From Primula veris (Eukaryota > Streptophyta > Magnoliopsida > Ericales > Primulaceae): a stretch of 64,000 bases of DNA. This document shows, one piece after another, positions 1 through 64,000 of this stretch. Position 1 is the stretch's first letter; each line of letters starts with the position of its first letter. The stretch spans positions 21,950,560 to 22,014,559 of the forward strand of contig OY821742.1 in the NCBI GenBank assembly GCA_963682055.1, in the 5' to 3' direction. The notes under the pieces are model-generated. The model was not told the origin of the DNA. It did not search any database and was given only the letters and a program-made list of their open reading frames with translations. The position numbers and the translations under genes were made by a program.

Positions 1-2783
1 AATCATTCTCAACATCTTCACTCTGGGCACACTTGGCTTCAAGCGTCGAAACTTCCTCGATCACAACATCAATGTCACGTTGTATTTAAGATGCCATAGC
101 CCTCTCCTTCGCCAACGACGATTGGACTACGGCTTTTTCAGCTTCTAACTTCTCGATTTGCATAGTTATATTTGTGAGTAGTTCTTCTTGGTCAACGACA
201 TTAGCCTTGTGTTTACCTTGCTCACCAACCATAGCTGCGATCAGCCTACTCTTCTCTTCGATGGCCATTTTATGGATATCTCTGGAGTCTGCCTCTAAAG
301 ATGATAGCTGCACACTAAATTATCGAGCCCTTGAAAGCAAATCAAACACCTTCCTCCGCAGTAACGATAAATCCATGACCTTTGTATGCTCATCGCATTG
401 AGTATCGTTGTAACAACATCGTCTAGGAAACTCAAGTTTTCAACCGAGCACCTAGAAAGTTTTTGGGTAAATTCCTTCCACAAAGAGATGAGATACTTCT
501 TCGCATGTTCCGACGCAATATCTTCAGCACCGACAAATATAGAAGCAGCAGGGGAAGCTCGTGGATGCAAAGGTTTCGCTGGTAAAGCCCTTATCAAAGT
601 CTGGGGTTTATTTGAATTTCCTTTTCCAACCAATAAGTCACATTTTTTAATCTTGTTGAAAAGATCGAGAGAAGTTGGACCTTTGACGGATCCCTCACTA
701 CCATTTGAAGCCTTGTCTTCTTCATTGCCAAGTAAGTTCGATATATTTGTTGCAATAGGCAAGTCCAGCATAAATTTTTTGGCAAGCTCGAAATTATCAT
801 CCTTAAGACAATGAGATGCAAATGCAATAGTCAAAAACAATTATAAGGTTACACTTAAGTAAAAATTTTACGTAAGTAAAGTTCTCAAACGTACCCCATC
901 TAAGAGTGTGTCCTTTGGCACACCGCCGGCTGCAAGATCGACAACTTCTTTACGAGGAACGATTGCATTCATCTTCTTGCTCCGATGATGCGGTTCACTC
1001 CCGCTCAAGTTATCTTCTGGTTTGGCTCGAGGGGTAGAACGTTTTTCCGGTCAAAAATTTGTGATAGGGACTGGAGGTTTTGACTTTTTGATTTCAGGAA
1101 CCTCGACATCATTAGACACAGGCAGGTCAGAAATGATTTTCTTTATAGAAGATATTATAGTATCATGCCCGAAAAGTAGGTAGTTCCCATGCACTTTCTT
1201 CCAACAATCAACAAATGTACCACTTTTATACGTCCTCAGATCTGACACAAGAGGTGGAATAATTGCCTTGGAATCACTATAATCATTCATACTTGAGTCT
1301 CGAATAGTTTTTACCCGACTCGAACGGCACCAGTTGCCTAAACCCGAATTGTTGGCCGAATCGATGAGCATTGTATGGCTCCAATACAAAGCCATCCCCA
1401 TGTCATAGAGTTAATAAACACGAACGAATAGCGTCAACTCTCGGCCACTAGTCGACACTTAAAGGTTTTGCTTTAAGAAAATATGCAAGAGATTGTCGTC
1501 TACACTTAACAAACGAAGTCGCGTTCCAACAAATAGTATCACCAGAATAAATTAACTCACAAGCACGCTTGTCACCTAAGGATTTAGCACCTCCTTGACC
1601 AGAATACTTAGTCATCATCGGGTTATCCGGAGGCTGGGGTATCATGTAGTGGGTATCGAAGTAATAGGCCATCCACGCAAGAACATAATGAACATGAAGG
1701 TTAGCTTTTGACAAACCTGGTGTTGGGGAGTTCGAAATAGTATTCATTCCTCTATATATGGAAGCCAACACCGAATAGGCGAGACTAATATTTGTGTCAG
1801 GGGCCATTGAGGCAGTGGGTTTAAATATGGTAGGACGAATATGAAGATTGTTTCCTTCGGGTAAAACAAATGCGCATAGCCAACAAGATAAGAATGCCGC
1901 AAGATATACCTCCATAAACAGATGATCCAGGACACTGAGTAATGCAAAAGTCTATTTAGCACCCGACGACCAACCTTTGACATTTTTTATGACACTACTT
2001 GGATTTCTATGATACTTGGGACGCTTTACCTTGGATAGCGATTGCGGAGTGGGTTTGACGTGTCATAGATCACCCTTGAACCAAAAATCCACCCAATCGA
2101 CCATAGATACCTTATCTTTTTCTGTTCAGAAGGTGAAAAGCCGAAAACAAAAATCGACAAGCATGGGGCATTTTCGGATTATTATCGTTGGACCGTAATT
2201 TATCGGGGTAGGGGATGACCTCATCAAAAATTGAACCAAATACCGAAAGACCACTGATGGCATATAGATCCCAAAGTAAAATGGATTCTTCCCCCGCTGA
2301 AGTATGAAGAGAGTTGGTCTGGAAACACCACGACTCGCAAAAGGTACGGAGAAGGTCGATTTCCTTCTCATATGTAAAAAGGGACGCATAGATGGCATTG
2401 TACCAATCAGCATTTCTAAAAATAGAACACTCACGACCTAGGACGTCTTTCAACCACTCCCAATACTTCGGTATATAAGAAAATCTGCCGAGTATGTTTA
2501 GATTTGGGCTCCACCTCGCCTCTCCATTGATGATACGTCGGGCAAGGGTGTTGTACGGTTGATTTTTGGGATCCTTTTTGTTGAATGGCGACTCGAGGTA
2601 TATCTCTCCGTGTTTATCTTCGCGAGTCCATGCTTTAAATCTGGCAATACTTTCTAGCATCGGCCAAGCTCGGGCATGATGACCGGTCAACGGTTGATGG
2701 ATGGTCAGCAATGTCGTTTTCCCGACCATCTTGATGATTAATTTCTTTTCATTGCCGTTTCCCGCTAGCTCGTAGCTTGCCAT
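1..2783 (-). pseudogene. Plant mobile domain (PMD) family pseudogene, runs off the left edge
   Basis: Reading leftwards from an ATG at 2783, the pieces 2783-2112, 1915-1448, 1401-1051, 840-295 and 313-86 together resemble the aminotransferase-like/plant mobile domain family. The first piece has the family stretch WCFQTNSLHTSAGEES followed by LWDLYAISGL, and the second has YLAAFLSCWLCAFVLP and SVLASIYRGMNTI. The last two pieces are charged and probably coiled coil. A frame change just after about 2125, with TGA and TAG codons before 1915, separates the first two pieces, so the copy cannot encode one protein. Some later gaps may be introns. PMD proteins occur as host nuclear proteins and inside transposons. 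I cannot tell which this was, because no terminal repeats are visible and the 3' end lies outside the window. Confidence 0.72.
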
Positions 2784-3620
2784 GAAGATTTAAATGCTGC
2801 AATAAAATTGGTTAAGTTGTAGAAATTAAGAAGGGCCATTGGAAAATAGATGTAGATGTTTTATTATGGTCAAAGAAGAAAAAGACAGCAACAATTCAAA
2901 AAGAGTCGAGCTAATTTTTATAATTCGTATGGGCTAGATAACAATATTGACAACAACTCCAAAAAATTCGAGTCAATAATGTCAGGATTGTGACAACTTG
3001 AGTTCCGCCAACATCACAATAATTCTATAAAGCTCAAGTTACAACACAAGCAACAACTCAAAAAAAGAGACGAGCATGCACAAGCAACTATCGTGTAGAA
3101 TCGAGTTTGTTTTACAATGCCGGCAACGAATCTTAAAGAGATGAGCAAATTATCACTACATTGGCAAAAATCCCTAAAGATCGAGCCAAAACAAAGATTC
3201 TATGCTAGCTTGCTTAATTGCAATATTGGCAAACGACTACAAAGAGAAGAGCCAATCATCAAGCCTTTACGATTCTGGGCTTCATCGACATCAACAACAA
3301 TCTAAGGATTGAGCTAACATTGTCCCTCCTCCAGTAACTAGTAAGGCTATCCTGCTAAATTTATTTTAAACGTTTTTGCATACTAAAAATAACTCTTTTT
3401 CTAAATTATCAAGGTTATAAAGTTTTACATCGTTTCTGTAAATAAATAAAAATGTTGCAAAGTCGACATATATTTTATTTTCTTTAAAAAAAATAAATCA
3501 TTTCCTTTTGATATCTGGCATAAAAGTTTACATACTAAGAACGTCATGAATATGATTAATTGACAATAAGGGTGTGGTCCTTTTTTTTCTTGGAAAGAAA
3601 ATAAGTTGACTTTGTCCTAA
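2784..3620. other. Non-coding spacer upstream of the PMD pseudogene
   Basis: A+T-rich sequence with short degenerate repeats of a gagc/caacaactc type between about 2920 and 3310. There is no coding pattern above chance and no terminal repeats. It would contain the promoter of the PMD locus, but I recognise no convincing element. Confidence 0.5.
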
Positions 3621-3714
3621 TTCTTTTTAGGATAAATTAACAAAACATACTACTTTTGAAAAAAAATTAACAATAACATACCCAAAAATTTCTAATTAAC
3701 AAAAAACATACCAA

Positions 3715-3805
3715 AAATTTCATACCCTTATTCCAAAAGTTCATACCCTTATTCCAAAAGTTCATACCCTTATTTTAAAAATTCATACCCTAATTTGTAT
3801 ATTTC
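3715..3805. repeat. Left part of the minisatellite that element A inserted into
   Basis: Units of about 21-23 bases of the form tcatacccttattccaaaag, varying to cataccctaatttgtatattt. The array stops at 3805 where the LTR of element A begins and resumes at 35157 after the other LTR. This shows directly that A interrupted a pre-existing array. ATTTC at 3801-3805 is the target duplication. Confidence 0.8.
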
Positions 3806-4337
3806 TGATAAAACCATAACTTTTGTCGGTGGCGTTAGGTTTTTCAACAATGATATAATATTAAATATATAATAAATGGTGAACACTTCGGGATTTTTAT
3901 TATTATTCGGCAATCACCGTTGATCGGATTACAATTTCCTTATAACAATCATGCTCGACTTTAACTATTTGATCTCTCATCTTGATCTTTCTCCTTCTTC
4001 TTCGGTACTCGGTTCTTTCTCAGTTCGGTTTATGTCTTGATGTGACAAGCTTTTGGCTAGTTTCTCTCTTTTCTCTACTTCTCTCTATATTTTTTGGATA
4101 GATTTTCTGGTCCCTTTCTTGGGGGGATACTTGGCTATTTATAGGCTATTATGCCTCCTAGGATGTTGACAAATGTCTCCATCTCATGGGTTTTATCAGA
4201 TATGGGTCTCTAGTTAAATGGGCTTGGGCTTTTTGTAAAGGAGGTGATAACCCATTAAGCGTTGGATACCCAGTTATGATATATGGGCTGATTAAGACCC
4301 GAATAGAATATTTGGGTCTAATTTTTATGTTCTATCA
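3806..4337 (-). repeat. Element A, 3' LTR (532 bp)
   Basis: Matches 34628-35156 almost throughout. On the minus strand it starts TGATAGAACAT and ends GGTTTTATCA. A TATA-like TATAAATAGCC lies near 4137-4147 on the minus strand and probably belongs to the LTR promoter. Just inside the element on the minus strand is the purine-rich tract GAGGAAGTCAGGGAGCAC, the likely polypurine tract, at about 4338-4360. Confidence 0.9.
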
Positions 4338-4576
4338 AGTGCTCCCTGACTTCCTCGGCGTGGTTTCCACGTCGAGGGAATCATGATTGGTCTGCCGAAG
4401 AGATTACTTCGGTTTACCTGTTCCCTATGTTTCATTCGGCAAATGCCCCTATTTATAAATGATCCTTTGGACCAATTTATTGTCTTGGGAACTTGCAAAT
4501 TTGCTATTTGACTTTGATAAGACCCTTGGTATCTTTCTTCGAAGCAACCCGTGACCTTTCTTAAACATCCCCTTAT

Positions 4577-4583
4577 TATAAAA
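4577..4583 (+). promoter_or_regulatory. TATA box of antisense gene g1 (copy A)
   Basis: TATAAAA lies 61 bases before the g1 ATG. Copy B has TATAAAG at the matching place (32017-32023, minus). Confidence 0.6.
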
Positions 4584-4637
4584 AGGGAATACCCTTCCTA
4601 CAATTACTTATTCCATCACCACCTTGCTTGTGAATTA

Positions 4638-4949
4638 ATGGCTTCTCCCAATTGTTCTACTGGAGACAATTCTTCAGATTATGTCGCTTACTTGGAGAAT
4701 GAAGTCAAGAAGGCTCGCGTTATGAAAAAGAAATTGGCGGACGTGACAAAAAGGCTATCTGATATGGACATAGCTCATCACTTGACGATGGCTGACCTTG
4801 ATCGGGCCTTTGAACGTATAAAGAGGCTCGAGGCTTCTCTGGCTAAGCAAAAGGCAGCAAAAAGGGCCTATAAGCTTGCTTTTAAGGAGTTGCATGCTCG
4901 GTCTAAACCGAGTTCGGATGACGATGAAGGAAGCTCTTCCTCGGAATAA
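4638..4949 (+). CDS. Antisense gene g1 (copy A): small coiled-coil protein, 103 aa
   Basis: An intact ORF from an ATG to TAA, opposite in strand to gag-pol of its element. The protein starts MASPN, then has a Ser/Asp-rich stretch, heptad-like helices (YLENEVKKAR, FERIKRLEASLAKQKAAKRA), the motif KRAYKLAFKELHARSK and a Ser/Glu-rich tail. It is probably a soluble coiled-coil protein, with no membrane segment or known catalytic motif. It is paralogous to g2, which shares MASP, GDN, YVAxLExEV and KRAYKLAxKExxARSK. A TATA box lies 61 bases upstream and an AATAAA near 5020 downstream. Copy B has the same length. Between copies, by eye over about 90 codons, roughly 16 changes are synonymous and 11 are replacements, which suggests past purifying selection. 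Function unknown. Confidence 0.72.
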   Translation: MASPNCSTGDNSSDYVAYLENEVKKARVMKKKLADVTKRLSDMDIAHHLTMADLDRAFERIKRLEASLAKQKAAKRAYKLAFKELHARSKPSSDDDEGSSSSE

Positions 4950-5182
4950 TTAGTCGTTTATGATTTTTTTTGTATTGGATATTATCTCCAAGTTGTAACT
5001 GAACTATTGAAAATATTAATAAAATATTTTTTTATTATCGCTCTTGTCTGTTTATCTTCTTGGTACCTTATTGGATGACTTAATGGGATTTGAACTGTTG
5101 TAGTTAGCCATAAATTCTCTTGGGAAGCTCAAGAGGTTGTCTTTCTTCGAGATGACCTTTGATCTACCCCATTGTTTCTTCC

Positions 5183-5190
5183 TATAAAAA
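5183..5190 (+). promoter_or_regulatory. TATA box of antisense gene g2 (copy A)
   Basis: TATAAAAA lies 57 bases before the g2 ATG. The copy B counterpart is at 31410-31417 (minus). Confidence 0.6.
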
Positions 5191-5239
5191 GGGACTGTCC
5201 CTATTTTTTTTGTGCAACTCCTTCTTTATTAACGAACAA

Positions 5240-5575
5240 ATGGCTTCTCCTCGTGAAAATAGTGGTGACAACCTTCCTGAATATGTTGCCCATCTCGAGG
5301 AGGAGGTTAGGAGGACTCGTATCCTCGAAAGGAGGGTTGCCTCTTTAACCGTGGAGGCTCGCCGAGCTGCTGAGATGGATGAGCGCTTGGAGGCAATGGA
5401 GAGTGAATATCAGAGGTCTCTGATCGACAATATTTGGGCTCGTGCTCGGATCAAAGAGCTGGAGGCTTCTAGAGAGAGGCATATTGCTTCCAAGAGGGCT
5501 TATAAATTGGCCCTCAAGGAAGTGTATGCTCGGTCCAAGAAGAGGACCGAGGATGAAGCTGGTCCTACAAAATAA
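5240..5575 (+). CDS. Antisense gene g2 (copy A): small coiled-coil protein, 111 aa
   Basis: An intact ORF from an ATG in the context aacaaATGG. The protein is mostly charged helix: YVAHLEEEVRRTR, RRAAEMDERLEAMESEYQRS, and ARIKELEASRERHIASKRAYK followed by LALKEVYARSK. It is clearly a paralogue of g1, so the pair arose by duplication. It has its own TATA box and a run of AATAAA near 5627. Copy B (31360-31052) is intact but ends nine residues earlier. No catalytic or targeting motif is visible. It lies antisense between pol and the 3' LTR of element A. Confidence 0.72.
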   Translation: MASPRENSGDNLPEYVAHLEEEVRRTRILERRVASLTVEARRAAEMDERLEAMESEYQRSLIDNIWARARIKELEASRERHIASKRAYKLALKEVYARSKKRTEDEAGPTK

Positions 5576-6080
5576 CTCTCTTTTCCTTTCTTTTTTGTAA
5601 TGTAATTTTTTCGAGTAGCATCTTGTAATAAATTTCCCCTTGATTATTGGAAAATTTTCTTTTTCTTGCTTTTATTTGAATTATTCTCCCAATGCAATTA
5701 ATTTGACTGCGCACGCTTGTGGATTCATTAATGCTTTTTCTTGGGCCTTGCGTTTGACCTTATCCATTGAACCTTCTGAATCTTTGTATCTAGGGACTGA
5801 GGGGATTTCTCGAGCCCTGTGCACAAATCTTATCCTTTATATCCTAATATTGTTGCACTTTTTCCAGATTGACACGTGCAGAGGCTTTTCGAATTTTACC
5901 CTCTTTAAATACTGGCATGAATCCAAGCGTTTCTTCTCAACAGACGCCTCTTTTTATAATGAATGGTTGCAACTCCCCACTTTTAATTTCTCAACAGGCG
6001 CATCTTTTAATTACCCTCGTTTTCCCAAATCTCTTGGCGAACGGTTGCACTTCCCCACACTAATCCTTCCTTAATTTTTC

Positions 6081-6088
6081 TATAAATA
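6081..6088 (+). promoter_or_regulatory. TATA box of antisense gene g3 (copy A)
   Basis: TATAAATA lies 92 bases before the g3 ATG. The copy B counterpart is at 30571-30578 (minus). Confidence 0.6.
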
Positions 6089-6172
6089 CCTTCCTGAGAT
6101 ATGGATTTCCTCACAATCTCACCCCTATCTCTCTTCATCATATATAGAATTTTATCTTTTAACCTCCTAAAA

Positions 6173-6466
6173 ATGGAAGGTTCTCCAACCAAATCTGCAT
6201 TGGTTATGCAAGTGGAGGCTTTTGAAGCCTCCTATGGCCATGCACTAAAGCTGTTGAAGGATTCTGAAGAGGAGTTAAAGGTGATGCGTTATCACCATAC
6301 CGAGATGGTTCGGGAATTGACTTGGCTAAGGTCCGAGCTGGATTATTGCCGACGTGCTCGTCGGTCTCTAGTCGAAGAGAATGAGGTGTTGAGGGGGAAT
6401 CGGACACTTAGAGACAGGGATGTCTCTGCCGGTCCATCTCATCGATACCGATCGACTTCCCCCTAG
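6173..6466 (+). CDS. Antisense gene g3 (copy A): small coiled-coil protein, 97 aa
   Basis: An intact ORF. I chose the ATG at 6173 (context aaaaATGGAAGG) because it sits just downstream of a conserved TATA box and the copy B ORF has the same start and length. The protein has a short N-terminus, a long helix with heptad character (LKLLKDSEEELKVMRYHHTE, then a Trp-Leu-Arg segment and ARRSLVEENEVLRGN) and a Ser/Arg-rich end. It resembles g1 and g2 only in general build. An upstream extension in the same frame lacks support. It is followed by a long pyrimidine-rich tract. Function unknown. Confidence 0.7.
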   Translation: MEGSPTKSALVMQVEAFEASYGHALKLLKDSEEELKVMRYHHTEMVRELTWLRSELDYCRRARRSLVEENEVLRGNRTLRDRDVSAGPSHRYRSTSP

Positions 6467-7231
6467 CCTTGCCCTTTTTCTTTTCTTCATCTTCTCTCCC
6501 ATCACTCTTTTTCTTTCTCTTTTTTTTTTTTGTTTTGTTCCTTTTACTTTCTTTTTATTTTTCTCAGTTTCCTTCATTTCTTCCTCTTCCTCTTCTTGCA
6601 CTCTTCTTCTTTTCTGTTTTATGCTTTGTTCTCTTCTTTTTCTTTTTTCCCTTTTTCTCTTCTTCTGCACCACTATGATGTAACAATCAACCCTGTGATC
6701 CTAAGGGTTTTGTGTTACTTCTAGGGTTTTTGTCATTTTTCATTTTCCTCTTCTTGCTTTTCACTTCTTTTTTATGTTCCTCTTCATTCTCTTCTTCCAC
6801 TTCCCCATCGCCTCCTTCCTTCATGCATCCTGTTCGATGGGTTTGCCGACATAGTTGATCTTCTGCAATAGATTTTTCTTTTGATGTTATTCTCGGATGT
6901 AATAGACCTCGATGTAATAGATTTTCTTTCGATGTAGTCCCCTGATGTAATAGTTTTTTCCTTTGATGTCCTATGATGTAATGAACAGTGATGTATATCT
7001 CATCTTATTAATGAAAATTTCCTTTGCCCCTTTATCTTGCCCTTCTATTATCTTACACTTCTTTTTATGTTGCACTTGTGGTTTGTCTTTTTCTGGAACG
7101 TAGGCTTACTCGATTGTCTTCTCTCTTTTATTTCTTACTGTACCGGTGCCATGTGATATCTGAGACATGGCAGGCTGGTCAAACAGGCATGTTCCCAAGC
7201 ATTGTCAGATAATACCATACTATCTTTGCTC
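6467..7231 (+). other. Pyrimidine-rich 3' flank of g3 and spacer before g4
   Basis: 6470-6670 is almost entirely C and T on the plus strand, and apparent ORFs there are low-complexity artefacts. 6830-7020 has a repeated gatgtaatagat motif and probable polyadenylation signals. The matching region of copy B (29540-30190) is purine-rich on the plus strand, so the feature is shared by the family. Confidence 0.5.
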
Positions 7232-7239
7232 TATAAATA
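7232..7239 (+). promoter_or_regulatory. TATA box of antisense gene g4 (copy A)
   Basis: TATAAATA lies 99 bases before the g4 ATG. The copy B counterpart is at 29531-29538 (minus). Confidence 0.6.
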
Positions 7240-7330
7240 CTCTTCAACCTTTATTCAGAATATATCTTTTTCCATACTGTGTTTGCTTCTCTTTCATTTC
7301 TCATCTCCTTCTGTATAATAACTTTTCCTA

Positions 7331-7810
7331 ATGTCTGAGCCCGTGGTGAGATATCATGCTCAGATGAAGGACTTGGATGCTGAGGTATCTTGGGTCCGTC
7401 ATAGAATGGCTAAGCTTGAGAATGAGTATGGTGTCCTGGCTTTGAGTTTGTACAACTCTCACCCCGAGGAGACAATTAAATGGACCCAGATTTCGGCCTT
7501 GAGTCGTGAACTTGACCACCTATTGGAGCGTAGGAACACTCTGGCCAACTCCTGGTATGAAGCCGAGGAGATTTGGGATCATGCTCCGAATGAGTTTGAT
7601 AACTCCCCTCAAGGCCTCGCTAGTATGACTGTTAAAAATGCTCGGCTTAAAGAACAAGTTACTGCCCTTATTGGCGAGAACGCATACCTTGCCCGGGAGA
7701 ATGAATGCTTGGTCGTCATGAACGACTCATATGAAGCTCGGTTAGCTAGCTCTGCTCGGGCGACTTCCTCTTGGTCTGGCAGTTCTGTTGTCCCACCCAC
7801 TAATCCTTGA
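7331..7810 (+). CDS. Antisense gene g4 (copy A): coiled-coil protein, 159 aa
   Basis: An intact ORF from ATG (MSEPVVRYHAQMKDLD) to TGA. Helical, charged segments alternate with a central Trp-containing part (LANSWYEAEEIWDHAPNEFD) and a second coiled coil (NARLKEQVTALIGENAYLAR, ENECLVVMNDSYEARL). The tail is Ser/Pro-rich. There are no membrane or catalytic motifs. Copy B (29452 down to about 28974) is frameshifted by a one-base deletion near 29158, so copy A is the better reference. It has its own TATA box and lies antisense to its element. Function unknown. Confidence 0.7.
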   Translation: MSEPVVRYHAQMKDLDAEVSWVRHRMAKLENEYGVLALSLYNSHPEETIKWTQISALSRELDHLLERRNTLANSWYEAEEIWDHAPNEFDNSPQGLASMTVKNARLKEQVTALIGENAYLARENECLVVMNDSYEARLASSARATSSWSGSSVVPPTNP

Positions 7811-7953
7811 TTAGATTAGTCTATTTTTCTTATTTTCTGTTTTGGAACTTGTATTAGAACAATTGTATCTTTTCGTATTTCGTGCCTGTCTTATGAACCG
7901 TTGCAACGCCTCGTACTTTGTGCCTTTTCGTTTTTTGAACCCTTGAATTTCTT

Positions 7954-7960
7954 TATAAAT
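7954..7960 (+). promoter_or_regulatory. TATA box of antisense gene g5 (copy A)
   Basis: TATAAAT lies 82 bases before the g5 ATG. The copy B counterpart is at 28818-28824 (minus). Confidence 0.55.
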
Positions 7961-8035
7961 GCTCCCTATTGCCTGTACTTCATTATCCAATCTCCTTTTC
8001 TCTCTCTTGTTTCTTCTAACTTGCTTTTGTTTAAG

Positions 8036-8400
8036 ATGGCTCCCATCACTAGACCTCCAAAAAGAAAGCCCTTATGGAAGAGGAGCCTACTTTTTTGCTA
8101 CCTCGTCCCCCTGGTTTCGGAGAAGAGGATTTGACACCTCTTCAGCTAAAAGAAATTGAGATGTCGTGGCTGAAGCACGATCTCAAGTGTGCTCAGACCG
8201 AAATGAGGCGGTTCCAACAGTACTGGAAGGAGGACAGCGCTGCTCGTTTTGAAGCCGAGCAGAAGTGCAAGTCTCAATCTCATGCTTTAAAACAGGTGGA
8301 GATTGGCATTTCTCATTTAATTAGGGAAAAAGAGCGTCTGGAGGAGCTCTTGGCGAAGAAGGATGCCGAGGAAGGTGGTAGTTCTAGGGCTCAGAATTAG
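8036..8400 (+). pseudogene. Antisense gene g5 (copy A): coiled-coil gene with a 4-bp deletion
   Basis: The ATG at 8036 (MAPITR) matches copy B. Just after 8053 copy A lacks four bases present in B, which shifts the frame. The remainder from an internal ATG at 8074 is open and matches B closely (PGFGEEDLTPLQLKEIEMSW, then LREKERLEELLAKKDAEEGG-type coiled coil). Either the protein is lost or translation starts at 8074, giving 108 aa. AATAAA at about 8475 may be the polyadenylation signal. The intact form is at 28737-28375. Confidence 0.65.
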
Positions 8401-9049
8401 AGAAGTATTCTAGTGTTGAAGTTGTAATTTTTATTTTTTTCCGTTGTAACTGGTTGTTTTCCCCTTTGTGGATGAATAAAACTTGTGTTTTGCAATTCGA
8501 TCCTGTCTATTTTATTTGCTTTGCCTTTATGTTGATATATTTCGATGTCTTAGTATCGGACACCGAGCATGGTGCACCGTGGTTATCCCCCCGGAGAGCG
8601 TTGTTAGAGTTGATGCTCAAATGCCGTCAAGCTAGGAACGGTCTCCGTCCACCTTGTTCGGTGTGCATTTCGGGTAAGACATGGTTTGGCATCGAGGAAC
8701 TTAATCGGAGAACATCCTCGGTTTGGTAATATTGGTAGCGTTTGCAGGAAGCATTTCGTGGTAGGGTCCACTGGCCGTTTATTTAGGTGTAATGATGTGA
8801 ACTGCCTTGGTTAGTGGGATATACTATCTGATGTGTCAAGATCTGGAGCGTTTACTTGTCGAAAACAGTAGCGGTTGTGGACTTTTCTATTGTTGGAAAA
8901 AAGGTAAACTTCTGTCACACGAAAGGACGGTTATTATTTTATTCTTTCTGTGGCTCCACTCTTTTTAACTGTGCGAAGTAATCCCTTTAGTTTTTTACCT
9001 CATAATTTGCTGAAGAAAAATATCTATTCTCCCTCACTTGCTCGTGATC
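8401..9049 (+). other. Probable promoter and 5' UTR region of antisense gene I (copy A)
   Basis: No ORF is supported here. Blocks such as gaggtaaac/ctgtcacacgaaagg and ttattattttattctttc are conserved with copy B (27840-27860 region, minus). This fits a shared promoter and leader ahead of the conserved first exon. I cannot identify a TATA box with confidence. Confidence 0.4.
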
Positions 9050-9249
9050 ATGACTGTAAGTATCTTCGTATTTTGTGGTTTGCTTGTTTGGATACTTCTG
9101 TGATTAGGATTCGTATTTGATTTGTGGTTGTGGTCATATTTGGTCTTAGTTGTCTATATTTGTCTGTCTAGGTTGTTGAGTAGTGGTTTTTCTTCTTGTA
9201 TAGGATATTTGTTGGGTTGATGGAAAACTTTTTAGGGTTTCTATCAATT

Positions 9250-9268
9250 GGGGGGGGGGGGGGGGGGG
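9250..9268 (+). repeat. Poly-G run in intron 1 of gene I (copy A)
   Basis: About 19 consecutive G residues. The matching part of copy B has only a short C run on the plus strand (about 27431-27436). The length should be treated as approximate, because such homopolymers are prone to slippage and sequencing error. Confidence 0.8.
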
Positions 9269-10236
9269 TGTTGTCGTGTCATGTGTTTTGGGATTAGTAT
9301 TTTGATGGACTTGTGATGATGTTTGGATAGGAAATTTTGACCCAATGTCTGGCCCAAGTTGGCACATTTGTGGAAGAGGAATTTAAGAGGCTCGCCGGAA
9401 TACCGGATAACATACACATTCGGCTGCCTGTCTCTGATGAGGAGGTGTTGGGATATGTCCCTGCCGGCGAGGTAGCTGTGTGTTCCTCAGCCTTCTTCAC
9501 TGGGGGTCTTAGACTTCCGTTTACGGATTGGGTGGCTTCGTTCTTTGAGGCCGTCCAGATAGCTCCGGCCCAACTCGCTCTGAATGGTTACCGAACCTTG
9601 ATCGGTATTCAAAGGTTGTCGGAAGTATCGGGGATAGCCATTGAACTGAAAGATGTATTCGGGGTCTACAGCTTGAGTTTCGAGCGCCGCAGTTCGTATT
9701 TGAAGACATTGCGCGCATTCTCCCGGCTGGTAATTGGGTTGCCGGACACCAACAAAGAACATAACCTTGGTGTTGTGATTACGTCCGGGGAATGGGGCTG
9801 TGCAGGACACCAGATCCCTGGACCTGTGACCACAGCTCCTGCTATTCCAGACCTCGGCGCTCCCAATGTTGAGGCTCTCTTAGCGCTTTGGAAATGGTGG
9901 GGGCCTGGGCCTACCAAGGATCCGGCAAGCCGTTCTGCTCCCCTGCTACTTGGTTACCCTGCGGGGCCAGTGACCAAGGGGAATCCTGCCCCCGAGATCC
10001 CTAAAGAGCCCGAGGAGGAATTCGTAAAAGTTGTCAGGGCTCGAAGTGCTGCTCGGGGAGGGAAAAAGCCCACTCGTTCTAAGCGCCGAGCATCGGACCC
10101 CGCTGTTGGCACCCCGAAGAGGGCTAGAGGGGTTGAGACCTCAGGTAATGTGGAGGTTGCGGATGTTGGCAGGTGTGTAGAGGTGGTCGCATCGTCCCAA
10201 GGTGATACCACCGAGGAGGTTGTTGCGAATCTCGAT

Positions 10237-10311
10237 GTAAGTGTATTTGTTTTGGTTAATAGTTGCCTTTTGACTCTGTTGTTCCCTACTTTATATGCTA
10301 TCTTGTTTCAG
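10237..10311 (+). other. Intron 2 of gene I (copy A), 75 bp, divisible by three
   Basis: It begins GTAAGTG and ends CTTGTTTCAG after a pyrimidine-rich stretch. It contains no stop codon in frame, so an unspliced reading would also be open. The matching intron in copy B (26356-26444) is 89 bp and does contain stops, which supports real splicing. Confidence 0.7.
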
Positions 10312-11812
10312 TTATTGACTTCTTCATTGGTTACCCTTGCTCTTGCCCGGTCTATGGGTATTATGGTGTTTCAGGGGTCGTTCGACAACATATTCGAACA
10401 TATGAACCTCCTGGTGAGCATGGGCGAGGATACGATGACCCTGCCTGTCGTCTCGTCTGCCCGTATTGAGGATCCGATAGATCTGCCTGTTGGCTCGCCC
10501 ATCCGTACTGAGGAGGTGACCGAGCATGGGGCCCCTGAGACCGGTCCTTCGGAGAAGGAGGTGAGGGAGGAAGTGGAGGTGGAAGCCGGCAAAGAGACTG
10601 CCATGGGAGTTGTGGTGGGTGTCGAGGATGAGGTTCTCGATGGACCTGAAAAGGTGTTGGTGGACGGGGTGGCAATGACCCGTTATATTGATCGGTGTAG
10701 GGGTGAACTGTTGGAGCAACCCCGAGTCTTGAGGATGGGGTATACTGCTCTTAAGCCCCTCGTTGTCAAGGATGCAGAGAAGATAGCTGCTCGTCCTGTA
10801 ATGTCGTTTATAGAGCAGGCCAGTACTGACGTGCTTCGGGTATGTTACGCACGTTTATTTTTTTTATTTTTATTTTTTTTTTAGGTCGTGATGCTCTTGT
10901 TTTGGCTGGTGTCTTATGTCTCTAAATACAAGTCTTCGTGGATATCGTGGTGTTAAGGGATCAGCTGTCGGCACTAGAGGCTGAGAAGGAGAAGCTGATG
11001 GCCGAAAATAAAGCTTTGGCCGAGGATAAAGCTCAGTAAGTGAAGTTGGTTTCCGAGCTAGAGGCGGAAAAAGAGAAGCTGACGGCCGAATATAAAGCCT
11101 TGGCCGAGGATAAAGTTTAGCAAGCGAAGTTGGTCTCCGAGCTAGAGGCGGAGAAAGAGAAGCTGATGGTCGAAAGCAAAATAACGGCCGAGGAGAAAGC
11201 CCAGATGGCTAAATTGGCCTCTGATAATGAGAAGTTGGTAGGAGATAACTTACGCCTAACCGAGGAAGTGGAGAAGATGGGGGCAGAAAAAGAGGAGTGG
11301 GTCGGGAAGTATGACTTACTGGAGGCCGATAACTTGGTCATGGCGGAGGATGTGGAGGCCGGAACAGCAGAGGTTGCTGCTCTGAAATTAGAGCAAGCAG
11401 ATGAACGGAAAAAGTTTGCAATGACGGCTAACTTTTCCGTCTTTTGCGCTCATGTCCGAGCTTTAAACTTTGCCAAGGTTCCCTTCTCGGACCGGGCGTG
11501 GTCGGAGTTGTTTTATCCCTGTCCGCAAGGTGCACCTCCTAAGCCTCAGGATTGGGCCAACCTCCGAGACGAGGAGCTCCCACGGCTGCCGGGACAAACT
11601 ATTTCAACGGCGCTCCGTCCCCATTACGGGTCGATTCCAACGACTCCTCGATCTGCTGCTCCCGTGATTCCCCCACCCGCATCCCCTCAGGTGGAGCCTT
11701 GACCATTTACTTGTAATATTTTCTATGTATCTTAGTGTAAAGTCTTTTGTTACCCGAATTATGGGTCTCTTTTGTAACTAGAAAGATATTCTTTTGGGAA
11801 GTGATAATATAG

Positions 11813-12496
11813 GTGCTATGTTTTCTTTCTGTTTGGCTTTCCTTGTTAATTCCCCTGTTTGTGGGTCGTCGTCTTTTGAAGGATGTAAAAACATCTTGTC
11901 AGGTACCCGCTAATCCCCTTGCCATGGTGGTCGGGACCTCGCCTAGTCGTAGCGTAGGCGATGTTATAAACGGTCTTGAAAAAGCTAACGCGTCCCTAAC
12001 TTCTGAACTGAATTCTGCTCGGCGCGAAATCGATGGTTTGAATATTCATATTTCAAATTTGTCGATTCGATTACGTGACTTGGGAGAGAGGTTCAGTAAG
12101 AAGACCGCATACTATACGGCAAATAAGGGAAAGGCTAAAGAGTTTCTTGGTGCGCTTCGGCGCTCTCGGGATGAAGCCCGGGGCCGAGTGACGAGCTTGA
12201 ACTTGGTTCTAGGGGCCGTTTTCGAAGACGCGAACCTGTTGCTATCCTTTGCCAGAGCATATTGGGCCCGAAGTCGCGCATTAGAGGTGCTCGATCATGT
12301 AAAAGGGATGCGTGGCGTTGCCCGGGCTGAGCGCATGGGTGATGCTATGGCCGCGGTAACTGAGACCACGGCTGCCTTGAACCGAGTGGATGCGGTCGTA
12401 CATGAACGTTTGGGGACTCAAATTGTCTCATTGCGAGATATCCATTTTGCTGACGCCGTAGAGACCTCAGCGTCTGTTGATGGGTTATCGGATTGA
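11813..12496 (+). CDS. Antisense gene II (copy A): coiled-coil ORF, start uncertain
   Basis: The frame is open from about 11813 to a TGA at 12494-12496, but the first in-frame ATG is at 11924. Copy B keeps the frame but has GTG at that position, and neither copy has a conserved upstream ATG. The in-frame text TTGTCAG/GTACC at about 11900 could be a splice acceptor, so this may be a downstream exon. The protein has a Ser-rich start (TSPSRSVGDVI), a helix (LTSELNSARREIDGLNIHIS) and KKTAYYTANKGKAKEFLGAL, then Ala-rich helices. There is no known domain. It follows gene I by about 110 bases and precedes gene III. Confidence 0.55.
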   Translation: MLCFLSVWLSLLIPLFVGRRLLKDVKTSCQVPANPLAMVVGTSPSRSVGDVINGLEKANASLTSELNSARREIDGLNIHISNLSIRLRDLGERFSKKTAYYTANKGKAKEFLGALRRSRDEARGRVTSLNLVLGAVFEDANLLLSFARAYWARSRALEVLDHVKGMRGVARAERMGDAMAAVTETTAALNRVDAVVHERLGTQIVSLRDIHFADAVETSASVDGLSD

Positions 12497-12537
12497 TGAT
12501 TGTGTAGCTTGTTTTGTCATTTTATTTGTAGCTTGAA

Positions 12538-12546
12538 TATAAAAAA
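12538..12546 (+). promoter_or_regulatory. Possible TATA box of antisense gene III (copy A)
   Basis: TATAAAAAA, about 140 bases before the gene III ATG. Copy B has TATAAAAAT at 24264-24272 (minus). The distance is longer than for g1-g5. Confidence 0.4.
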
Positions 12547-12683
12547 TCTTCATTCTCCTACTTTCGTGTCTTTTATTTTCTTTGTTCGATAAGATATCCC
12601 TGTCTCTTCTATATTTGCGGCTGAATATTCATCTCTTCCTTTCTTCCCCATTTTTTTGTTTTTTGTTTTAGGCACATGCTACT

Positions 12684-12970
12684 ATGTCGCACCAGGCTGG
12701 TTCTCCATGCCTAATTAGTCCGGGGCTAGGACCTACTGGTGTTGCCCGGGACGAGGTCTCATCTGGTGCGGCTAGTGAAGGGCATGCCAAGTGGCCTTAC
12801 ATCGTTTTAATGGGCAAAAACGTCAAGTTGGTCGATCAGTGCGCCCGACTTAGGGCCAAGTTGAAAATCCAGGCGTCCTCTTTTCGTGAATATGTTCGTC
12901 GTGCCGAGCATGTTGTTGAGGTTCAGGAGCGTCATTTAGATCGGTATTGGCGTGTAAAGGAAAAGTACAA
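12684..12970 (+). pseudogene. Antisense gene III (copy A), truncated by a fusion to pol
   Basis: Starts MSHQAGSPCLISPGLGPTG and follows copy B (24155-23520) for about 95 codons (LVDQCARLRAKLKIQASSFR, YWRVKEKY). At about 12968-12972 the similarity stops and the sequence becomes element A pol on the other strand. A deletion thus joined gene III to the RNase H/integrase junction and removed the integrase, the pol end, the tandem repeats and the gene III end. A pyrimidine tract ending TTTTAG precedes GCACATGCTACTATG, so the ATG may lie in an internal exon. Confidence 0.65.
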
Positions 12971-12971
12971 A

Positions 12972-15900
12972 CGAGGAGCCTTTCTCGTAATTTTCAATGC
13001 CTTTATCTTATCTGCCGGGAGGGTTCCGTTGCGTAGATAGTGAATCATGTCGTCCATCCATCCTAGTTCGTATTGTACTGACGCTACTCGGTCTATTCTT
13101 TTGGTTATGCTTGGGGCCGGTAGTTATTCCACTGTAATCGACCGAGTGTCGGTTAATGTTAATGTCGAGGCTAGGGTGGCCAGGGCATCGGCATGTGCGT
13201 TTTCGGTGCGATTGATTCTTATCAACTCGCACTGTTCGAAGGTGGCCATCAAGCTTTGAACCTTCTCTTGGTAGAGGATCATTCTGTCATCTTTGGCTTG
13301 GTATTCGCCGTTGGACTGGTTTACAATCAACATTGAGTCGGAACTTGCAGTTAGGTGGGAGCATCTGAGGGACCGGGCAATGAGCATGCCGTTTATCATG
13401 GCTTCGTACTCTGCCTCATTGTTGGTAGCTCGGAAACCTAGTTTAATGCTCTTCTCTATGATCGCTCCCTCTCTAGACTAGAGGACGATCCCCGCTCCTG
13501 ATCCGTCCTTGGTGGCTGATCCATCGACATGTATCTGCCAGTGTGATTGGGGCGATATAGCCATGGGCTCGTCATACCCTTCGGTGAATTCCGCGACGAA
13601 ATCGGCCAAGACTTGTCCCTTTATGGCATGTCGGGGTGCGAACTCGATATGAAATTAGGATAACTCGACCCCCCATGTGGCCACTCTGCCACTACTGTCG
13701 GTCCGTCGAAGCGATTCTTTAATATGGAATTTCGTGTATACTTGGACCTGATGAGCTATGAAATAGTGCGGCAACTTTCTGGTCGTGACGACCAATGCCA
13801 AGCACAGCTTTTCCAAGGGTAGGTAACGTGTTTCGGCTTCGACCAGAGTTTTGCTGACGAAGTAGATAGGGAATTGTTCACGGCCTTCTTCTCTTAGGAT
13901 AACCGCATTCACAGCTGTAGCGGAAACTGCTAGGTAGCAAGCCAAAATATCTCCTTTGTTCGGCCTGACTAACAGTGGCAGCGTCCTTAAGTACTCTTTG
14001 AGGCTGTTGAAAGAAGCTTCACATTCCGGGTCCCACACGAAATTTCTATCCTTCTTGAGTGATTAAAAAAATGGCCGTCCCTTGTCTGCGGATCGGCTGA
14101 TGAACCTGTTCAATGCGGCCATCATTCCCGTGAGCTCTTGTACCTGTTTCTTATTCTTGGGCACTGCTAGATTCCGAAGAGCTGTGATCTGATCGGGATT
14201 AGCCTCTATTCCTCGTCGGCTGACCATGTGCCCCAGGAACTTCCCTTTGCTGATGCCGAATGCACACTTGCTCGTATTGAGTTTGAGTTTGTGCTCGCCC
14301 AAAGTTCGGAAGACGTCTCTGATATCTTGAATGTGGGATGTGGCCTTTTCGCTTTTGACGACCATGTCGTCTATGTATACCTCCATGGTCTTCCCTATGT
14401 GCTCTCGGCATACCTTCGTTATCATCCTTTGGTATGTTGCTCCCGCGTTGCGTAGGCCGAACGGCATTACCGTATAGCAATAGTTTCCTAAAGGCGATAT
14501 AAACGACATCTTTTCTTGATCTTCGTGGGCGAGGGGAATTTGGTGGTACCCTGAATATGCGTCAAGGAAGGTCATCCGTTCTGCTCCCGCAGTCGCGTCC
14601 ACCAATTGATCAATCCTTGGAAGGGGAAAGTGGTCCCTCGGGCAGGCTTTCTTGAGATTGGTGAATTCTATACAGACCCTCTCCTTTCCGTTCTTCTTAG
14701 GGACGACGACGGGATTGGATAACCATTTTGGATAGAAGACCTCTCTTATGACTCCGGCCTCCAATAGCTTTTGGACTTCAGCAATTATAGCGGATCTGTG
14801 CTGTACAGATACTTTTCTGCTCCTCTGAGCTATCGGCTTATACTCGGCGTCAACATTTAGATGGTGACATGCCATTTTAGGGTCTAGGCCTGGCATGTCT
14901 TTGGGACTCCAGGCGAATTTATCAATGTTGTTGAAAAGGAATGCTTCTAACTCTTCAGATTCCTTTTTTGGAAGGTTGTCGCCGAGGAGAAAGTAGTGCT
15001 CCTCGTCAGTATCTGGGATATACACCTCCCTAAGTGTTTCTCCTACTTGTTCTTCAACAACCCTCTCGGTTTTGGCTATTTGGTTAATTAGCTTCTTTGT
15101 GCTGGTGGGTTGTTTGACAACGCTCAGCTGTTTTTAAAGAGCCGCGGTAATGTTCTCACAGCGTCTTGAATCTTCTTGACATCCTCTGGCTGTCTCGATC
15201 CCTCCCCTATCATTTGGGTATTTGACTTTTTGGTGATAGGTCGAGGGTATGGCCTTCATTGCGTGCAGCCAGGGTCGTCCCAAGATTGCGTTGTGGCCGG
15301 AGTTGTCGTTGACCACTAAGAACTCCACGGGAACTGACACGGATCCAGTCGTGACACTGAGGACGATCTTTCCCAACGGTTTAGTCGTCTCGAAGATGAA
15401 CCCGATCAGTGTGACATCGGTAGGCTGTAGATCTTGCATCTTGAGTTCCATCTTGTCGAAAAGCTCTCTGTACATGATATCACTAGAGGCTCCTTGGTCG
15501 ACAAGTACCCTGCTGACCGTGTCAAGGCCGATTTGAACACGGAGGTTGATGGCGTCCCCGTGGGGGTAAATCACCCCTTCTTCGTCCAGATCCGAGAAGG
15601 AGACGGGCGGATGTCGTCGCGGGGTGCATTGTCGTTTGGAGGTCAACGCCTGTGACGCCTTGGCTACCTGGCCAAAGTGCGCCAGTTGCCGTTGTCGTGA
15701 TCGTTCCCCACCCGTGCCCTTGGGTCGTGACATATGAACGACGTTGATTATTTTGCCTTGCCGGTTGTCGGCTCCCTCAATGGCCAGTTGTTTGCCTTTA
15801 TTTCCGGCGTCTTTGATGAACTTGGCCAGGTATCCCGCGTCGCCCCACAGGTTCATTTTCCACCGCAGGTTACGGCAGTGCTCGGTGAGGTGTCCGTAGT

Positions 15901-16031
15901 CCTCGTGATAAGCACAGAAAAGCTTGGGGTCTCTACGCTCAGGGGGGTAGCGAGCGGCTCTGGTCGTGAATACCAGGTTTCTCTGTGGATATTCTTAAGG
16001 ATATCTTCAGCAGACAGGTTGAAAGAGTATC
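12972..16031 (-). pseudogene. Element A pol remnant: gag tail, protease, RT, RNase H (integrase deleted)
   Basis: Read leftwards from the element B insertion site. The protease has VLVDQGASSDIMY. RT has FLDAYSGYHQIPLAHEDQEK and the catalytic YIDDMVVKS. RNase H has the LPHYFIAHQVQVYTKFH region and the HVDGSA-type start. In-frame stops relative to copy B include TAA at 15134-15136 (CAA in B), TAA at 14063-14065 (GAA in B), TAA at 13655-13657 (CAA in B) and TAG near 13481 (AAG in B). The reading ends at 12972 in the deletion junction, so the HHCC and DDE integrase modules are absent. The element could not have integrated on its own in this state. Confidence 0.85.
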
Positions 16032-16603
16032 TGATAGAACATAAAAGTTTGACCCGAATATTCTATTCGGGTATTAATCAATCCCCTTTTTAAACGGGTA
16101 TCCAACGTTTAAATAGGTCACCACATGCCTTTCATAAGAGAATAAGGTAGTATCTACCAAAAGCCCAAGCCCACTTAACTAGGGACCCATATCTGAAAAA
16201 CCCCCTGAGATGGAGACATTTGTCAATATCCTAGAAAGCATAGTTGCCTATAAATAGCCAACTACCCCTCCTAGAAATAGACCAGAAAATCTATCCAAAA
16301 AATATAGAGAGAAGTTGAGAAAACAGAGAAACTAGTCAAATCTTAGCCTGAAAAGAAGCAAGCCGAACAGCGAGAGAGCCGAATATCGAAGAGAAAGAAG
16401 AACGACCAAGAAAAGAGATTAAGCAGTCAAATCGAGCACAATTGTAATAAAGAAGTACTATTCCGAGCAAGTGTAACAATCCGAATAAGTGTAATAATCC
16501 GACCAATAATAAAGATCAAGAAATGTCCATTATTTACCGTTGATTTACCATTATTATATTGTTGAAAAGCCTAACGTGATCGCCAAAAGTTATGGTTTTA
16601 TCA
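16032..16603 (+). repeat. Element B, 5' LTR (572 bp)
   Basis: Near-identical to 32262-32833. TATAAATAGCC at about 16250 is the probable LTR TATA box. Preceded by GTATC. Confidence 0.92.
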
Positions 16604-16605
16604 AA

Positions 16606-16623
16606 TGGCGCCGTCTCCGGGAA
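16606..16623 (+). other. Element B primer binding site (tRNA-Asp type)
   Basis: TGGCGCCGTCTCCGGGAA, two bases after the LTR. It matches the complement of the plant tRNA-Asp 3' end (TGGCGCCGTTGCCGGGGA) at most positions. Element A has the same sequence. Confidence 0.8.
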
Positions 16624-16682
16624 TCATCTAGTTCCCAACTAGCTTAGACTTCGAATACCAATACTCTACCAGACGAGCGACA

Positions 16683-18585
16683 ATGGTGACCAATATAGAA
16701 GAAACCCATCCCGAGATAGTAGAAACCATTAACCAACACGTGCAGATTAGCCAACAAGACCTCGACAATCTACTCGCCATCCGCGATAGATACGACGCTA
16801 TCCAGTCCGAAAACCAACCGACAACCTCCAATGTTCACCGAGAACAACCGATCGAACAACCCCAACAGCTTGACGGGATCGTCGAAGAATACCAAACGTC
16901 CTCGGAAGACGAACAAGCCTTGCCCGTACTAAGGCGCGCAAGAAGACGCATACCCGGATCCCAGGCAGGACCGAGCTCAAGAGTCCCTTTGCCAACGGCC
17001 TCAGTCAACTCTGGGGCCCGTTTACAAACAAACGAAGCTGACCGGCTTGGTATGCCTGAAGGTCATGAACTCGAACAGTTGTCCCGATTACCGAATCACC
17101 CACCAAGGATGATTACACCACCCACGGTGGAAGTACAACACATCGTTCCAATAGCTGATGAAAGGAACAACGCCCAGCTGCAAGCTCAGCTGGCAACGTG
17201 TATGACGGCCATGGCAGCAGCCGGCATCAGACTGCCGGGTACTCAACCTGCCAACGCAGACAAAGATCCACATCGTGAAGCGGAAGATTCCGCCTATAGG
17301 GCCGCCTTGGAAGCGGCGGGCTGGCGACCAGATCAAGAAGTGCCCCATCAAGGAGGCAACGTCCCGATAACAATCCCTCCGACCTTCGCCCACCCAAACG
17401 CGTATACGGAACATGTCCTCGACAGAAACCCGAAGGATGATAGGTATCCCGAACACATGATCGGGGGAGGATACGGCCCACCACCACAACAGGGGGGATA
17501 CACCCCCCTACCAAGTCACGGATGATGCGTTCCAACAGGCTTGGAACGTATGCCAAGAAACCCCATGTACCGAGCAGATCACTCGATATCGCAATCCTAT
17601 GGGGTTCGTCATTTCCGAGTTCAGGCTCTATGATGGAAGGAGTTGTCCTATTGACCATCTGAGGCACTACAAGACGAAGATGGAGCTGTGGAGTGACGAC
17701 CATGCACTGATGTGCAAATTTTTCAAAAACAGCTTGGGCCAAGAGGCTTCTTCGTGGTATCACAACTTACCACGGGGCTCAATAAGAGACTGGGCAGAGC
17801 TGCTAAGAGCGTACTCCACCAGATACGCCGCACATCGGAAGAAGAAGGTTAGCATCGAAACCCTTCTGAAAATGACGATGACGCCAAATGAAAGGCTCAA
17901 CGACTACTGCATACGTTTCATTGACGTAGCAAATCAGATTCCGCAGTACGCCAATATTATAGCTATCCAGAACTTTATCAATTTCGTCCCTAATGGCTAT
18001 TGGGCGAGGAGGAAGTTCATAGGCAAAAACTTCCCGACCACTGATTCCCTACTAGCCTATTGCACCCACCTCACCAATAAAAACGACGAACTACGTTTCC
18101 TCAACCGAACTCTACCAAGAAGAGAATCGGTCCGAGAGGCACAGGTGGGTCGCAAAAGAGTTAGGAATAACCAGGGGGAAATGTTCCAACCGACCAGAAA
18201 GGACAAAGGTCCCGAGGTCCGTAGCAGGGTAGAGCGACGACGAGAACCCGAGCCCAAACCGCTCCAGATCGCATACCCAACACCGACCAACGAACATAAG
18301 CCGCTCCAGCTCACCTACCCAATGCCCCCCAAACCGTTTCAACAAGGTTGGCTCCCAGAGAGGGAACGCCGAAACACCTACGAACCGGTTGAGCTGCGAT
18401 ACACTTTCAACCTATCTGCTGAAGATATCCTCAAGGATATATGCAGGGAAAGTTGGTATTCCCGACCACCGCCGATCACTTCTCCCCCCAGTATGAGAGA
18501 CTCCAAGCTCTTCTGCGCATATCATGAGGATCACGGCCATCTCACTGAGCACTGCCGTAACTTGCGATGGAAAATGAACCTATAG
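16683..18585 (+). pseudogene. Element B gag, frameshifted and with a nonsense codon
   Basis: The ATG at 16683 (MVTNIEETHPEIVETINQHV) matches element A. The capsid-like region includes FRLYDGRSCPIDHLRHYKTK, FKNSLGQEASSWYHNLPRGS and LNDYCIRFIDVANQIP, and is followed by Arg/Pro-rich sequence and a zinc-knuckle-like CAYHEDHGHLTEHC. The frame breaks at a run of six Cs (17503-17508). Element A has seven Cs there, and the protein frame would be kept with eight. TAG at 18583-18585 replaces the TGG seen in A. Gag normally forms the virus-like particle that packages element RNA. Confidence 0.88.
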
Positions 18586-21500
18586 GGCGATGCGGGATAT
18601 TTAGCAAAGTTCATCAAAGGCGCTGGGAATAAAGGCAAGGCAAAACAACTGGCCATCGAGGGAGCCGACAACCGGCAAGGCAAAACAATCAACGTCGTTC
18701 ACATGTCACGACCCAAGAGCATAGGTGGGGATCGATCACGACAACGGCAATTGGCGCACTTTGGCCAAGTAGCCAAGGCATCACAGTCGTCGACTTCTAA
18801 ACGACAATGCACACCTCGACAATATCCGCCCATTTCTTTCTCGGGCCTTGACGAAGAAGGGGTGATTTACCCCCACGGAGACGCCATTAACCTCCGTGTT
18901 CAAATAGGCCTTGACACGGTCAGCAGGGTGCTTGTCGATCAAGGAGCCTCTTGTGATATCATGTACAGAGAACTCTTCGACAAGATGGAACTCAAGCTGC
19001 AAGATCTACAGCCTACCGATGTCACACTGATCGGGTTCATCTCCGAGACGACTAAACCATTGGGAAAGATCGTCATAAGTGTCACTACGGGATCCGTATC
19101 GGTTCCCGTTGAGTTCTTAGTGGTAAACGACAACTCCGGCCACAACGTGATCTTGGGTCGACCTTGGCTTCACGCCATGAAGGCCATACCCTCGACCTAC
19201 CACCAAAAAGTCAAATACCCAAATGATTGGGGAGAGATCGAGACAGCCAGAGGATGTCAAGAAGATTCAAGACGCTGTGAGGACATTACCGCTGCCCTTC
19301 AAAAACAGCTAAGCGTTGTCGAACAACCCACCAGCACAAAGAAGCTGATCAACCACATAGCCAAAACCGAGAGGGTTGTCGAAGAACAAGTAGGAGAAAC
19401 TCTTAGGAAGGTGTATATTCCGGGTACGGACGAGGAGCACTACTTCCTCCTCGGTGATGACCTTCCAAAACAGGAATCCGAAGAGTTAGAAGCATTCCTC
19501 TTCAACAACATTGATAAATTCGCCTGGAGCCCTAAAGACATGCCAGGCCTAGACCCTAAAACGGCATGTCACCACCTGAGTGTTGACGCCGAGTGCAAGC
19601 CGATAGCTCAGAGGAGCAGAAAAGTGTTTGTACAGCACAGGGCAGCTATAATTGCTGAGGTCCACAAGCTATTAGAGGCTAGAGCCATAAGGGAGGTCTT
19701 CTATCCGAAATGGTTATCCAATCCAGTCGTCGTCCCCAAGAAGAATGGAAAGGAGACAGTCTGTATAGACTTCACCAATCTCAACAAAGCCTGCCCGAGG
19801 GACCACTTTCCCCTTCCAAGAATTGATCAATTGGTGGACGCAACTGCAGGGGCGGAACGGATGACCTTCCTGGACGCGTATTCAGGATACCACCAAATCC
19901 CCCTCGCCCACGAAGATCAAGAGAAGACGTCGTTTATATCGCCTTTGGGAAACTATTGCTATACGGTAATGCCGTTCGGCCTACGCAACGCGGGAGCAAC
20001 ATACCAAAGGATGATAACAAGGGTATGTCGAGATCATATAGGGAAGACAATGGAGGTATACATAGATGACATGGTTGTCAAAAGCGAAAAGGCTACATCC
20101 CACCTTCAAGATATTAGAGACGTTTTCCAAATGCTGGGCGAGCACAAACTGAAACTCAACGCGAGCAAGTGTGCATTCGGCATCAGCAAAGGGAAGTTTC
20201 TGGGACACATGGTCATCCGACGAGGAATAGAAGCTAATCCCGATCAGATCATAGCTCTTCGGAACCTAGCAGCTCCCAAGAATAAGAAGCAGGTACAAGA
20301 GCTCACGGGAATGATGGCAGCATTGAGCAGGTTCATCAGTCGATCCGCAGACAAGGGACGGCCATTTTTTGAATCACTCAAGAAGGAATAGAAAATTCGT
20401 GTGGGACCCGGAATGTGAAGTTTCTTTCAACAACCTCAAAGAGTATTTAAGGACGCTGCCAATGCTAGTCAGGCCGAACAAATGAGATATTCTGGCGTGC
20501 TACCTAGCAGTTTCCACTACAGCTGTGAGCGCGGTTATCCTAAGAGAAGAAGGTCGCTAACAATTCCCTATCTACTTCATCAGCAAAACTCTGGTTGAAG
20601 CCGAGACACGATACCTACCCTTGGAAAAGCTGTGTTTGGCATTGGTCGTCGCGACCAGGAAGTTGCCGCACTATTTTATAGCTCATCGGGTCCAAGTATA
20701 CACGAAATTCCATATCAAGGAATCGCTTCGACGGACCGACATCAGTGGCAGAGTGGCCGCATGGGGAGTCGAATTATCCCAATTTCATATCGAGTTCGCA
20801 CCCCGACATGCCATAAAGGGACAAGTCTTGGCCGATTTCGTCGCGGAATTCACCGAAGGGTATGACGAGCCTACGGCTATGTCCCCACAATCACACTGGC
20901 AGATTCATGTCGATGGATCAGCCACCAAGGACGAATCAGGAGCAGGGATCGTCCTCAAGTCTAGAGAGGGAGCGATCATAGAGAAAAACATTAAACTGGG
21001 TTTCCGAGCTACCAACAATGAGGCTGAGTATGAAGCCATGATAAACGGTATGCTCATTGCCCGGTCCCTCGGATGCTCCCACTTAACTGCAAGCTCCGAC
21101 TCAATGCTGATCGTGAATCAAGCCATCGGCGAGTACCAAGCCAAAGATGATAGAATGATCCTCTACCAAGAGAAGGTTCAGAGCTTGATGGCCACCTTCG
21201 AACAGTGCGAGTTAATAAGAATCAATCGCACCGAAAACGCACATGCCGATGCCCTGGCCACCCTAGCCTCAACATTAACATTAACTGACACTCGGTCGAT
21301 CACAGTGGAACTACTGCCAACCCCTAGCATAACCAAAAGAATAGACCGAATAACGTCAGTACAATACGAACCAGGTTGGATGGACGACATGATTCACTAT
21401 CTGCGAAACGGAACTCTCCCGGCAGATAAGATAAAAGCACTAAAAATTACGAGAAAGGCTCCTCATTTCTGGCTGTCCGACGACGACAAACTATACAAAT

Positions 21501-22627
21501 CCAGTTACCGAGGACCCCATCTTCTGTGTGTCCGGCCCGAAATGCAGCTACCAGTCTTGGAGGAAATCCACGAAGGATCCTGCGGAGCACACATCAAAGG
21601 GCGGTCCCTTGCTAACAAGGCAATCACCCAAGGATATTGGTGGCCCTATATCAAGCGAGACGCCGATGTATACGTCCAACGTTGCGACAAGTGCCAACGA
21701 TTTGCCAAGATACCTTGGCTCCCATCATCTATGATGATCCCGGTATCGGCACCATGGCCATTCGCACAATGGGCACTTGATTTAGTAGGGAAGCTCCCCA
21801 AAGCGCCCAGCAGCTTCGAATATCTGATTGTGGCAACAGACTACTTCACCAAATGGGATGAGGCTAAACCTCTCCGTGAAATTAAAGCCAGTAATGTCAA
21901 ACAGTTCATCTGGGAGCATATCATCACCAGGTTCGGTATACCTTACGCCATCGTCGCAGACAACGGCACCCAGTTCAAAGAAGCCAAGCTGCAGCTTTGG
22001 TACGAAGAACTCGGTATCCAAAAGTTCTATTCGACGCCAACATACTCACAGGGAAACGGCCAAGCAGAGGTGTCAAACCGAACCATACTAGACGGCATCA
22101 AGACAACCCTTGAACAAGCAAAGGGGAGATGGCCCGAGCGGCTACTTAACGTCTTATGGTCGTGCCGAACCACACCAAAGACGGGCACCAAAGAAACCCC
22201 GTTCAGCTTAGCATATGGCGTCGAGGCCGTCATACCAACAGAAATCGGGCTACCCACACTACGAACAACTTTAATCGAGCAAGGAAACAATGAACAAAGA
22301 ATGAGAGAGGAACTCGACATGCTAGACGAGAAACGAGAGATAGCAACTCTTACGCTAGCTAAGTATCAACAAGGCGTTAAGCAAACGTATGACAAGAGGG
22401 TGAAAGGGACCAAGGAGTTTACGGTCGGAGAACTGGTGCTGCGATGTGTAACCGTCTATACCCGAAACGAAACACATGGCAAATTAAGCCCCACCTGGGA
22501 AGGACCATACGAGATTGTTAAGAGAGCAAGCCCAGTTACCTACAAACTCAAAAGCGTCATGTTCGAGAAAAGCCGATGAGAAAAGAATTCTTGGAACGTA
22601 GCTAACCTAAAGAAGTACTACGTATAG
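18586..22627 (+). pseudogene. Element B pol: protease, RT, RNase H, integrase
   Basis: Protease motif VLVDQGASCDIM near 18935. RT has FLDAYSGYHQIPLAHEDQEK and YIDD at 20059-20070. RNase H has HVDGSATKDESGAG (about 20905) and NEAEYEAMINGM. Integrase follows with an HHCC finger (HEGSCGAH to CDKC, 21570-21690), core residues in ALDLVGK (about 21775), ADNGTQF (about 21957) and GNGQAE (about 22052). The order RH-INT is standard for Ty3/gypsy. Breaks: one-base insertion near 20388, TGA at 20483, TAA at 20558 and TGA at 22577. The expected end is TAG at 22625. Long stretches (18703-20391, 20621-22579) remain open, so the decay is moderate. Confidence 0.9.
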
Positions 22628-22756
22628 GCTGTCTTACAAATACAGGTGCTACCTTACCCCTCCTGTTTAATGGCATTATCTTTCATCTTTTGAATGAATA
22701 AAATATCTTGTTATGCTGTCTAACGAGTGCAGCTGAAATTCCCGAACGGCAAAAGT

Positions 22757-23190
22757 GACTAGGAATACTATGAAATTCCCAACATGGCGTGTTTTCAAAG
22801 GAACGCCTAGGAATAGTATGAAATTCCCAACATGGCGTGTTCTCAAAGGAGCGCCTAGGAATACTGTGAAATTCCCAACATGGCCAAGCGCCTAGAAATA
22901 CTGTGAAATTCCCAACATGGCCAAGCGCCTAGGAATACTGTGAAATTCTCAACATAGCCGAGCGCCTAGGAATACTGTGAAATTCCCAACATGGCCAAGC
23001 GCTTAGGAATACTGTGAAATTCCCAACATGGCCGAGCGCCTAGGAATACTGTGAAATTTCCAACATGTCCAAGCGCTTAGGAATACTGTGAAATTCCCAA
23101 CATGGCCAAGCGCCTAGGAATACTGTGAAATTCCCAACATGGCCAAGTGCCTAGGAATACTGTGAAATTCCCAACATGGCATGTCTAAAA
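22757..23190 (+). repeat. Tandem repeat after pol of element B (unit about 37 bp)
   Basis: About ten to twelve copies of a unit like cctaggaatactgtgaaatt followed by cccaacatggccaagcg. The first two units are longer and carry gtgttctcaaagg-type inserts. The array lies between pol and the end of antisense gene III. In element A the matching region is inside the deletion. Tandem repeats at this place are known in other Tat-group elements and can seed satellite DNA. Confidence 0.9.
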
Positions 23191-23519
23191 GAATGCTTAG
23201 GAATACTCAAATATATGCAGGTACATATTGATCCAATGAGCAGGGATGACAAGTAATACAGAGAGAAGAAGAACAATTCAGGCCCATATTATGGAGACGA
23301 TATATTAACATATGGCGAAAAACAATGGAAAAGAAAGGAAAAAAGCAGATGCAAATAGACCACATTACAGAGGCGACACAATATCAAACGAAGAAATCAA
23401 CAAAGGAAAATCAATCCAATCAATGAAATATCAGTACGACAATGGGAAGCTCGGAACACACAAAAAAAAATATATATATAGTCCTCGCCCGTATTACGGA
23501 GGCAAAAAAAAAAACGAAT
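23191..23519 (+). other. Spacer between tandem repeat and gene III (copy B)
   Basis: A-rich sequence with no supported ORF. It is probably the 3' flank of antisense gene III and would hold its terminator. (TA)n and A-runs near 23461-23475 may act as a polyadenylation region on the minus strand, but no signal is clear. Confidence 0.4.
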
Positions 23520-24155
23520 TTAAGAACTACTACTACAGGAGGAACACGACGGTAACTGACCGAGCTCAACCTCTTCGTCATCCGTCGTCGTGTCCCCATC
23601 TGCCTTATCGCCATCAAACCGTTCCTCAGAGATGAGTGCATCAAAATTGGTCGTATGAGCACCAACGCAGGTCAGCGTCTTAAGCCGCGCTGCGAACTCG
23701 GCTCCTTTAGCAATCTCGCGAGCATCCGAGGCCGCTTTGCGGCGGGCATCATCGAAGGGAAGGTTACGAGCTTCGATCCAATCCGCAGAAGCATCATATC
23801 TGGCTCGAGACAGCTGAAAATACTTCACCAACATGTTGGCCTTGGTAACCAACAGCTTTAATTTGCCGAAATATTTTTCCTTCACACGCCAATATCGATC
23901 CAAACGACGCCCCTGAACCTCAACAACATGCTCAGTACGGCGAACATATTCTCGAAAAGAGGTCGCCTGAGTTTTCAGCTTGGCCCGAAGTCGAGCACAT
24001 TGGTCGATCAACTTGACGTTTTTGCCCATCAAAACGATGTAAGGCCACTTGGCAGGCACCTCACTAGCCGCACCAGATGAGACCTCGTCCCGGGCAGCAC
24101 CAGTAGGTCCTAACCCCGGGCTAACTAGGCATGGAGAACCAGCCTGGTGCGACAT
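23520..24155 (-). CDS. Antisense gene III (copy B), 211 aa, intact
   Basis: The full-length version of the gene truncated at 12684-12970. It starts MSHQAGSPCLVSPGLGPTGA and has a central helical region (LIDQCARLRAKLKTQATSFR, VVEVQGRRLDRYWRVKEKY) followed by KLLVTKANMLVKYFQLSRAR. After that come an Ala-rich helix, an acidic stretch (DKADGDTTTDDEEVE) and a Ser/Cys-rich C-terminus. No known domain. A possible TATA box is at 24264-24272. ATG and frame are conserved in both copies. The alternative is that this is the last exon of a longer antisense transcript, given the TATAG acceptor-like sequence before GCACACGCTACTATG. Confidence 0.6.
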   Translation of the reverse strand: MSHQAGSPCLVSPGLGPTGAARDEVSSGAASEVPAKWPYIVLMGKNVKLIDQCARLRAKLKTQATSFREYVRRTEHVVEVQGRRLDRYWRVKEKYFGKLKLLVTKANMLVKYFQLSRARYDASADWIEARNLPFDDARRKAASDAREIAKGAEFAARLKTLTCVGAHTTNFDALISEERFDGDKADGDTTTDDEEVELGQLPSCSSCSSSS

Positions 24156-24263
24156 AGTAGCGTGTGCCTATAAAAAGAAAACGGGGAAGAAGGAGACGAG
24201 ATGAATATTCAACCGCAAAAAAAAAAAAAAAAAAATTGAAAAGACGAAAAGAGAAAAACGAAT

Positions 24264-24272
24264 ATTTTTATA
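24264..24272 (-). promoter_or_regulatory. Possible TATA box of antisense gene III (copy B)
   Basis: TATAAAAAT on the minus strand, matching position with copy A (12538). Confidence 0.4.
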
Positions 24273-24311
24273 CAAGCTACAATTTAAACGACAAAACAAG
24301 CTACTCAGTCA

Positions 24312-24979
24312 TTAATCCGATAACCCGTCAACAGACGCTGAGGTCTCAACGACGTCAGCAAAATGAATATCTCGAAGAGAAATAATTTGCGTCCCCAAAC
24401 GCTCACGAACGACCGCATCGACTCGGTTCAAGGCAGCCGTGGCTTAGTTACCCCGGCCGTCGCATCAACTATGCGTTCTGCCCGGGCCACACCTCTCATC
24501 CCTTTTACATGCTCCAGCACCTCTAAAGCGCGAACTCGGGCCCAATACGCTCTGGAAAATGATAGCAGCAAGTCCGCATCCTCGAAAACGGCCCCTAGGA
24601 CCAAGTTCAAGCTCGTCACACGGCCTCGGGCTTCATCACAAGAACGCCGAAGTGCACCAAGAAGTTCCTTCACTTTACCCTTGTTTGCCGTATAATATGC
24701 GGTCTTTTTGCTGAGTTTCTCTCCCAAGTCACGTAACCGAATAGATAAATTTGCAATATGAACATTCAGATCCTCGACTTTATGACGAGCAGAATTCCGT
24801 TCAGCAGTTAGGGCAGCCTTAGATCTTTCAAGACTATCTATAACGTCACCTACACTACGACTAGGCGAGGTCCAGACCACCACGGCAAGAGGATTATTAG
24901 GTACCTGACAATATTTTGTTTTCACATCCTTCAAAAGATGACAACCCTCAAACAGGAAAATTAACCCGAGAAAGCCCAA
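24312..24979 (-). pseudogene. Antisense gene II (copy B), frameshifted near its end
   Basis: The frame matches copy A (SRSVGDVIDSLERSKAALTA, KKTAYYTANKGKVKELLGAL, LNLVLGAVFEDADLLLSFSR). A one-base deletion near 24448 shifts it to an early stop at 24428; the A-like stop would be at 24312-24314. There is no ATG at the position used in copy A (GTG at about 24881-24883), which again suggests that the first coding part may come from another exon. Confidence 0.55.
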
Positions 24980-25110
24980 CAGAAAGCAAACGCAGCACCT
25001 ATATTATCACTTCCCCAAAAGAATATGTTTCTAGATACAAAAGAGACCCACAATTCGGATACCAAAAGACTACACAAAAAAAAAATATATATATACTGCC
25101 AGAAAAATGG

Positions 25111-27638
25111 TCAAGGTTCCACCTGAGGAGATGCGAGTGGGGGAGCAACAGTAGCATCAGGTCGAGGAGTGGACGGGGCCGACATAGAATGAGGACGCAG
25201 CGCTGTCGAAATTGTCTGCCCCGGCAGCTGGGGAAGCTCCTCTTCATGAAGATTCGCCCAGTCTACGGGTTTCGGCGGTGCACCATGAGGACAGGGATAC
25301 ACCAACTCCGACCACGCCCGATCCGACAAAGGAACCTTCGCGAAATTGAGCGCCCGCACATGAGCGCAATAGACGGAGAAATTGGCCATCATTGCCAACC
25401 TTGTCCGCTCCTCCGCGTGTGCCGCTTTCAGAGCGGCCACCTCAGCCTTTTCGGCTTCCACGTCCTCTGCCAGGAGCAAGTTCTCCGCCTCTACTTGGTC
25501 GTACTTCTCGACCATGCTCTCTTTTTCAGCCTTCAACTTACCGACATCCTCGGTCATATGCAGAAAATCCACCGACAACTTGTCATAATTCTCACCCAGG
25601 GTTTTATTCTCGGCGACCAGTTTCTCTTTCTCGGCCTCAAAAGCCGCAAGCATGTCCTTAATCTTCCGATTATTTTCCTCGACCATCTTCTCTTTCTCAG
25701 CCCCTAGCGCTGCCATCCGATCCCTTAACACCACGGTACCCAAGACAACCTGTACTTTAAAAACATCATATTCCAACCAAATTGCGAGCATCATGGCATA
25801 TATAACAAATTACTCGCCAAACGTACCCGCATCGCATCAGCGTTGGCCTGCTCTATAACCGACATGGTAGGTCGAGCAGCTATTTTTTTCTGCATCCTTG
25901 AAAGCAAGGGGCTTTAGAGCAGCATACCCCATCTTCAAGGCTCGGGGTTGCTCCAACAGCTCACCCCCACATCGGTCAATGTAACGGGTCATTGCAACCC
26001 CATCCACCGACACCTTTTCAGGTCCCTCGGGAACCTCATCCTCCCCACCACTCCCAACACCCACGGCAGTCTCTTCGCCGGCTTCCATCTCCACTTCTTC
26101 CCTCACCTCCTTATCTGAAGGAACAGTCTCAGGGGCCCTGTGCTCGCTTACATCCTCAGTACGGATGGGCGAGGTAACAGGCGGATCCTTCGTATCCTCG
26201 GCATGAACAGACGAGATGACAGGAAGGATCATCGTATCCACCCCCATATTCACCAGGCGGTTGATATGCCCGAACACGTTATCGATCGACCCTTGAAACA
26301 CAATAATACCCATCGACCAGGCAAGAGCGAGGGTAACCAATGGAGAAGTCAGTCGCTGAAACAAGATAACTAATAAAGCAAAGGACTAGAGAACTAAACG
26401 ACAACAATCAAAACACAAGAGAATCAATATACATATGCACATACATCGCCAGGTGTAGAAGCATCCTCGGTGGTATCCCCTTGGGAAGCAGCAAACACCC
26501 CCCCGCCCATGCCAACGTTAGCAACCTCCTCGGTGACCGATGTATCGATTCCCCTAGCCCTCTTTGTTGTTCCAACGACAGGGTCAGATCCACGACGCTT
26601 AGAACGTACGGGCTTTTTCCCAAGCCGAGCAGCACTTCAAGCCCGGACCACTTTCAAGAATTCCTCCTCGGGCTCTTTGGGGATCTCGGGCGCAGGATTC
26701 CCCTTGGTCACCGGCCCCACAGGGTACCCGAGCAGCATGGGAGCAGTACGGCTCGCAGGATCCGGCGTCGGTCCAGGCCCCCACCATTTCCAAAGAGCTA
26801 CCAGAGCCTCTACATTGGGAGCGCCGAGGTCTGGCATAGTGGGAGCATTGGTAGCCGGTCCAGGAATCTGGTGTCCCGCACAACCCCATTCACCGGACGC
26901 AATAACGATACCAAGATTGTGCTCTTTGTTGGTATCCGGCAAACCGGTAACAAGCCGGCAAAAGGCACGCAGGGTCTTCAAATACGAGCTGCGACGCTCA
27001 AAGCTCAAACTATAGACTCCGCAGACGTCCTTCAGTTCAATAGGTATTCCGGACAACTCCGATAACCTTTGGATACCATTCAGAGTACGGTAACCATTTA
27101 GGGCCAGTTGGGCCGGAGCAATCCGGACGGCCTCAAAGAACGACGCCACCCAGCTAGTAAAAGGAAGCCGAAGACCCCCAGTAAAGAATGCCGAAGAACG
27201 TACAGCAACTTCTCCGACAGGAACAAATCCCATCACCTCCTCGTCAGAAACAGGTAGCCTAATGTGTATGTTATCCGGTATTCCGGCGAGCCTCTTAAAG
27301 TCCTCTTCCACAAATGTGCCCACTTGGGCCAGACTTTGGGACAGAATTTCCTGTCCAAACGTCATCAAAACTCCATCAATATACTAACCACATACCCAAA
27401 CCAAAACAACATTACCATAACGAGAGCCACCACCCCCCACTCAAATTAACCAGAAACCCTACGTTTTACTACCATCCCAATCAACACAAATCCAATACAT
27501 AAGAACCATCAGACATATATAGACAACCTAGACCATATACCAACGCCACATCTATGACCACAACGACAAATCAAATACAAACCCTAAAAACAAAAAACAA
27601 ATAATAATGAATAAAGGAAAAACACTTACAGTTATCAT
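25111..27638 (-). pseudogene. Antisense gene I (copy B): spliced Transposase_28-like gene
   Basis: Inferred exons are 27638-27630 (ATG ATA ACT), 27350-26445, 26355-25827 and 25749-25111. Introns are 279, 89 and 77 bp, each GT...AG. Exon 2 is 906 bp exactly as in copy A, exon 3 one base longer, exon 4 132 bp shorter (44 codons fewer of coiled coil). The domain text matches A: LRLPFTSWVASFFEAVRIAP, QLALNGYRTLNGIQRLSE, LWKWWGPGPTPDP. Defects: CGA to TGA at 26637-26639 in exon 2, and an extra A in a run of seven near 25884-25890 that shifts exon 3. Exon 4 is fully open and all splice signals are present, so this copy shows the gene structure best. Confidence 0.75.
26356..26444 (-). other. Intron 2 of gene I (copy B), 89 bp
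   Basis: Starts GTATGTG and ends ATCTTGTTTCAG on the minus strand, with in-frame stops inside. Position and phase are the same as at 10237-10311. Confidence 0.7.
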
Positions 27639-28374
27639 TATGAGCAAGCAAGCGAGAACAGCAGCAAGTCTATCGACAATACAACGAAACCCTAGATCGA
27701 GCGGCGGAATGATTTTCCTTTTTTGCGGGAAGAATATACTTTAGAGAGAGAGACAGATATTTTCTTCAGCAAATTGTGTGATAAAAACAAAAGGGATTAC
27801 TTGGCACAATAAAAGGGAGTGGAGTCACTAAAAGAATAAAATAATAACCGTCCTTTCGTGTGACAGAGGTTTACCTCTTTTTGCAACCATACAAAAGTCC
27901 ACAACCGCTGCTATTTTTACAGATAAACGCTCCAGATTTTGCCACTTCAGTGTATCCCACTACCCAAGGCAGTTCACATCATTACACCTAAATAAACGTC
28001 CAGTGGACCCTACCACTAAAAGCTTCCAGCATACGCTACTGCTATTATCACACCGAGGACGGCACCCGATTAAGGTGGACGACCAACCTTCTCTTCAACA
28101 AATGGCACACCGAACAAGATGGACGGAGACCGTTCTTCGCTCAACGGCATTTAAGCCTCAAGCCGAACAACGCTCTCCGGGGGGATAAACGTGCATATTG
28201 CTCGGTGTCCAATATTGTGCAACGTCAAATGATATCAACATAAAAGCAAAGCGAACACAAGAAATAAAGTAAGATAGACATAATCAAGTGCAAGACAAGT
28301 ATTATTCATCCACAAAGGGGGAAACACAAACAATACAACCGAAAAGAATATTTTACAAAGAAAATACAACCATC
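27639..28374 (-). other. Promoter/5' UTR region of gene I and 3' flank of g5 (copy B)
   Basis: No supported ORF. It is conserved in blocks with 8401-9049 of copy A, including the GGTTATTATTTTATTCTTT block and the CACACGAAAGGACGG block. A gagagagaca run lies at about 27743-27756. Confidence 0.4.
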
Positions 28375-28737
28375 CTACTTCTTTGAACTACCCCCCATGT
28401 CGGCATCCTTCTGGGCCAAGAGCTCCTCCAGACGCTCATTTTCCCTAATCAAACGAGAAATAGCCATCTCAGCCTGTTGCAAGGCATAAGACTGAGACTT
28501 GCATTTTTGCTCAGCCTTGAAACGAGCAGTGCCCTCCTCGTCCCAATATTGTTTAAACCTCCTCACTTCAGTCTGAGCACACTTGAGATCATGTTTCAGC
28601 CATGACATCTCAATTTCTTTTAGCTCAAGAGGAGTTAAATCCTCCTCCCCGAAACCAGGCGGTCGAGATAGCAAGAAAGTAGGCTCCTCTTCTAGAAGGG
28701 CTTTCTTTTTGGAGGCGGATCTAGTGATAGGAGCCAT
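28375..28737 (-). CDS. Antisense gene g5 (copy B): coiled-coil protein, 120 aa, intact
   Basis: From ATG at 28737: MAPITRSASKKKALLEEEPT, then PGFGEEDLTPLELKEIEMSW, a long charged helix (DLKCAQTEVRRFKQYWDEEG) and a leucine-heptad end (SRLIRENERLEELLAQKDAD). It supplies the reference frame for the damaged copy at 8036-8400. TATA box at 28818-28824, 81 bases upstream. Function unknown. Confidence 0.7.
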   Translation of the reverse strand: MAPITRSASKKKALLEEEPTFLLSRPPGFGEEDLTPLELKEIEMSWLKHDLKCAQTEVRRFKQYWDEEGTARFKAEQKCKSQSYALQQAEMAISRLIRENERLEELLAQKDADMGGSSKK

Positions 28738-28817
28738 CTCAAACAAAAGCAAGTTAGAAGCAGCAAAAATTTAGAAAGAAAGGAAGATTGGATAATGAAG
28801 TACAGACAATAGGGAGC

Positions 28818-28824
28818 ATTTATA
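28818..28824 (-). promoter_or_regulatory. TATA box of antisense gene g5 (copy B)
   Basis: TATAAAT on the minus strand, same position relative to the ATG as in copy A. Confidence 0.55.
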
Positions 28825-28973
28825 AGGAATCAAAGGGCACGAAGTACGAGGCGTCACAACGGTTCATAAGACAAAGGCACGAGATACGAAAAGATACATC
28901 TGATTCTGATACAAAAGAAAATACAAGTTCCAAAACAAAAAAATATATACATCAGATAACCAGCCCAATCCAA

Positions 28974-29452
28974 CTAAGGATCAATGGGTGGAAAAACCGA
29001 ACTGCCAGACCGAGAGAAAGCAAAACGAGCAGAACAGTTCAACCGAGCTTGGTAGGAATCATTCATGGCGACCAAATTGTCATTCTCCGAGGAGAGTTCG
29101 GATTTCTCCTTAGTAAGAGCCATGACGTTCTCCTCAAGCCGAGCATTCCTAACATCATGCTAGCTAGGCCTCGAGGGGAGTTATCAAACTCATCCTGAGC
29201 ATGGTCCCAAATCTCCTCGGCATCATACCAGGAGTTGGCCAGATGATTTCTCTGCAACAACAAATTATCAAGTTGGCGACTCAAGGCCGAAATCTCGGTC
29301 CACTTCATTGTCTCCTCGGGATGAGTGTCGAATAAACTCAAAGCCAAAACCCCATATTCTTTCTCAAGACTGGCCATTCTATGACGGACCCAAGATACCT
29401 TAGCATCTAAGTCCTTCATCTGAGCATGATATCTCACCACAGGCTCAGACAT
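28974..29452 (-). pseudogene. Antisense gene g4 (copy B), one-base deletion
   Basis: Starts MSEPVVRYHAQMKDLDAKVS like copy A and follows it for about 97 codons. Near 29158 one base is missing (ATGATGTT against ATGACTGTT), so the frame ends early at 29063. The A-like stop is at 28974-28976. The TATA box is at 29531-29538. Confidence 0.65.
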
Positions 29453-29530
29453 TATGATAAGTTATGATATAAAAGAAGAGGGATAAGTGAAGCCAACACA
29501 AGTTTATGGTAAGGAATAATCAAGGTTGAG

Positions 29531-29538
29531 TATTTATA
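29531..29538 (-). promoter_or_regulatory. TATA box of antisense gene g4 (copy B)
   Basis: TATAAATA on the minus strand, 79 bases before the ATG. Confidence 0.55.
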
Positions 29539-30192
29539 GAGAAAAGTTAAGTGTTGTTATCTGACAAATACTTGGGAGCATGCATGTTTCCTGACAATAC
29601 TTGGGAGCATGCACATGATTGACAACGTAAGGGATAGGTCTACAGTCCAGCAAGAAATAAAGGTACAAGATACTCAAAAGGTCCACATCCCAACAAACCA
29701 CAAATTCAACAATAAGAAGAAGTACAAGATAAAGGTGCAAAAATAGAAGGGCAAATATAATTTTCATTAATGAAGGTGGGATACATCACTGTTCGTTACA
29801 TCAGAGGACATAAAAAAAAAAAAACTATTACATCCAAGGAAAAGTCTATTACATAAAATCATACACAGAAGATCAACAATGTCGGCAAACCCATCGAACA
29901 GGATACATGAAGGAAGGAGGCGATGGGAAAGAAGAAGAAGAGAATGAAGAGGAACATAAAAAAGAAGTGAAAAGGAAGAAGAGAAAAAGGAAAAAAGAAA
30001 AAGAAGAGAACAAAGCATTAAATAAAAAGGAAGTCAAAGAAACAAAACAAAAAGAAGAAAAAGAAAGACATAGGAAAAGATAGTAAGAAGAAAATGGAGG
30101 ATAGAGAGAAGAGAGACTGAAAGAGTATAGAAAGAAAAGGATGAGGAAGAGGAGACGCAGCAGAAGAAAAAAATAAAAAAGAAGGGGGATGG

Positions 30193-30486
30193 TTAGGGGG
30201 AAGTCGATCGGTATCGATGAGAGGGCCCGGCAGAGACATTCCTGTCTCGAAGCGTCGGATTCCCCCTCAACACCTCATTCTCTTCGACTAGAGCCTGACG
30301 AGCACATCGGCAGTAATCCAGTTCGGATCTTAGCCAAGTTAATTCCCGAACCATCTCAGTATGGTGATAGCGCATCACCTTCAACTCCTCTTCAGCATCC
30401 TTCAACAGCTTTAGAGCAGTGCCATAGGAGGCTTCGAAAGCCTCCACTTGCAAAACTAATGCAGATTTGGTTGAAGAACCTTCCAT
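30193..30486 (-). CDS. Antisense gene g3 (copy B), 97 aa, intact
   Basis: Same length as copy A. MEGSSTKSALVLQVEAFEAS, then LKLLKDAEEELKVMRYHHTE, a Trp-Leu-Arg helix and the ENEVLRGN motif, ending in GPSHRYRSTSP. The Ser/Arg-rich tail is identical in both copies. TATA box at 30571-30578. A purine-rich stretch (29940-30190) lies downstream, as in copy A. Confidence 0.7.
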   Translation of the reverse strand: MEGSSTKSALVLQVEAFEASYGTALKLLKDAEEELKVMRYHHTEMVRELTWLRSELDYCRCARQALVEENEVLRGNPTLRDRNVSAGPSHRYRSTSP

Positions 30487-30570
30487 TTTTAGAAGGTTAA
30501 AAGATAAAATTCTGTATATGATAAAGAAAGATAAGGGTGAGATTATGAATAAACCCATATCTTGAGAGGG

Positions 30571-30578
30571 TATTTATA
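30571..30578 (-). promoter_or_regulatory. TATA box of antisense gene g3 (copy B)
   Basis: TATAAATA on the minus strand, 85 bases before the ATG. Confidence 0.55.
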
Positions 30579-31051
30579 GAAAGATTAAGGATGGTTTAGC
30601 GTGGGGAATTGCAACCGTTCGTCAAAAGACTCTTGGAAACAGGGGTAATTAAAAAGGTGCGTCTATTGAGAAGAATTAAAGTGGGAAAGAGCAACCGTTC
30701 GTTATTAAAAGTTGAGTCCCTTAAGAAGAAACGCTTGGATTCATGCTAGTATTTAAAAGAGGGCGAAATTTGAAAAGTCTCAGCACGTGTCAATCTAGAA
30801 GAAATACAGCAATTAAGATATAAAGGATAAGATTTGTGCACAGGGCTCAAGAAATCTCAGTGGTCCAGGAGATAAGGTCAAACGCAAGACCCAAGAAAAA
30901 TCATTAATGAAGCCACAAGCATGCGCCGTCAAAATTAAATGCATTGGGAAAATAAATCATACAAGAACGAGAAAAAGAAGAGTTTTCATTAATCAAGGGG
31001 AACTTCATTACAAGATACTTCTCTACAAAAAGACATTACATCACAAAGACA

Positions 31052-31360
31052 TTACTTCTTCTTCGACCGAGCATACACTTCCTCAAGGGCTAATTTGTAA
31101 GCCCTCTTGGAAGCAATTTGCCTGTCTCTAGAGGCCTCGAGCTCTTTGATCCGAGCACGAGCACGAATACTGTCGAGCAAAGACCTCTGGTGCTCCTTCT
31201 CCATGGCGTCCAATCGCTCGTCTAGTTCGACGGCCCGACGAGCTTCCACCGACAACCGGGCAACCCTCTTCTCGAGATAACGCACTTTCTTAACTTCTTC
31301 TTCAAGATGAGCAACATATTTAGGAAGGTTGTCACCATTAGTGTCATGAGGAGAAGCCAT
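31052..31360 (-). CDS. Antisense gene g2 (copy B), 102 aa, intact
   Basis: From ATG at 31360: MASPHDTNGDNLPKYVAHLE, charged heptads, then ASKRAYKLALEEVYARSKKK and stop. It lacks the last nine residues of copy A. Paralogue of g1. TATA box at 31410-31417. Confidence 0.7.
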   Translation of the reverse strand: MASPHDTNGDNLPKYVAHLEEEVKKVRYLEKRVARLSVEARRAVELDERLDAMEKEHQRSLLDSIRARARIKELEASRDRQIASKRAYKLALEEVYARSKKK

Positions 31361-31409
31361 TTGTTCGTTAATAAGGAATGAATTACACAAAGAAGACAGT
31401 GCAGCCCCC

Positions 31410-31417
31410 TTTTTATA
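31410..31417 (-). promoter_or_regulatory. TATA box of antisense gene g2 (copy B)
   Basis: TATAAAAA on the minus strand, 50 bases before the ATG. Confidence 0.6.
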
Positions 31418-31654
31418 GAGAAAAACGAGGGACATATTAATGATCATCTCAAAGAAAGAACAACCCTCATGAACTTCCCAAGGGCATTCAAGGCTAATTA
31501 ACAACAATTTCCAAGGTCCAATTGAGTCATCCAATGAGGTATTAAGGAAACAAACAGACAGGAATAAAAGTAGGAAATATTTTATTAATATTTTCAATAA
31601 TTCGGTTACAACTTGGAAATGATGCCTAATTACAAAGAAATCACAAGAGACTAA

Positions 31655-31966
31655 TTATTCCGAGGAAGAGCTTGCTTCAGCGCCCTCCGACCCCGGCTTG
31701 GACCGATCATGCAGCTCCTTGAAAGCGAGCTTATAGGCCCTCTTTGCTGCCTTTTCCTTAGCCAGGAAAGCCTCGAGCCTCTTTATACGTTCAAAGACCC
31801 AATCCAGGTCGGCCATCGTCAAGTGATGAGCCGCGTCCATATCAGACAACCTTTTGGTCACGTCCGCCAGCTTCCTTTTCGTAACGCGAGCCTTCTTAAC
31901 TTCATTCTCCAAGTAAGCGACATAATCCGAAGAATTATCTCCAGAAGAACTATTGGGAGAAGCCAT
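31655..31966 (-). CDS. Antisense gene g1 (copy B), 103 aa, intact
   Basis: Same length and start as copy A (MASPNSSSGDNSSDYVAYLE), with the same KRAYKLAFKELH core and Ser/Glu-rich tail. Most nucleotide differences from copy A are silent or conservative. It is the antisense gene nearest the 3' LTR of element B. TATA box at 32017-32023. Confidence 0.72.
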   Translation of the reverse strand: MASPNSSSGDNSSDYVAYLENEVKKARVTKRKLADVTKRLSDMDAAHHLTMADLDWVFERIKRLEAFLAKEKAAKRAYKLAFKELHDRSKPGSEGAEASSSSE

Positions 31967-32016
31967 TAAATCACAAGATGGTGATGGGATAAGTAATTGT
32001 GGGAATGGTATTCCCT

Positions 32017-32023
32017 CTTTATA
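32017..32023 (-). promoter_or_regulatory. TATA box of antisense gene g1 (copy B)
   Basis: TATAAAG on the minus strand, 51 bases before the ATG. Confidence 0.5.
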
Positions 32024-32240
32024 GTAAATGGATCTTTGGAAAGGTCAAGGGTTTCCTCGAAGAAAGAGATCGAGGGTCATATCAAAATTAAATAACCAGT
32101 TTGCGAGTTCCCAAGACATTAAATGGGTCCCAGAGAGCAGTTGTAATTAGGGGCATTTGTTGAATGAAACATATGAAACAGCCCAACCGAAGTAATCTCT
32201 TCGACAGACCAATCATGACTCACTCGACGTGGAAACCACA

Positions 32241-32261
32241 CCGAGGAAGTCAGGGAGCAGT
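32241..32261 (+). other. Element B polypurine tract
   Basis: A purine-rich stretch containing gaggaagtcagggagcag directly before the 3' LTR. The same motif borders the 3' LTR of element A, and a shorter version (gatcagggagcag) precedes that of element C. Confidence 0.7.
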
Positions 32262-32833
32262 TGATAGAACATAAAAGTTTGACCCGAATATTCTATTCGG
32301 GTAATAATCAACCCCCTTTTTAAACGGGTATCCAACGTTTAAATGGGTCATCACATGCCTTTCATAAGAGAATAAGGTAGTATCTACCAAAAGCCCAAGC
32401 CCACTTAACTAGGGACCCATATCTGAAAAACCCCCTGAGATGGAGACATTTGTCAACATCCTAGAAAGCATAGTTGCCTATAAATAGCCAACTACCCCTC
32501 CTAGAAATGGACCAGAAAATCTATCCAAAAAATATAGAGAGAAATTGAGAAAAGAGAGAAACTAGTCAAATCTTAGCCTGAAAAGAAGCAAGCCGAACAG
32601 CGAGAGAGCCGAATATCGAAGAGAAAGAAGAACGACCAAGATAAGAGATTAAGCAGTCAAATCAAGCACAATTGTAATAAAGAAGTACTAATCCGAGCAA
32701 GTGTAACAATCCGAATAAGTGTAATAATCCGACCAATAATAAAGATCAAGAAATGTCCATTATTTACCGTTGATTTACCATTATTATATCGTTGAAAAGC
32801 CTAACGTGATCGCCAAAAGTTATGGTTTTATCA
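32262..32833 (+). repeat. Element B, 3' LTR (572 bp)
   Basis: Same length as the 5' LTR, with about twelve substitutions. It is followed by the duplicated GTATC and then by the gag of element A. Confidence 0.92.
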
Positions 32834-32838
32834 GTATC

Positions 32839-34554
32839 TCAATTCGACCGGTTCGAAGCTCTTTTGCTTTTCCCTTCCCTGGAATCGGCCTTGTTGTGAC
32901 TGCCTGGCTGGCATAGGGTAGGTGAGCTGGAGCGGTTTATGTTCGTTGATCAGTGTTGGGTATGCGATTTGGAGCGGTTTAGGCTCAGGTTCTCGTGGTC
33001 GCTCTACCCGGCTATGGACCTCGGGATCTTTGTCCTTTCTGGTCGGTTTGAATGTTTCTCCCTGGTTATTTCTAACTCTTTTGCGACCCACCTGTGCCTC
33101 TCGGACCGATTCTCTTCTTGGTAGAGTTCGGTTGAGGATACGCAGTTCGTCGTTTTTATCGGTGAGGTGAGTACAATAGGCTAGCAGGGAATCAGTGGTC
33201 GGAAAGTTTTTGCCTATGAACTTCCTTCTCGCCCAATAGCCATTAGGGATGGAATTGATAAAGTTCTGGATGGCTATGTTATTGGCGTACTGTGGAATCT
33301 GGTTTGCTACGTCGATGAAACGTATGCAGTAGTCGTTGAGCCTTTCATTTGGCATCATCGTCATTTTCAGAAGGGTTTCAATGCTAACCTTCTTCTTCAG
33401 ATGAGCAGCGTATCGGGTGGAGTACGCTCTTAGCAGCTCCGCCCAGTCTCTTATAGAGCCCCGTGGTAAGTTATGGTACCATGACGAAGCCTCTTGGCCC
33501 AAACTGTTTTTGAAAAACTTACACATCAGTGCATGGTCATCACTCCACAGCTCCATCTTCGTCTTGTAGTGCCTCAGATGATCTATGGGACAACTCCTCC
33601 CATCATACAGCCTGAACTCGGGGATGACGAACCCCACAGGATTGCGGTACCGCGTGATCTGTTCGGCACATGGGGTTTCTCGGCATACGTTCCAAGCCTG
33701 TTGGAACGCTTCATCCGTGGCTTGGTAGGGGGGGTGTATCCCCCCTGATGTGGTGGTGAGCCGTATCCTCCCCCGATCATGTGTTCGGGATACCTACCGT
33801 CCTTCGGGTTTCTGTCGAGGACATGTTCTGTATGAGCGTTTGGGTGGACGAAGGTTGGAGGGATTGTTATCGGGACGTTGCCCCCTTGATGGGGCACTCC
33901 TGTATCTGGTCGTCGGCCCGCCGCTTCCAAGGCGGCCCTATAAGCGGAATCTTCCGCTTCACGACGTGGGTATTTGTCTGCATCGGCAGGTTGGCTATTC
34001 GGCAATATGATGCCGGCTGCTGCCATGACCGTCATACACGCTGCCAGCTGAACTTGCAGTTGGGCGTTGTTCCTTTCATCGGCTAACGGAACAATATGTT
34101 GTACTTCCACCATGGGTGGTGTAATCATCCTTGGTGGGTGAGTCGGTAGTCGGGACAACTGTTCGAGTACATGATCCTCGGGCATGCCAAGCCGGTGAGC
34201 TTCGTTTGTTTGTAAACGAGCACCAGAGTTGACCGAGGCTGTTGGCAAAGGGACTCTTGAGCTCGGTCCTGTCTGGGATCCGGGTATGCGTCTTCTTGCG
34301 CGTCTTAGTACGGGCAAGGCTTGTTCGTCTTCCGAGGACGTTTGGTATTCTTCGACGATCCCTTCAAGCTGTTGTGGTTGTTCGATCGGTTGTTCTTGGT
34401 GGACATTGGAGGTTGTTGGTTGGTTTCCGGACTGGATAGCTTCGTATCTATCGCGGATGGCGAGTAGATCGTCGAGGTCTTGTTGGCTAATCTGCACGTG
34501 TTGGTTATTGGTTTCTACTATCTCGGGATGGGTTTCTTCTACATTAGTCACCAT
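32839..34554 (-). pseudogene. Element A gag, 5' part, frameshifted and cut by element B
   Basis: From ATG at 34554 (MVTNVEETHPEIVETNNQHV). It matches element B gag through FRLYDGRSCPIDHLRHYKTK and KKKVSIETLLKMTMM. The frame breaks at seven Cs on the coding strand (33728-33734), where B has six. The gene continues on the far side of element B at 16031. The N-terminal third is Gln/Pro-rich and disordered-looking; the second part is capsid-like. Confidence 0.87.
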
Positions 34555-34607
34555 TGTCGCTCGTCTGGCAATGTATTCGAATTCTAAACTAGTTGGGAAC
34601 TAGATGA

Positions 34608-34625
34608 TTCCCGGAGACGGCGCCA
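34608..34625 (-). other. Element A primer binding site (tRNA-Asp type)
   Basis: TGGCGCCGTCTCCGGGAA on the minus strand, two bases inside the 5' LTR, identical to that of element B. Confidence 0.8.
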
Positions 34626-34627
34626 TT

Positions 34628-35156
34628 TGATAAAACCATAACTTTTGTCGGTGGCGTTAGGTTTTTCAACAATGATATAATATTAAATATATAATAAATG
34701 GTGAACACTTCGGGATTTTTATTATTATTGCAATCACCGTTGATCGGATTACAATTTCCTTGTAACAATCATGCTCGACTTTAACTATTTGATCTCTCAT
34801 CTTGATCTTTCTCCTTCTTCTTCGGTACTCGGTTATTTCTCTGTTCGGTTTAAGTCTTGATGTGACAAGCTTTTGGCTAGTTTCTCTCTTTTCTCTACTT
34901 TTCTCTATATTTTTTGGATAGATTTTTTGGTCCCTTTCTTGGGGGATACTTGGCTATTTATAGGCTATTATGCCTCCTAGGATGTTGACAAATGTCTCCA
35001 TCTCATGGGTTTTATCATATATGGGTTCCTAGTTAAGTGAGCTTGGGCTTTTTGTAAAGGAGGTGATAACCCATTAAGCGTTGGATACCCAGTTATGATA
35101 TATGGGCTGATTAAGACCCGAATAGAATATTTGGGTCTAATTTTTATGTTCTATCA
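34628..35156 (-). repeat. Element A, 5' LTR (529 bp)
   Basis: Pairs with 3806-4337 and is followed on the plus strand by ATTTC, the target duplication. Confidence 0.9.
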
Positions 35157-35520
35157 ATTTCATACCCTTATTCCAAAAGTTCATACCCTTATTTCAAAAG
35201 TCCATACCCTAATTTGTATATTTCATACCCTTATTGCAAAAGTGCATACCCTTATTTCAAAAGTTTATACCCTAATTTGTATATTTTATACACTTATTTT
35301 AAAAGTTGATACCCTAATTTGTATTTTTCATACCCTTATTACAAAAGGTCATATCCTTATTTCAAAAGTTCATATCCTGATTTGTAGAGTTCACCCATAT
35401 TTTCAAAATTCATACCCCAATTTAAATAATTCATATCCTTACTTACATAATTCATATACATAATTTTCAACTTCATACCCTTAATTTACGTAATTAATAC
35501 ACTTATTTTTCAACTCTTAC
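35157..35520. repeat. Right part of the interrupted minisatellite
   Basis: Continues the tcatacccttattccaaaag array of 3715-3805 with more diverged units. It belongs to Mutator-like element 1. Confidence 0.8.
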
Positions 35521-36025
35521 CCGTTCTCCGATCTCGAACTACCACGTCGTCGTCGTGGGACTTTCATTCGACGATCTCATCTCCGTCGATATCAACCTCG
35601 AGTTTTCGATCTCGCTCTAAATCCTCGCCGCCCATTGCTATAGATGTATCCGTCTCAATCTCCACGGAAGAGAGAGATGAAGGAGAAGAAAAAGATCAAA
35701 AAAATAGAGGTAGGATGAAGAGAGAGATCGGAAAGAGAGAGCAAATATGAGAGATCGGAGAGAGTGAGAACTAGAAGGAGAAATATTGAAGGGAGAGAGA
35801 AGAAGGAGAGAGAGATTGGAGAGAGGGTGAGAGGAGTAAAGAGTGAAAGGATGAGAGAAAGAGAAAAGATATTGGCGGAGATGAATCAGATTTTTTATTT
35901 TTTATTAATTATTAATTGAAGTTATGTTTTTGATAATTTAGCTTTTGAGGATATGTTTTTGTGGGTATGTTTTTGTTAATATAATAGCTATATGGTATGT
36001 TTATGTTAATTGACCCTTCTTTTTA

Positions 36026-36839
36026 TTTCTTTTCAGTTTCTTTCCTAAAAAATAAAATAAAAGTGAGACCTACTACTTCTGTTTCTTTCAAAATAAGGGG
36101 ATGGCCTGCTACCTTTTTTTTTTCTCTCTCTTTTACCTCTTGTTGTTCAAATTTCAAGATATTCCTATTAAACAAACAGTAAAACCAAATAAAAAAAATA
36201 GTATAGGTAAGTTGTAACATGCCAATTTCAAACGTTTCTTTCAGGAAAAAAAAAAAACAAAAAAAAAGGCTGTTAATTAGCATTTCCTTGATAGGCTGTG
36301 ATTGATACTACTTATGGTAAGAGTGAGTGGGTTAGAGGTTGCTAACCAAAAATTAGAATAATTCAAGCTTTAATGACAAGGAAATAAAATAAAATATGTG
36401 ATAGTTTGCCTAGCAAAACAAAAACTTTCCTTTCAAAGTAAAGAGGGAGAATCTTCTGTCCTTTAGTGAGTTAAGCAAAAATCACGTTTTGATCAAACCA
36501 AGTATCTTTATAAAAAGAAAAGAAATTCAAAACTCACGTGCTTACCCAAAAAAAAAAAACCATACTGTTCTGATCGTTTAAACAACCACAACAATAGCAG
36601 CAAAAAAATACGTTCCAGACACGTCTATTTCAAAAGTATTCATAAACAAATCTCGAAGGAGGCATTTCTAGACAAACAAAATTTTTGACTAATAAAAAAT
36701 ATGTCACGTGTCTTAAAAAATGAGTTTTAATTCATTTATTAAATAAAAAATAGTATATTAAAGGAAATGATGGAAAAAAAGCTTTTTTGCCTTCTTTTAT
36801 TTTGGTGAAAAAAAAATAAATTGATGATTTGTTCCCAAT
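36026..36839. other. A+T-rich spacer
   Basis: Homopolymer A and T runs with no supported coding or terminal repeats. Confidence 0.4.
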
Positions 36840-37760
36840 GATTAATTTCTATTTGAAGTTGGTAACTTTTATAGTTTTTCTATTAATTTATAATTTCTAC
36901 AAACTATTGGTCAATTTATTAGTAAACTCATTGATTATTGAGAAATTTGAGAAGAACTCAAAAATACAGGAGACATCCTTGCGAATAAGTACTCCTCGAT
37001 CCTATAAATATGGTGCTACCCTCACTTGAAAATCACAAGTTGAAGGCCAAATGTGAAGCCAAATCCAAAAGAGAGAAGCTCTACCGAAGTCAAGCCATCA
37101 ACCATCGAAGCATTTGAAGATCTTCGTCAAGCTGAAGAACTTCAAACAAGCTCATCAACAAATCCAAGAAAAATCCACCATGTGATCCACAAGAAGCTCA
37201 AAAGGCCGCGAATTAAGTGTTTTTCAAGACCAAGTATTCGAATATCTTTATCAAGCCCGAAAAACTTCAAGCAAGCTCATCAACCAATACAAGAAAAATC
37301 AACCATTTGATCCGCAAGAAGCTCCAAATGCCGCGAATTAAGTGTTTTTCAAGACCAATCATTCGAATATCTTCATCAAGCTCGAATTCAAGCCATCAAC
37401 CACCCAAGCATTCGAAAATTTTCATCAAGCCCGAAGAACTTCAAGCAAGCTCGTCAACAAATTCAAGCAAGATCCTCATTCAATCCTCAAAAACACTTCA
37501 AAACCACAAATAAAGCGTTTTCCAAGATCAAACTCACAAATAAGTACAAGTCAAGATCAATCTCAAAGTTCAAGCAAATCAACAACTCAATTCCCACCAA
37601 ACTATTGGAGCCGATAAGAATTCGTTTGTGAAGAGATTAATCAAATGATTTCTATTTTCTTTATTTTAAAAAATATTCAGAGATTGTACCCGCAAAATAT
37701 CAAATAAATTAAATTATAATGCTTTCTCCATTTATTTTCTGTCTTGGTATATTCGATTGA
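36840..37760 (+). repeat. Possible solo LTR or transcribed repeat with internal 126-bp duplication
   Basis: A TATA box (cctataaatatgg, about 37000) is followed by A+C-rich sequence built of related segments. caagaagctc...ccgcgaattaagtg occurs at about 37189 and again about 126 bases later, and aagcccgaagaacttcaagc-like segments recur. The end (agattgtacccgc) resembles plant LTR ends I know, but no partner copy or target duplication was found. The ORFs here have repeated Ser/Lys-rich text and look like by-products. Confidence 0.35.
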
Positions 37761-39055
37761 AAAATTTATGTGAAACAAGATGCGTGTACAGTAACAAGTA
37801 CACATGTATTTTTAGGAAAAATCCATCTTTAAAGAAATATGAGACTAGATAATACATGAAGCTAAGTAAGGGGGTATATTAGTCCCGTAAAATCGTATTA
37901 ATTCTTGTTTTGACATGATTCTATAGTTTTTTTTAAAGAAATTACAGCCATTAGATAAATCGAAGTTCGAAACTCATATTCATTGATAGAAATACCCATA
38001 TAATAAATGAAATATTAACTTTAGAATGGCAAAATTTTAATGAAAGAAATAACTCGAAGTTAGGAACTCATATTCATCGATACAAATACCCATATTAAAA
38101 ATAAAATAAAAAACTTTAGAATGATGAACTATACCTAGATGTTTGTTCCTTACTATTCTTTGCGGTTGTTGTGGGCATTATTTGGTCTAGCAGTTTAGGG
38201 CTAAGCTAATGATTTTTGGAGGAAAATATTAATTGGCACTATCTGACAAAGACGGAAAAAGTTTATGTTTAATAAATAAAGTAAAGAAAATTAAACACAG
38301 CTAGCCATTCTTATTTTAAAAAAATCTGGGCCGTATATTAGTTGAGGATATTCTAACTCGTTCATACAAGCACATACACATTGTCTTCCAATATTTGGAC
38401 CACAAACGATGTGAATCCCTACATTTCCTCACTTTCATATATCTCCCCCTCTTTAATTTCCATATTCTTGATGTTCAATACTTTAACACTTGAAATCCAA
38501 TGTTAATACTTGATAGTTAATACTATGACTGCAACTAAAACTCTCGGGATTATTCACTTTTCTATCCTAGTTTCTTCAGTTTTTTTTGTTATTTTACATT
38601 GTTTTCTTAATTTTACTTTTTTTACCTTAATTTATATTTTTCCTTTCTTTTCGTACCCTGATTTGTTAAATTTTCTTTTTTATACCATGCTTTCTACTTT
38701 TTTTTTCCCTTTTTGTACCCGAGCTTAAACTCTTGAAAATTGATCAAAAAAGTAAAAAATAGAAAAAACCAAGGTAGAAAATAAAAGAAAGTGGAAACCA
38801 TGTTAAAAAAAGATAATTTGAGATACGAATGTACAAAATGGAAGAAAATGAATAAAAATGAACCTACAAGAAGATATAAAACCCAAAACTCTCAATCCTT
38901 GTAACATTATTCGATTTAAATTAAATCCAAACTTACAAGTATTCATTCTTATGAAATAATTTGAGGTCCATCTTGCCATTTGAAATTTGAATGGCCATAA
39001 AATATTTCTAGTTGAGCTTAATTTAGTAAGTTTGATCCTTATATATATATATAGG
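37761..39055. other. A+T-rich spacer with a short tandem duplication
   Basis: A segment of about 90 bases is duplicated (cgaagttcgaaactcatatt near 37962 and cgaagttaggaactcatatt near 38052). Otherwise nothing is recognised. Confidence 0.4.
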
Positions 39056-39063
39056 ATTTTAAG

Positions 39064-39549
39064 CAATGTTTTAAATAGCGTTATCGCTACCGTAGCGTTT
39101 TTTCAAGAAAAACGTTAAAAGCGCAAATAGCGTTGCTATATAGCGCTTTGCGGTGTATTTTTTTTTATTTTTTTTTGCCTAAATACATATAAATATAGCA
39201 TTAAATTCAAAACATCTAATAAAAATTAACTAAATATATATAAAAAATTGTAACTAATAATCACAAAATTATTATACTTGAGATGCCAGAGTATTTACTT
39301 TGTTTGCAAGAGTTTTGGGGTTTGATTCTCTTTAAACTCCAATAATTTCATTAAAAATTTGACCAAAAAAAAAAAAAAAAAAAAATTAATTTTTTATTTT
39401 ATTTTATTTTTTTACTGCACCCGCTATAGCGTAAATAGCGTTTCTATAGCGCGAATTTAGCGTTTTTTCATCCAAATAGCGTTTTAGCATTGCAATTTTC
39501 TTTCAAAAACCATTATATCGCACAACGTTGCGAGCTTTTTAAAACAGTG
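39064..39549. mobile_element. hAT-type MITE (486 bp)
   Basis: The left end is CAATGTTTTAAATAGCG. The right end on the minus strand is CACTGTTTTAAAAAGC. The flanks are attttaag (39056-39063) and attttaac (39550-39557), an 8-bp duplication with one mismatch, as for hAT elements. The interior repeats atagcgtt on both strands and has no coding capacity. Confidence 0.62.
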
Positions 39550-39898
39550 ATTTTAACACGTTAAAAAAATATGAGGCCCTATAGATAGACTAAGTTATGG
39601 ATATTTATACAATAATAAGAATCGTAAAGTTTTGGAGGGATTCCACCATTGAGATCTATTTTCAAAATAAAATTAATGTAAGAGTTATAAAAGGAGCCAA
39701 GTATTGGATTATTGTTAAAAGATAGTCCCTTCATTTAGAGAGAGAGAGAAAAGAGATGCAACCCATGGCATAGCTAGGGTTTCTTCGTATCTCCACCTCC
39801 GATCAACCACCTCCATCTCTCCTTATACAAACTCAGATGAAGGTTATGTACACATTTCTCCTCTTTTAAATCTCTTATTACATTGATGAGCCATAAAG

Positions 39899-40644
39899 TG
39901 TAATATGCCCAAATCCATGTAAAAATAGCATTATTCGTTAAGCATGGTGTATCAGACTAAAATGTCGAGAACATAACTAATTAGGAGCCTAACAGGCCTG
40001 AAACCTGTCTGGTCTAGGCGAGGGATGAACCCACACCGTCCAGTCTATACAAGGAAGGCCCAAAAGTCGAACGGCTCGTAAGCAACCCGTCCGGCCCGTC
40101 CCGTCCGGCCACTATGGAACTCATAATATGATAGTCATAAACCACCGAATTCCCGGTCCATATAAAAACCACGTTGTTATTAACGTCAACATAAATATGG
40201 CACGGACCAGTCCAGAACGAACCCACGAAGCCCAAGACCCATCCGGCATGGCTAGAGGTAGGCCCACACAGTCAAAAATCCATCCGGCCTATAACAGCAG
40301 CCGGATCACTTTGTAAGGGATTTGTGTCCCATATCTTGAGTACATAATATTTGGAATGGTCACTCACAAATCCATCCGGCCTATAGCAAGAGATTTGTGC
40401 CCCATATCTTGAGTACATAATATTTGGAATAGCCAATCACATAGAGACAAGGTGGATAAGAGCAAAAATGTTGTCTCCTCATCCATGACTATATATAAGC
40501 AGTAGCTTGTAACTAAGAAAAAAGAAAAAGGAAAAACACGAAACTAGCTGAGAGACTTGTTCAAAAGATTGTTTAGAGGGCATACTTATGCAGCCAAAAG
40601 TTATTCAATTAGTATAAATTTTTGAGTTAATTTTACACTCATCA
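39899..40644 (+). repeat. Element C, 5' LTR
   Basis: Pairs with 44424-45169. A probable TATA box (ctatatataagc) lies at about 40490. It contains a direct repeat of about 70-90 bases (tgtaagggatttgtgtccca and the similar gcaagagatttgtgcccca unit). Confidence 0.9.
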
Positions 40645-40646
40645 AA

Positions 40647-40664
40647 TGGCGCCGTCTGTGGGAA
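40647..40664 (+). other. Element C primer binding site
   Basis: TGGCGCCGTCTGTGGGAA. The first nine bases match the tRNA-Asp complement and the rest is partial. Confidence 0.65.
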
Positions 40665-41667
40665 ACGATAAAAAAGTTGTTCCCATAAGTTGCTACATAA
40701 AAAAAAGCCTTGTTATAATCTCACAAGCAATATCAAAATAACGTACGGGCGAGTACGCTAGCCAAGTTGGTCCACAACCAACCGACAGGGTGGGTATCAC
40801 TGCCGAAGAGGTTGGAACCATGCCCGATTGGATTGGGAGCCTCAGCGTAAGCTATTACTTTGACATGTTTTATTCGTACACATAAAACTTTTATACCATT
40901 ACATATACGTACACACACAACTACATACATCAGATGAAAATTTCTTTACCCAAACAAATGAATAAGCTCACCTACATTCCCAAATATACAACATATATAG
41001 TACAAAAAATACGGATGCAAACACATATACCCGATCACATCCCACCTCTTTTATAACCTCGGCCAAGAATACTCCTATGTTTTGGGAGCTCAATGCTTGT
41101 TTAATTGTTCTATTTGAATCACGTCGGATTAAGGCTTACATGTTCGGACATGTTTTTCACTGACTTTAATTGATCTCGGATTATGTGCTTACGGTACCGA
41201 CTGGTGGTCACCATAGCCGAATGGCCACCAAAGTCGAACGGCTCACCACCACAGTCGATCGGCCCCTCACCTGTCCTACCGGGTAGCGGAAAAATTCGAC
41301 CAGTTTCGCTCTCTCTCTCTCCATAATTGGTTACCCAGTATATAGTACAAAAAGATATAGATATATACTAAAAGATTCCCTGAGTATATACTATTGCAAT
41401 TTTTACCAATTTGAGTGGAAGAAAATAACATTTTTTGATGTTGGGAGTTTTATAGAAATTTCACCCCAGGTGACCAAAGTTTCAAAGTTTACATAAGTTG
41501 GTCACTAGTATATCTTTTCTATAGCAAATGTTCTCGCCGGCCGCTTTTAGACAAGCAATTGCAATCGCCAACCGCCTTAATGAGGGAATAATGTTTTACA
41601 AGATCCCCAAACGCAGCACGATGATTTTTTCTCAAGAAGACACCACATATTTATTTAAAGACCGTCA

Positions 41668-41793
41668 GGTGAATCAATTCAAGGATGTTCATTATCTATG
41701 TTCAACCATTCTCAGATCCTTTCATCTAAAGGTGAATCAATTCAAGGATGTTCATTATCTATGTTCAGCCATTCTCAGATCCTGTCATCTAAA
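41668..41793 (+). repeat. 63-bp tandem duplication inside element C
   Basis: Two copies of a 63-bp unit starting ggtgaatcaattcaaggatg, plus a partial third. The unit is 21 codons long and lies in an open frame (41528-41830, 100 codons). That frame has no recognised relatives and may be chance. Confidence 0.8.
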
Positions 41794-41830
41794 GGTGAAT
41801 CAATACTCTAGTACTCTGACCCTATTTTAG

Positions 41831-43515
41831 CGACAGCCACTTACCTGGGAGTATCTAACTTATAGATTTAGCTAAAAACTCTGGTCTTATCGCCTCAAAG
41901 ATTTCTCCATTTCACTTATTATGTTGCACAGTAGTTCAACTCCTCAGTTTCACTCATCACCTATCATATTACCTATGATCTCACTGATTGCATTGGATCC
42001 ATGATCTAACACAGCACCTTGTCTTGGTGGAACGACGATATTTACATCACAAGGCTTCCAAGATTATTTTACGTATTATCATCTCATATAACACCTTAGC
42101 TCTAAGACCAGGACGAATGCCTTGTTCAAGGTCAACGATATAATATATTGGTCAAATGGCCATGAAGAAGAGTGTATTGGTCATGTCCCTATTATTCATT
42201 TTGGGACTTTGTAGATGCATCAAAGCATGATTTGGTGCTATTAAATTTCCAGACAACTCTTCTCCAAATTGAACCAATACTCATTCTTCCACCTATATTT
42301 TGGTGGGAGCTCATTCTCCCAAACGTATCAAACTTACGACCTTAGAAAGTTCCTCATCCCCTTGACCTTGAAAGAAGTTCATATACTATACATCGGGTTG
42401 TATGTTGAGAGTTGAGTTGGCTTTGTACAACGCATTAGGTACAACCTTGCTAGATGCCTTGGTTCGGTGACATGACAGAGTACCCGAGTCTTGTTCATGA
42501 AGCATTGGTCACATCCCCTTGGTATATTTATGTATTACGCTTTTGTAGAACGTCTCAGCTCTACATAGTGAACGAAATTCTCGACCTCACCAGAAGAGAT
42601 ATACATTATGACCTCTCATATTGCTTATAAATTCGATCTCTTAGAGCTCCCTAATATCAAACCTGACGAAACACATTTGCCTTGCCATCTCTTAGACCAT
42701 TAAATTTGCCATATGACCTCCAAGATTATCAATATTAACGACGACATATGTCCCAGTTTTACAACCTTGCAAGACGTCTCAACTTGGTTCGTCACACATG
42801 GATGTTCGATCAAAAAGGAGACATCGCTTCTGCAATATAAAACCTGCAATATAAAAAAGGGGTACATTTGTTTGGCACCCATCACCCCGATTGTTGACCT
42901 CACGACTCGGAAACACGTCAAATCTATTTGCCATGTTAAGTCTCACTTTTATATCATATCTCTAAGATGGTCTCCCATTAAAAAATACCACTTTTTATCA
43001 GCACAGAGTCAAATTTTCAGTGGCGGACATATCACTAACTATCAAAAAAAATTTAACTACAATAAAAAAGCAGTGAAGCAACCTTTGAGAGAGAAAGCCC
43101 ATGACATCAAAAAAGAACAAACTCTTGTTACACGATTCCCTCTCGGTAGGTATCCTACTCAAGAGAACGATAAGACCATTCAGGGAAGTTGGGGATAGCA
43201 TGAGAAAAGTCCACAGAGGAACATGGGCAATGATATCACCCCGTGGTCGAGAGTATTCTGGCACACTAAATTTGCCCCGAAGTTTGATAACAGATGAGCT
43301 TTGTCTTATATAAAATTCATATATAATAGCTCACCCGTGTTATAACCAGAAAGTGTACGAGTGCTACCACTCGACATAAGAGAACAGAGAAAGGAGATTG
43401 CAGATAGAGTGACCAAGAACCATCAAAAGTCTCGTATTTGACAGGACTAAAGTCTCGTATTTGACATGACTATCACCTCTCTAGACTACCCAATTGGGGG
43501 CACAATTAATCATCC
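41831..43515. other. Element C interior, non-coding
   Basis: No domain or conserved motif is recognised. The ORFs at 42713-43198 and on the opposite strand overlap each other and have no coding signature. Confidence 0.5.
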
Positions 43516-43544
43516 TTGTTAAGTTTGGGTATCTCACGCTCAAA

Positions 43545-44010
43545 GGTCTGCAGTAGGACAAGAACAATCAAGTGTCCAAAATCAGACAAGAACAATCAAA
43601 GGTCCGATCGGACAAGAACAATCAAAGGCCCGAGATTGGGAAAGAACAATCAAAGGATCGAAATTGGGAAAGAACTATCAAAGGTCCATAAACGGAAAAG
43701 AACAATCAAAGGTCCGAAATCAGACAAGAACAATCAAAGGTCCGAAATCGGACAAGAACAATAAAAGGTCAGAATTCGGACAGGACAAGAACAATCAAAG
43801 CAAAGGTCCGTAATTGAACAAGAACAGTCAAAGGTCCGTAATTGGACAAGAACAGTCAAATGTCCAAAAAGAACAAGAACAATCAACATCCCAAAACGGA
43901 CAAGAACTATCAAAGGTCTGACAATCGGATAAGAAAAATCAAAGAACCAAAATTGCAAATGTACAAAATCGTACAAGAACAATTAAACGTCTAAAAGTAG
44001 TCAAGAACAA
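43545..44010 (+). repeat. Degenerate tandem repeat in element C (unit about 26-28 bp)
   Basis: About 15 units of the type ggacaagaacaatcaaaggt followed by ccgaaatc. It lies just before the 3' LTR, the same relative place as the 37-bp array in element B. Confidence 0.85.
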
Positions 44011-44423
44011 TCATAAGTCCAAAATCGGACAAGAAAATATAAGGTATGGAATCATAAAAGAATCACGAAAAGTCTTGACTTGACCAATTGAAATTCAAAG
44101 GTCCTAAATCGGACAAGAAAAAATCCAAGGTATGAAACTAGACATGAAAGGTTCAGAATCAGATGAAAATTAGAAAGGGTCATAAAAATCAACACAGAAA
44201 GAAATAATATGCATAACAAAGACAAGAGAAAAAAGTTGAAATATTAGAAACATCAAAACGAAGTTTCACAAGAAAAAGGATTGACATTCGATTTGCACAT
44301 GCTTACGTGCAAAAGTCGCGATAAGAGAAGTCCAAACAATCATCGGGAAAATGAAATCTCCATTCAATATGATCCCGAAGAATCGACATGAGCAATTCTC
44401 CAAGATCAGGGAGCAGTTTAAAG

Positions 44424-45169
44424 TGTAATATGCCCAAATCCATGTAAAAATAGCATTATTCGTTAAGCATGGTGTATCAGACTAAAATGTCGAGAACATA
44501 ACTAATTAGGAGCCTAACAGGCCTGAAACCTGTCTGGTCTAGGCGAGGGATGAACCCACACCGTCCAGCCTATACAAGGAAGGCCCAAAAGTCGAACGGC
44601 TCGTAAGCAACCCGTCCGGCCCGTCCCGTCCGGCCACTATGGAACTCATAATATGATAGTCATAAACCACCGAATTCCCGGTCCATATAAAAACCACGTT
44701 GTTATTAACGTCAACATAAATATGGCACGGACCAGTCCAGAACGAACCCACGAAGCCCAAGACCCATCCGGCATGGCTAGAGGTAGGCCCACACAGTCAA
44801 AAATCCATCCGGCCTATAGCAGCAGCCGGATCACTTTGTAAGGGATTTGTGTCCCATATCTTGAGTACATAATATTTGGAATGGTCACTCACAAATCCAT
44901 CCGGCCTATAGCAAGAGATTTGTACCCCATATCTTGAGTACATAATATTTGGAATAGCCAATCACATAGAGACAAGGTGGATAAGAGCAAAAATGTTGTC
45001 TCCTCATCTATGACTATATATAAGCAGTAGCTTGTAACTAAGAAAAAAGAAAAAGGAAAAACACGAAACTAGCTGAGAGACTTGTTCAAAAGATTGTTTA
45101 GAAGGCATACTTATGCAGCCAAAAGTTATTCAATTAGTATAAATTTTTGAGTTAATTTTACACTCATCA
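44424..45169 (+). repeat. Element C, 3' LTR
   Basis: Same length as the 5' LTR, with about five differences. Confidence 0.9.
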
Positions 45170-45203
45170 TACATAGCTAAAAGGCACAGATCCTCGGCAT
45201 AAG

Positions 45204-46762
45204 ATGACTCAATCACAGAATGAGGGCTTACATAAAGCTATGAAGGGATCAGATCAGGCCAAAAAATGAGAGGTTTCTCCTCAACAAGCACTCGCAGGCC
45301 CTTCATATGCTCAGGTTCTCAAAGGAAATAAGGTTAACACTACAATTGACTCTATACTGTGTAAGTCTCCATACGGAAAATCTAGGTTAGATACCAAATT
45401 AGATTTAAGGACTATTGAAAAAGCTGATATTCAGTTGCCGTTAAAACTAAATAGTAATAAGGGCACAGAACCTGCAGCCATCTTCTCTCAGATAGAAATT
45501 CAGAGATCTGAAACTCCTCTTCAATCAGCTCTCATAGCTAAATTCAGTAAGGGTAGACCTAAAATTGAGAATATTAGGGATCACTTGGCAAGTAATTGGG
45601 GCCTAAGGCAAATGCCTATAGTAGGATTAATTGATACAAACATGCTTTAATTAAGGCTCAAAATACTGAGGATTACAACAAAATATGGACTATATATTCT
45701 CATGAGATGGAGGGTGCTATGTTCACATTGTTTTAAGTGGTCTGGGAATTTTTTTTTAACTAATTATCCATAGCTCCTGTCTAGATAGATTACCACTATT
45801 GCCTCTCAATTTTTTTAATTTGTCTTATCTTAAAACAATTACTCAATCATTAGGAGGTTTTTTAGTGGTTGATATATCTACTCTAACATATGCTAGACCC
45901 AATTGTGCATGTGTGTGCATTGAGAAGGATTTGCTAAGACCAAGATTAGACAGAATTTGGATAGGTTATTCATTGGAGGATGGGTATGGTTTTTGGCAGA
46001 GAGTAGATTATGATAATTCTCCAAAATATTTTAGCAATTGATGTGTACAACGTCATGAAATATATGAGTGCAAAAGGAAGCCTATATCTCAAAACAAGGT
46101 AAATGATAGAGAGAACAATAGAGTAAATCAAGATAGGCCTAATGACAACAAGTTTGAGGCAAAAAAATTAAATACTAAGCAACAATGCATGAAAAAACCA
46201 GAAATAATAAAAAAATTGTTGAAGAGAATGGGAATGGTAAGCAAGTTGTAGAGTTTGCAAAGAGTGATAAAAATGGTCTTGTGGATATATAATCAATGGG
46301 TATAGAGACACAAGGTAAACAGTCACAAGTGAAAGGGATCAATGAATGTGATGAGAACAAGTTTCTTCACAAAGTGGATAATAAATGAGCTCTATTGAGG
46401 ATGAATATATTGAGAATGAAATAGAAAACTCAATGAGCACAGAACCTAATAAAACTAGTGAAGCACTAGGGCAGGTCATGGAAATGGACACTGAGTTGGT
46501 TTCTGGCAATGGAATGAGAGAAAATCAAAATGAATTGGGGCCAACAAGTTCTTGTTTGTCTCCAAATGCTAAAATATTTGAGCCAAGTTTGGAAAATATG
46601 GTGAATATTCCACATTCTGAGGTCTTGAGTAAATCTGTCAAAGGTAAAGATAGCCAGATATCCAAATCTGCAAAAAACAAACAGAAAAAAGAGAGAGAAA
46701 GCAATGAAAAATGCAGAAAAAACACTCACTTTGCAAGAAAAAGCTCGCAATCAAGCTCGTGA
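45204..46762 (+). pseudogene. DUF4283/zinc-knuckle type pseudogene (LINE ORF1-like)
   Basis: The frames 45435-45650, 45799-46041 and 46385-46762 line up as one broken gene. The first has ALIAKFSKGRPKIENIRDHL and NWGLRQMPIVGLID, typical of DUF4283. The second has YLKTITQSLGGFLVVDIS and an RIWIGYSLEDGYGFWQ stretch, as in the segment before a zinc knuckle. The third is acidic and Lys-rich. Stops and frameshifts separate them. DUF4283 proteins are mostly ORF1 of plant LINEs or derived genes. No reverse transcriptase follows. Confidence 0.55.
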
Positions 46763-48533
46763 TTATGAATATATGTGTTCCCTACAATCTTACTCTGCTT
46801 GATCTAATGGGAAATAATAATATTGACTTATCATTGGATCATGAATCATGAAGGAGCTCACTCAGACATGGGCTTTAATGAAGAAAACTTGAACCATAAA
46901 GGAAAACGACACACTACGAAGACCAAAGGACACAGAGTGCAAGCAAGATGGTGATCCATTTTGTTTTCTTTTGTTGGTTTTGAATTTTATTGTACTGTTT
47001 TCAGACTAAATTTGTTTACTAGTTTCAAACCAGATTAGCTACTATGGAGGCTTGTTCCATAGACCAAACTTTTTGTTTTCAGTAATTCTAAAGCGTTTTA
47101 ATTAAAAAAAATGGTATTGGATTATTGTTGTTCAATGTCAAATTAAAGTTCTTTTAACTGAACTTTTAAGGAAAAAACGTGTTTAAAACGTCACCATTTT
47201 ATAGACTGTTATATTAATGTGCTTTGAACTAAACTTTAAAGAAATTGAATTTCTTTCTTAGAGCATGTTTAACCGAACTTGTTTAACAATATTGGTTTAG
47301 TAGGTGAAGCGACTGTTGATTCGTGTAGAGCGACGGATCAAGTTTATCGGTGGTTTATTTAGACACGATGTTTATATATTTTAATATAAAATAATAAGAA
47401 ATAATTTTTTTATATTGATGAGAAAAATATAAAAGATACAACTGATATTTGAAATTATGTCTAATAAACCGCTAATATTTTTTATAGCTGGAAAAAATTT
47501 GAATATATTTTTTTTATAAAACTATGTCTAATAAACAACTAGTATTTTCCTTCAAAAAATTAACACCTGTTTATAAATTAAAAAAACTAGTGACCTATTA
47601 ATTTATGAATTAAAATAACATTTTTTTAGAATAAAATTGAAGGTAATGTATATATGTGTGTATATATAACACAAACTGTGAAGCGATACCATTTACCTGT
47701 TGGCAGGGAACCGACAGAGAGGCACATGCGAAATCTTAATTATGATTTTATTACTTAGAAATGATTATCTTGATTCATAAAATAGTATGATTTTTTACAA
47801 GTAATAAACTCAGTGAGTTGGCAATGACATTTCGAGTTTAATGTTTATTAGTAAATAAAGGAGTTCACATCCGGTATTGGCATTGATGATGCCACCTTAG
47901 AAGTTTATAAGTAATTTTTGTATGAAACCCTGCAGGTGTATTTATTAATCGGATACATATATTACGTTAAACGGAGCTCTTAAGGAATATAATATGCTTA
48001 CTAAAATCTTCAGTGTTTAATTTTGTAAGTGGGTCTAATTAATCTTAACGTGGTGATAATTTAAACAAAATGAGATGAAACATATTATATTCATTAGAAG
48101 ATTCAAGATAGATGGGAGAGATTTCAGTGAAAATTCTTAGATGGAATGGACTCTACCTTAATAAGATAAGAGTAAATTGAGGTCGATAAGTTCACGTTCG
48201 AATTTGATTAGGATAAGCTCTAACTTATTCAACATATATGGTCCCTATCGTAAGACATGCTTCATGAAATAATTATAGAACGTTGCACAAAGAAGAATGA
48301 ATAAGCTCAAGGTATAAGATGAAAAAAATTAACAATAGTTTTCTTTTTGCTTAAAAGCAAAAGAACATTCAAGTTATCTATACAATTAGTTTATTTGCAG
48401 AGTTCTTGTAATAAATATTTGCAAAATACTCTTGATTACATTAATTACAAAGTGAAAATAGAAGTAACGCACTGCAAAAACAAAATAAAAGTGAAATTCA
48501 ATCTGCTACCTATAAGAGCTACTTGATATCACA
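46763..48533. other. A+T-rich spacer
   Basis: No coding region or repeat boundary recognised. Confidence 0.4.
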
Positions 48534-48723
48534 TACTGCAAGAAAAAGTTTGAATGCTGAAAGACGTTTTGTTGCTATTCTGATGCTAAAATGCTTGTGA
48601 CCAATTTTATGACATGAATAGCAACTATTTTGTTGCTATACTGTCACTAAATTAGCCACATGCAATTTAGCGTCAGAATAGCAACAGAGCATCTGTCACC
48701 GTTCAGGCTTTTTTTTTGTAGTG
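48534..48723. mobile_element. CACTA-like MITE (about 190 bp)
   Basis: The right end on the minus strand is CACTACAAAAAAAAAGCC and the left end is TACTGCAAGAAAAAG. The flanks are aca and cca, a possible 3-bp duplication with one mismatch. The interior is an inverted repeat around ttgctattctgatgctaaa and its partner tttagcgtcagaatagcaa. Confidence 0.5.
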
Positions 48724-49071
48724 CCATAACTACTACCCCTCATATGCCCTCTCTCCTCAAACACATTCTATAATTCTATGTGACTCTTCTTTTTGTCTTT
48801 CTCTATCCTCTGTATCTTCATTCACAAAAAAATATCAATTCATCATTGCCATCTCAATGAAATTCGTTTTCTGTATAACCATTTACGCGTGGCCTAGATG
48901 TTCGCTAGTAACAATTAATTGGTAGATAATTGGGATGAAATTCAATCCGAAAATTAATAATATTTACCTAATATACAGAAGATAGCATGAAAAGCATGGA
49001 GGTTGAATTCATATTAATTTATTCATCATTTAATTTAGTGATAATTGCTATATTGCATGAGGTATTAGCAG

Positions 49072-49545
49072 GGCCGGTCCGATGGTTTAAAACACCTAAG
49101 ACGTTAATTTATAAAATAAAAAAGGCGCCTTTTAAGTATAAAACATACATTAAGAAAATGATAAAGTCTTAAAAGATTGAAATATGTGTTTATTAATTTG
49201 TTTCGGGTCTATTGGTAGCACACTGTATAGTTGTCCCAGGGGTCGCAATTTCGATCCTAAACCTCGGCGAATTCAACTTTTTAACCATTCAAATTAAAAG
49301 TAATTGTATACAAAAAAATGCACCTTGAAATAATCAAACCTTGCACTGGGAGCTACTTATTAACCAACTGTATTGGAGCATGCATTAATACATTAAATAA
49401 GCTCCAGAGATTAATATATTATAAACAAAACTGTATATATATATATATATATATATTTTTATTTATTTATTTTTTTCTAAAAGCATATTTCGGCGCATTT
49501 TTTCGGTCGGCGTCTAAGATCATTGGCTGGTTTGGATGCCATGAG
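49072..49545. mobile_element. Possible degenerate hAT-like element with a tRNA-like segment
   Basis: The left end CAGGGCCGGTCCGAT resembles hAT ends; the right end read on the minus strand (CCAAACCAGCCAAT) could be its decayed partner, mainly by G-to-A changes. No clear 8-bp duplication. Inside at 49205-49265, ttggtagcacactg and gcaatttcgatcc resemble tRNA A and B boxes, so a SINE fragment is another possibility. A (TA)n run lies at 49433-49455. Confidence 0.28.
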
Positions 49546-49724
49546 AGTCTCCCCTGGGTATTAGATGCTAAGAGAGCGTAAAAAAATGTTTTGTTTTTTG
49601 TCAAAAGTGAAAAATAATATTTAAGTTATGATAAGTGATTGGTATGTAAATGTAAATAAAAATAATCTGAAAACTAATAATATTTACAAAGTTATCCGGA
49701 AACTGATAAGGTCTTTCTTTTTTA

Positions 49725-50647
49725 GGGTAAATTTTGGATTGGTCCATGAAAACACAAGTATTTAAGGATTGGTCCATGAAACTGAAACTAATTAAGGATT
49801 GGTCCATTTCTCCTAACTAATCAATAAAAATGTAAAAAATCAGAAAAAATAAAAAAATTCCAGAAAATAAAAATGTAAAAATGAAAAAATAAAAAAATAT
49901 GAGAAAATCCAAAAAAAAATAAAAGAGGCAAAATCCCGAAAAAACACGACTTTTTTTTTAAAAATAAAAAAAAATCCCAAAAAATCAACAAAAATCTAAA
50001 ATCAACAAAAATCCAAAAACGTAAAAAAAAAAGTCTGAAAACGTAAAAAAAAATAGTCTGTTAAACAGTCTGAAAAATAAATAAATAAAAATCCAAAAAC
50101 ATAAAAAAAAATACAGTCTGAAAACAGTGTGAAAACGTAAAAAAACAGTCTGAAAACGTAAAAAAAACAGTCTGAAAACAGTCTGTTAAACAGTCTGAAA
50201 ACAGTCTGAAAAATAAATTAATTAAAAAACAGTCTGAAAAAAAAAAACAATCTGAAAAAAAAACAGTCTGAAAAAAAAAACAGTCTGAAAAAAAACAGTC
50301 TGAAATTTTTTAACAAACTGCTATCTTGCTATCTTGCTGCATTTTCCCCAAACTTATTTCCCCACAAAATTTTAACAAAAACCCATATCAGAAAACTCTC
50401 TCAAAACCTCAAAACCTTAAAACTTCAAAAAATAAAAATTTATTAGATATAATATGTATTTATTAATAAAAATTAGCCACATTTGCCCCCAACAACCTCT
50501 GCTAATAATAACAAAAGAAAAATCCCACATAAACTCTCTCTCCTCCACGTGTACAACTAAAACGACGCAGCTTTGTGGACCAATTCTCATATATCAATCG
50601 CTGTTTAATTCACAGCTATGGGGTTTGCATATATATATATATATTTA

Positions 50648-50718
<71 letters not shown>

Positions 50719-51014
50719 GATATGTATTGAGTATTTTGGGGATTAAATATATAAAAGAGATCTGATCACCGACAATAGAGAGAGTATATAGAAAGGAAAG
50801 GATTTTAAAGAGAGAGAGAGCTTCGTTGAGCTAGAGAGCTGATTATATGATTTAGAGAGAAAGATATCTGTGATATTAAAATAATATAGGTAGTATATAT
50901 ATTGGACCAATACTTAATTAGTTTCATAAATAATGGACCAATTCTTAAATAAATTTTATAGCCGGACCAATCCTTAAATACTTTTGTTTTCGTGGACCAA
51001 TCATTAATTTCCTC
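49725..51014. mobile_element. Mutator-like element 2 (non-autonomous, 1.29 kb)
   Basis: Terminal inverted repeats of about 100 bases. The left starts GGGTAAATTTTGGATTGG and the right on the minus strand starts GAGGAAATTAATGATTGG; both continue with repeated aaggattggtcca segments. TTCTTTTTTA flanks both ends (49715-49724 and 51015-51024), giving a 9-10 bp duplication. The interior is low complexity: A-rich with many acagtctgaaaa units (49830-50310) and a TA microsatellite. No transposase. Confidence 0.7.
50626..50718. repeat. (TA)n microsatellite
   Basis: Almost pure TA with a few TTTA interruptions. The ORF across it is an artefact. Confidence 0.9.
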
Positions 51015-51476
51015 TTCTTTTTTATGATATTCGTCGTTCTTGGCGATTTCCGGTTAATGTATTTGTTTTCAGTGATATTTGTCGTTCTCTTATCTTTATT
51101 ACGTTATTATTTATTTTGGATTCGTTGGCAAGTAATACAACATTAAATATTAACTCGCTAAGTCCCAATCTAATTCTTTTAAAGTTGATAATTAGTCAGT
51201 TCTTAGTAAAAAAAAAGTCAAAAACTAAACCTAAAATTGGATTGAATTGACTTGTAGTTGTTATGATTAATTACCCTTTCGGACTCGGTAATTTGTTCAC
51301 CACAACTTCGCGCGTAGTTGCATGATTAGGATTGACGCCCCTAAAAGTGATAATGTTGTAAAACCCTCGAAAACACAATTTAATCATAGCTTAAATCCAT
51401 TATTTACTGCAACTGTTGTCATGCTCTTTCGACACTTAATTACGTGAAAATCACATTTGGAGGGCAGTCATTAATT

Positions 51477-51494
51477 TGGCGCCACTATAGGGGA
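51477..51494 (+). other. PBS-like site of an unresolved LTR element
   Basis: TGGCGCCACTATAGGGGA resembles the first bases of tRNA-Asp-type primer binding sites. The bases before it could be the end of an LTR, but I found no second LTR in the window. Confidence 0.35.
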
Positions 51495-52340
51495 TGGTGG
51501 CAAAGATTGGATTATGTTTTTTTGCGTATTTACTGACTATTTTATTTTTTGTTTCTGCCTGTTTTTATTCTGCCCAAATTTTCACAAATCTATAAACCGT
51601 CGGTCTTTACCGGTCACCCTAATCGGTCAGATCTTTCCGGTAACCCTGACCGGTCACACTCATGTTTAAAAAATATTCATTGTTGATTTAAAGAATCAGG
51701 AAAAAAAATCAAAACTTTATTAATATAAATTCCAAAATTGTTAATAAAATATTTAAATAAAAATAGTTAGTTTGGAGAAAGGTAAGTATAAAATTATTAA
51801 ATCTTAAGTGAATCTTTCCACACTAACTAATTGGATATGCTAGATCCTAACTAAATATAATCTTGGTAACAAACTTATTCTTACGTAAAGGTAAGATTTC
51901 AGATTATAAAAAAAATATTTTAATTTTCGGAATTAAAAATTATTATTTTTAAATATTAATTCATATTTTTGAAATTAATTTATTTAAAAAAAATCAAAAG
52001 AATTATTTCCATAATTTCAAGAATCAGAATAATTAAAAATAAACAAAACAAAAAAAACGAAAAAAATATTTATTATTTAATTTAATTATTATTTAATTAA
52101 TTAAAAAACCCAGATTAATTTCCTGGTTTAAAGAACCAGGTTCTAAAAGGAAATAAATATTAATTATTTTAAATTAATTAATTTGATTTAATTTTTAAAT
52201 ATTAATTAAAAAAATCTCCAAAATTCTAAAATTGTTTCTCTGGTTTAAAGAACCAGGTTTTAAAAAAATGTTGTTTATTTTTTATTAATTTATTTAATTT
52301 ATTTTGAATTAATTATTAAGAATTAATTAGTCCTTCAAAA
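51495..52340. other. A+T-rich leader-like region
   Basis: Contains repeated tggtttaaagaaccaggtt (52133 and 52231) with a related copy near 51672 and two ggtcaccctaatcggtcag-like units at about 51610. No ORF. Confidence 0.4.
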
Positions 52341-53482
52341 ATGACATTTATTTCAAAGCCATATTATTCGGCGGCGATGTCCAGGACTGTCGCCTATCTT
52401 ACAAATGGTTCAAAACGTCAAAACCAACAACAACCGCAATTCTTAAATCCTGAATGGTCTCAACCACCCGCATTTAACGCTCAAAACACTCAACCATCAA
52501 TCAAAACTCCTAGTCCAAAAACCAACTTCGACTTTCTTGTTGAATGCGAGAAGATGAAGAATTTCTTTAAAATGAGTATGATGTGTTTTAATAACTTTAA
52601 GAAGCAGAAGTCATTTCTCTCACGATCAGACTATCACTGAATTAGTATAAGAGTAATCTATATTGCCGCATTTAAACCACTTAGGGAAATGATGGACACC
52701 AAGTGGCCTTCAAACTCTATCGGCCTGACCAAATTTTTGCCCTTAGGAGACCTTTATGACCGAAAAGGAGTGGGGTATTCACATTGAGGAAGCTATTGAA
52801 TCACAACCAGTGACTAATAGTTATTTCAAAGTCGAAAAGATAACTCCTACAGTAATGTCAGTCACACCAGAACCTATTCCCCTGGCAACCTTAGAGCCTA
52901 AAAGGAAAATAATCATGCCAGCTAAATTATTTAGTCCTTACACTCCACTTCATAAAAGAGTTGAGGAGTTAAAATTAAATGAGAGTGTGTGGTAATAAAA
53001 ATAAGGTTGGTGACATTGATAATCATAAAATGGATGAGGTGATGGTCACACAACCCCAAACTGAGGTGTGTGATATTGGTCAAAATAAAGTGGAGGAGTT
53101 GATGATCAGATGCCCTAAAAATGAATCTAACGAACTAGTCATAGATACTATGTTGAACTTAAATGACAACAAGGGTTGTGACATTTGTAAACAATTGGAG
53201 GAGGTGATGGTCACAGAGTATAGAAGCGAAGCTTGCGAGCTAATTATTTTTGATAGGCTAGTGGACCATGGTGAGAGTGTTGAGGAGGCGAGTGAGTTGA
53301 CCGAGCATTTCGATAAGAGAAAACTTAAACTTTCAAAGCCTAATGTAGAGGACTATCACGGCCCCTTCATGATTAATTTTGACATCCATCACTATTCGAT
53401 TTATCGAGCGTTGGGTTGGAACAAGTGGAGGTTTCTCCAAGTCATTATTGATGTCAGTGGAGGGGTAGGAAGTTATATGTAA
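52341..53482 (+). pseudogene. Unrecognised coding-like region in three frames
   Basis: The ORFs 52341-52640, 52756-52995 and 52979-53482 follow one another on one strand, and the last two overlap by 17 bases in different frames. The first is Gln/Asn/Pro-rich after MTFISKPYYSAAMSRTVAYL. The third has repeated units in which KVEEL or QLEEV precedes a methionine and a short acidic-to-polar segment, then VEDYHGPFMINFDIHHYSIY. I recognise no family. A decayed internal region of a non-autonomous LTR element is the most economical reading because of the PBS-like site upstream; a host gene fragment is possible. Confidence 0.35.
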
Positions 53483-54256
53483 AAGCATAATATTTTAAAA
53501 TGTGATTACCCTGACACAAAATTTCTTAAATATTCTCATCATCCTCTCATCATCTAATGAGGAGGGAAGTTAATCTTAAAATAAAGTATCATCATTTTCT
53601 CAAGATTGACTAAATGTCACCTCTAAAATAAATCGAACATTTTCATCTAATGAGAGGAGGGAAGTTAATTTTAAAATGGTTAAAATATTCTTGGGACGAA
53701 GAGAAGTAAGTGGTGTTGTCGGAGAGGGAAGCGTCGAGGGAGGCACAAACGTAATCAATATTTTAATAACCTCATACGCAACTTAAAAATACCAAAGCTC
53801 AATTGGGTCGTTATCTGTAAAACCTCTCACCAAACAAAGTTTAAACCAAAAGGATGGAAAGGTCTGATTGGACACCCATGAGATTGAGATAAGCAAAAAA
53901 TGTGGCCTTAAAAATAGTTAAAATTTAATACAGAGAGCCATCTAAAAAAATAGAGAAAAGAAAAAAAGTTTGTAAAAATTGCATAAGTCATGTTTGCATG
54001 AAATCTCTGTGTTTATCTAACTCCGATATTTTTCTTTTCCTTTCAATAGTGAGCTAACTATGTGTGTTTTAGTTGGAGGATGGGATACATCTTCATTAAC
54101 TACTTATGGAAATGGGGAGAATTTTCAAAATAAAAAAATGTTAATATATGTGTTTTTATTTGGTTAAAACCCCTTTTATTTTCTTTTTATGAAAACCAAA
54201 AATTGAAAATAAAATTGAAAATAAATAAATAAAAATAATATTTGAGTCTTTGTTTT
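53483..54256. other. Spacer before element D
   Basis: A+T-rich, with two similar ctaatgaggagggaagttaat segments (about 53555 and 53645). Nothing else seen. Confidence 0.4.
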
Positions 54257-54507
54257 TGTTGTGGGATATTATTGGCCATCTTGGGTCTTACTCTATTAGG
54301 CCTATCTTGGTATTTCTTAGCATATGTAACCCTAACTTCTATTATATAAAGATACCATAATCTCTATTATATAAAGATGGTCAGTGGTCTTTTGATGTAT
54401 CTCTCTATCACTTATTAATGAATAAATAACTGTCTTGTTATCTCTCTCTATATTCTCTCTATATCTACTATATGCATATCTATACTGAGCTAATAAGACT
54501 CATAACA
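54257..54507 (+). repeat. Element D, 5' LTR (251 bp)
   Basis: TGTTGTGGGATATTATTGG start. Contains ttatataaaga TATA-like motifs and tctctctatatt runs. Followed by cgttatcggcac, a sequence often seen at the start of copia interiors. Confidence 0.82.
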
Positions 54508-56194
54508 CGTTATCGGCACTTTACTCGTGGAGAATAAGATATACGCTCACAGATATTGGAGATTTTGGGTAAACGCACGGATATTGGGTATCTATAAATC
54601 TTGAGGTTTATCAGGGTTTTTTTTAGTATTTTGCTATATCGACCTTCACCAACATACCGCGTGTAAGGTACAAAATTTAAAACTCAATTGATTGCGTAAC
54701 ACTTTAACAGTTGCAGGATAAATAAACATATATATGCCAGTCGTCATGTGTTAGAATTATTTGTTATGATAAAATCCTAATGAATGTTAAATTGTTACAA
54801 TTGTCCAAAACATGCATGAATATGTTACTCGATTATGTGATTAGCTATTTGTAATATTATGTATGAATCTTGATTAAGGAAGGATTTAAACAAGTTCAAT
54901 TGTAAAACATGTGTAAAAAAAAAAAAAACCATGTAATTGTAAACATGTAGTAATCTATTGGACTGAATATGTAACAAACTGAAAACCATATGACTGTTCT
55001 TGAAATTCGCTGATGCTGTTGACTGTGCATGTTAATTACTAAAAGACTAAATTAAAACTTGTCTGAAATTATGGATTGAAGCTGTAATAACGCTGTAAAT
55101 AGATATATAGTTTGCTGAAATTACACGGATAGTCCCTGTAGTATATTACATGTATAAAAACAGTATATATGTGTTATAAAAGTCAATATTCGGTCTATAA
55201 ATATTCACCCACATGCATATGTATATTTATTAAAAGGCAAGTGAATAAAAATTACATGTTAATTGACTAAATTGATTTGTTTCCATGTAAATTTAACCCA
55301 TTTGCATGTTAATTATCATATAGAATTAATTGGTAATTAAGAATAAATTACTTGCTTAAATCTTCACATATGTCAGTTAATAATAATAATTAGATATTGC
55401 TAGTATAAATTGTGATATATTATGTGCTGATTAATGATAATTAGTAAATATCAAAAGTAGCAACATCTATATATGTAATAACTGCCAAGTGTATAATATG
55501 ATAATTTGCGAAATCATATATATTCACATTTAAGTTGAAAAAAATTATGGACCTTTCCCAAATAGGCTCATCTATTTGAATATGATGTTTAGGAAAGATA
55601 TAGGAAAGTAATAGGCGGAAGTCGATATTCTAATGAGGTCGGGTTTTAAGTGACATTCGTGTCCTCCACCCTCACTGTCTATCCTGGTCGTTTTCAAGTA
55701 GAGCTACCGAATGGGTTGACTAAATAATAATTTTCCTGAGTGTATTTATATAGTTATGTATGTTTTGCCAAATTGGTGTTTCAGCATCGACCCGTCGTTC
55801 GATCAATGAGAACCAATTCACATGACAGGATTGGTTTAGTCACATGAAAAAATCCAAATGAACCGAAATAGTATGATCCGGTTTGGTTTTGTTTCACAAC
55901 TTTGCTAAACAAAACGGAAACCGAAAAAATCATAATATATAGGCCATTATTTGTTTCCTTGGATAATATTCATTGTTTATTTTTCTAACATATTTTTGTG
56001 TGAATATTTTGTAATTTATTTGTCTCAAAATCGAGCATGTATGTTGTTGTTGAATTTAATTTATATATTTTTAACATTATTTTAAATTTAAGCGTATTTC
56101 TCTTCCTTTTTTTTTTTATCATTAAACCTTACTGTTTTATTAGTCCGTATTATGTTTGAGTAATTAATCCACGATATGTACAACTAACACAGGC
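54508..56194. other. Element D interior, unrecognised
   Basis: No gag could be recognised. A+T-rich with no coding signature; contains an A-run at about 54917. Confidence 0.4.
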
Positions 56195-56229
56195 ACAACC
56201 TCTATCTCTCTCTCTCTCTCTCTCTCTCT
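56195..56229 (+). repeat. (TC)n microsatellite
   Basis: About 16 TC units. It could be a leader of the captured gene sequence that follows, but that is a guess. Confidence 0.85.
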
Positions 56230-58783
56230 GTTTCTTCACACCTCCACATGCCATCTAGCCACAAGGAGCCAGGGGTCGCACCGTTGGCTTGGTAATGCTA
56301 CCACACTCTCTCTTGGTGTATGCTCATCTAATTTTTTTCCCCTTTTCTTATTGTGTTTGATTGTTTTCCGTTTTCCCCTGTTACCAATTCTTTGATATGT
56401 ATATAAATTTCGTTGTACAGTAAAAACAAGCCTTTGATTGAATTAAGGTGGTTCTCAATTGATCCAATTTCTCCGTGAGGTCAGTTGGGATTTGAAAATT
56501 TAGGTTTTTGATTCTTGATGGTATTTTTTTGTGTGTGAATCTATTAGTTTAATTTATTCTTTCTGTGTTACAACAGAATATGTTTTTACACCTTAGGGTT
56601 TCTATTTTCAATAGATTTTGCTTTATATATAGTTTTATCGGGGCTTATTACAAGTGATTTGTTGATGTCAAATTCAGTTAATGTCAATCAAGCACTCAAT
56701 GATGAAATATCAAACTTCGAAAAATAATGATTTTGTCCACTTAAAAAAGGACACAGATTCATTATAGGCTCTCAATTTTTATTGTTACTGATGTTGGATT
56801 GTTGAACTTTCTTAGTCCATACAAATTTTAAGCATATAAGATATTTACTATATGTTATTGTACTTTGAATCAAAATGTTACAGTTGGTTTTTTAAATTTA
56901 TTGAATTTGCGAGTTGTGATTTTTGTTGGGATCTTTTTATACTCTTGTTAGATGAGCCGGATGCTATTTCTAGGGATTTTAATTGTAGCTCTTTACATAT
57001 TTTTTGGGTTTTCAAAGATTACTTGTCAGAATTTATAGGCTATTTATTAAATTTAGTATAGGGTACATAAGGACTAATCTTTATATATGTCGTGTTTGTT
57101 AGTTAGATCAAATTATATGTACCAAGAAGTTTAGGTAGTTTTGATGATTTTTCGACCTCTCTTCTGACTAAATTTGATGGGTAACAAATGGTTATTTCTC
57201 TAGATTGTAAACATCTTCTTATACTCAGCCCAGGAATATAGTTTAGGTGTTCTATATTTATTACTAAGCCTATCAAAGTGTAGTTGATTCTAAATATTTC
57301 TTATGCTACAAAAATGCTTAGAGTTATTTAATACTTAAGGCGATTATAATTTAACTCTAATACTTAATTTGATATTGTAGATGTCGTATTTCAGTTTTGA
57401 TCTAATTTGTGGCTTTATTTGATAGTTATTCATTCGATTTTAGTGTATGCGAATATGCGATTATCAGTATTGATATTCATTAAAGAAACTTTGTTAATGA
57501 TTCTATGATAATATATATGCATTGTGCTGCATCTTCCGACCTTGCTGTTTCAGCCAATGTTATTAGTTTTTTATTTTTGTATTTATCCGATTTTCATTCT
57601 TACATAAATATGTTAATGATCGTTACAGAAAATTTTCAAGAATAATTGTTTGGAACAAGAGCACACCAATTGTTCGGCATAAGTTCCATGACCAACTCTC
57701 AAGGTAATTATGAATATTTTCATCTTTATTTCTACCATGAGTTGAGAGAAAATAGAATGTAGAGAAAGTTGAAAGTTATAAAGTACATAATATCTCAGGT
57801 GAAAACAAAATAGAAGAAGCTGGACTTGATAAAGAGAATTAATTTAGGTTAGCCCATAGGTCTTTTAGATCACACATTTTCCTTTTTGTATGTTTTTCTA
57901 ATTAGGATCACATGTGACACAATTTTTCAGTTTTTAAAGCAATTACTGTTAACTGGTGGGTTCAGATTCCTAAAGTACACGATTATTGGTTTCAACTCTC
58001 ATGTCTATGCATTATACTTATAATTAGTATTCCGTTTATCATTTGGAGTTTTTATGTATGTAACTGCATTTATGCTTACAAGTTTTTACCATGTGCAAGA
58101 GCCAAAAAGAATCTACACATTTATATTTATTTATATATTCGACTACAAACCGTGGTGATGTTAGTGTAGGTTCTTATAGTCATTGTTATTTGTTTCATTG
58201 ACCTATTAAGAAGATGGATGACCAAAATGCTAAGTAAATACCGTAGATAACTTTGATGGTAATCTTGTTTTTTAAGAAAATATTGTTGTTTTCCACTTTT
58301 CTGAAAAAGAAACAAAAATTCTGCTGCTACCAGACCTTATGTGTGATATTTTCTTCACACTTGTGATTATCGTTGTCTTTCAGTTAGAGTAACAAAGTAA
58401 AGGTTTCAAAAGGGGACATGTTTTTAATTTTGATGCACTTTTGCTGTGCTAGTACTGCTACTACACTTCATATATAATTCTTCATAATTATGTTTACCAT
58501 TGTTCTTCATAGCAAAATGAAGGTATCAATACGAAAGATTATTTTTGAAGTAAATTCCGGTTTCAGTTCTAGTTTGAAACATGTGTTGTGATGCTTAGAG
58601 CCTTAGACCATAACTTACGTATGTTACATTGGGCATCATCGTATTGCAAAATACCTCTTCAGTCTCCTTTTGTTTATCAATATTTTTTCATGAGAAAGAC
58701 TACTACGTACTTCAGAGAAGTAGATATCATAATTCGTTATCATCGGATTTATGCTGAAATTGTCCCTTACGTTGTTGGTGCAG
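56230..58783. other. Intron-like or spacer sequence upstream of the cyclin pseudo-exons
   Basis: T-rich, typical of plant introns. Short open segments (for example around 57640-57705, ending at a caag/gtaatt donor-like site) may be decayed exons, but I could not match them to a protein. Confidence 0.3.
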
Positions 58784-59277
58784 AGTTTAAGCTGTGCCTG
58801 TTCAGATTATATGTCTCAGCAATTGGACATCAATGACAGGATGTTGGCAATTCTAATTGATTAGCTGATAGAGGTACTACGACCTACTAATCATTTATCT
58901 AAGCGGCAGCCTGTTAACTGTTTTCTTTTTGGAAGAAATCCCTTGATATAATTAAGAAGTCTTCATATTTAAAATCTCTAGTTCATTTAGAAACTTTGTT
59001 AGTAAATTCCATTACTTGCTGCTTGTTTTGTAGGTTCTGGGTTTCTAAATTATTGATGGTATTACTGTGACAGGTGAATTTACAAGTTTGCGCTAATGGA
59101 AGAGACGCTAATAGATCGGTTCTAGCTGTTGAAGCAGCGGTGAGAAAGAAACTACAGCTAGTTGGTGTCACCACTTTGCTCCTTGCTTTCAAGTATGAAA
59201 AGGTCTCTATTCATGTCGTCGAAGATCTCATTCTGATCTAAGATAAAGCTTATTGCCGACAAGATGTGTTGGATATG
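58784..59277 (+). pseudogene. Cyclin-B type gene fragment (two pseudo-exons)
   Basis: Exon-like 58784-58873, between ...gttggtgcag and gtactacg, reads DYMSQQLDINDRMLAILID then TAG (Trp in cyclins) and LIE, the start of the cyclin box. Exon-like 59074-59277, between gtgacag and gtatgtta, contains KFALMEETL in one frame, then [20 protein letters not shown] and VVEDLILI, a TAA, and DKAY..DVLDM in another. This is the B-type mitotic cyclin box, including the region that contacts the CDK. Frameshifts and stops make it non-functional. Intron positions are kept, so a genomic copy was captured or duplicated rather than an mRNA. It lies inside element D. The carrier (Mutator-like or Helitron capture, or segmental insertion) is not visible. 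Confidence 0.72.
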
Positions 59278-59879
59278 GTATGTTATTTTCCATTAAATTT
59301 GAATGGATTCCTAATTCAATAATATAAAAACCTATTGTTTTTCATTTAGTTTACTCCGCTTCTAACATATTGGTCACTTTTCTTATTGTCACTATTGTTT
59401 TTATATAGTTTTAACTAATTTTTGCTTTTTCTCTCTGTTTTTTGGTCAGGATTTGCATATTTGTACATTGATTAGAGGAGGCTTTGAAACTTGGCGATTG
59501 GAGTATGTATGTAGCAGACTATTAGGATGACTTACTGGGATTTTAGTTTTATAAGTTTAACAGTCTTTTAGTCGTTGGACTTTGAAAAATTGAGATTTTT
59601 TCCTTTTTGACTATTTTTATTCGTATTTGTTTATTTGATACTCATGAAACTTTCAGATTTGTGCAAGATTTCGTTTTGGTAGAGATGTGTTATATTGTAA
59701 TTTTGCACAAGTTGGATTTATTTACGCTATGTTTAACATTTTATTTGGTCTAATGTTTTTTATTTGCTCTTATGTTATATTATGAATACGTTTTTTTTTT
59801 CCGGTAAGTCTATATTATGAATACGTTGAATTTATGCTTCAATTGTTTTGAAAAACAAGATCGGGAAAACATCAATTAT
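59278..59879. other. Sequence downstream of the cyclin pseudo-exons
   Basis: A possible further exon at 59450-59510 (after ttggtcag) does not match cyclins. Otherwise intron-like. Confidence 0.3.
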
Positions 59880-60145
59880 GACTCATGTTGACCACTTATG
59901 ATCATCCCAACACTTTTTTGGTGTTCCGAAATGTATTCTCAAGATACACCGGAAGTAATTAATAGGAACACTTTCGTGATGTTCTGAAATTGAAACACTC
60001 AAAATGTGTTCCTATTTTAGAATTACTAACACTTTTTTAGCGTTCCAATTAACTGGCACATCACTTTTAGGTACTCTTTATTTGTATTCCAAATCTTATT
60101 AGGAACACTTAATTTCCATTTCAAAAAGGTCATTTTGGTGTAGTG
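59880..60145. mobile_element. CACTA-like MITE, right end (left end not resolved)
   Basis: The right end on the minus strand is CACTACACCAAAATGACC, a common CACTA terminus. The interior repeats aacacttttttggtgttcc-like segments in both orientations. The matching left terminus was not found, so the start is approximate. Confidence 0.38.
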
Positions 60146-60419
60146 AAATGATTTAGATGCTAAGACATGATTGTCTGTACTATTTTTCACCTATCGTCGA
60201 TTTATAAGAGCATTTTGATATTGTGGCATTGACCAGATGAGATATTTCTGGGTCAAAGGATGATGCTTGATTTATAATCGCATCGCATTTGAATTCTCTC
60301 TGAAAATATATTTTGTGATTAATCCGAAATTCATGCTACTAATGCTCACTTTGAAAGACTAGTATAATATAAAGATCATGAAATGGACTCGTAGAATTCT
60401 TGTGGACTTATCCAACCAT

Positions 60420-62950
60420 AAGACGGAACATAAATATAAATGGTTATAGTTGATGCATCGACAATATGGTCATATGATTATTGTTGTCCACAGAAATGCA
60501 GGATTTCCCAAAGTTTTAGCCCAACCATTAAGTTGATGGCTCGTGATCCGGATTATCCTAAAAAGTCTAGTCGACTTGATAATTCCTAAGAGTAAGAATC
60601 GAAATTTCGATTTGAATTACTTGAGTTTGGGAATTGAAATTGAACATCCTATCGATAATGTTCAGACCCAAATGGACTCACGGAAAGTTTGATGATGCGA
60701 CTGCAAATGATTGCACGCACTTCTTGGTCTTGCGCACCAAGATTTATATTTTCGTGTGGGGTTATGCTATTTTGCTGCATTGGTCCATTATGAGGCCCAT
60801 AGACACTCAAACACCATAAACGTACCAGCTGGTTACCGGTTATGAGCCAGAAGTCTCGTATTAACTCGTGTTTAGAGTGCTTAATTAATATTTTGATTGA
60901 GATGCTATAGTGTTCAAAATATGGACCTCTAAAGAGGACATAAATCGATTATGAATCCTCTGCCTATCATTTGATAGAGTAACCTTGGCAAGCGATCTCT
61001 TTATCGCATGACATGCAAAAGTGATATCGCTAAGACTGTTTCCCCCGTCGTTAGGGGGGATATTTGCATATTATCGTTGATAAGGAACGACGTGAAATAA
61101 CGTGGCATAACCCGCTCAGTCTTAGCTTAATCCCCAAAAGTGCACTTAGTGATAAGTAAGTGCATAGACTCCCTCAAGTCTAACTAAATGCCAGATGCAT
61201 TTAATGAATTTATGAGATGTCACGAGATCATTTATACATGCTGCAAAATGCTTGCAAGGATAGACGTCCATGTTGAACGCCGTGTTCCTGTCATAACACG
61301 TTGTTTTGGCCGAACCCGCCAAGCAAAGGACGCTGCCGTCGACCATCAGTCTGTCGTCCTTCCCAAGATATGAGAAAGTTGACGGGTTCTTAATTCGTTC
61401 GGTCCAGAGGTGGTGAACTGAAACTCGTTTGTCGCATGAGATTATAAATGATCAAGGAGATGTGTGATTTCCTCCTTATCCTGATAATCTTGAAATATCT
61501 GTCGATCATGATATTTTAGACGATATTGAAGCAAAATGAGACTATCATTAATTACTTGTTCATATATTCGGTGATAACTGATAATATGAGCAAATTATGA
61601 CAGAGAATCATGTACCGTTGCCTGAAGTCAACGTAGAATAGACTGGCCTAATGGAAACTTGCAATCCAAGTAGACTCCTTAGCGAAAGTGTGTTCAGACC
61701 TGTAGCTCCAACACCACCAATGTTAAACGAGTTCGTTTATTTGGTTATCCGTAAGGAAGAGTGATGAGAATAATGAGATTGTAGAATCCTTGCCTAGTAG
61801 CGCAAGGATTCTCTCACACTTTGGAATTGTTTACGAGATGGTTTATTTTCTCGTAATGGACATTATAACGGTCCCCTACTTTATCAGTTTAGTAGTTTCC
61901 GAAAAACTGATTGCATGCGATTGTGGTCATGGTTTTATCTCTATGGGGATTTAGACAAAGAGATATAGATAAAGGTCCATGTGTGACTTCATGTGCTCGA
62001 ATCAAGTAGTTCCTGACCACGGAACACGATCTCAATTGACTGAGACGTTCACTATATGGATTAATATAATCCGAGCGGATGTGGTATACCCGCCTAAGTG
62101 AGTACTTGATCAGTTTGGGATACTTGAACAAGTATTATGCCCTTTGCATGTTTTATTATACGATCCACTTTTGGATTTACCTTCGAAGGATTTTGGAAAG
62201 ACACGGTAGTGACTAGGCCTAATGATCGAGTCCCGTAAAGATTGAATCTAAGTCCATGATTCAGGCTACACCCAGAAGGTGTTATGACATTTTAGCTATC
62301 ATGATGCTAAGTCGTCAGATTCTCCCATGATCGTTCGATCACTAGACATTGATATAGACCTAGTCCGTACGTGATGAGACAATGAAGAGATATTGAACCA
62401 TGATGTTCATATCTAAGTACAATAAACGCATCATTGTACTTGGTCTAATATGCTAGGACGAACATCTTGTCTGCTGTGAATGATATAGCTCGACATAGCA
62501 TCACGCTAACACGCTGCAATCGAAATGGCATAAAAGACATTTTCCCATTACCTTAAGTTAATTGTGGATGAGGGCTTGTCTTATCCCATTTTGCGTCATC
62601 GAGTGTACCTAGCCTCTTCGGTACTAGAATTAACGCAACCCTTTTTTGGTTATACTGATGATGGTTATTTATCAGACCCTCATTAGGAATAAGGCGATAT
62701 CTTGGAGGTCTTGGAATGACTCCAAACGAATCACTCTTATCTACTCGTGCTCTATGAGACGATTAGAAAGTGTATATAGCTTCGAGCTAGTATTAGCCAA
62801 ATTTGAATTACATATGCTCTATCTCACGATTCATATAAAACACTTGTCATATATTGAGGACAACTTGTTATTATCGATCAAGAAAGACATGACTACATTA
62901 TGCTATTTAGCATTTATCGTTGAAATAAATCTTCACATATAAAGTTTAAG
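60420..62950 (+). pseudogene. Element D copia pol remnant (integrase end, RT, RNase H)
   Basis: Fragments in copia order and plus orientation. VWGYAILLHWSIMRP (about 60758) is the end of the integrase core. Text around 60930-61060 resembles the segment that ends in a DCHFDE/LGG-type motif. ARIDVHVERR (about 61255) precedes the RT linker. SGRMWYTRLSEYLISLGYLN (about 62075) and SGYTQKVL (about 62260) are RT C-terminal motifs. GYTDDGYLSDPH (about 62650) is the RNase H start, followed by AISWRSWNDSK. Stops and frameshifts are frequent. I found no YVDD catalytic box, and the spacing between the RT motifs suggests it is deleted. Confidence 0.72.
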
Positions 62951-62999
62951 AGCATCCCGTTGAATACTCATTCTATTCCACGTTATATTTTCTTGCATC

Positions 63000-63620
63000 C
63001 AGTCATGTGCAAGTAAGTGAAGCATCCAATCGAATGCTCATTCTCTTTATTGGAATATGAAATCCTTGCATCCAGTCGTGTGCAAATGAGGGGGAGCATC
63101 CAGGAGAATGCTTATTGCACTAATTACTACTTAGTCGAAATCCTCGCATCCTGTCGTGTGCAAGTGAGGGGAGCATCCAGTCACATGCTCATGTACTCTT
63201 TTTGTCCTTAGACCAAGGTTTTTTCCCACTGGGTTTTCCTTGGCAAGGTTTTTAGCGAGACATGTTCCCATCATATCTCACTTAAGATTTCCTAAATTAG
63301 GGAGAGTATCCTCTTGTATAATTCTTACCACTATGTACTATTTTGTCATTCGACTAGAGGTTTTTTCCCACTGGGTTTACTCTAGCAAGGTTTTGATGAG
63401 GCACATGTTTTGTTGTTGATCCCCTATCACTGCCACTCTTTTTCCTTCGATCAGAGATTTTCCCATTGGGTTTGCTCGGCAAGGTTTTGATGAGACACAC
63501 TGTTTTATGGTTAGTTACTTACATGGTATTTCGACCTATATCATTCGGCTACACAGTTTCTCCTAGGTACCAATTTTGTCCCACACTGGGTTTTCTGGCC
63601 CAAAGGTTTTTATATGTTTA
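63000..63620 (+). repeat. 3' region of element D with repeated motifs
   Basis: Three units of gcatccagtcgtgtgcaagt type (63000-63190), then four units of ttttcccactgggtttnct with gcaaggttttgatgagac (63215-63610). This series is a familiar hallmark just before the 3' LTR of many plant copia elements. Confidence 0.7.
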
Positions 63621-63689
63621 GCACTGCGAATGAACTCAACTCAGATCGACAGCATGAAGACGAAGAAATCAAGACGTCCAAATGGGAAG

Positions 63690-63915
63690 TGTTGTAGAAT
63701 ATTATTGGCCATCTTGGTCCTTACTCTATTGGGCCTATCTTGGGCTTTCCTAACATATGCAACCCTACCCTCTATTATATAAAGAGGGTCAGGGGTCTCT
63801 TGATGTATCTCTATATCACTTATTAATGAATAAAAAACCGTCTTGTTGTCTTTCTCTATATTCTCTCTATATCTACTATATACATATCTATACTGAACTA
63901 ATAAAACTCACAACA
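63690..63915 (+). repeat. Element D, 3' LTR (226 bp)
   Basis: Pairs with 54257-54507, ends ctcacaaca and is followed by GTTTT. Confidence 0.82.
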
Positions 63916-64000
63916 GTTTTTATCTTTTGAGAAAGTTTTTATGGAGTTGTTATAATATTAGGAGATTTCCGTCCACACTTGCGTTTCATATTTTTTATTT

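Follow-up and report, generated by a model that had tools for sequence, protein, structure and literature searches.

A survey of Retand elements (PMC11963269) has raised the question why nearly all recently active members of this lineage retain antisense TRP28 genes. A richer case is found in the window analysed here, a stretch of 64,000 nucleotides of Primula veris DNA. Two nested LTR retrotransposons, A and B, carry opposite to gag-pol an array of eight genes under selection, five of them with recognisable core promoters, together with traceable recombined cassettes and an adjoining repeat that is a candidate target.

16032..32833, plus strand: element B, LTR to LTR (LTRs 16032-16603 and 32262-32833), nested in A
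3806..35157, minus strand: element A, LTR to LTR (5′ LTR 34628-35157, 3′ LTR 3806-4338), split by B at 16032-32833
18703..22579, plus strand: pol of B (two ORFs) with protease, RT, RNase H, additional RNase H (RVT_3) and integrase
22734..23207, plus strand: tandem repeats located between pol and gene IV of B; unit of 37 nt containing the dyad core GGAAT-N8-ATTCC

B is inserted inside A, between the gag and pol of A. The LTR pair of B is 97.9% identical (K2P 0.0213, TSD GTATC), that of A 97.4% (K2P 0.0211, TSD ATTTC). A ends inside gene IV and lacks the equivalent of 21469-23871 in B, including the end of pol and the tandem repeats. In the pol of B, the additional RNase H is located between RNase H and integrase (ORF 20621-22579: RT_RNaseH 2-55, slightly below the cut-off; RVT_3 97-215; Integrase_H2C2 306-361). 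This RH-aRH-INT order, shared with Retand and Ogre, is the marker of the Tat clade to which both belong (PMC6317226). Antisense ORFs between pol and the 3′ LTR, a feature of the Retand lineage, are also present. Elements of the Ogre lineage have an extra ORF upstream of gag; in B, only 79 bp separate the 5′ LTR (end 16603) from the first gag ORF (16683), and no such extra ORF is found. The plant mobile domain (PMD), reported for 57% of Ogre elements (PMC6317226), had no match among the element proteins scanned; PMD matches do occur outside element A, within 1448-2783. By their domain order and layout, A and B appear to be Tat/Retand-type Ty3/gypsy elements.

In both elements the array lies between pol and the 3′ LTR, on the strand opposite to gag-pol and with a common gene order. 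The antisense genes extend over 4638-12967 (plus strand) in A and 31966-23520 (minus strand) in B, and the two stretches are 81% identical over their alignment. The original prediction of two diverged copies with the same order is thus borne out, both being carried by TSD-flanked elements, and so is its estimate that the array makes up roughly half of B (8.4 kb of 16.8 kb). We count eight genes, namely g1-g5, one four-exon TRP28-type gene, III and IV. At least eight units (g1-g5 and I-III) had been predicted; the frames 9337-10884 and 11130-11702 are not separate genes but parts of one spliced gene.

4638..4949, plus strand: A g1 (103 aa); TATA box 4577; dN/dS 0.22
5240..5575, plus strand: A g2 (111 aa), g1 paralogue; TATA box 5183; dN/dS 0.20
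6173..6466, plus strand: A g3 (97 aa); TATA box 6081; dN/dS 0.20
7331..7810, plus strand: A g4 (159 aa); TATA box 7232; dN/dS 0.29
8036..8400, plus strand: A g5; TATA box 7954; frameshift near start, open from 8074; dN/dS 0.14 (from 8074)
9050..11702, plus strand: A TRP28-type gene; predicted exons 9050-9055, 9331-10236, 10312-10839, ~10933-11702; dN/dS 0.12, 0.44, 0.18
11924..12496, plus strand: A gene III (190 aa); dN/dS 0.20
12684..12967, plus strand: A gene IV, 5′ part only, A deleted beyond; dN/dS 0.14
31655..31966, minus strand: B g1; TATA box 32023
31052..31360, minus strand: B g2; TATA box 31417
30193..30486, minus strand: B g3; TATA box 30578
28974..29452, minus strand: B g4; TATA box 29538; frame broken in second half
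28375..28737, minus strand: B g5 (120 aa); TATA box 28824
25111..27638, minus strand: B TRP28-type gene; predicted exons 27638-27630, 27350-26445, 26355-25827, 25749-25111
24311..24903, minus strand: B gene III; frame broken
23520..24155, minus strand: B gene IV (211 aa)

Several of these genes are broken in one copy or the other. In A, g5 is damaged at its 5′ end, and exon 4 of the TRP28-type gene contains in-frame stops as well as an 84-nt repeat; in B, g4 and III are affected, as are exons 2 (a stop) and 3 (a frameshift) of the TRP28-type gene. The array genes are under purifying selection. When A and B are compared over ten coding segments, dN/dS is 0.12-0.44 in the open frame, and 439 of the 756 differences fall on third codon positions (p ~2e-46), so the segments are more than chance ORFs. 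Several array genes are under selection similar to that on pol, for which two segments gave 0.12 and 0.11. Within A-type copies, pN/pS is only 0.66 for exon 2 and 0.83 for exon 3. Counting a frame as intact if it has no internal stop or frameshift, with the start codon left aside, intact frames in A-type copies number 16/18 for g1, 17/19 for g2, 17/19 for g3, 15/20 for g4, 12/20 for g5 (from 8074), 14/20 for exon 2, 11/20 for exon 3, 16/20 for exon 4 and 14/20 for III. For IV the count is 9/20, the sampled sequence of most copies ending within this gene.

Each of g1-g5 has a TATA box 57-99 nt upstream of its ATG, in A and B alike. A TATAAA within 130 nt upstream is found for all five small genes in both elements, whereas among 130-nt windows in general the share that contains one is 16% in A and 10% in B. 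Among A-type copies the TATAAA is kept in 18/19 (g1), 19/19 (g2), 18/19 (g3), 20/20 (g4) and 19/20 (g5); in two B-type copies with a divergent g4 upstream region it is replaced by TATAAG. The small proteins are highly charged and poor in P/G (24-41% D/E/K/R, 5-8% P/G), and A g1-g5 had no bZIP match in Pfam at E 1. They do not form one amplified family: g1 and g2 are paralogues (hhalign 99.4%) and all other pairs stay below 9%, in a comparison where III of B was represented by no more than 17 aa, read in the wrong frame.

The TRP28-type gene was recognised by sub-threshold matches to PF04195 (19.1 and 16.2 bits, Pfam cut-off 26.2), a domain not named in the original prediction, and its location and strand are those expected for Retand. 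Each of the six splice dinucleotides tested is retained by 19 or all of 20 A-type copies, and the intron-3 acceptor, which in A is off by one base, is AG in at least 15 of the 17 copies that allowed anchoring. By phase and by its conserved GT/AG sites, the frame 11130-11702 is a part of exon 4, and its status as a separate gene was rejected. A PF04195 profile search of the same genome, with 150 of 990 candidates scored, gave one place at E 1e-3, locus L049, which passes the cut-off (29.2 bits); in a tblastn against L049 alone, the A exon is 27% identical to it over 204 aa (E 5e-16). In the 6 kb around L049, tblastn gave no hit below E 0.1 for any of g3, g4, g5 and exon 3, while by the layout of A the genes g1, III and IV and parts of g2 and exon 4 fall outside this piece. 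This hints, if weakly, that only the A/B family may possess the small genes.

A protein search with the B TRP28 exon against 5.8 billion sequences returned a single protein, P0001, from a 1,877-base ENA contig (94% identity). The TRP28 alignment found no relative in the viral contig and genome contig collections, and a PDB sequence search with the TRP28 exon and III gave no matches. The linker in exon 2 contains, in A and P0001, a basic stretch (KKPTRSKRR...KRARG) which we read as a candidate NLS. An AlphaFold model of the TRP28 exon, from an alignment of three sequences, is worthless (mean pLDDT 33.9), so DNA binding by this protein has no backing from a fold.

For the TRP28-type gene the search for a TATA-like box was negative in both elements, as it was for III of A. 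Immediately upstream of gene III there is an AG acceptor, kept in 20/20 copies, and in B a TATATATA run lies ~203 nt upstream of this gene. The prediction that coiled coils dominate is borne out only in part: out of 200 shuffles, a crude heptad score was reached by 0 for III and 3 for g3, as compared to 13 for g1, 19 for g5, 24 each for g4 and the TRP28 exon, 49 for IV, 108 for g2 and 191 for exon 4.

Other copies of the family in the genome also carry the array. All array segments are present, in order, in 18 of the 20 best-scoring A-type copies, and array genes occur in 9/10 copies picked by reverse transcriptase, the remaining one having lost all but a stub of IV. The array is thus a standing part of the family in this genome, and with these counts the objection that it is a private capture, at least a recent one, fails. 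Together with the purifying selection, this supports the proposal of an accessory system as opposed to one stray ORF; common order and co-conservation suggest a joint action of the genes. The array is mosaic, with gene-sized cassettes swapped between subfamilies.

Antisense TRP28 genes have already been reported for Retand elements, and the long region between pol and the 3′ LTR, the antisense genes and tandem repeats, often beside pol, are all shared with the elements surveyed in PMC11963269, whose TRP28 (PF04195) protein has a sub-threshold counterpart here. In that survey, the pol-3′ LTR region is 2,933-6,566 bp and the internal region at most 12,869 bp, as compared to 9,682 bp and 15,658 bp in B. 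It counts 104 antisense ORFs in 63 clusters above a floor of 600 bp (TRP28 excepted), whereas A and B have eight antisense genes; under this floor, genes of the size of g1-g5 (294-480 nt) would go uncounted. If such genes are common, the repertoire of accessory proteins in plant LTR elements is larger than recorded. The eight genes, the putative separate promoters, the 9.7-kb pol-3′ LTR region and the cassette-wise mosaicism appear to be new with respect to known Retand elements. Grande GENE23, RIRE2 and PvRetro13 also have an antisense gene between pol and the 3′ LTR, but an eight-gene array is not described for them in the accessible part of PMC7264820, according to which the Grande antisense protein is nuclear and transcribed from its own promoter and the PvRetro13 ORF has an SMC domain. 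HBZ of HTLV-1 is likewise a regulatory protein from the antisense strand of an LTR element (PMC3185765); its transcript starts in the 3′ LTR, however, whereas here each small gene has a TATA box of its own, situated outside the LTR.

That the frames are chance or decaying ORFs has a negligible probability. Several are broken in A or B, but the intact frames among copies, the TATA boxes and the splice sites speak against this reading, and the codon-position pattern rejects it. A spliced gene beside compact genes with their own promoters does look host-like, as if one element had captured host genes; yet the array is found across A-type, B-type and RT-selected copies, and antisense TRP28 genes occur in 61 of the 63 Retand clusters tabulated in PMC11963269 (Vicient 2025). 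We regard such a private capture as very improbable, while an ancient capture of host genes is possible.

Two other readings accept the array as part of the element and are unlikely, though to be reckoned with. The array could act as RNA, its antisense transcripts pairing with genomic RNA to yield siRNA or to hinder reverse transcription, so that the element would limit its own copy number and the proteins would be secondary. The literature on such elements discusses antisense transcription and control by dsRNA (PMC7264820, PMC12786077), and five TATA boxes face gag-pol, but a role as RNA only would not predict selection at the amino-acid level, conserved splice sites and separate compact genes. 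It is equally doubtful that the small proteins serve assembly or trafficking, as structural components that join the Gag particle or preintegration complex instead of regulating DNA. Their size, charge and P/G-poor composition would suit this role, as would selection near the pol level on several array genes; independent promoters, however, would uncouple their dose from Gag, and the TRP28 exon and III have no sequence link to solved structures.

We see about an even chance for the explanation that we favour, a conserved accessory-gene module of a Retand-type Ty3/gypsy element with a mechanism of self-control. It builds on eight antisense protein-coding genes under purifying selection, TATA boxes before g1-g5 and retention of the module in most sampled copies; the module would serve as a nuclear accessory whose targets are the DNA or particles of the same element. 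In the integrated copy, each small gene would be transcribed by Pol II on its own, irrespective of the state of the LTR promoter. The antisense strand may be a refuge for an intron-bearing gene inside a retroelement, because genomic RNA holds its introns in unspliceable orientation. Avoidance of premature polyadenylation is not supported as the reason for the antisense layout: the gag-pol strand of the array shows no depletion of AATAAA, with 16 and 13 occurrences where ~7 are expected. The TRP28-type protein may enter the nucleus via its basic linker and bind element DNA, most likely the non-coding repeats beside pol, with the small charged proteins as putative oligomerisation partners, and the module would regulate how its own family is expressed, silenced or delivered to the nucleus. 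The nuclear antisense protein of Grande speaks for this reading, as does the dyad core of the repeats, noticed post hoc: all 8 of its occurrences in the window lie inside the repeat array, and it recurs in two further loci, L039 and L040, where other parts of the repeat unit differ.

A more specific version, which we consider rather improbable, is that a TRP28-type DNA-binding protein and seven small partners, most with separate Pol II promoters, target the dyad core of the repeats and prevent silencing, while competing subfamilies exchange single cassettes of promoter plus gene and thereby re-assort. VANDALs are DNA transposons, not retrotransposons. An anti-silencing system like VANC relies on a protein that recognises a motif carried by its own family and strips DNA methylation; the repeat with a dyad core is the only such feature seen here. 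For VANC of Arabidopsis VANDALs, a transposon protein acts on its own kind, and the targets are often tandem repeats that vary between related elements (PMC5735166).

Self-comparison of the window revealed two full-length LTR elements:

16032-32833, plus strand: element B; LTRs of 572 nt, 97.9% identical; TSD GTATC
35157 to 3806, minus strand: element A; LTRs about 97.4% identical; TSD ATTTC

Element B is inserted between gag and pol of element A. The K2P divergence of the LTRs is 0.0213 for B and 0.0211 for A, which at a substitution rate of 1.3e-8 would correspond to an LTR age of roughly 0.8 My for both, alike within error. Pfam matches comprise Retrotrans_gag in gag and, for pol of B, the order protease, reverse transcriptase (RT), RNase H, additional RNase H and integrase. 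RH-aRH-INT is the order given for Ogre and Retand elements in PMC6317226. A stretch matching B 21469-23871 is absent from A, so that the end of pol, the tandem repeats and the remainder of gene IV are missing there. The insertion site of element A itself is a tandem array with a 21-nt unit (TTCATACCCTTATTTCAAAAG; 3714-3795 and 35159-35508), and fragments of a plant mobile domain gene (PF10536) adjoin the element on the minus strand at 1448-2783.

Both elements carry an array of eight genes between pol and the 3′ LTR. Moving away from the 3′ LTR, the order is g1, g2, g3, g4, g5, a TRP28-type gene, III and IV in A and B alike. The original prediction of an antisense array, with the same genes in the same order opposite to gag-pol in both elements, is confirmed.

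Four exons are predicted for the TRP28-type gene: a tiny exon 1 (ATGACT in A), exon 2 with 906 nt in A and B alike, exon 3 with 528 or 529 nt, and exon 4. Six splice dinucleotides are conserved in all or all but one of the 20 A-type copies, which are other places in the genome picked by the TRP28 exon of A; because of this conservation, 9337-10884 and 11130-11702 were rejected as separate ORFs in favour of one spliced gene. The intron-3 acceptor is one base off in A; AG is present in at least 15 of the 17 copies that could be anchored, and the intron is deleted in one. Intron 2 has two equally conserved acceptors, and its predicted 3′ end is either of them. The linker of the protein contains a basic NLS-like stretch. 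Exon 4 of A has a longer coiled-coil part owing to an in-frame tandem repeat of 84 nt (10974-11204); B is gapped there in the A-B alignment. A diverged TRP28 locus elsewhere in the same genome (L049, 27% identity) lies above the Pfam cut-off, and g3-g5 were undetectable within the 6 kb read at this locus.

The array proteins are conserved. In the open frame, dN/dS between A and B is 0.22 (g1), 0.20 (g2), 0.20 (g3), 0.29 (g4), 0.14 (g5), 0.12, 0.44 and 0.18 (TRP28 exons 2, 3 and 4), 0.20 (III) and 0.14 (IV), and two segments of pol gave 0.12 and 0.11. Third codon positions hold 439 of the 756 differences in the ten coding segments, a skew that is not significant for g1 taken alone (p 0.16) and weak for g3, exon 3 and IV (p 0.03-0.04). 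Shifted frames on the same strand gave ratios of 0.80-3.39. Ratios are also low (0.11-0.47) for the opposite-strand frame with shared third positions, so that dN/dS by itself cannot assign the coding strand; it is the open frames with their start codons, together with the TATA boxes and the splice sites, that set it. When A and the 20 A-type copies were pooled, in-frame pN/pS was 0.36 (g1), 0.30 (g2), 0.26 (g3), 0.36 (g4), 0.26 (g5), 0.35 (exon 4), 0.46 (III) and 0.49 (IV, truncated by the fetch window in most copies). For exons 2 and 3, which show little divergence, it was as high as 0.66 and 0.83. As two non-coding frames (g2 frame 2, exon 3 frame 1) were likewise below 0.5, these within-family values are noisy.

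The core promoters are separate: TATAAA occurs 57-99 nt upstream of the ATG in each of g1-g5, in A and B alike. A scan of all 130-nt windows found TATAAA in 16% (A) and 10% (B), and under this rough null the chance of finding it at all five small genes is about 1e-4 (A) and 1e-5 (B). Among A-type copies, the box is present in 18 of 19 (g1), 19 of 19 (g2), 18 of 19 (g3), 20 of 20 (g4) and 19 of 20 (g5). In the eight B-type pieces, picked by the TRP28 exon of B, it is no more than 130 nt away from the ATG in 7/7 holding g2 and 7/7 holding g5; for g3 it was also found in 7/7, one measured from a match beginning inside the gene. As most pieces begin within g1, the count covers g2-g5. For g4, the figure is only 2/7: TATAAG replaces TATAAA at the same position in two pieces (L045, L048), another (L047) holds partial g4 only, and g4 of two more (L042, L043) gave no match to the probe used. 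The paralogues g1 and g2 have, in A, the TATAAAAAGGG box and the coding start in common, and it seems that a promoter-plus-gene unit has been duplicated. The TRP28-type gene showed no TATA-like box in either element, and III showed none in A; in B, a TATATATA run lies about 203 nt upstream of III. A TATA-like match upstream of IV is possibly part of the end of III.

Most of the copies sampled across the genome (436.5 Mb, 34 contigs) retain the array. A first look gave 1,217 candidates for the A TRP28 exon, 1,189 for the B exon and 1,273 for the RT stretch; as the best 40 per query were scored, copy numbers are rough. Among the 20 best-scoring of 39 non-self A-type places, 18 carry the complete set of ten array segments in unchanged order, IV often being truncated by the end of the piece. 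In one exception neither g1 nor the LTR is present in the 10 kb fetched, and the other lacks g1-g3. Since these copies had been chosen by an array gene, we added a sample selected by RT (10 of 39 non-self places, ranks 2, 6 ... 38, each with 96% identity or more to the RT of B). Array genes were found in nine of these ten, eight within the 2-kb piece and one in the next piece; one of the nine has no g4/g5 between TRP28 and g3. The tenth, with only a stub of gene IV fused to an LTR, is a deletion derivative. In the B-type sample (8 of 39 non-self places, read in part), g2-g5 are in order in 6/8, including one with partial g4. These family copies support the view that the array is a conserved accessory part of the element.

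Cassettes have been exchanged between copies, as identity to A versus B shifts from one cassette to the next. The first half of g4 is closer to B (87-90%) than to A (81-83%) in 13 of the 20 A-type copies, with most neighbouring segments being A-type. The second half is B-like too in four (90-92% B, 72-73% A), and g5 is nearer to B in 4/20. Between A and B, dS ranges from 0.23 (g3) to 0.99 (exon 4), with 0.25-0.31 for pol. On the simplest reading, array genes would re-assort through template switching between co-packaged RNAs.

Genes of this kind are already known. A Retand survey (Vicient 2025, PMC11963269) has antisense ORFs in the representative elements of all 63 clusters tabulated, TRP28 in all but two, pol-3′LTR regions of 2,933-6,566 bp and tandem arrays in 32, and a regulatory, DNA-binding role is proposed. 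Its ORF floor is 600 bp, TRP28 excepted, so that genes of 294-480 nt would escape the count. Among the top-listed papers of full-text searches, judged by title and beginning of the abstract and with most subscription papers outside the scope, we found no description of an antisense array of several genes that have promoters of their own. As to array function, we infer that transcription would start from the g1-g5 promoters and that the array proteins would act in the nucleus and cooperate. The antisense strand of a retroelement would be a sensible site for an intron-bearing gene, because the genomic RNA does not have these introns removed. Avoidance of poly(A) signals as a reason for the antisense layout is unsupported, with 16 and 13 AATAAA on the genomic strand versus about 7 expected.

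A 37-nt tandem repeat adjoins pol at 22734-23207. Its dyad core, GGAAT-N8-ATTCC, occurs eight times in the window, each time inside the repeat, and is also found ten times and four times in two pieces from elsewhere in the genome (L039 and L040), whose units differ in the remaining half. PMC5735166 describes targets of the VANC proteins of VANDAL transposons as often forming tandem repeats; this parallel suggests an array protein as a candidate for binding the repeats beside pol.

A third LTR pair is present at 39894-45169 (about 751 nt each, 99.3% identical, 4.5 kb from start to start), and the self-comparison of the window gave no match to array genes within it. Its internal sequence, where it adjoins the first LTR (AATGGCGCCGT) and the second (GAGCAGTT), matches the equivalent termini of A or B; on this basis the pair may delimit a short non-autonomous element that A or B mobilised.
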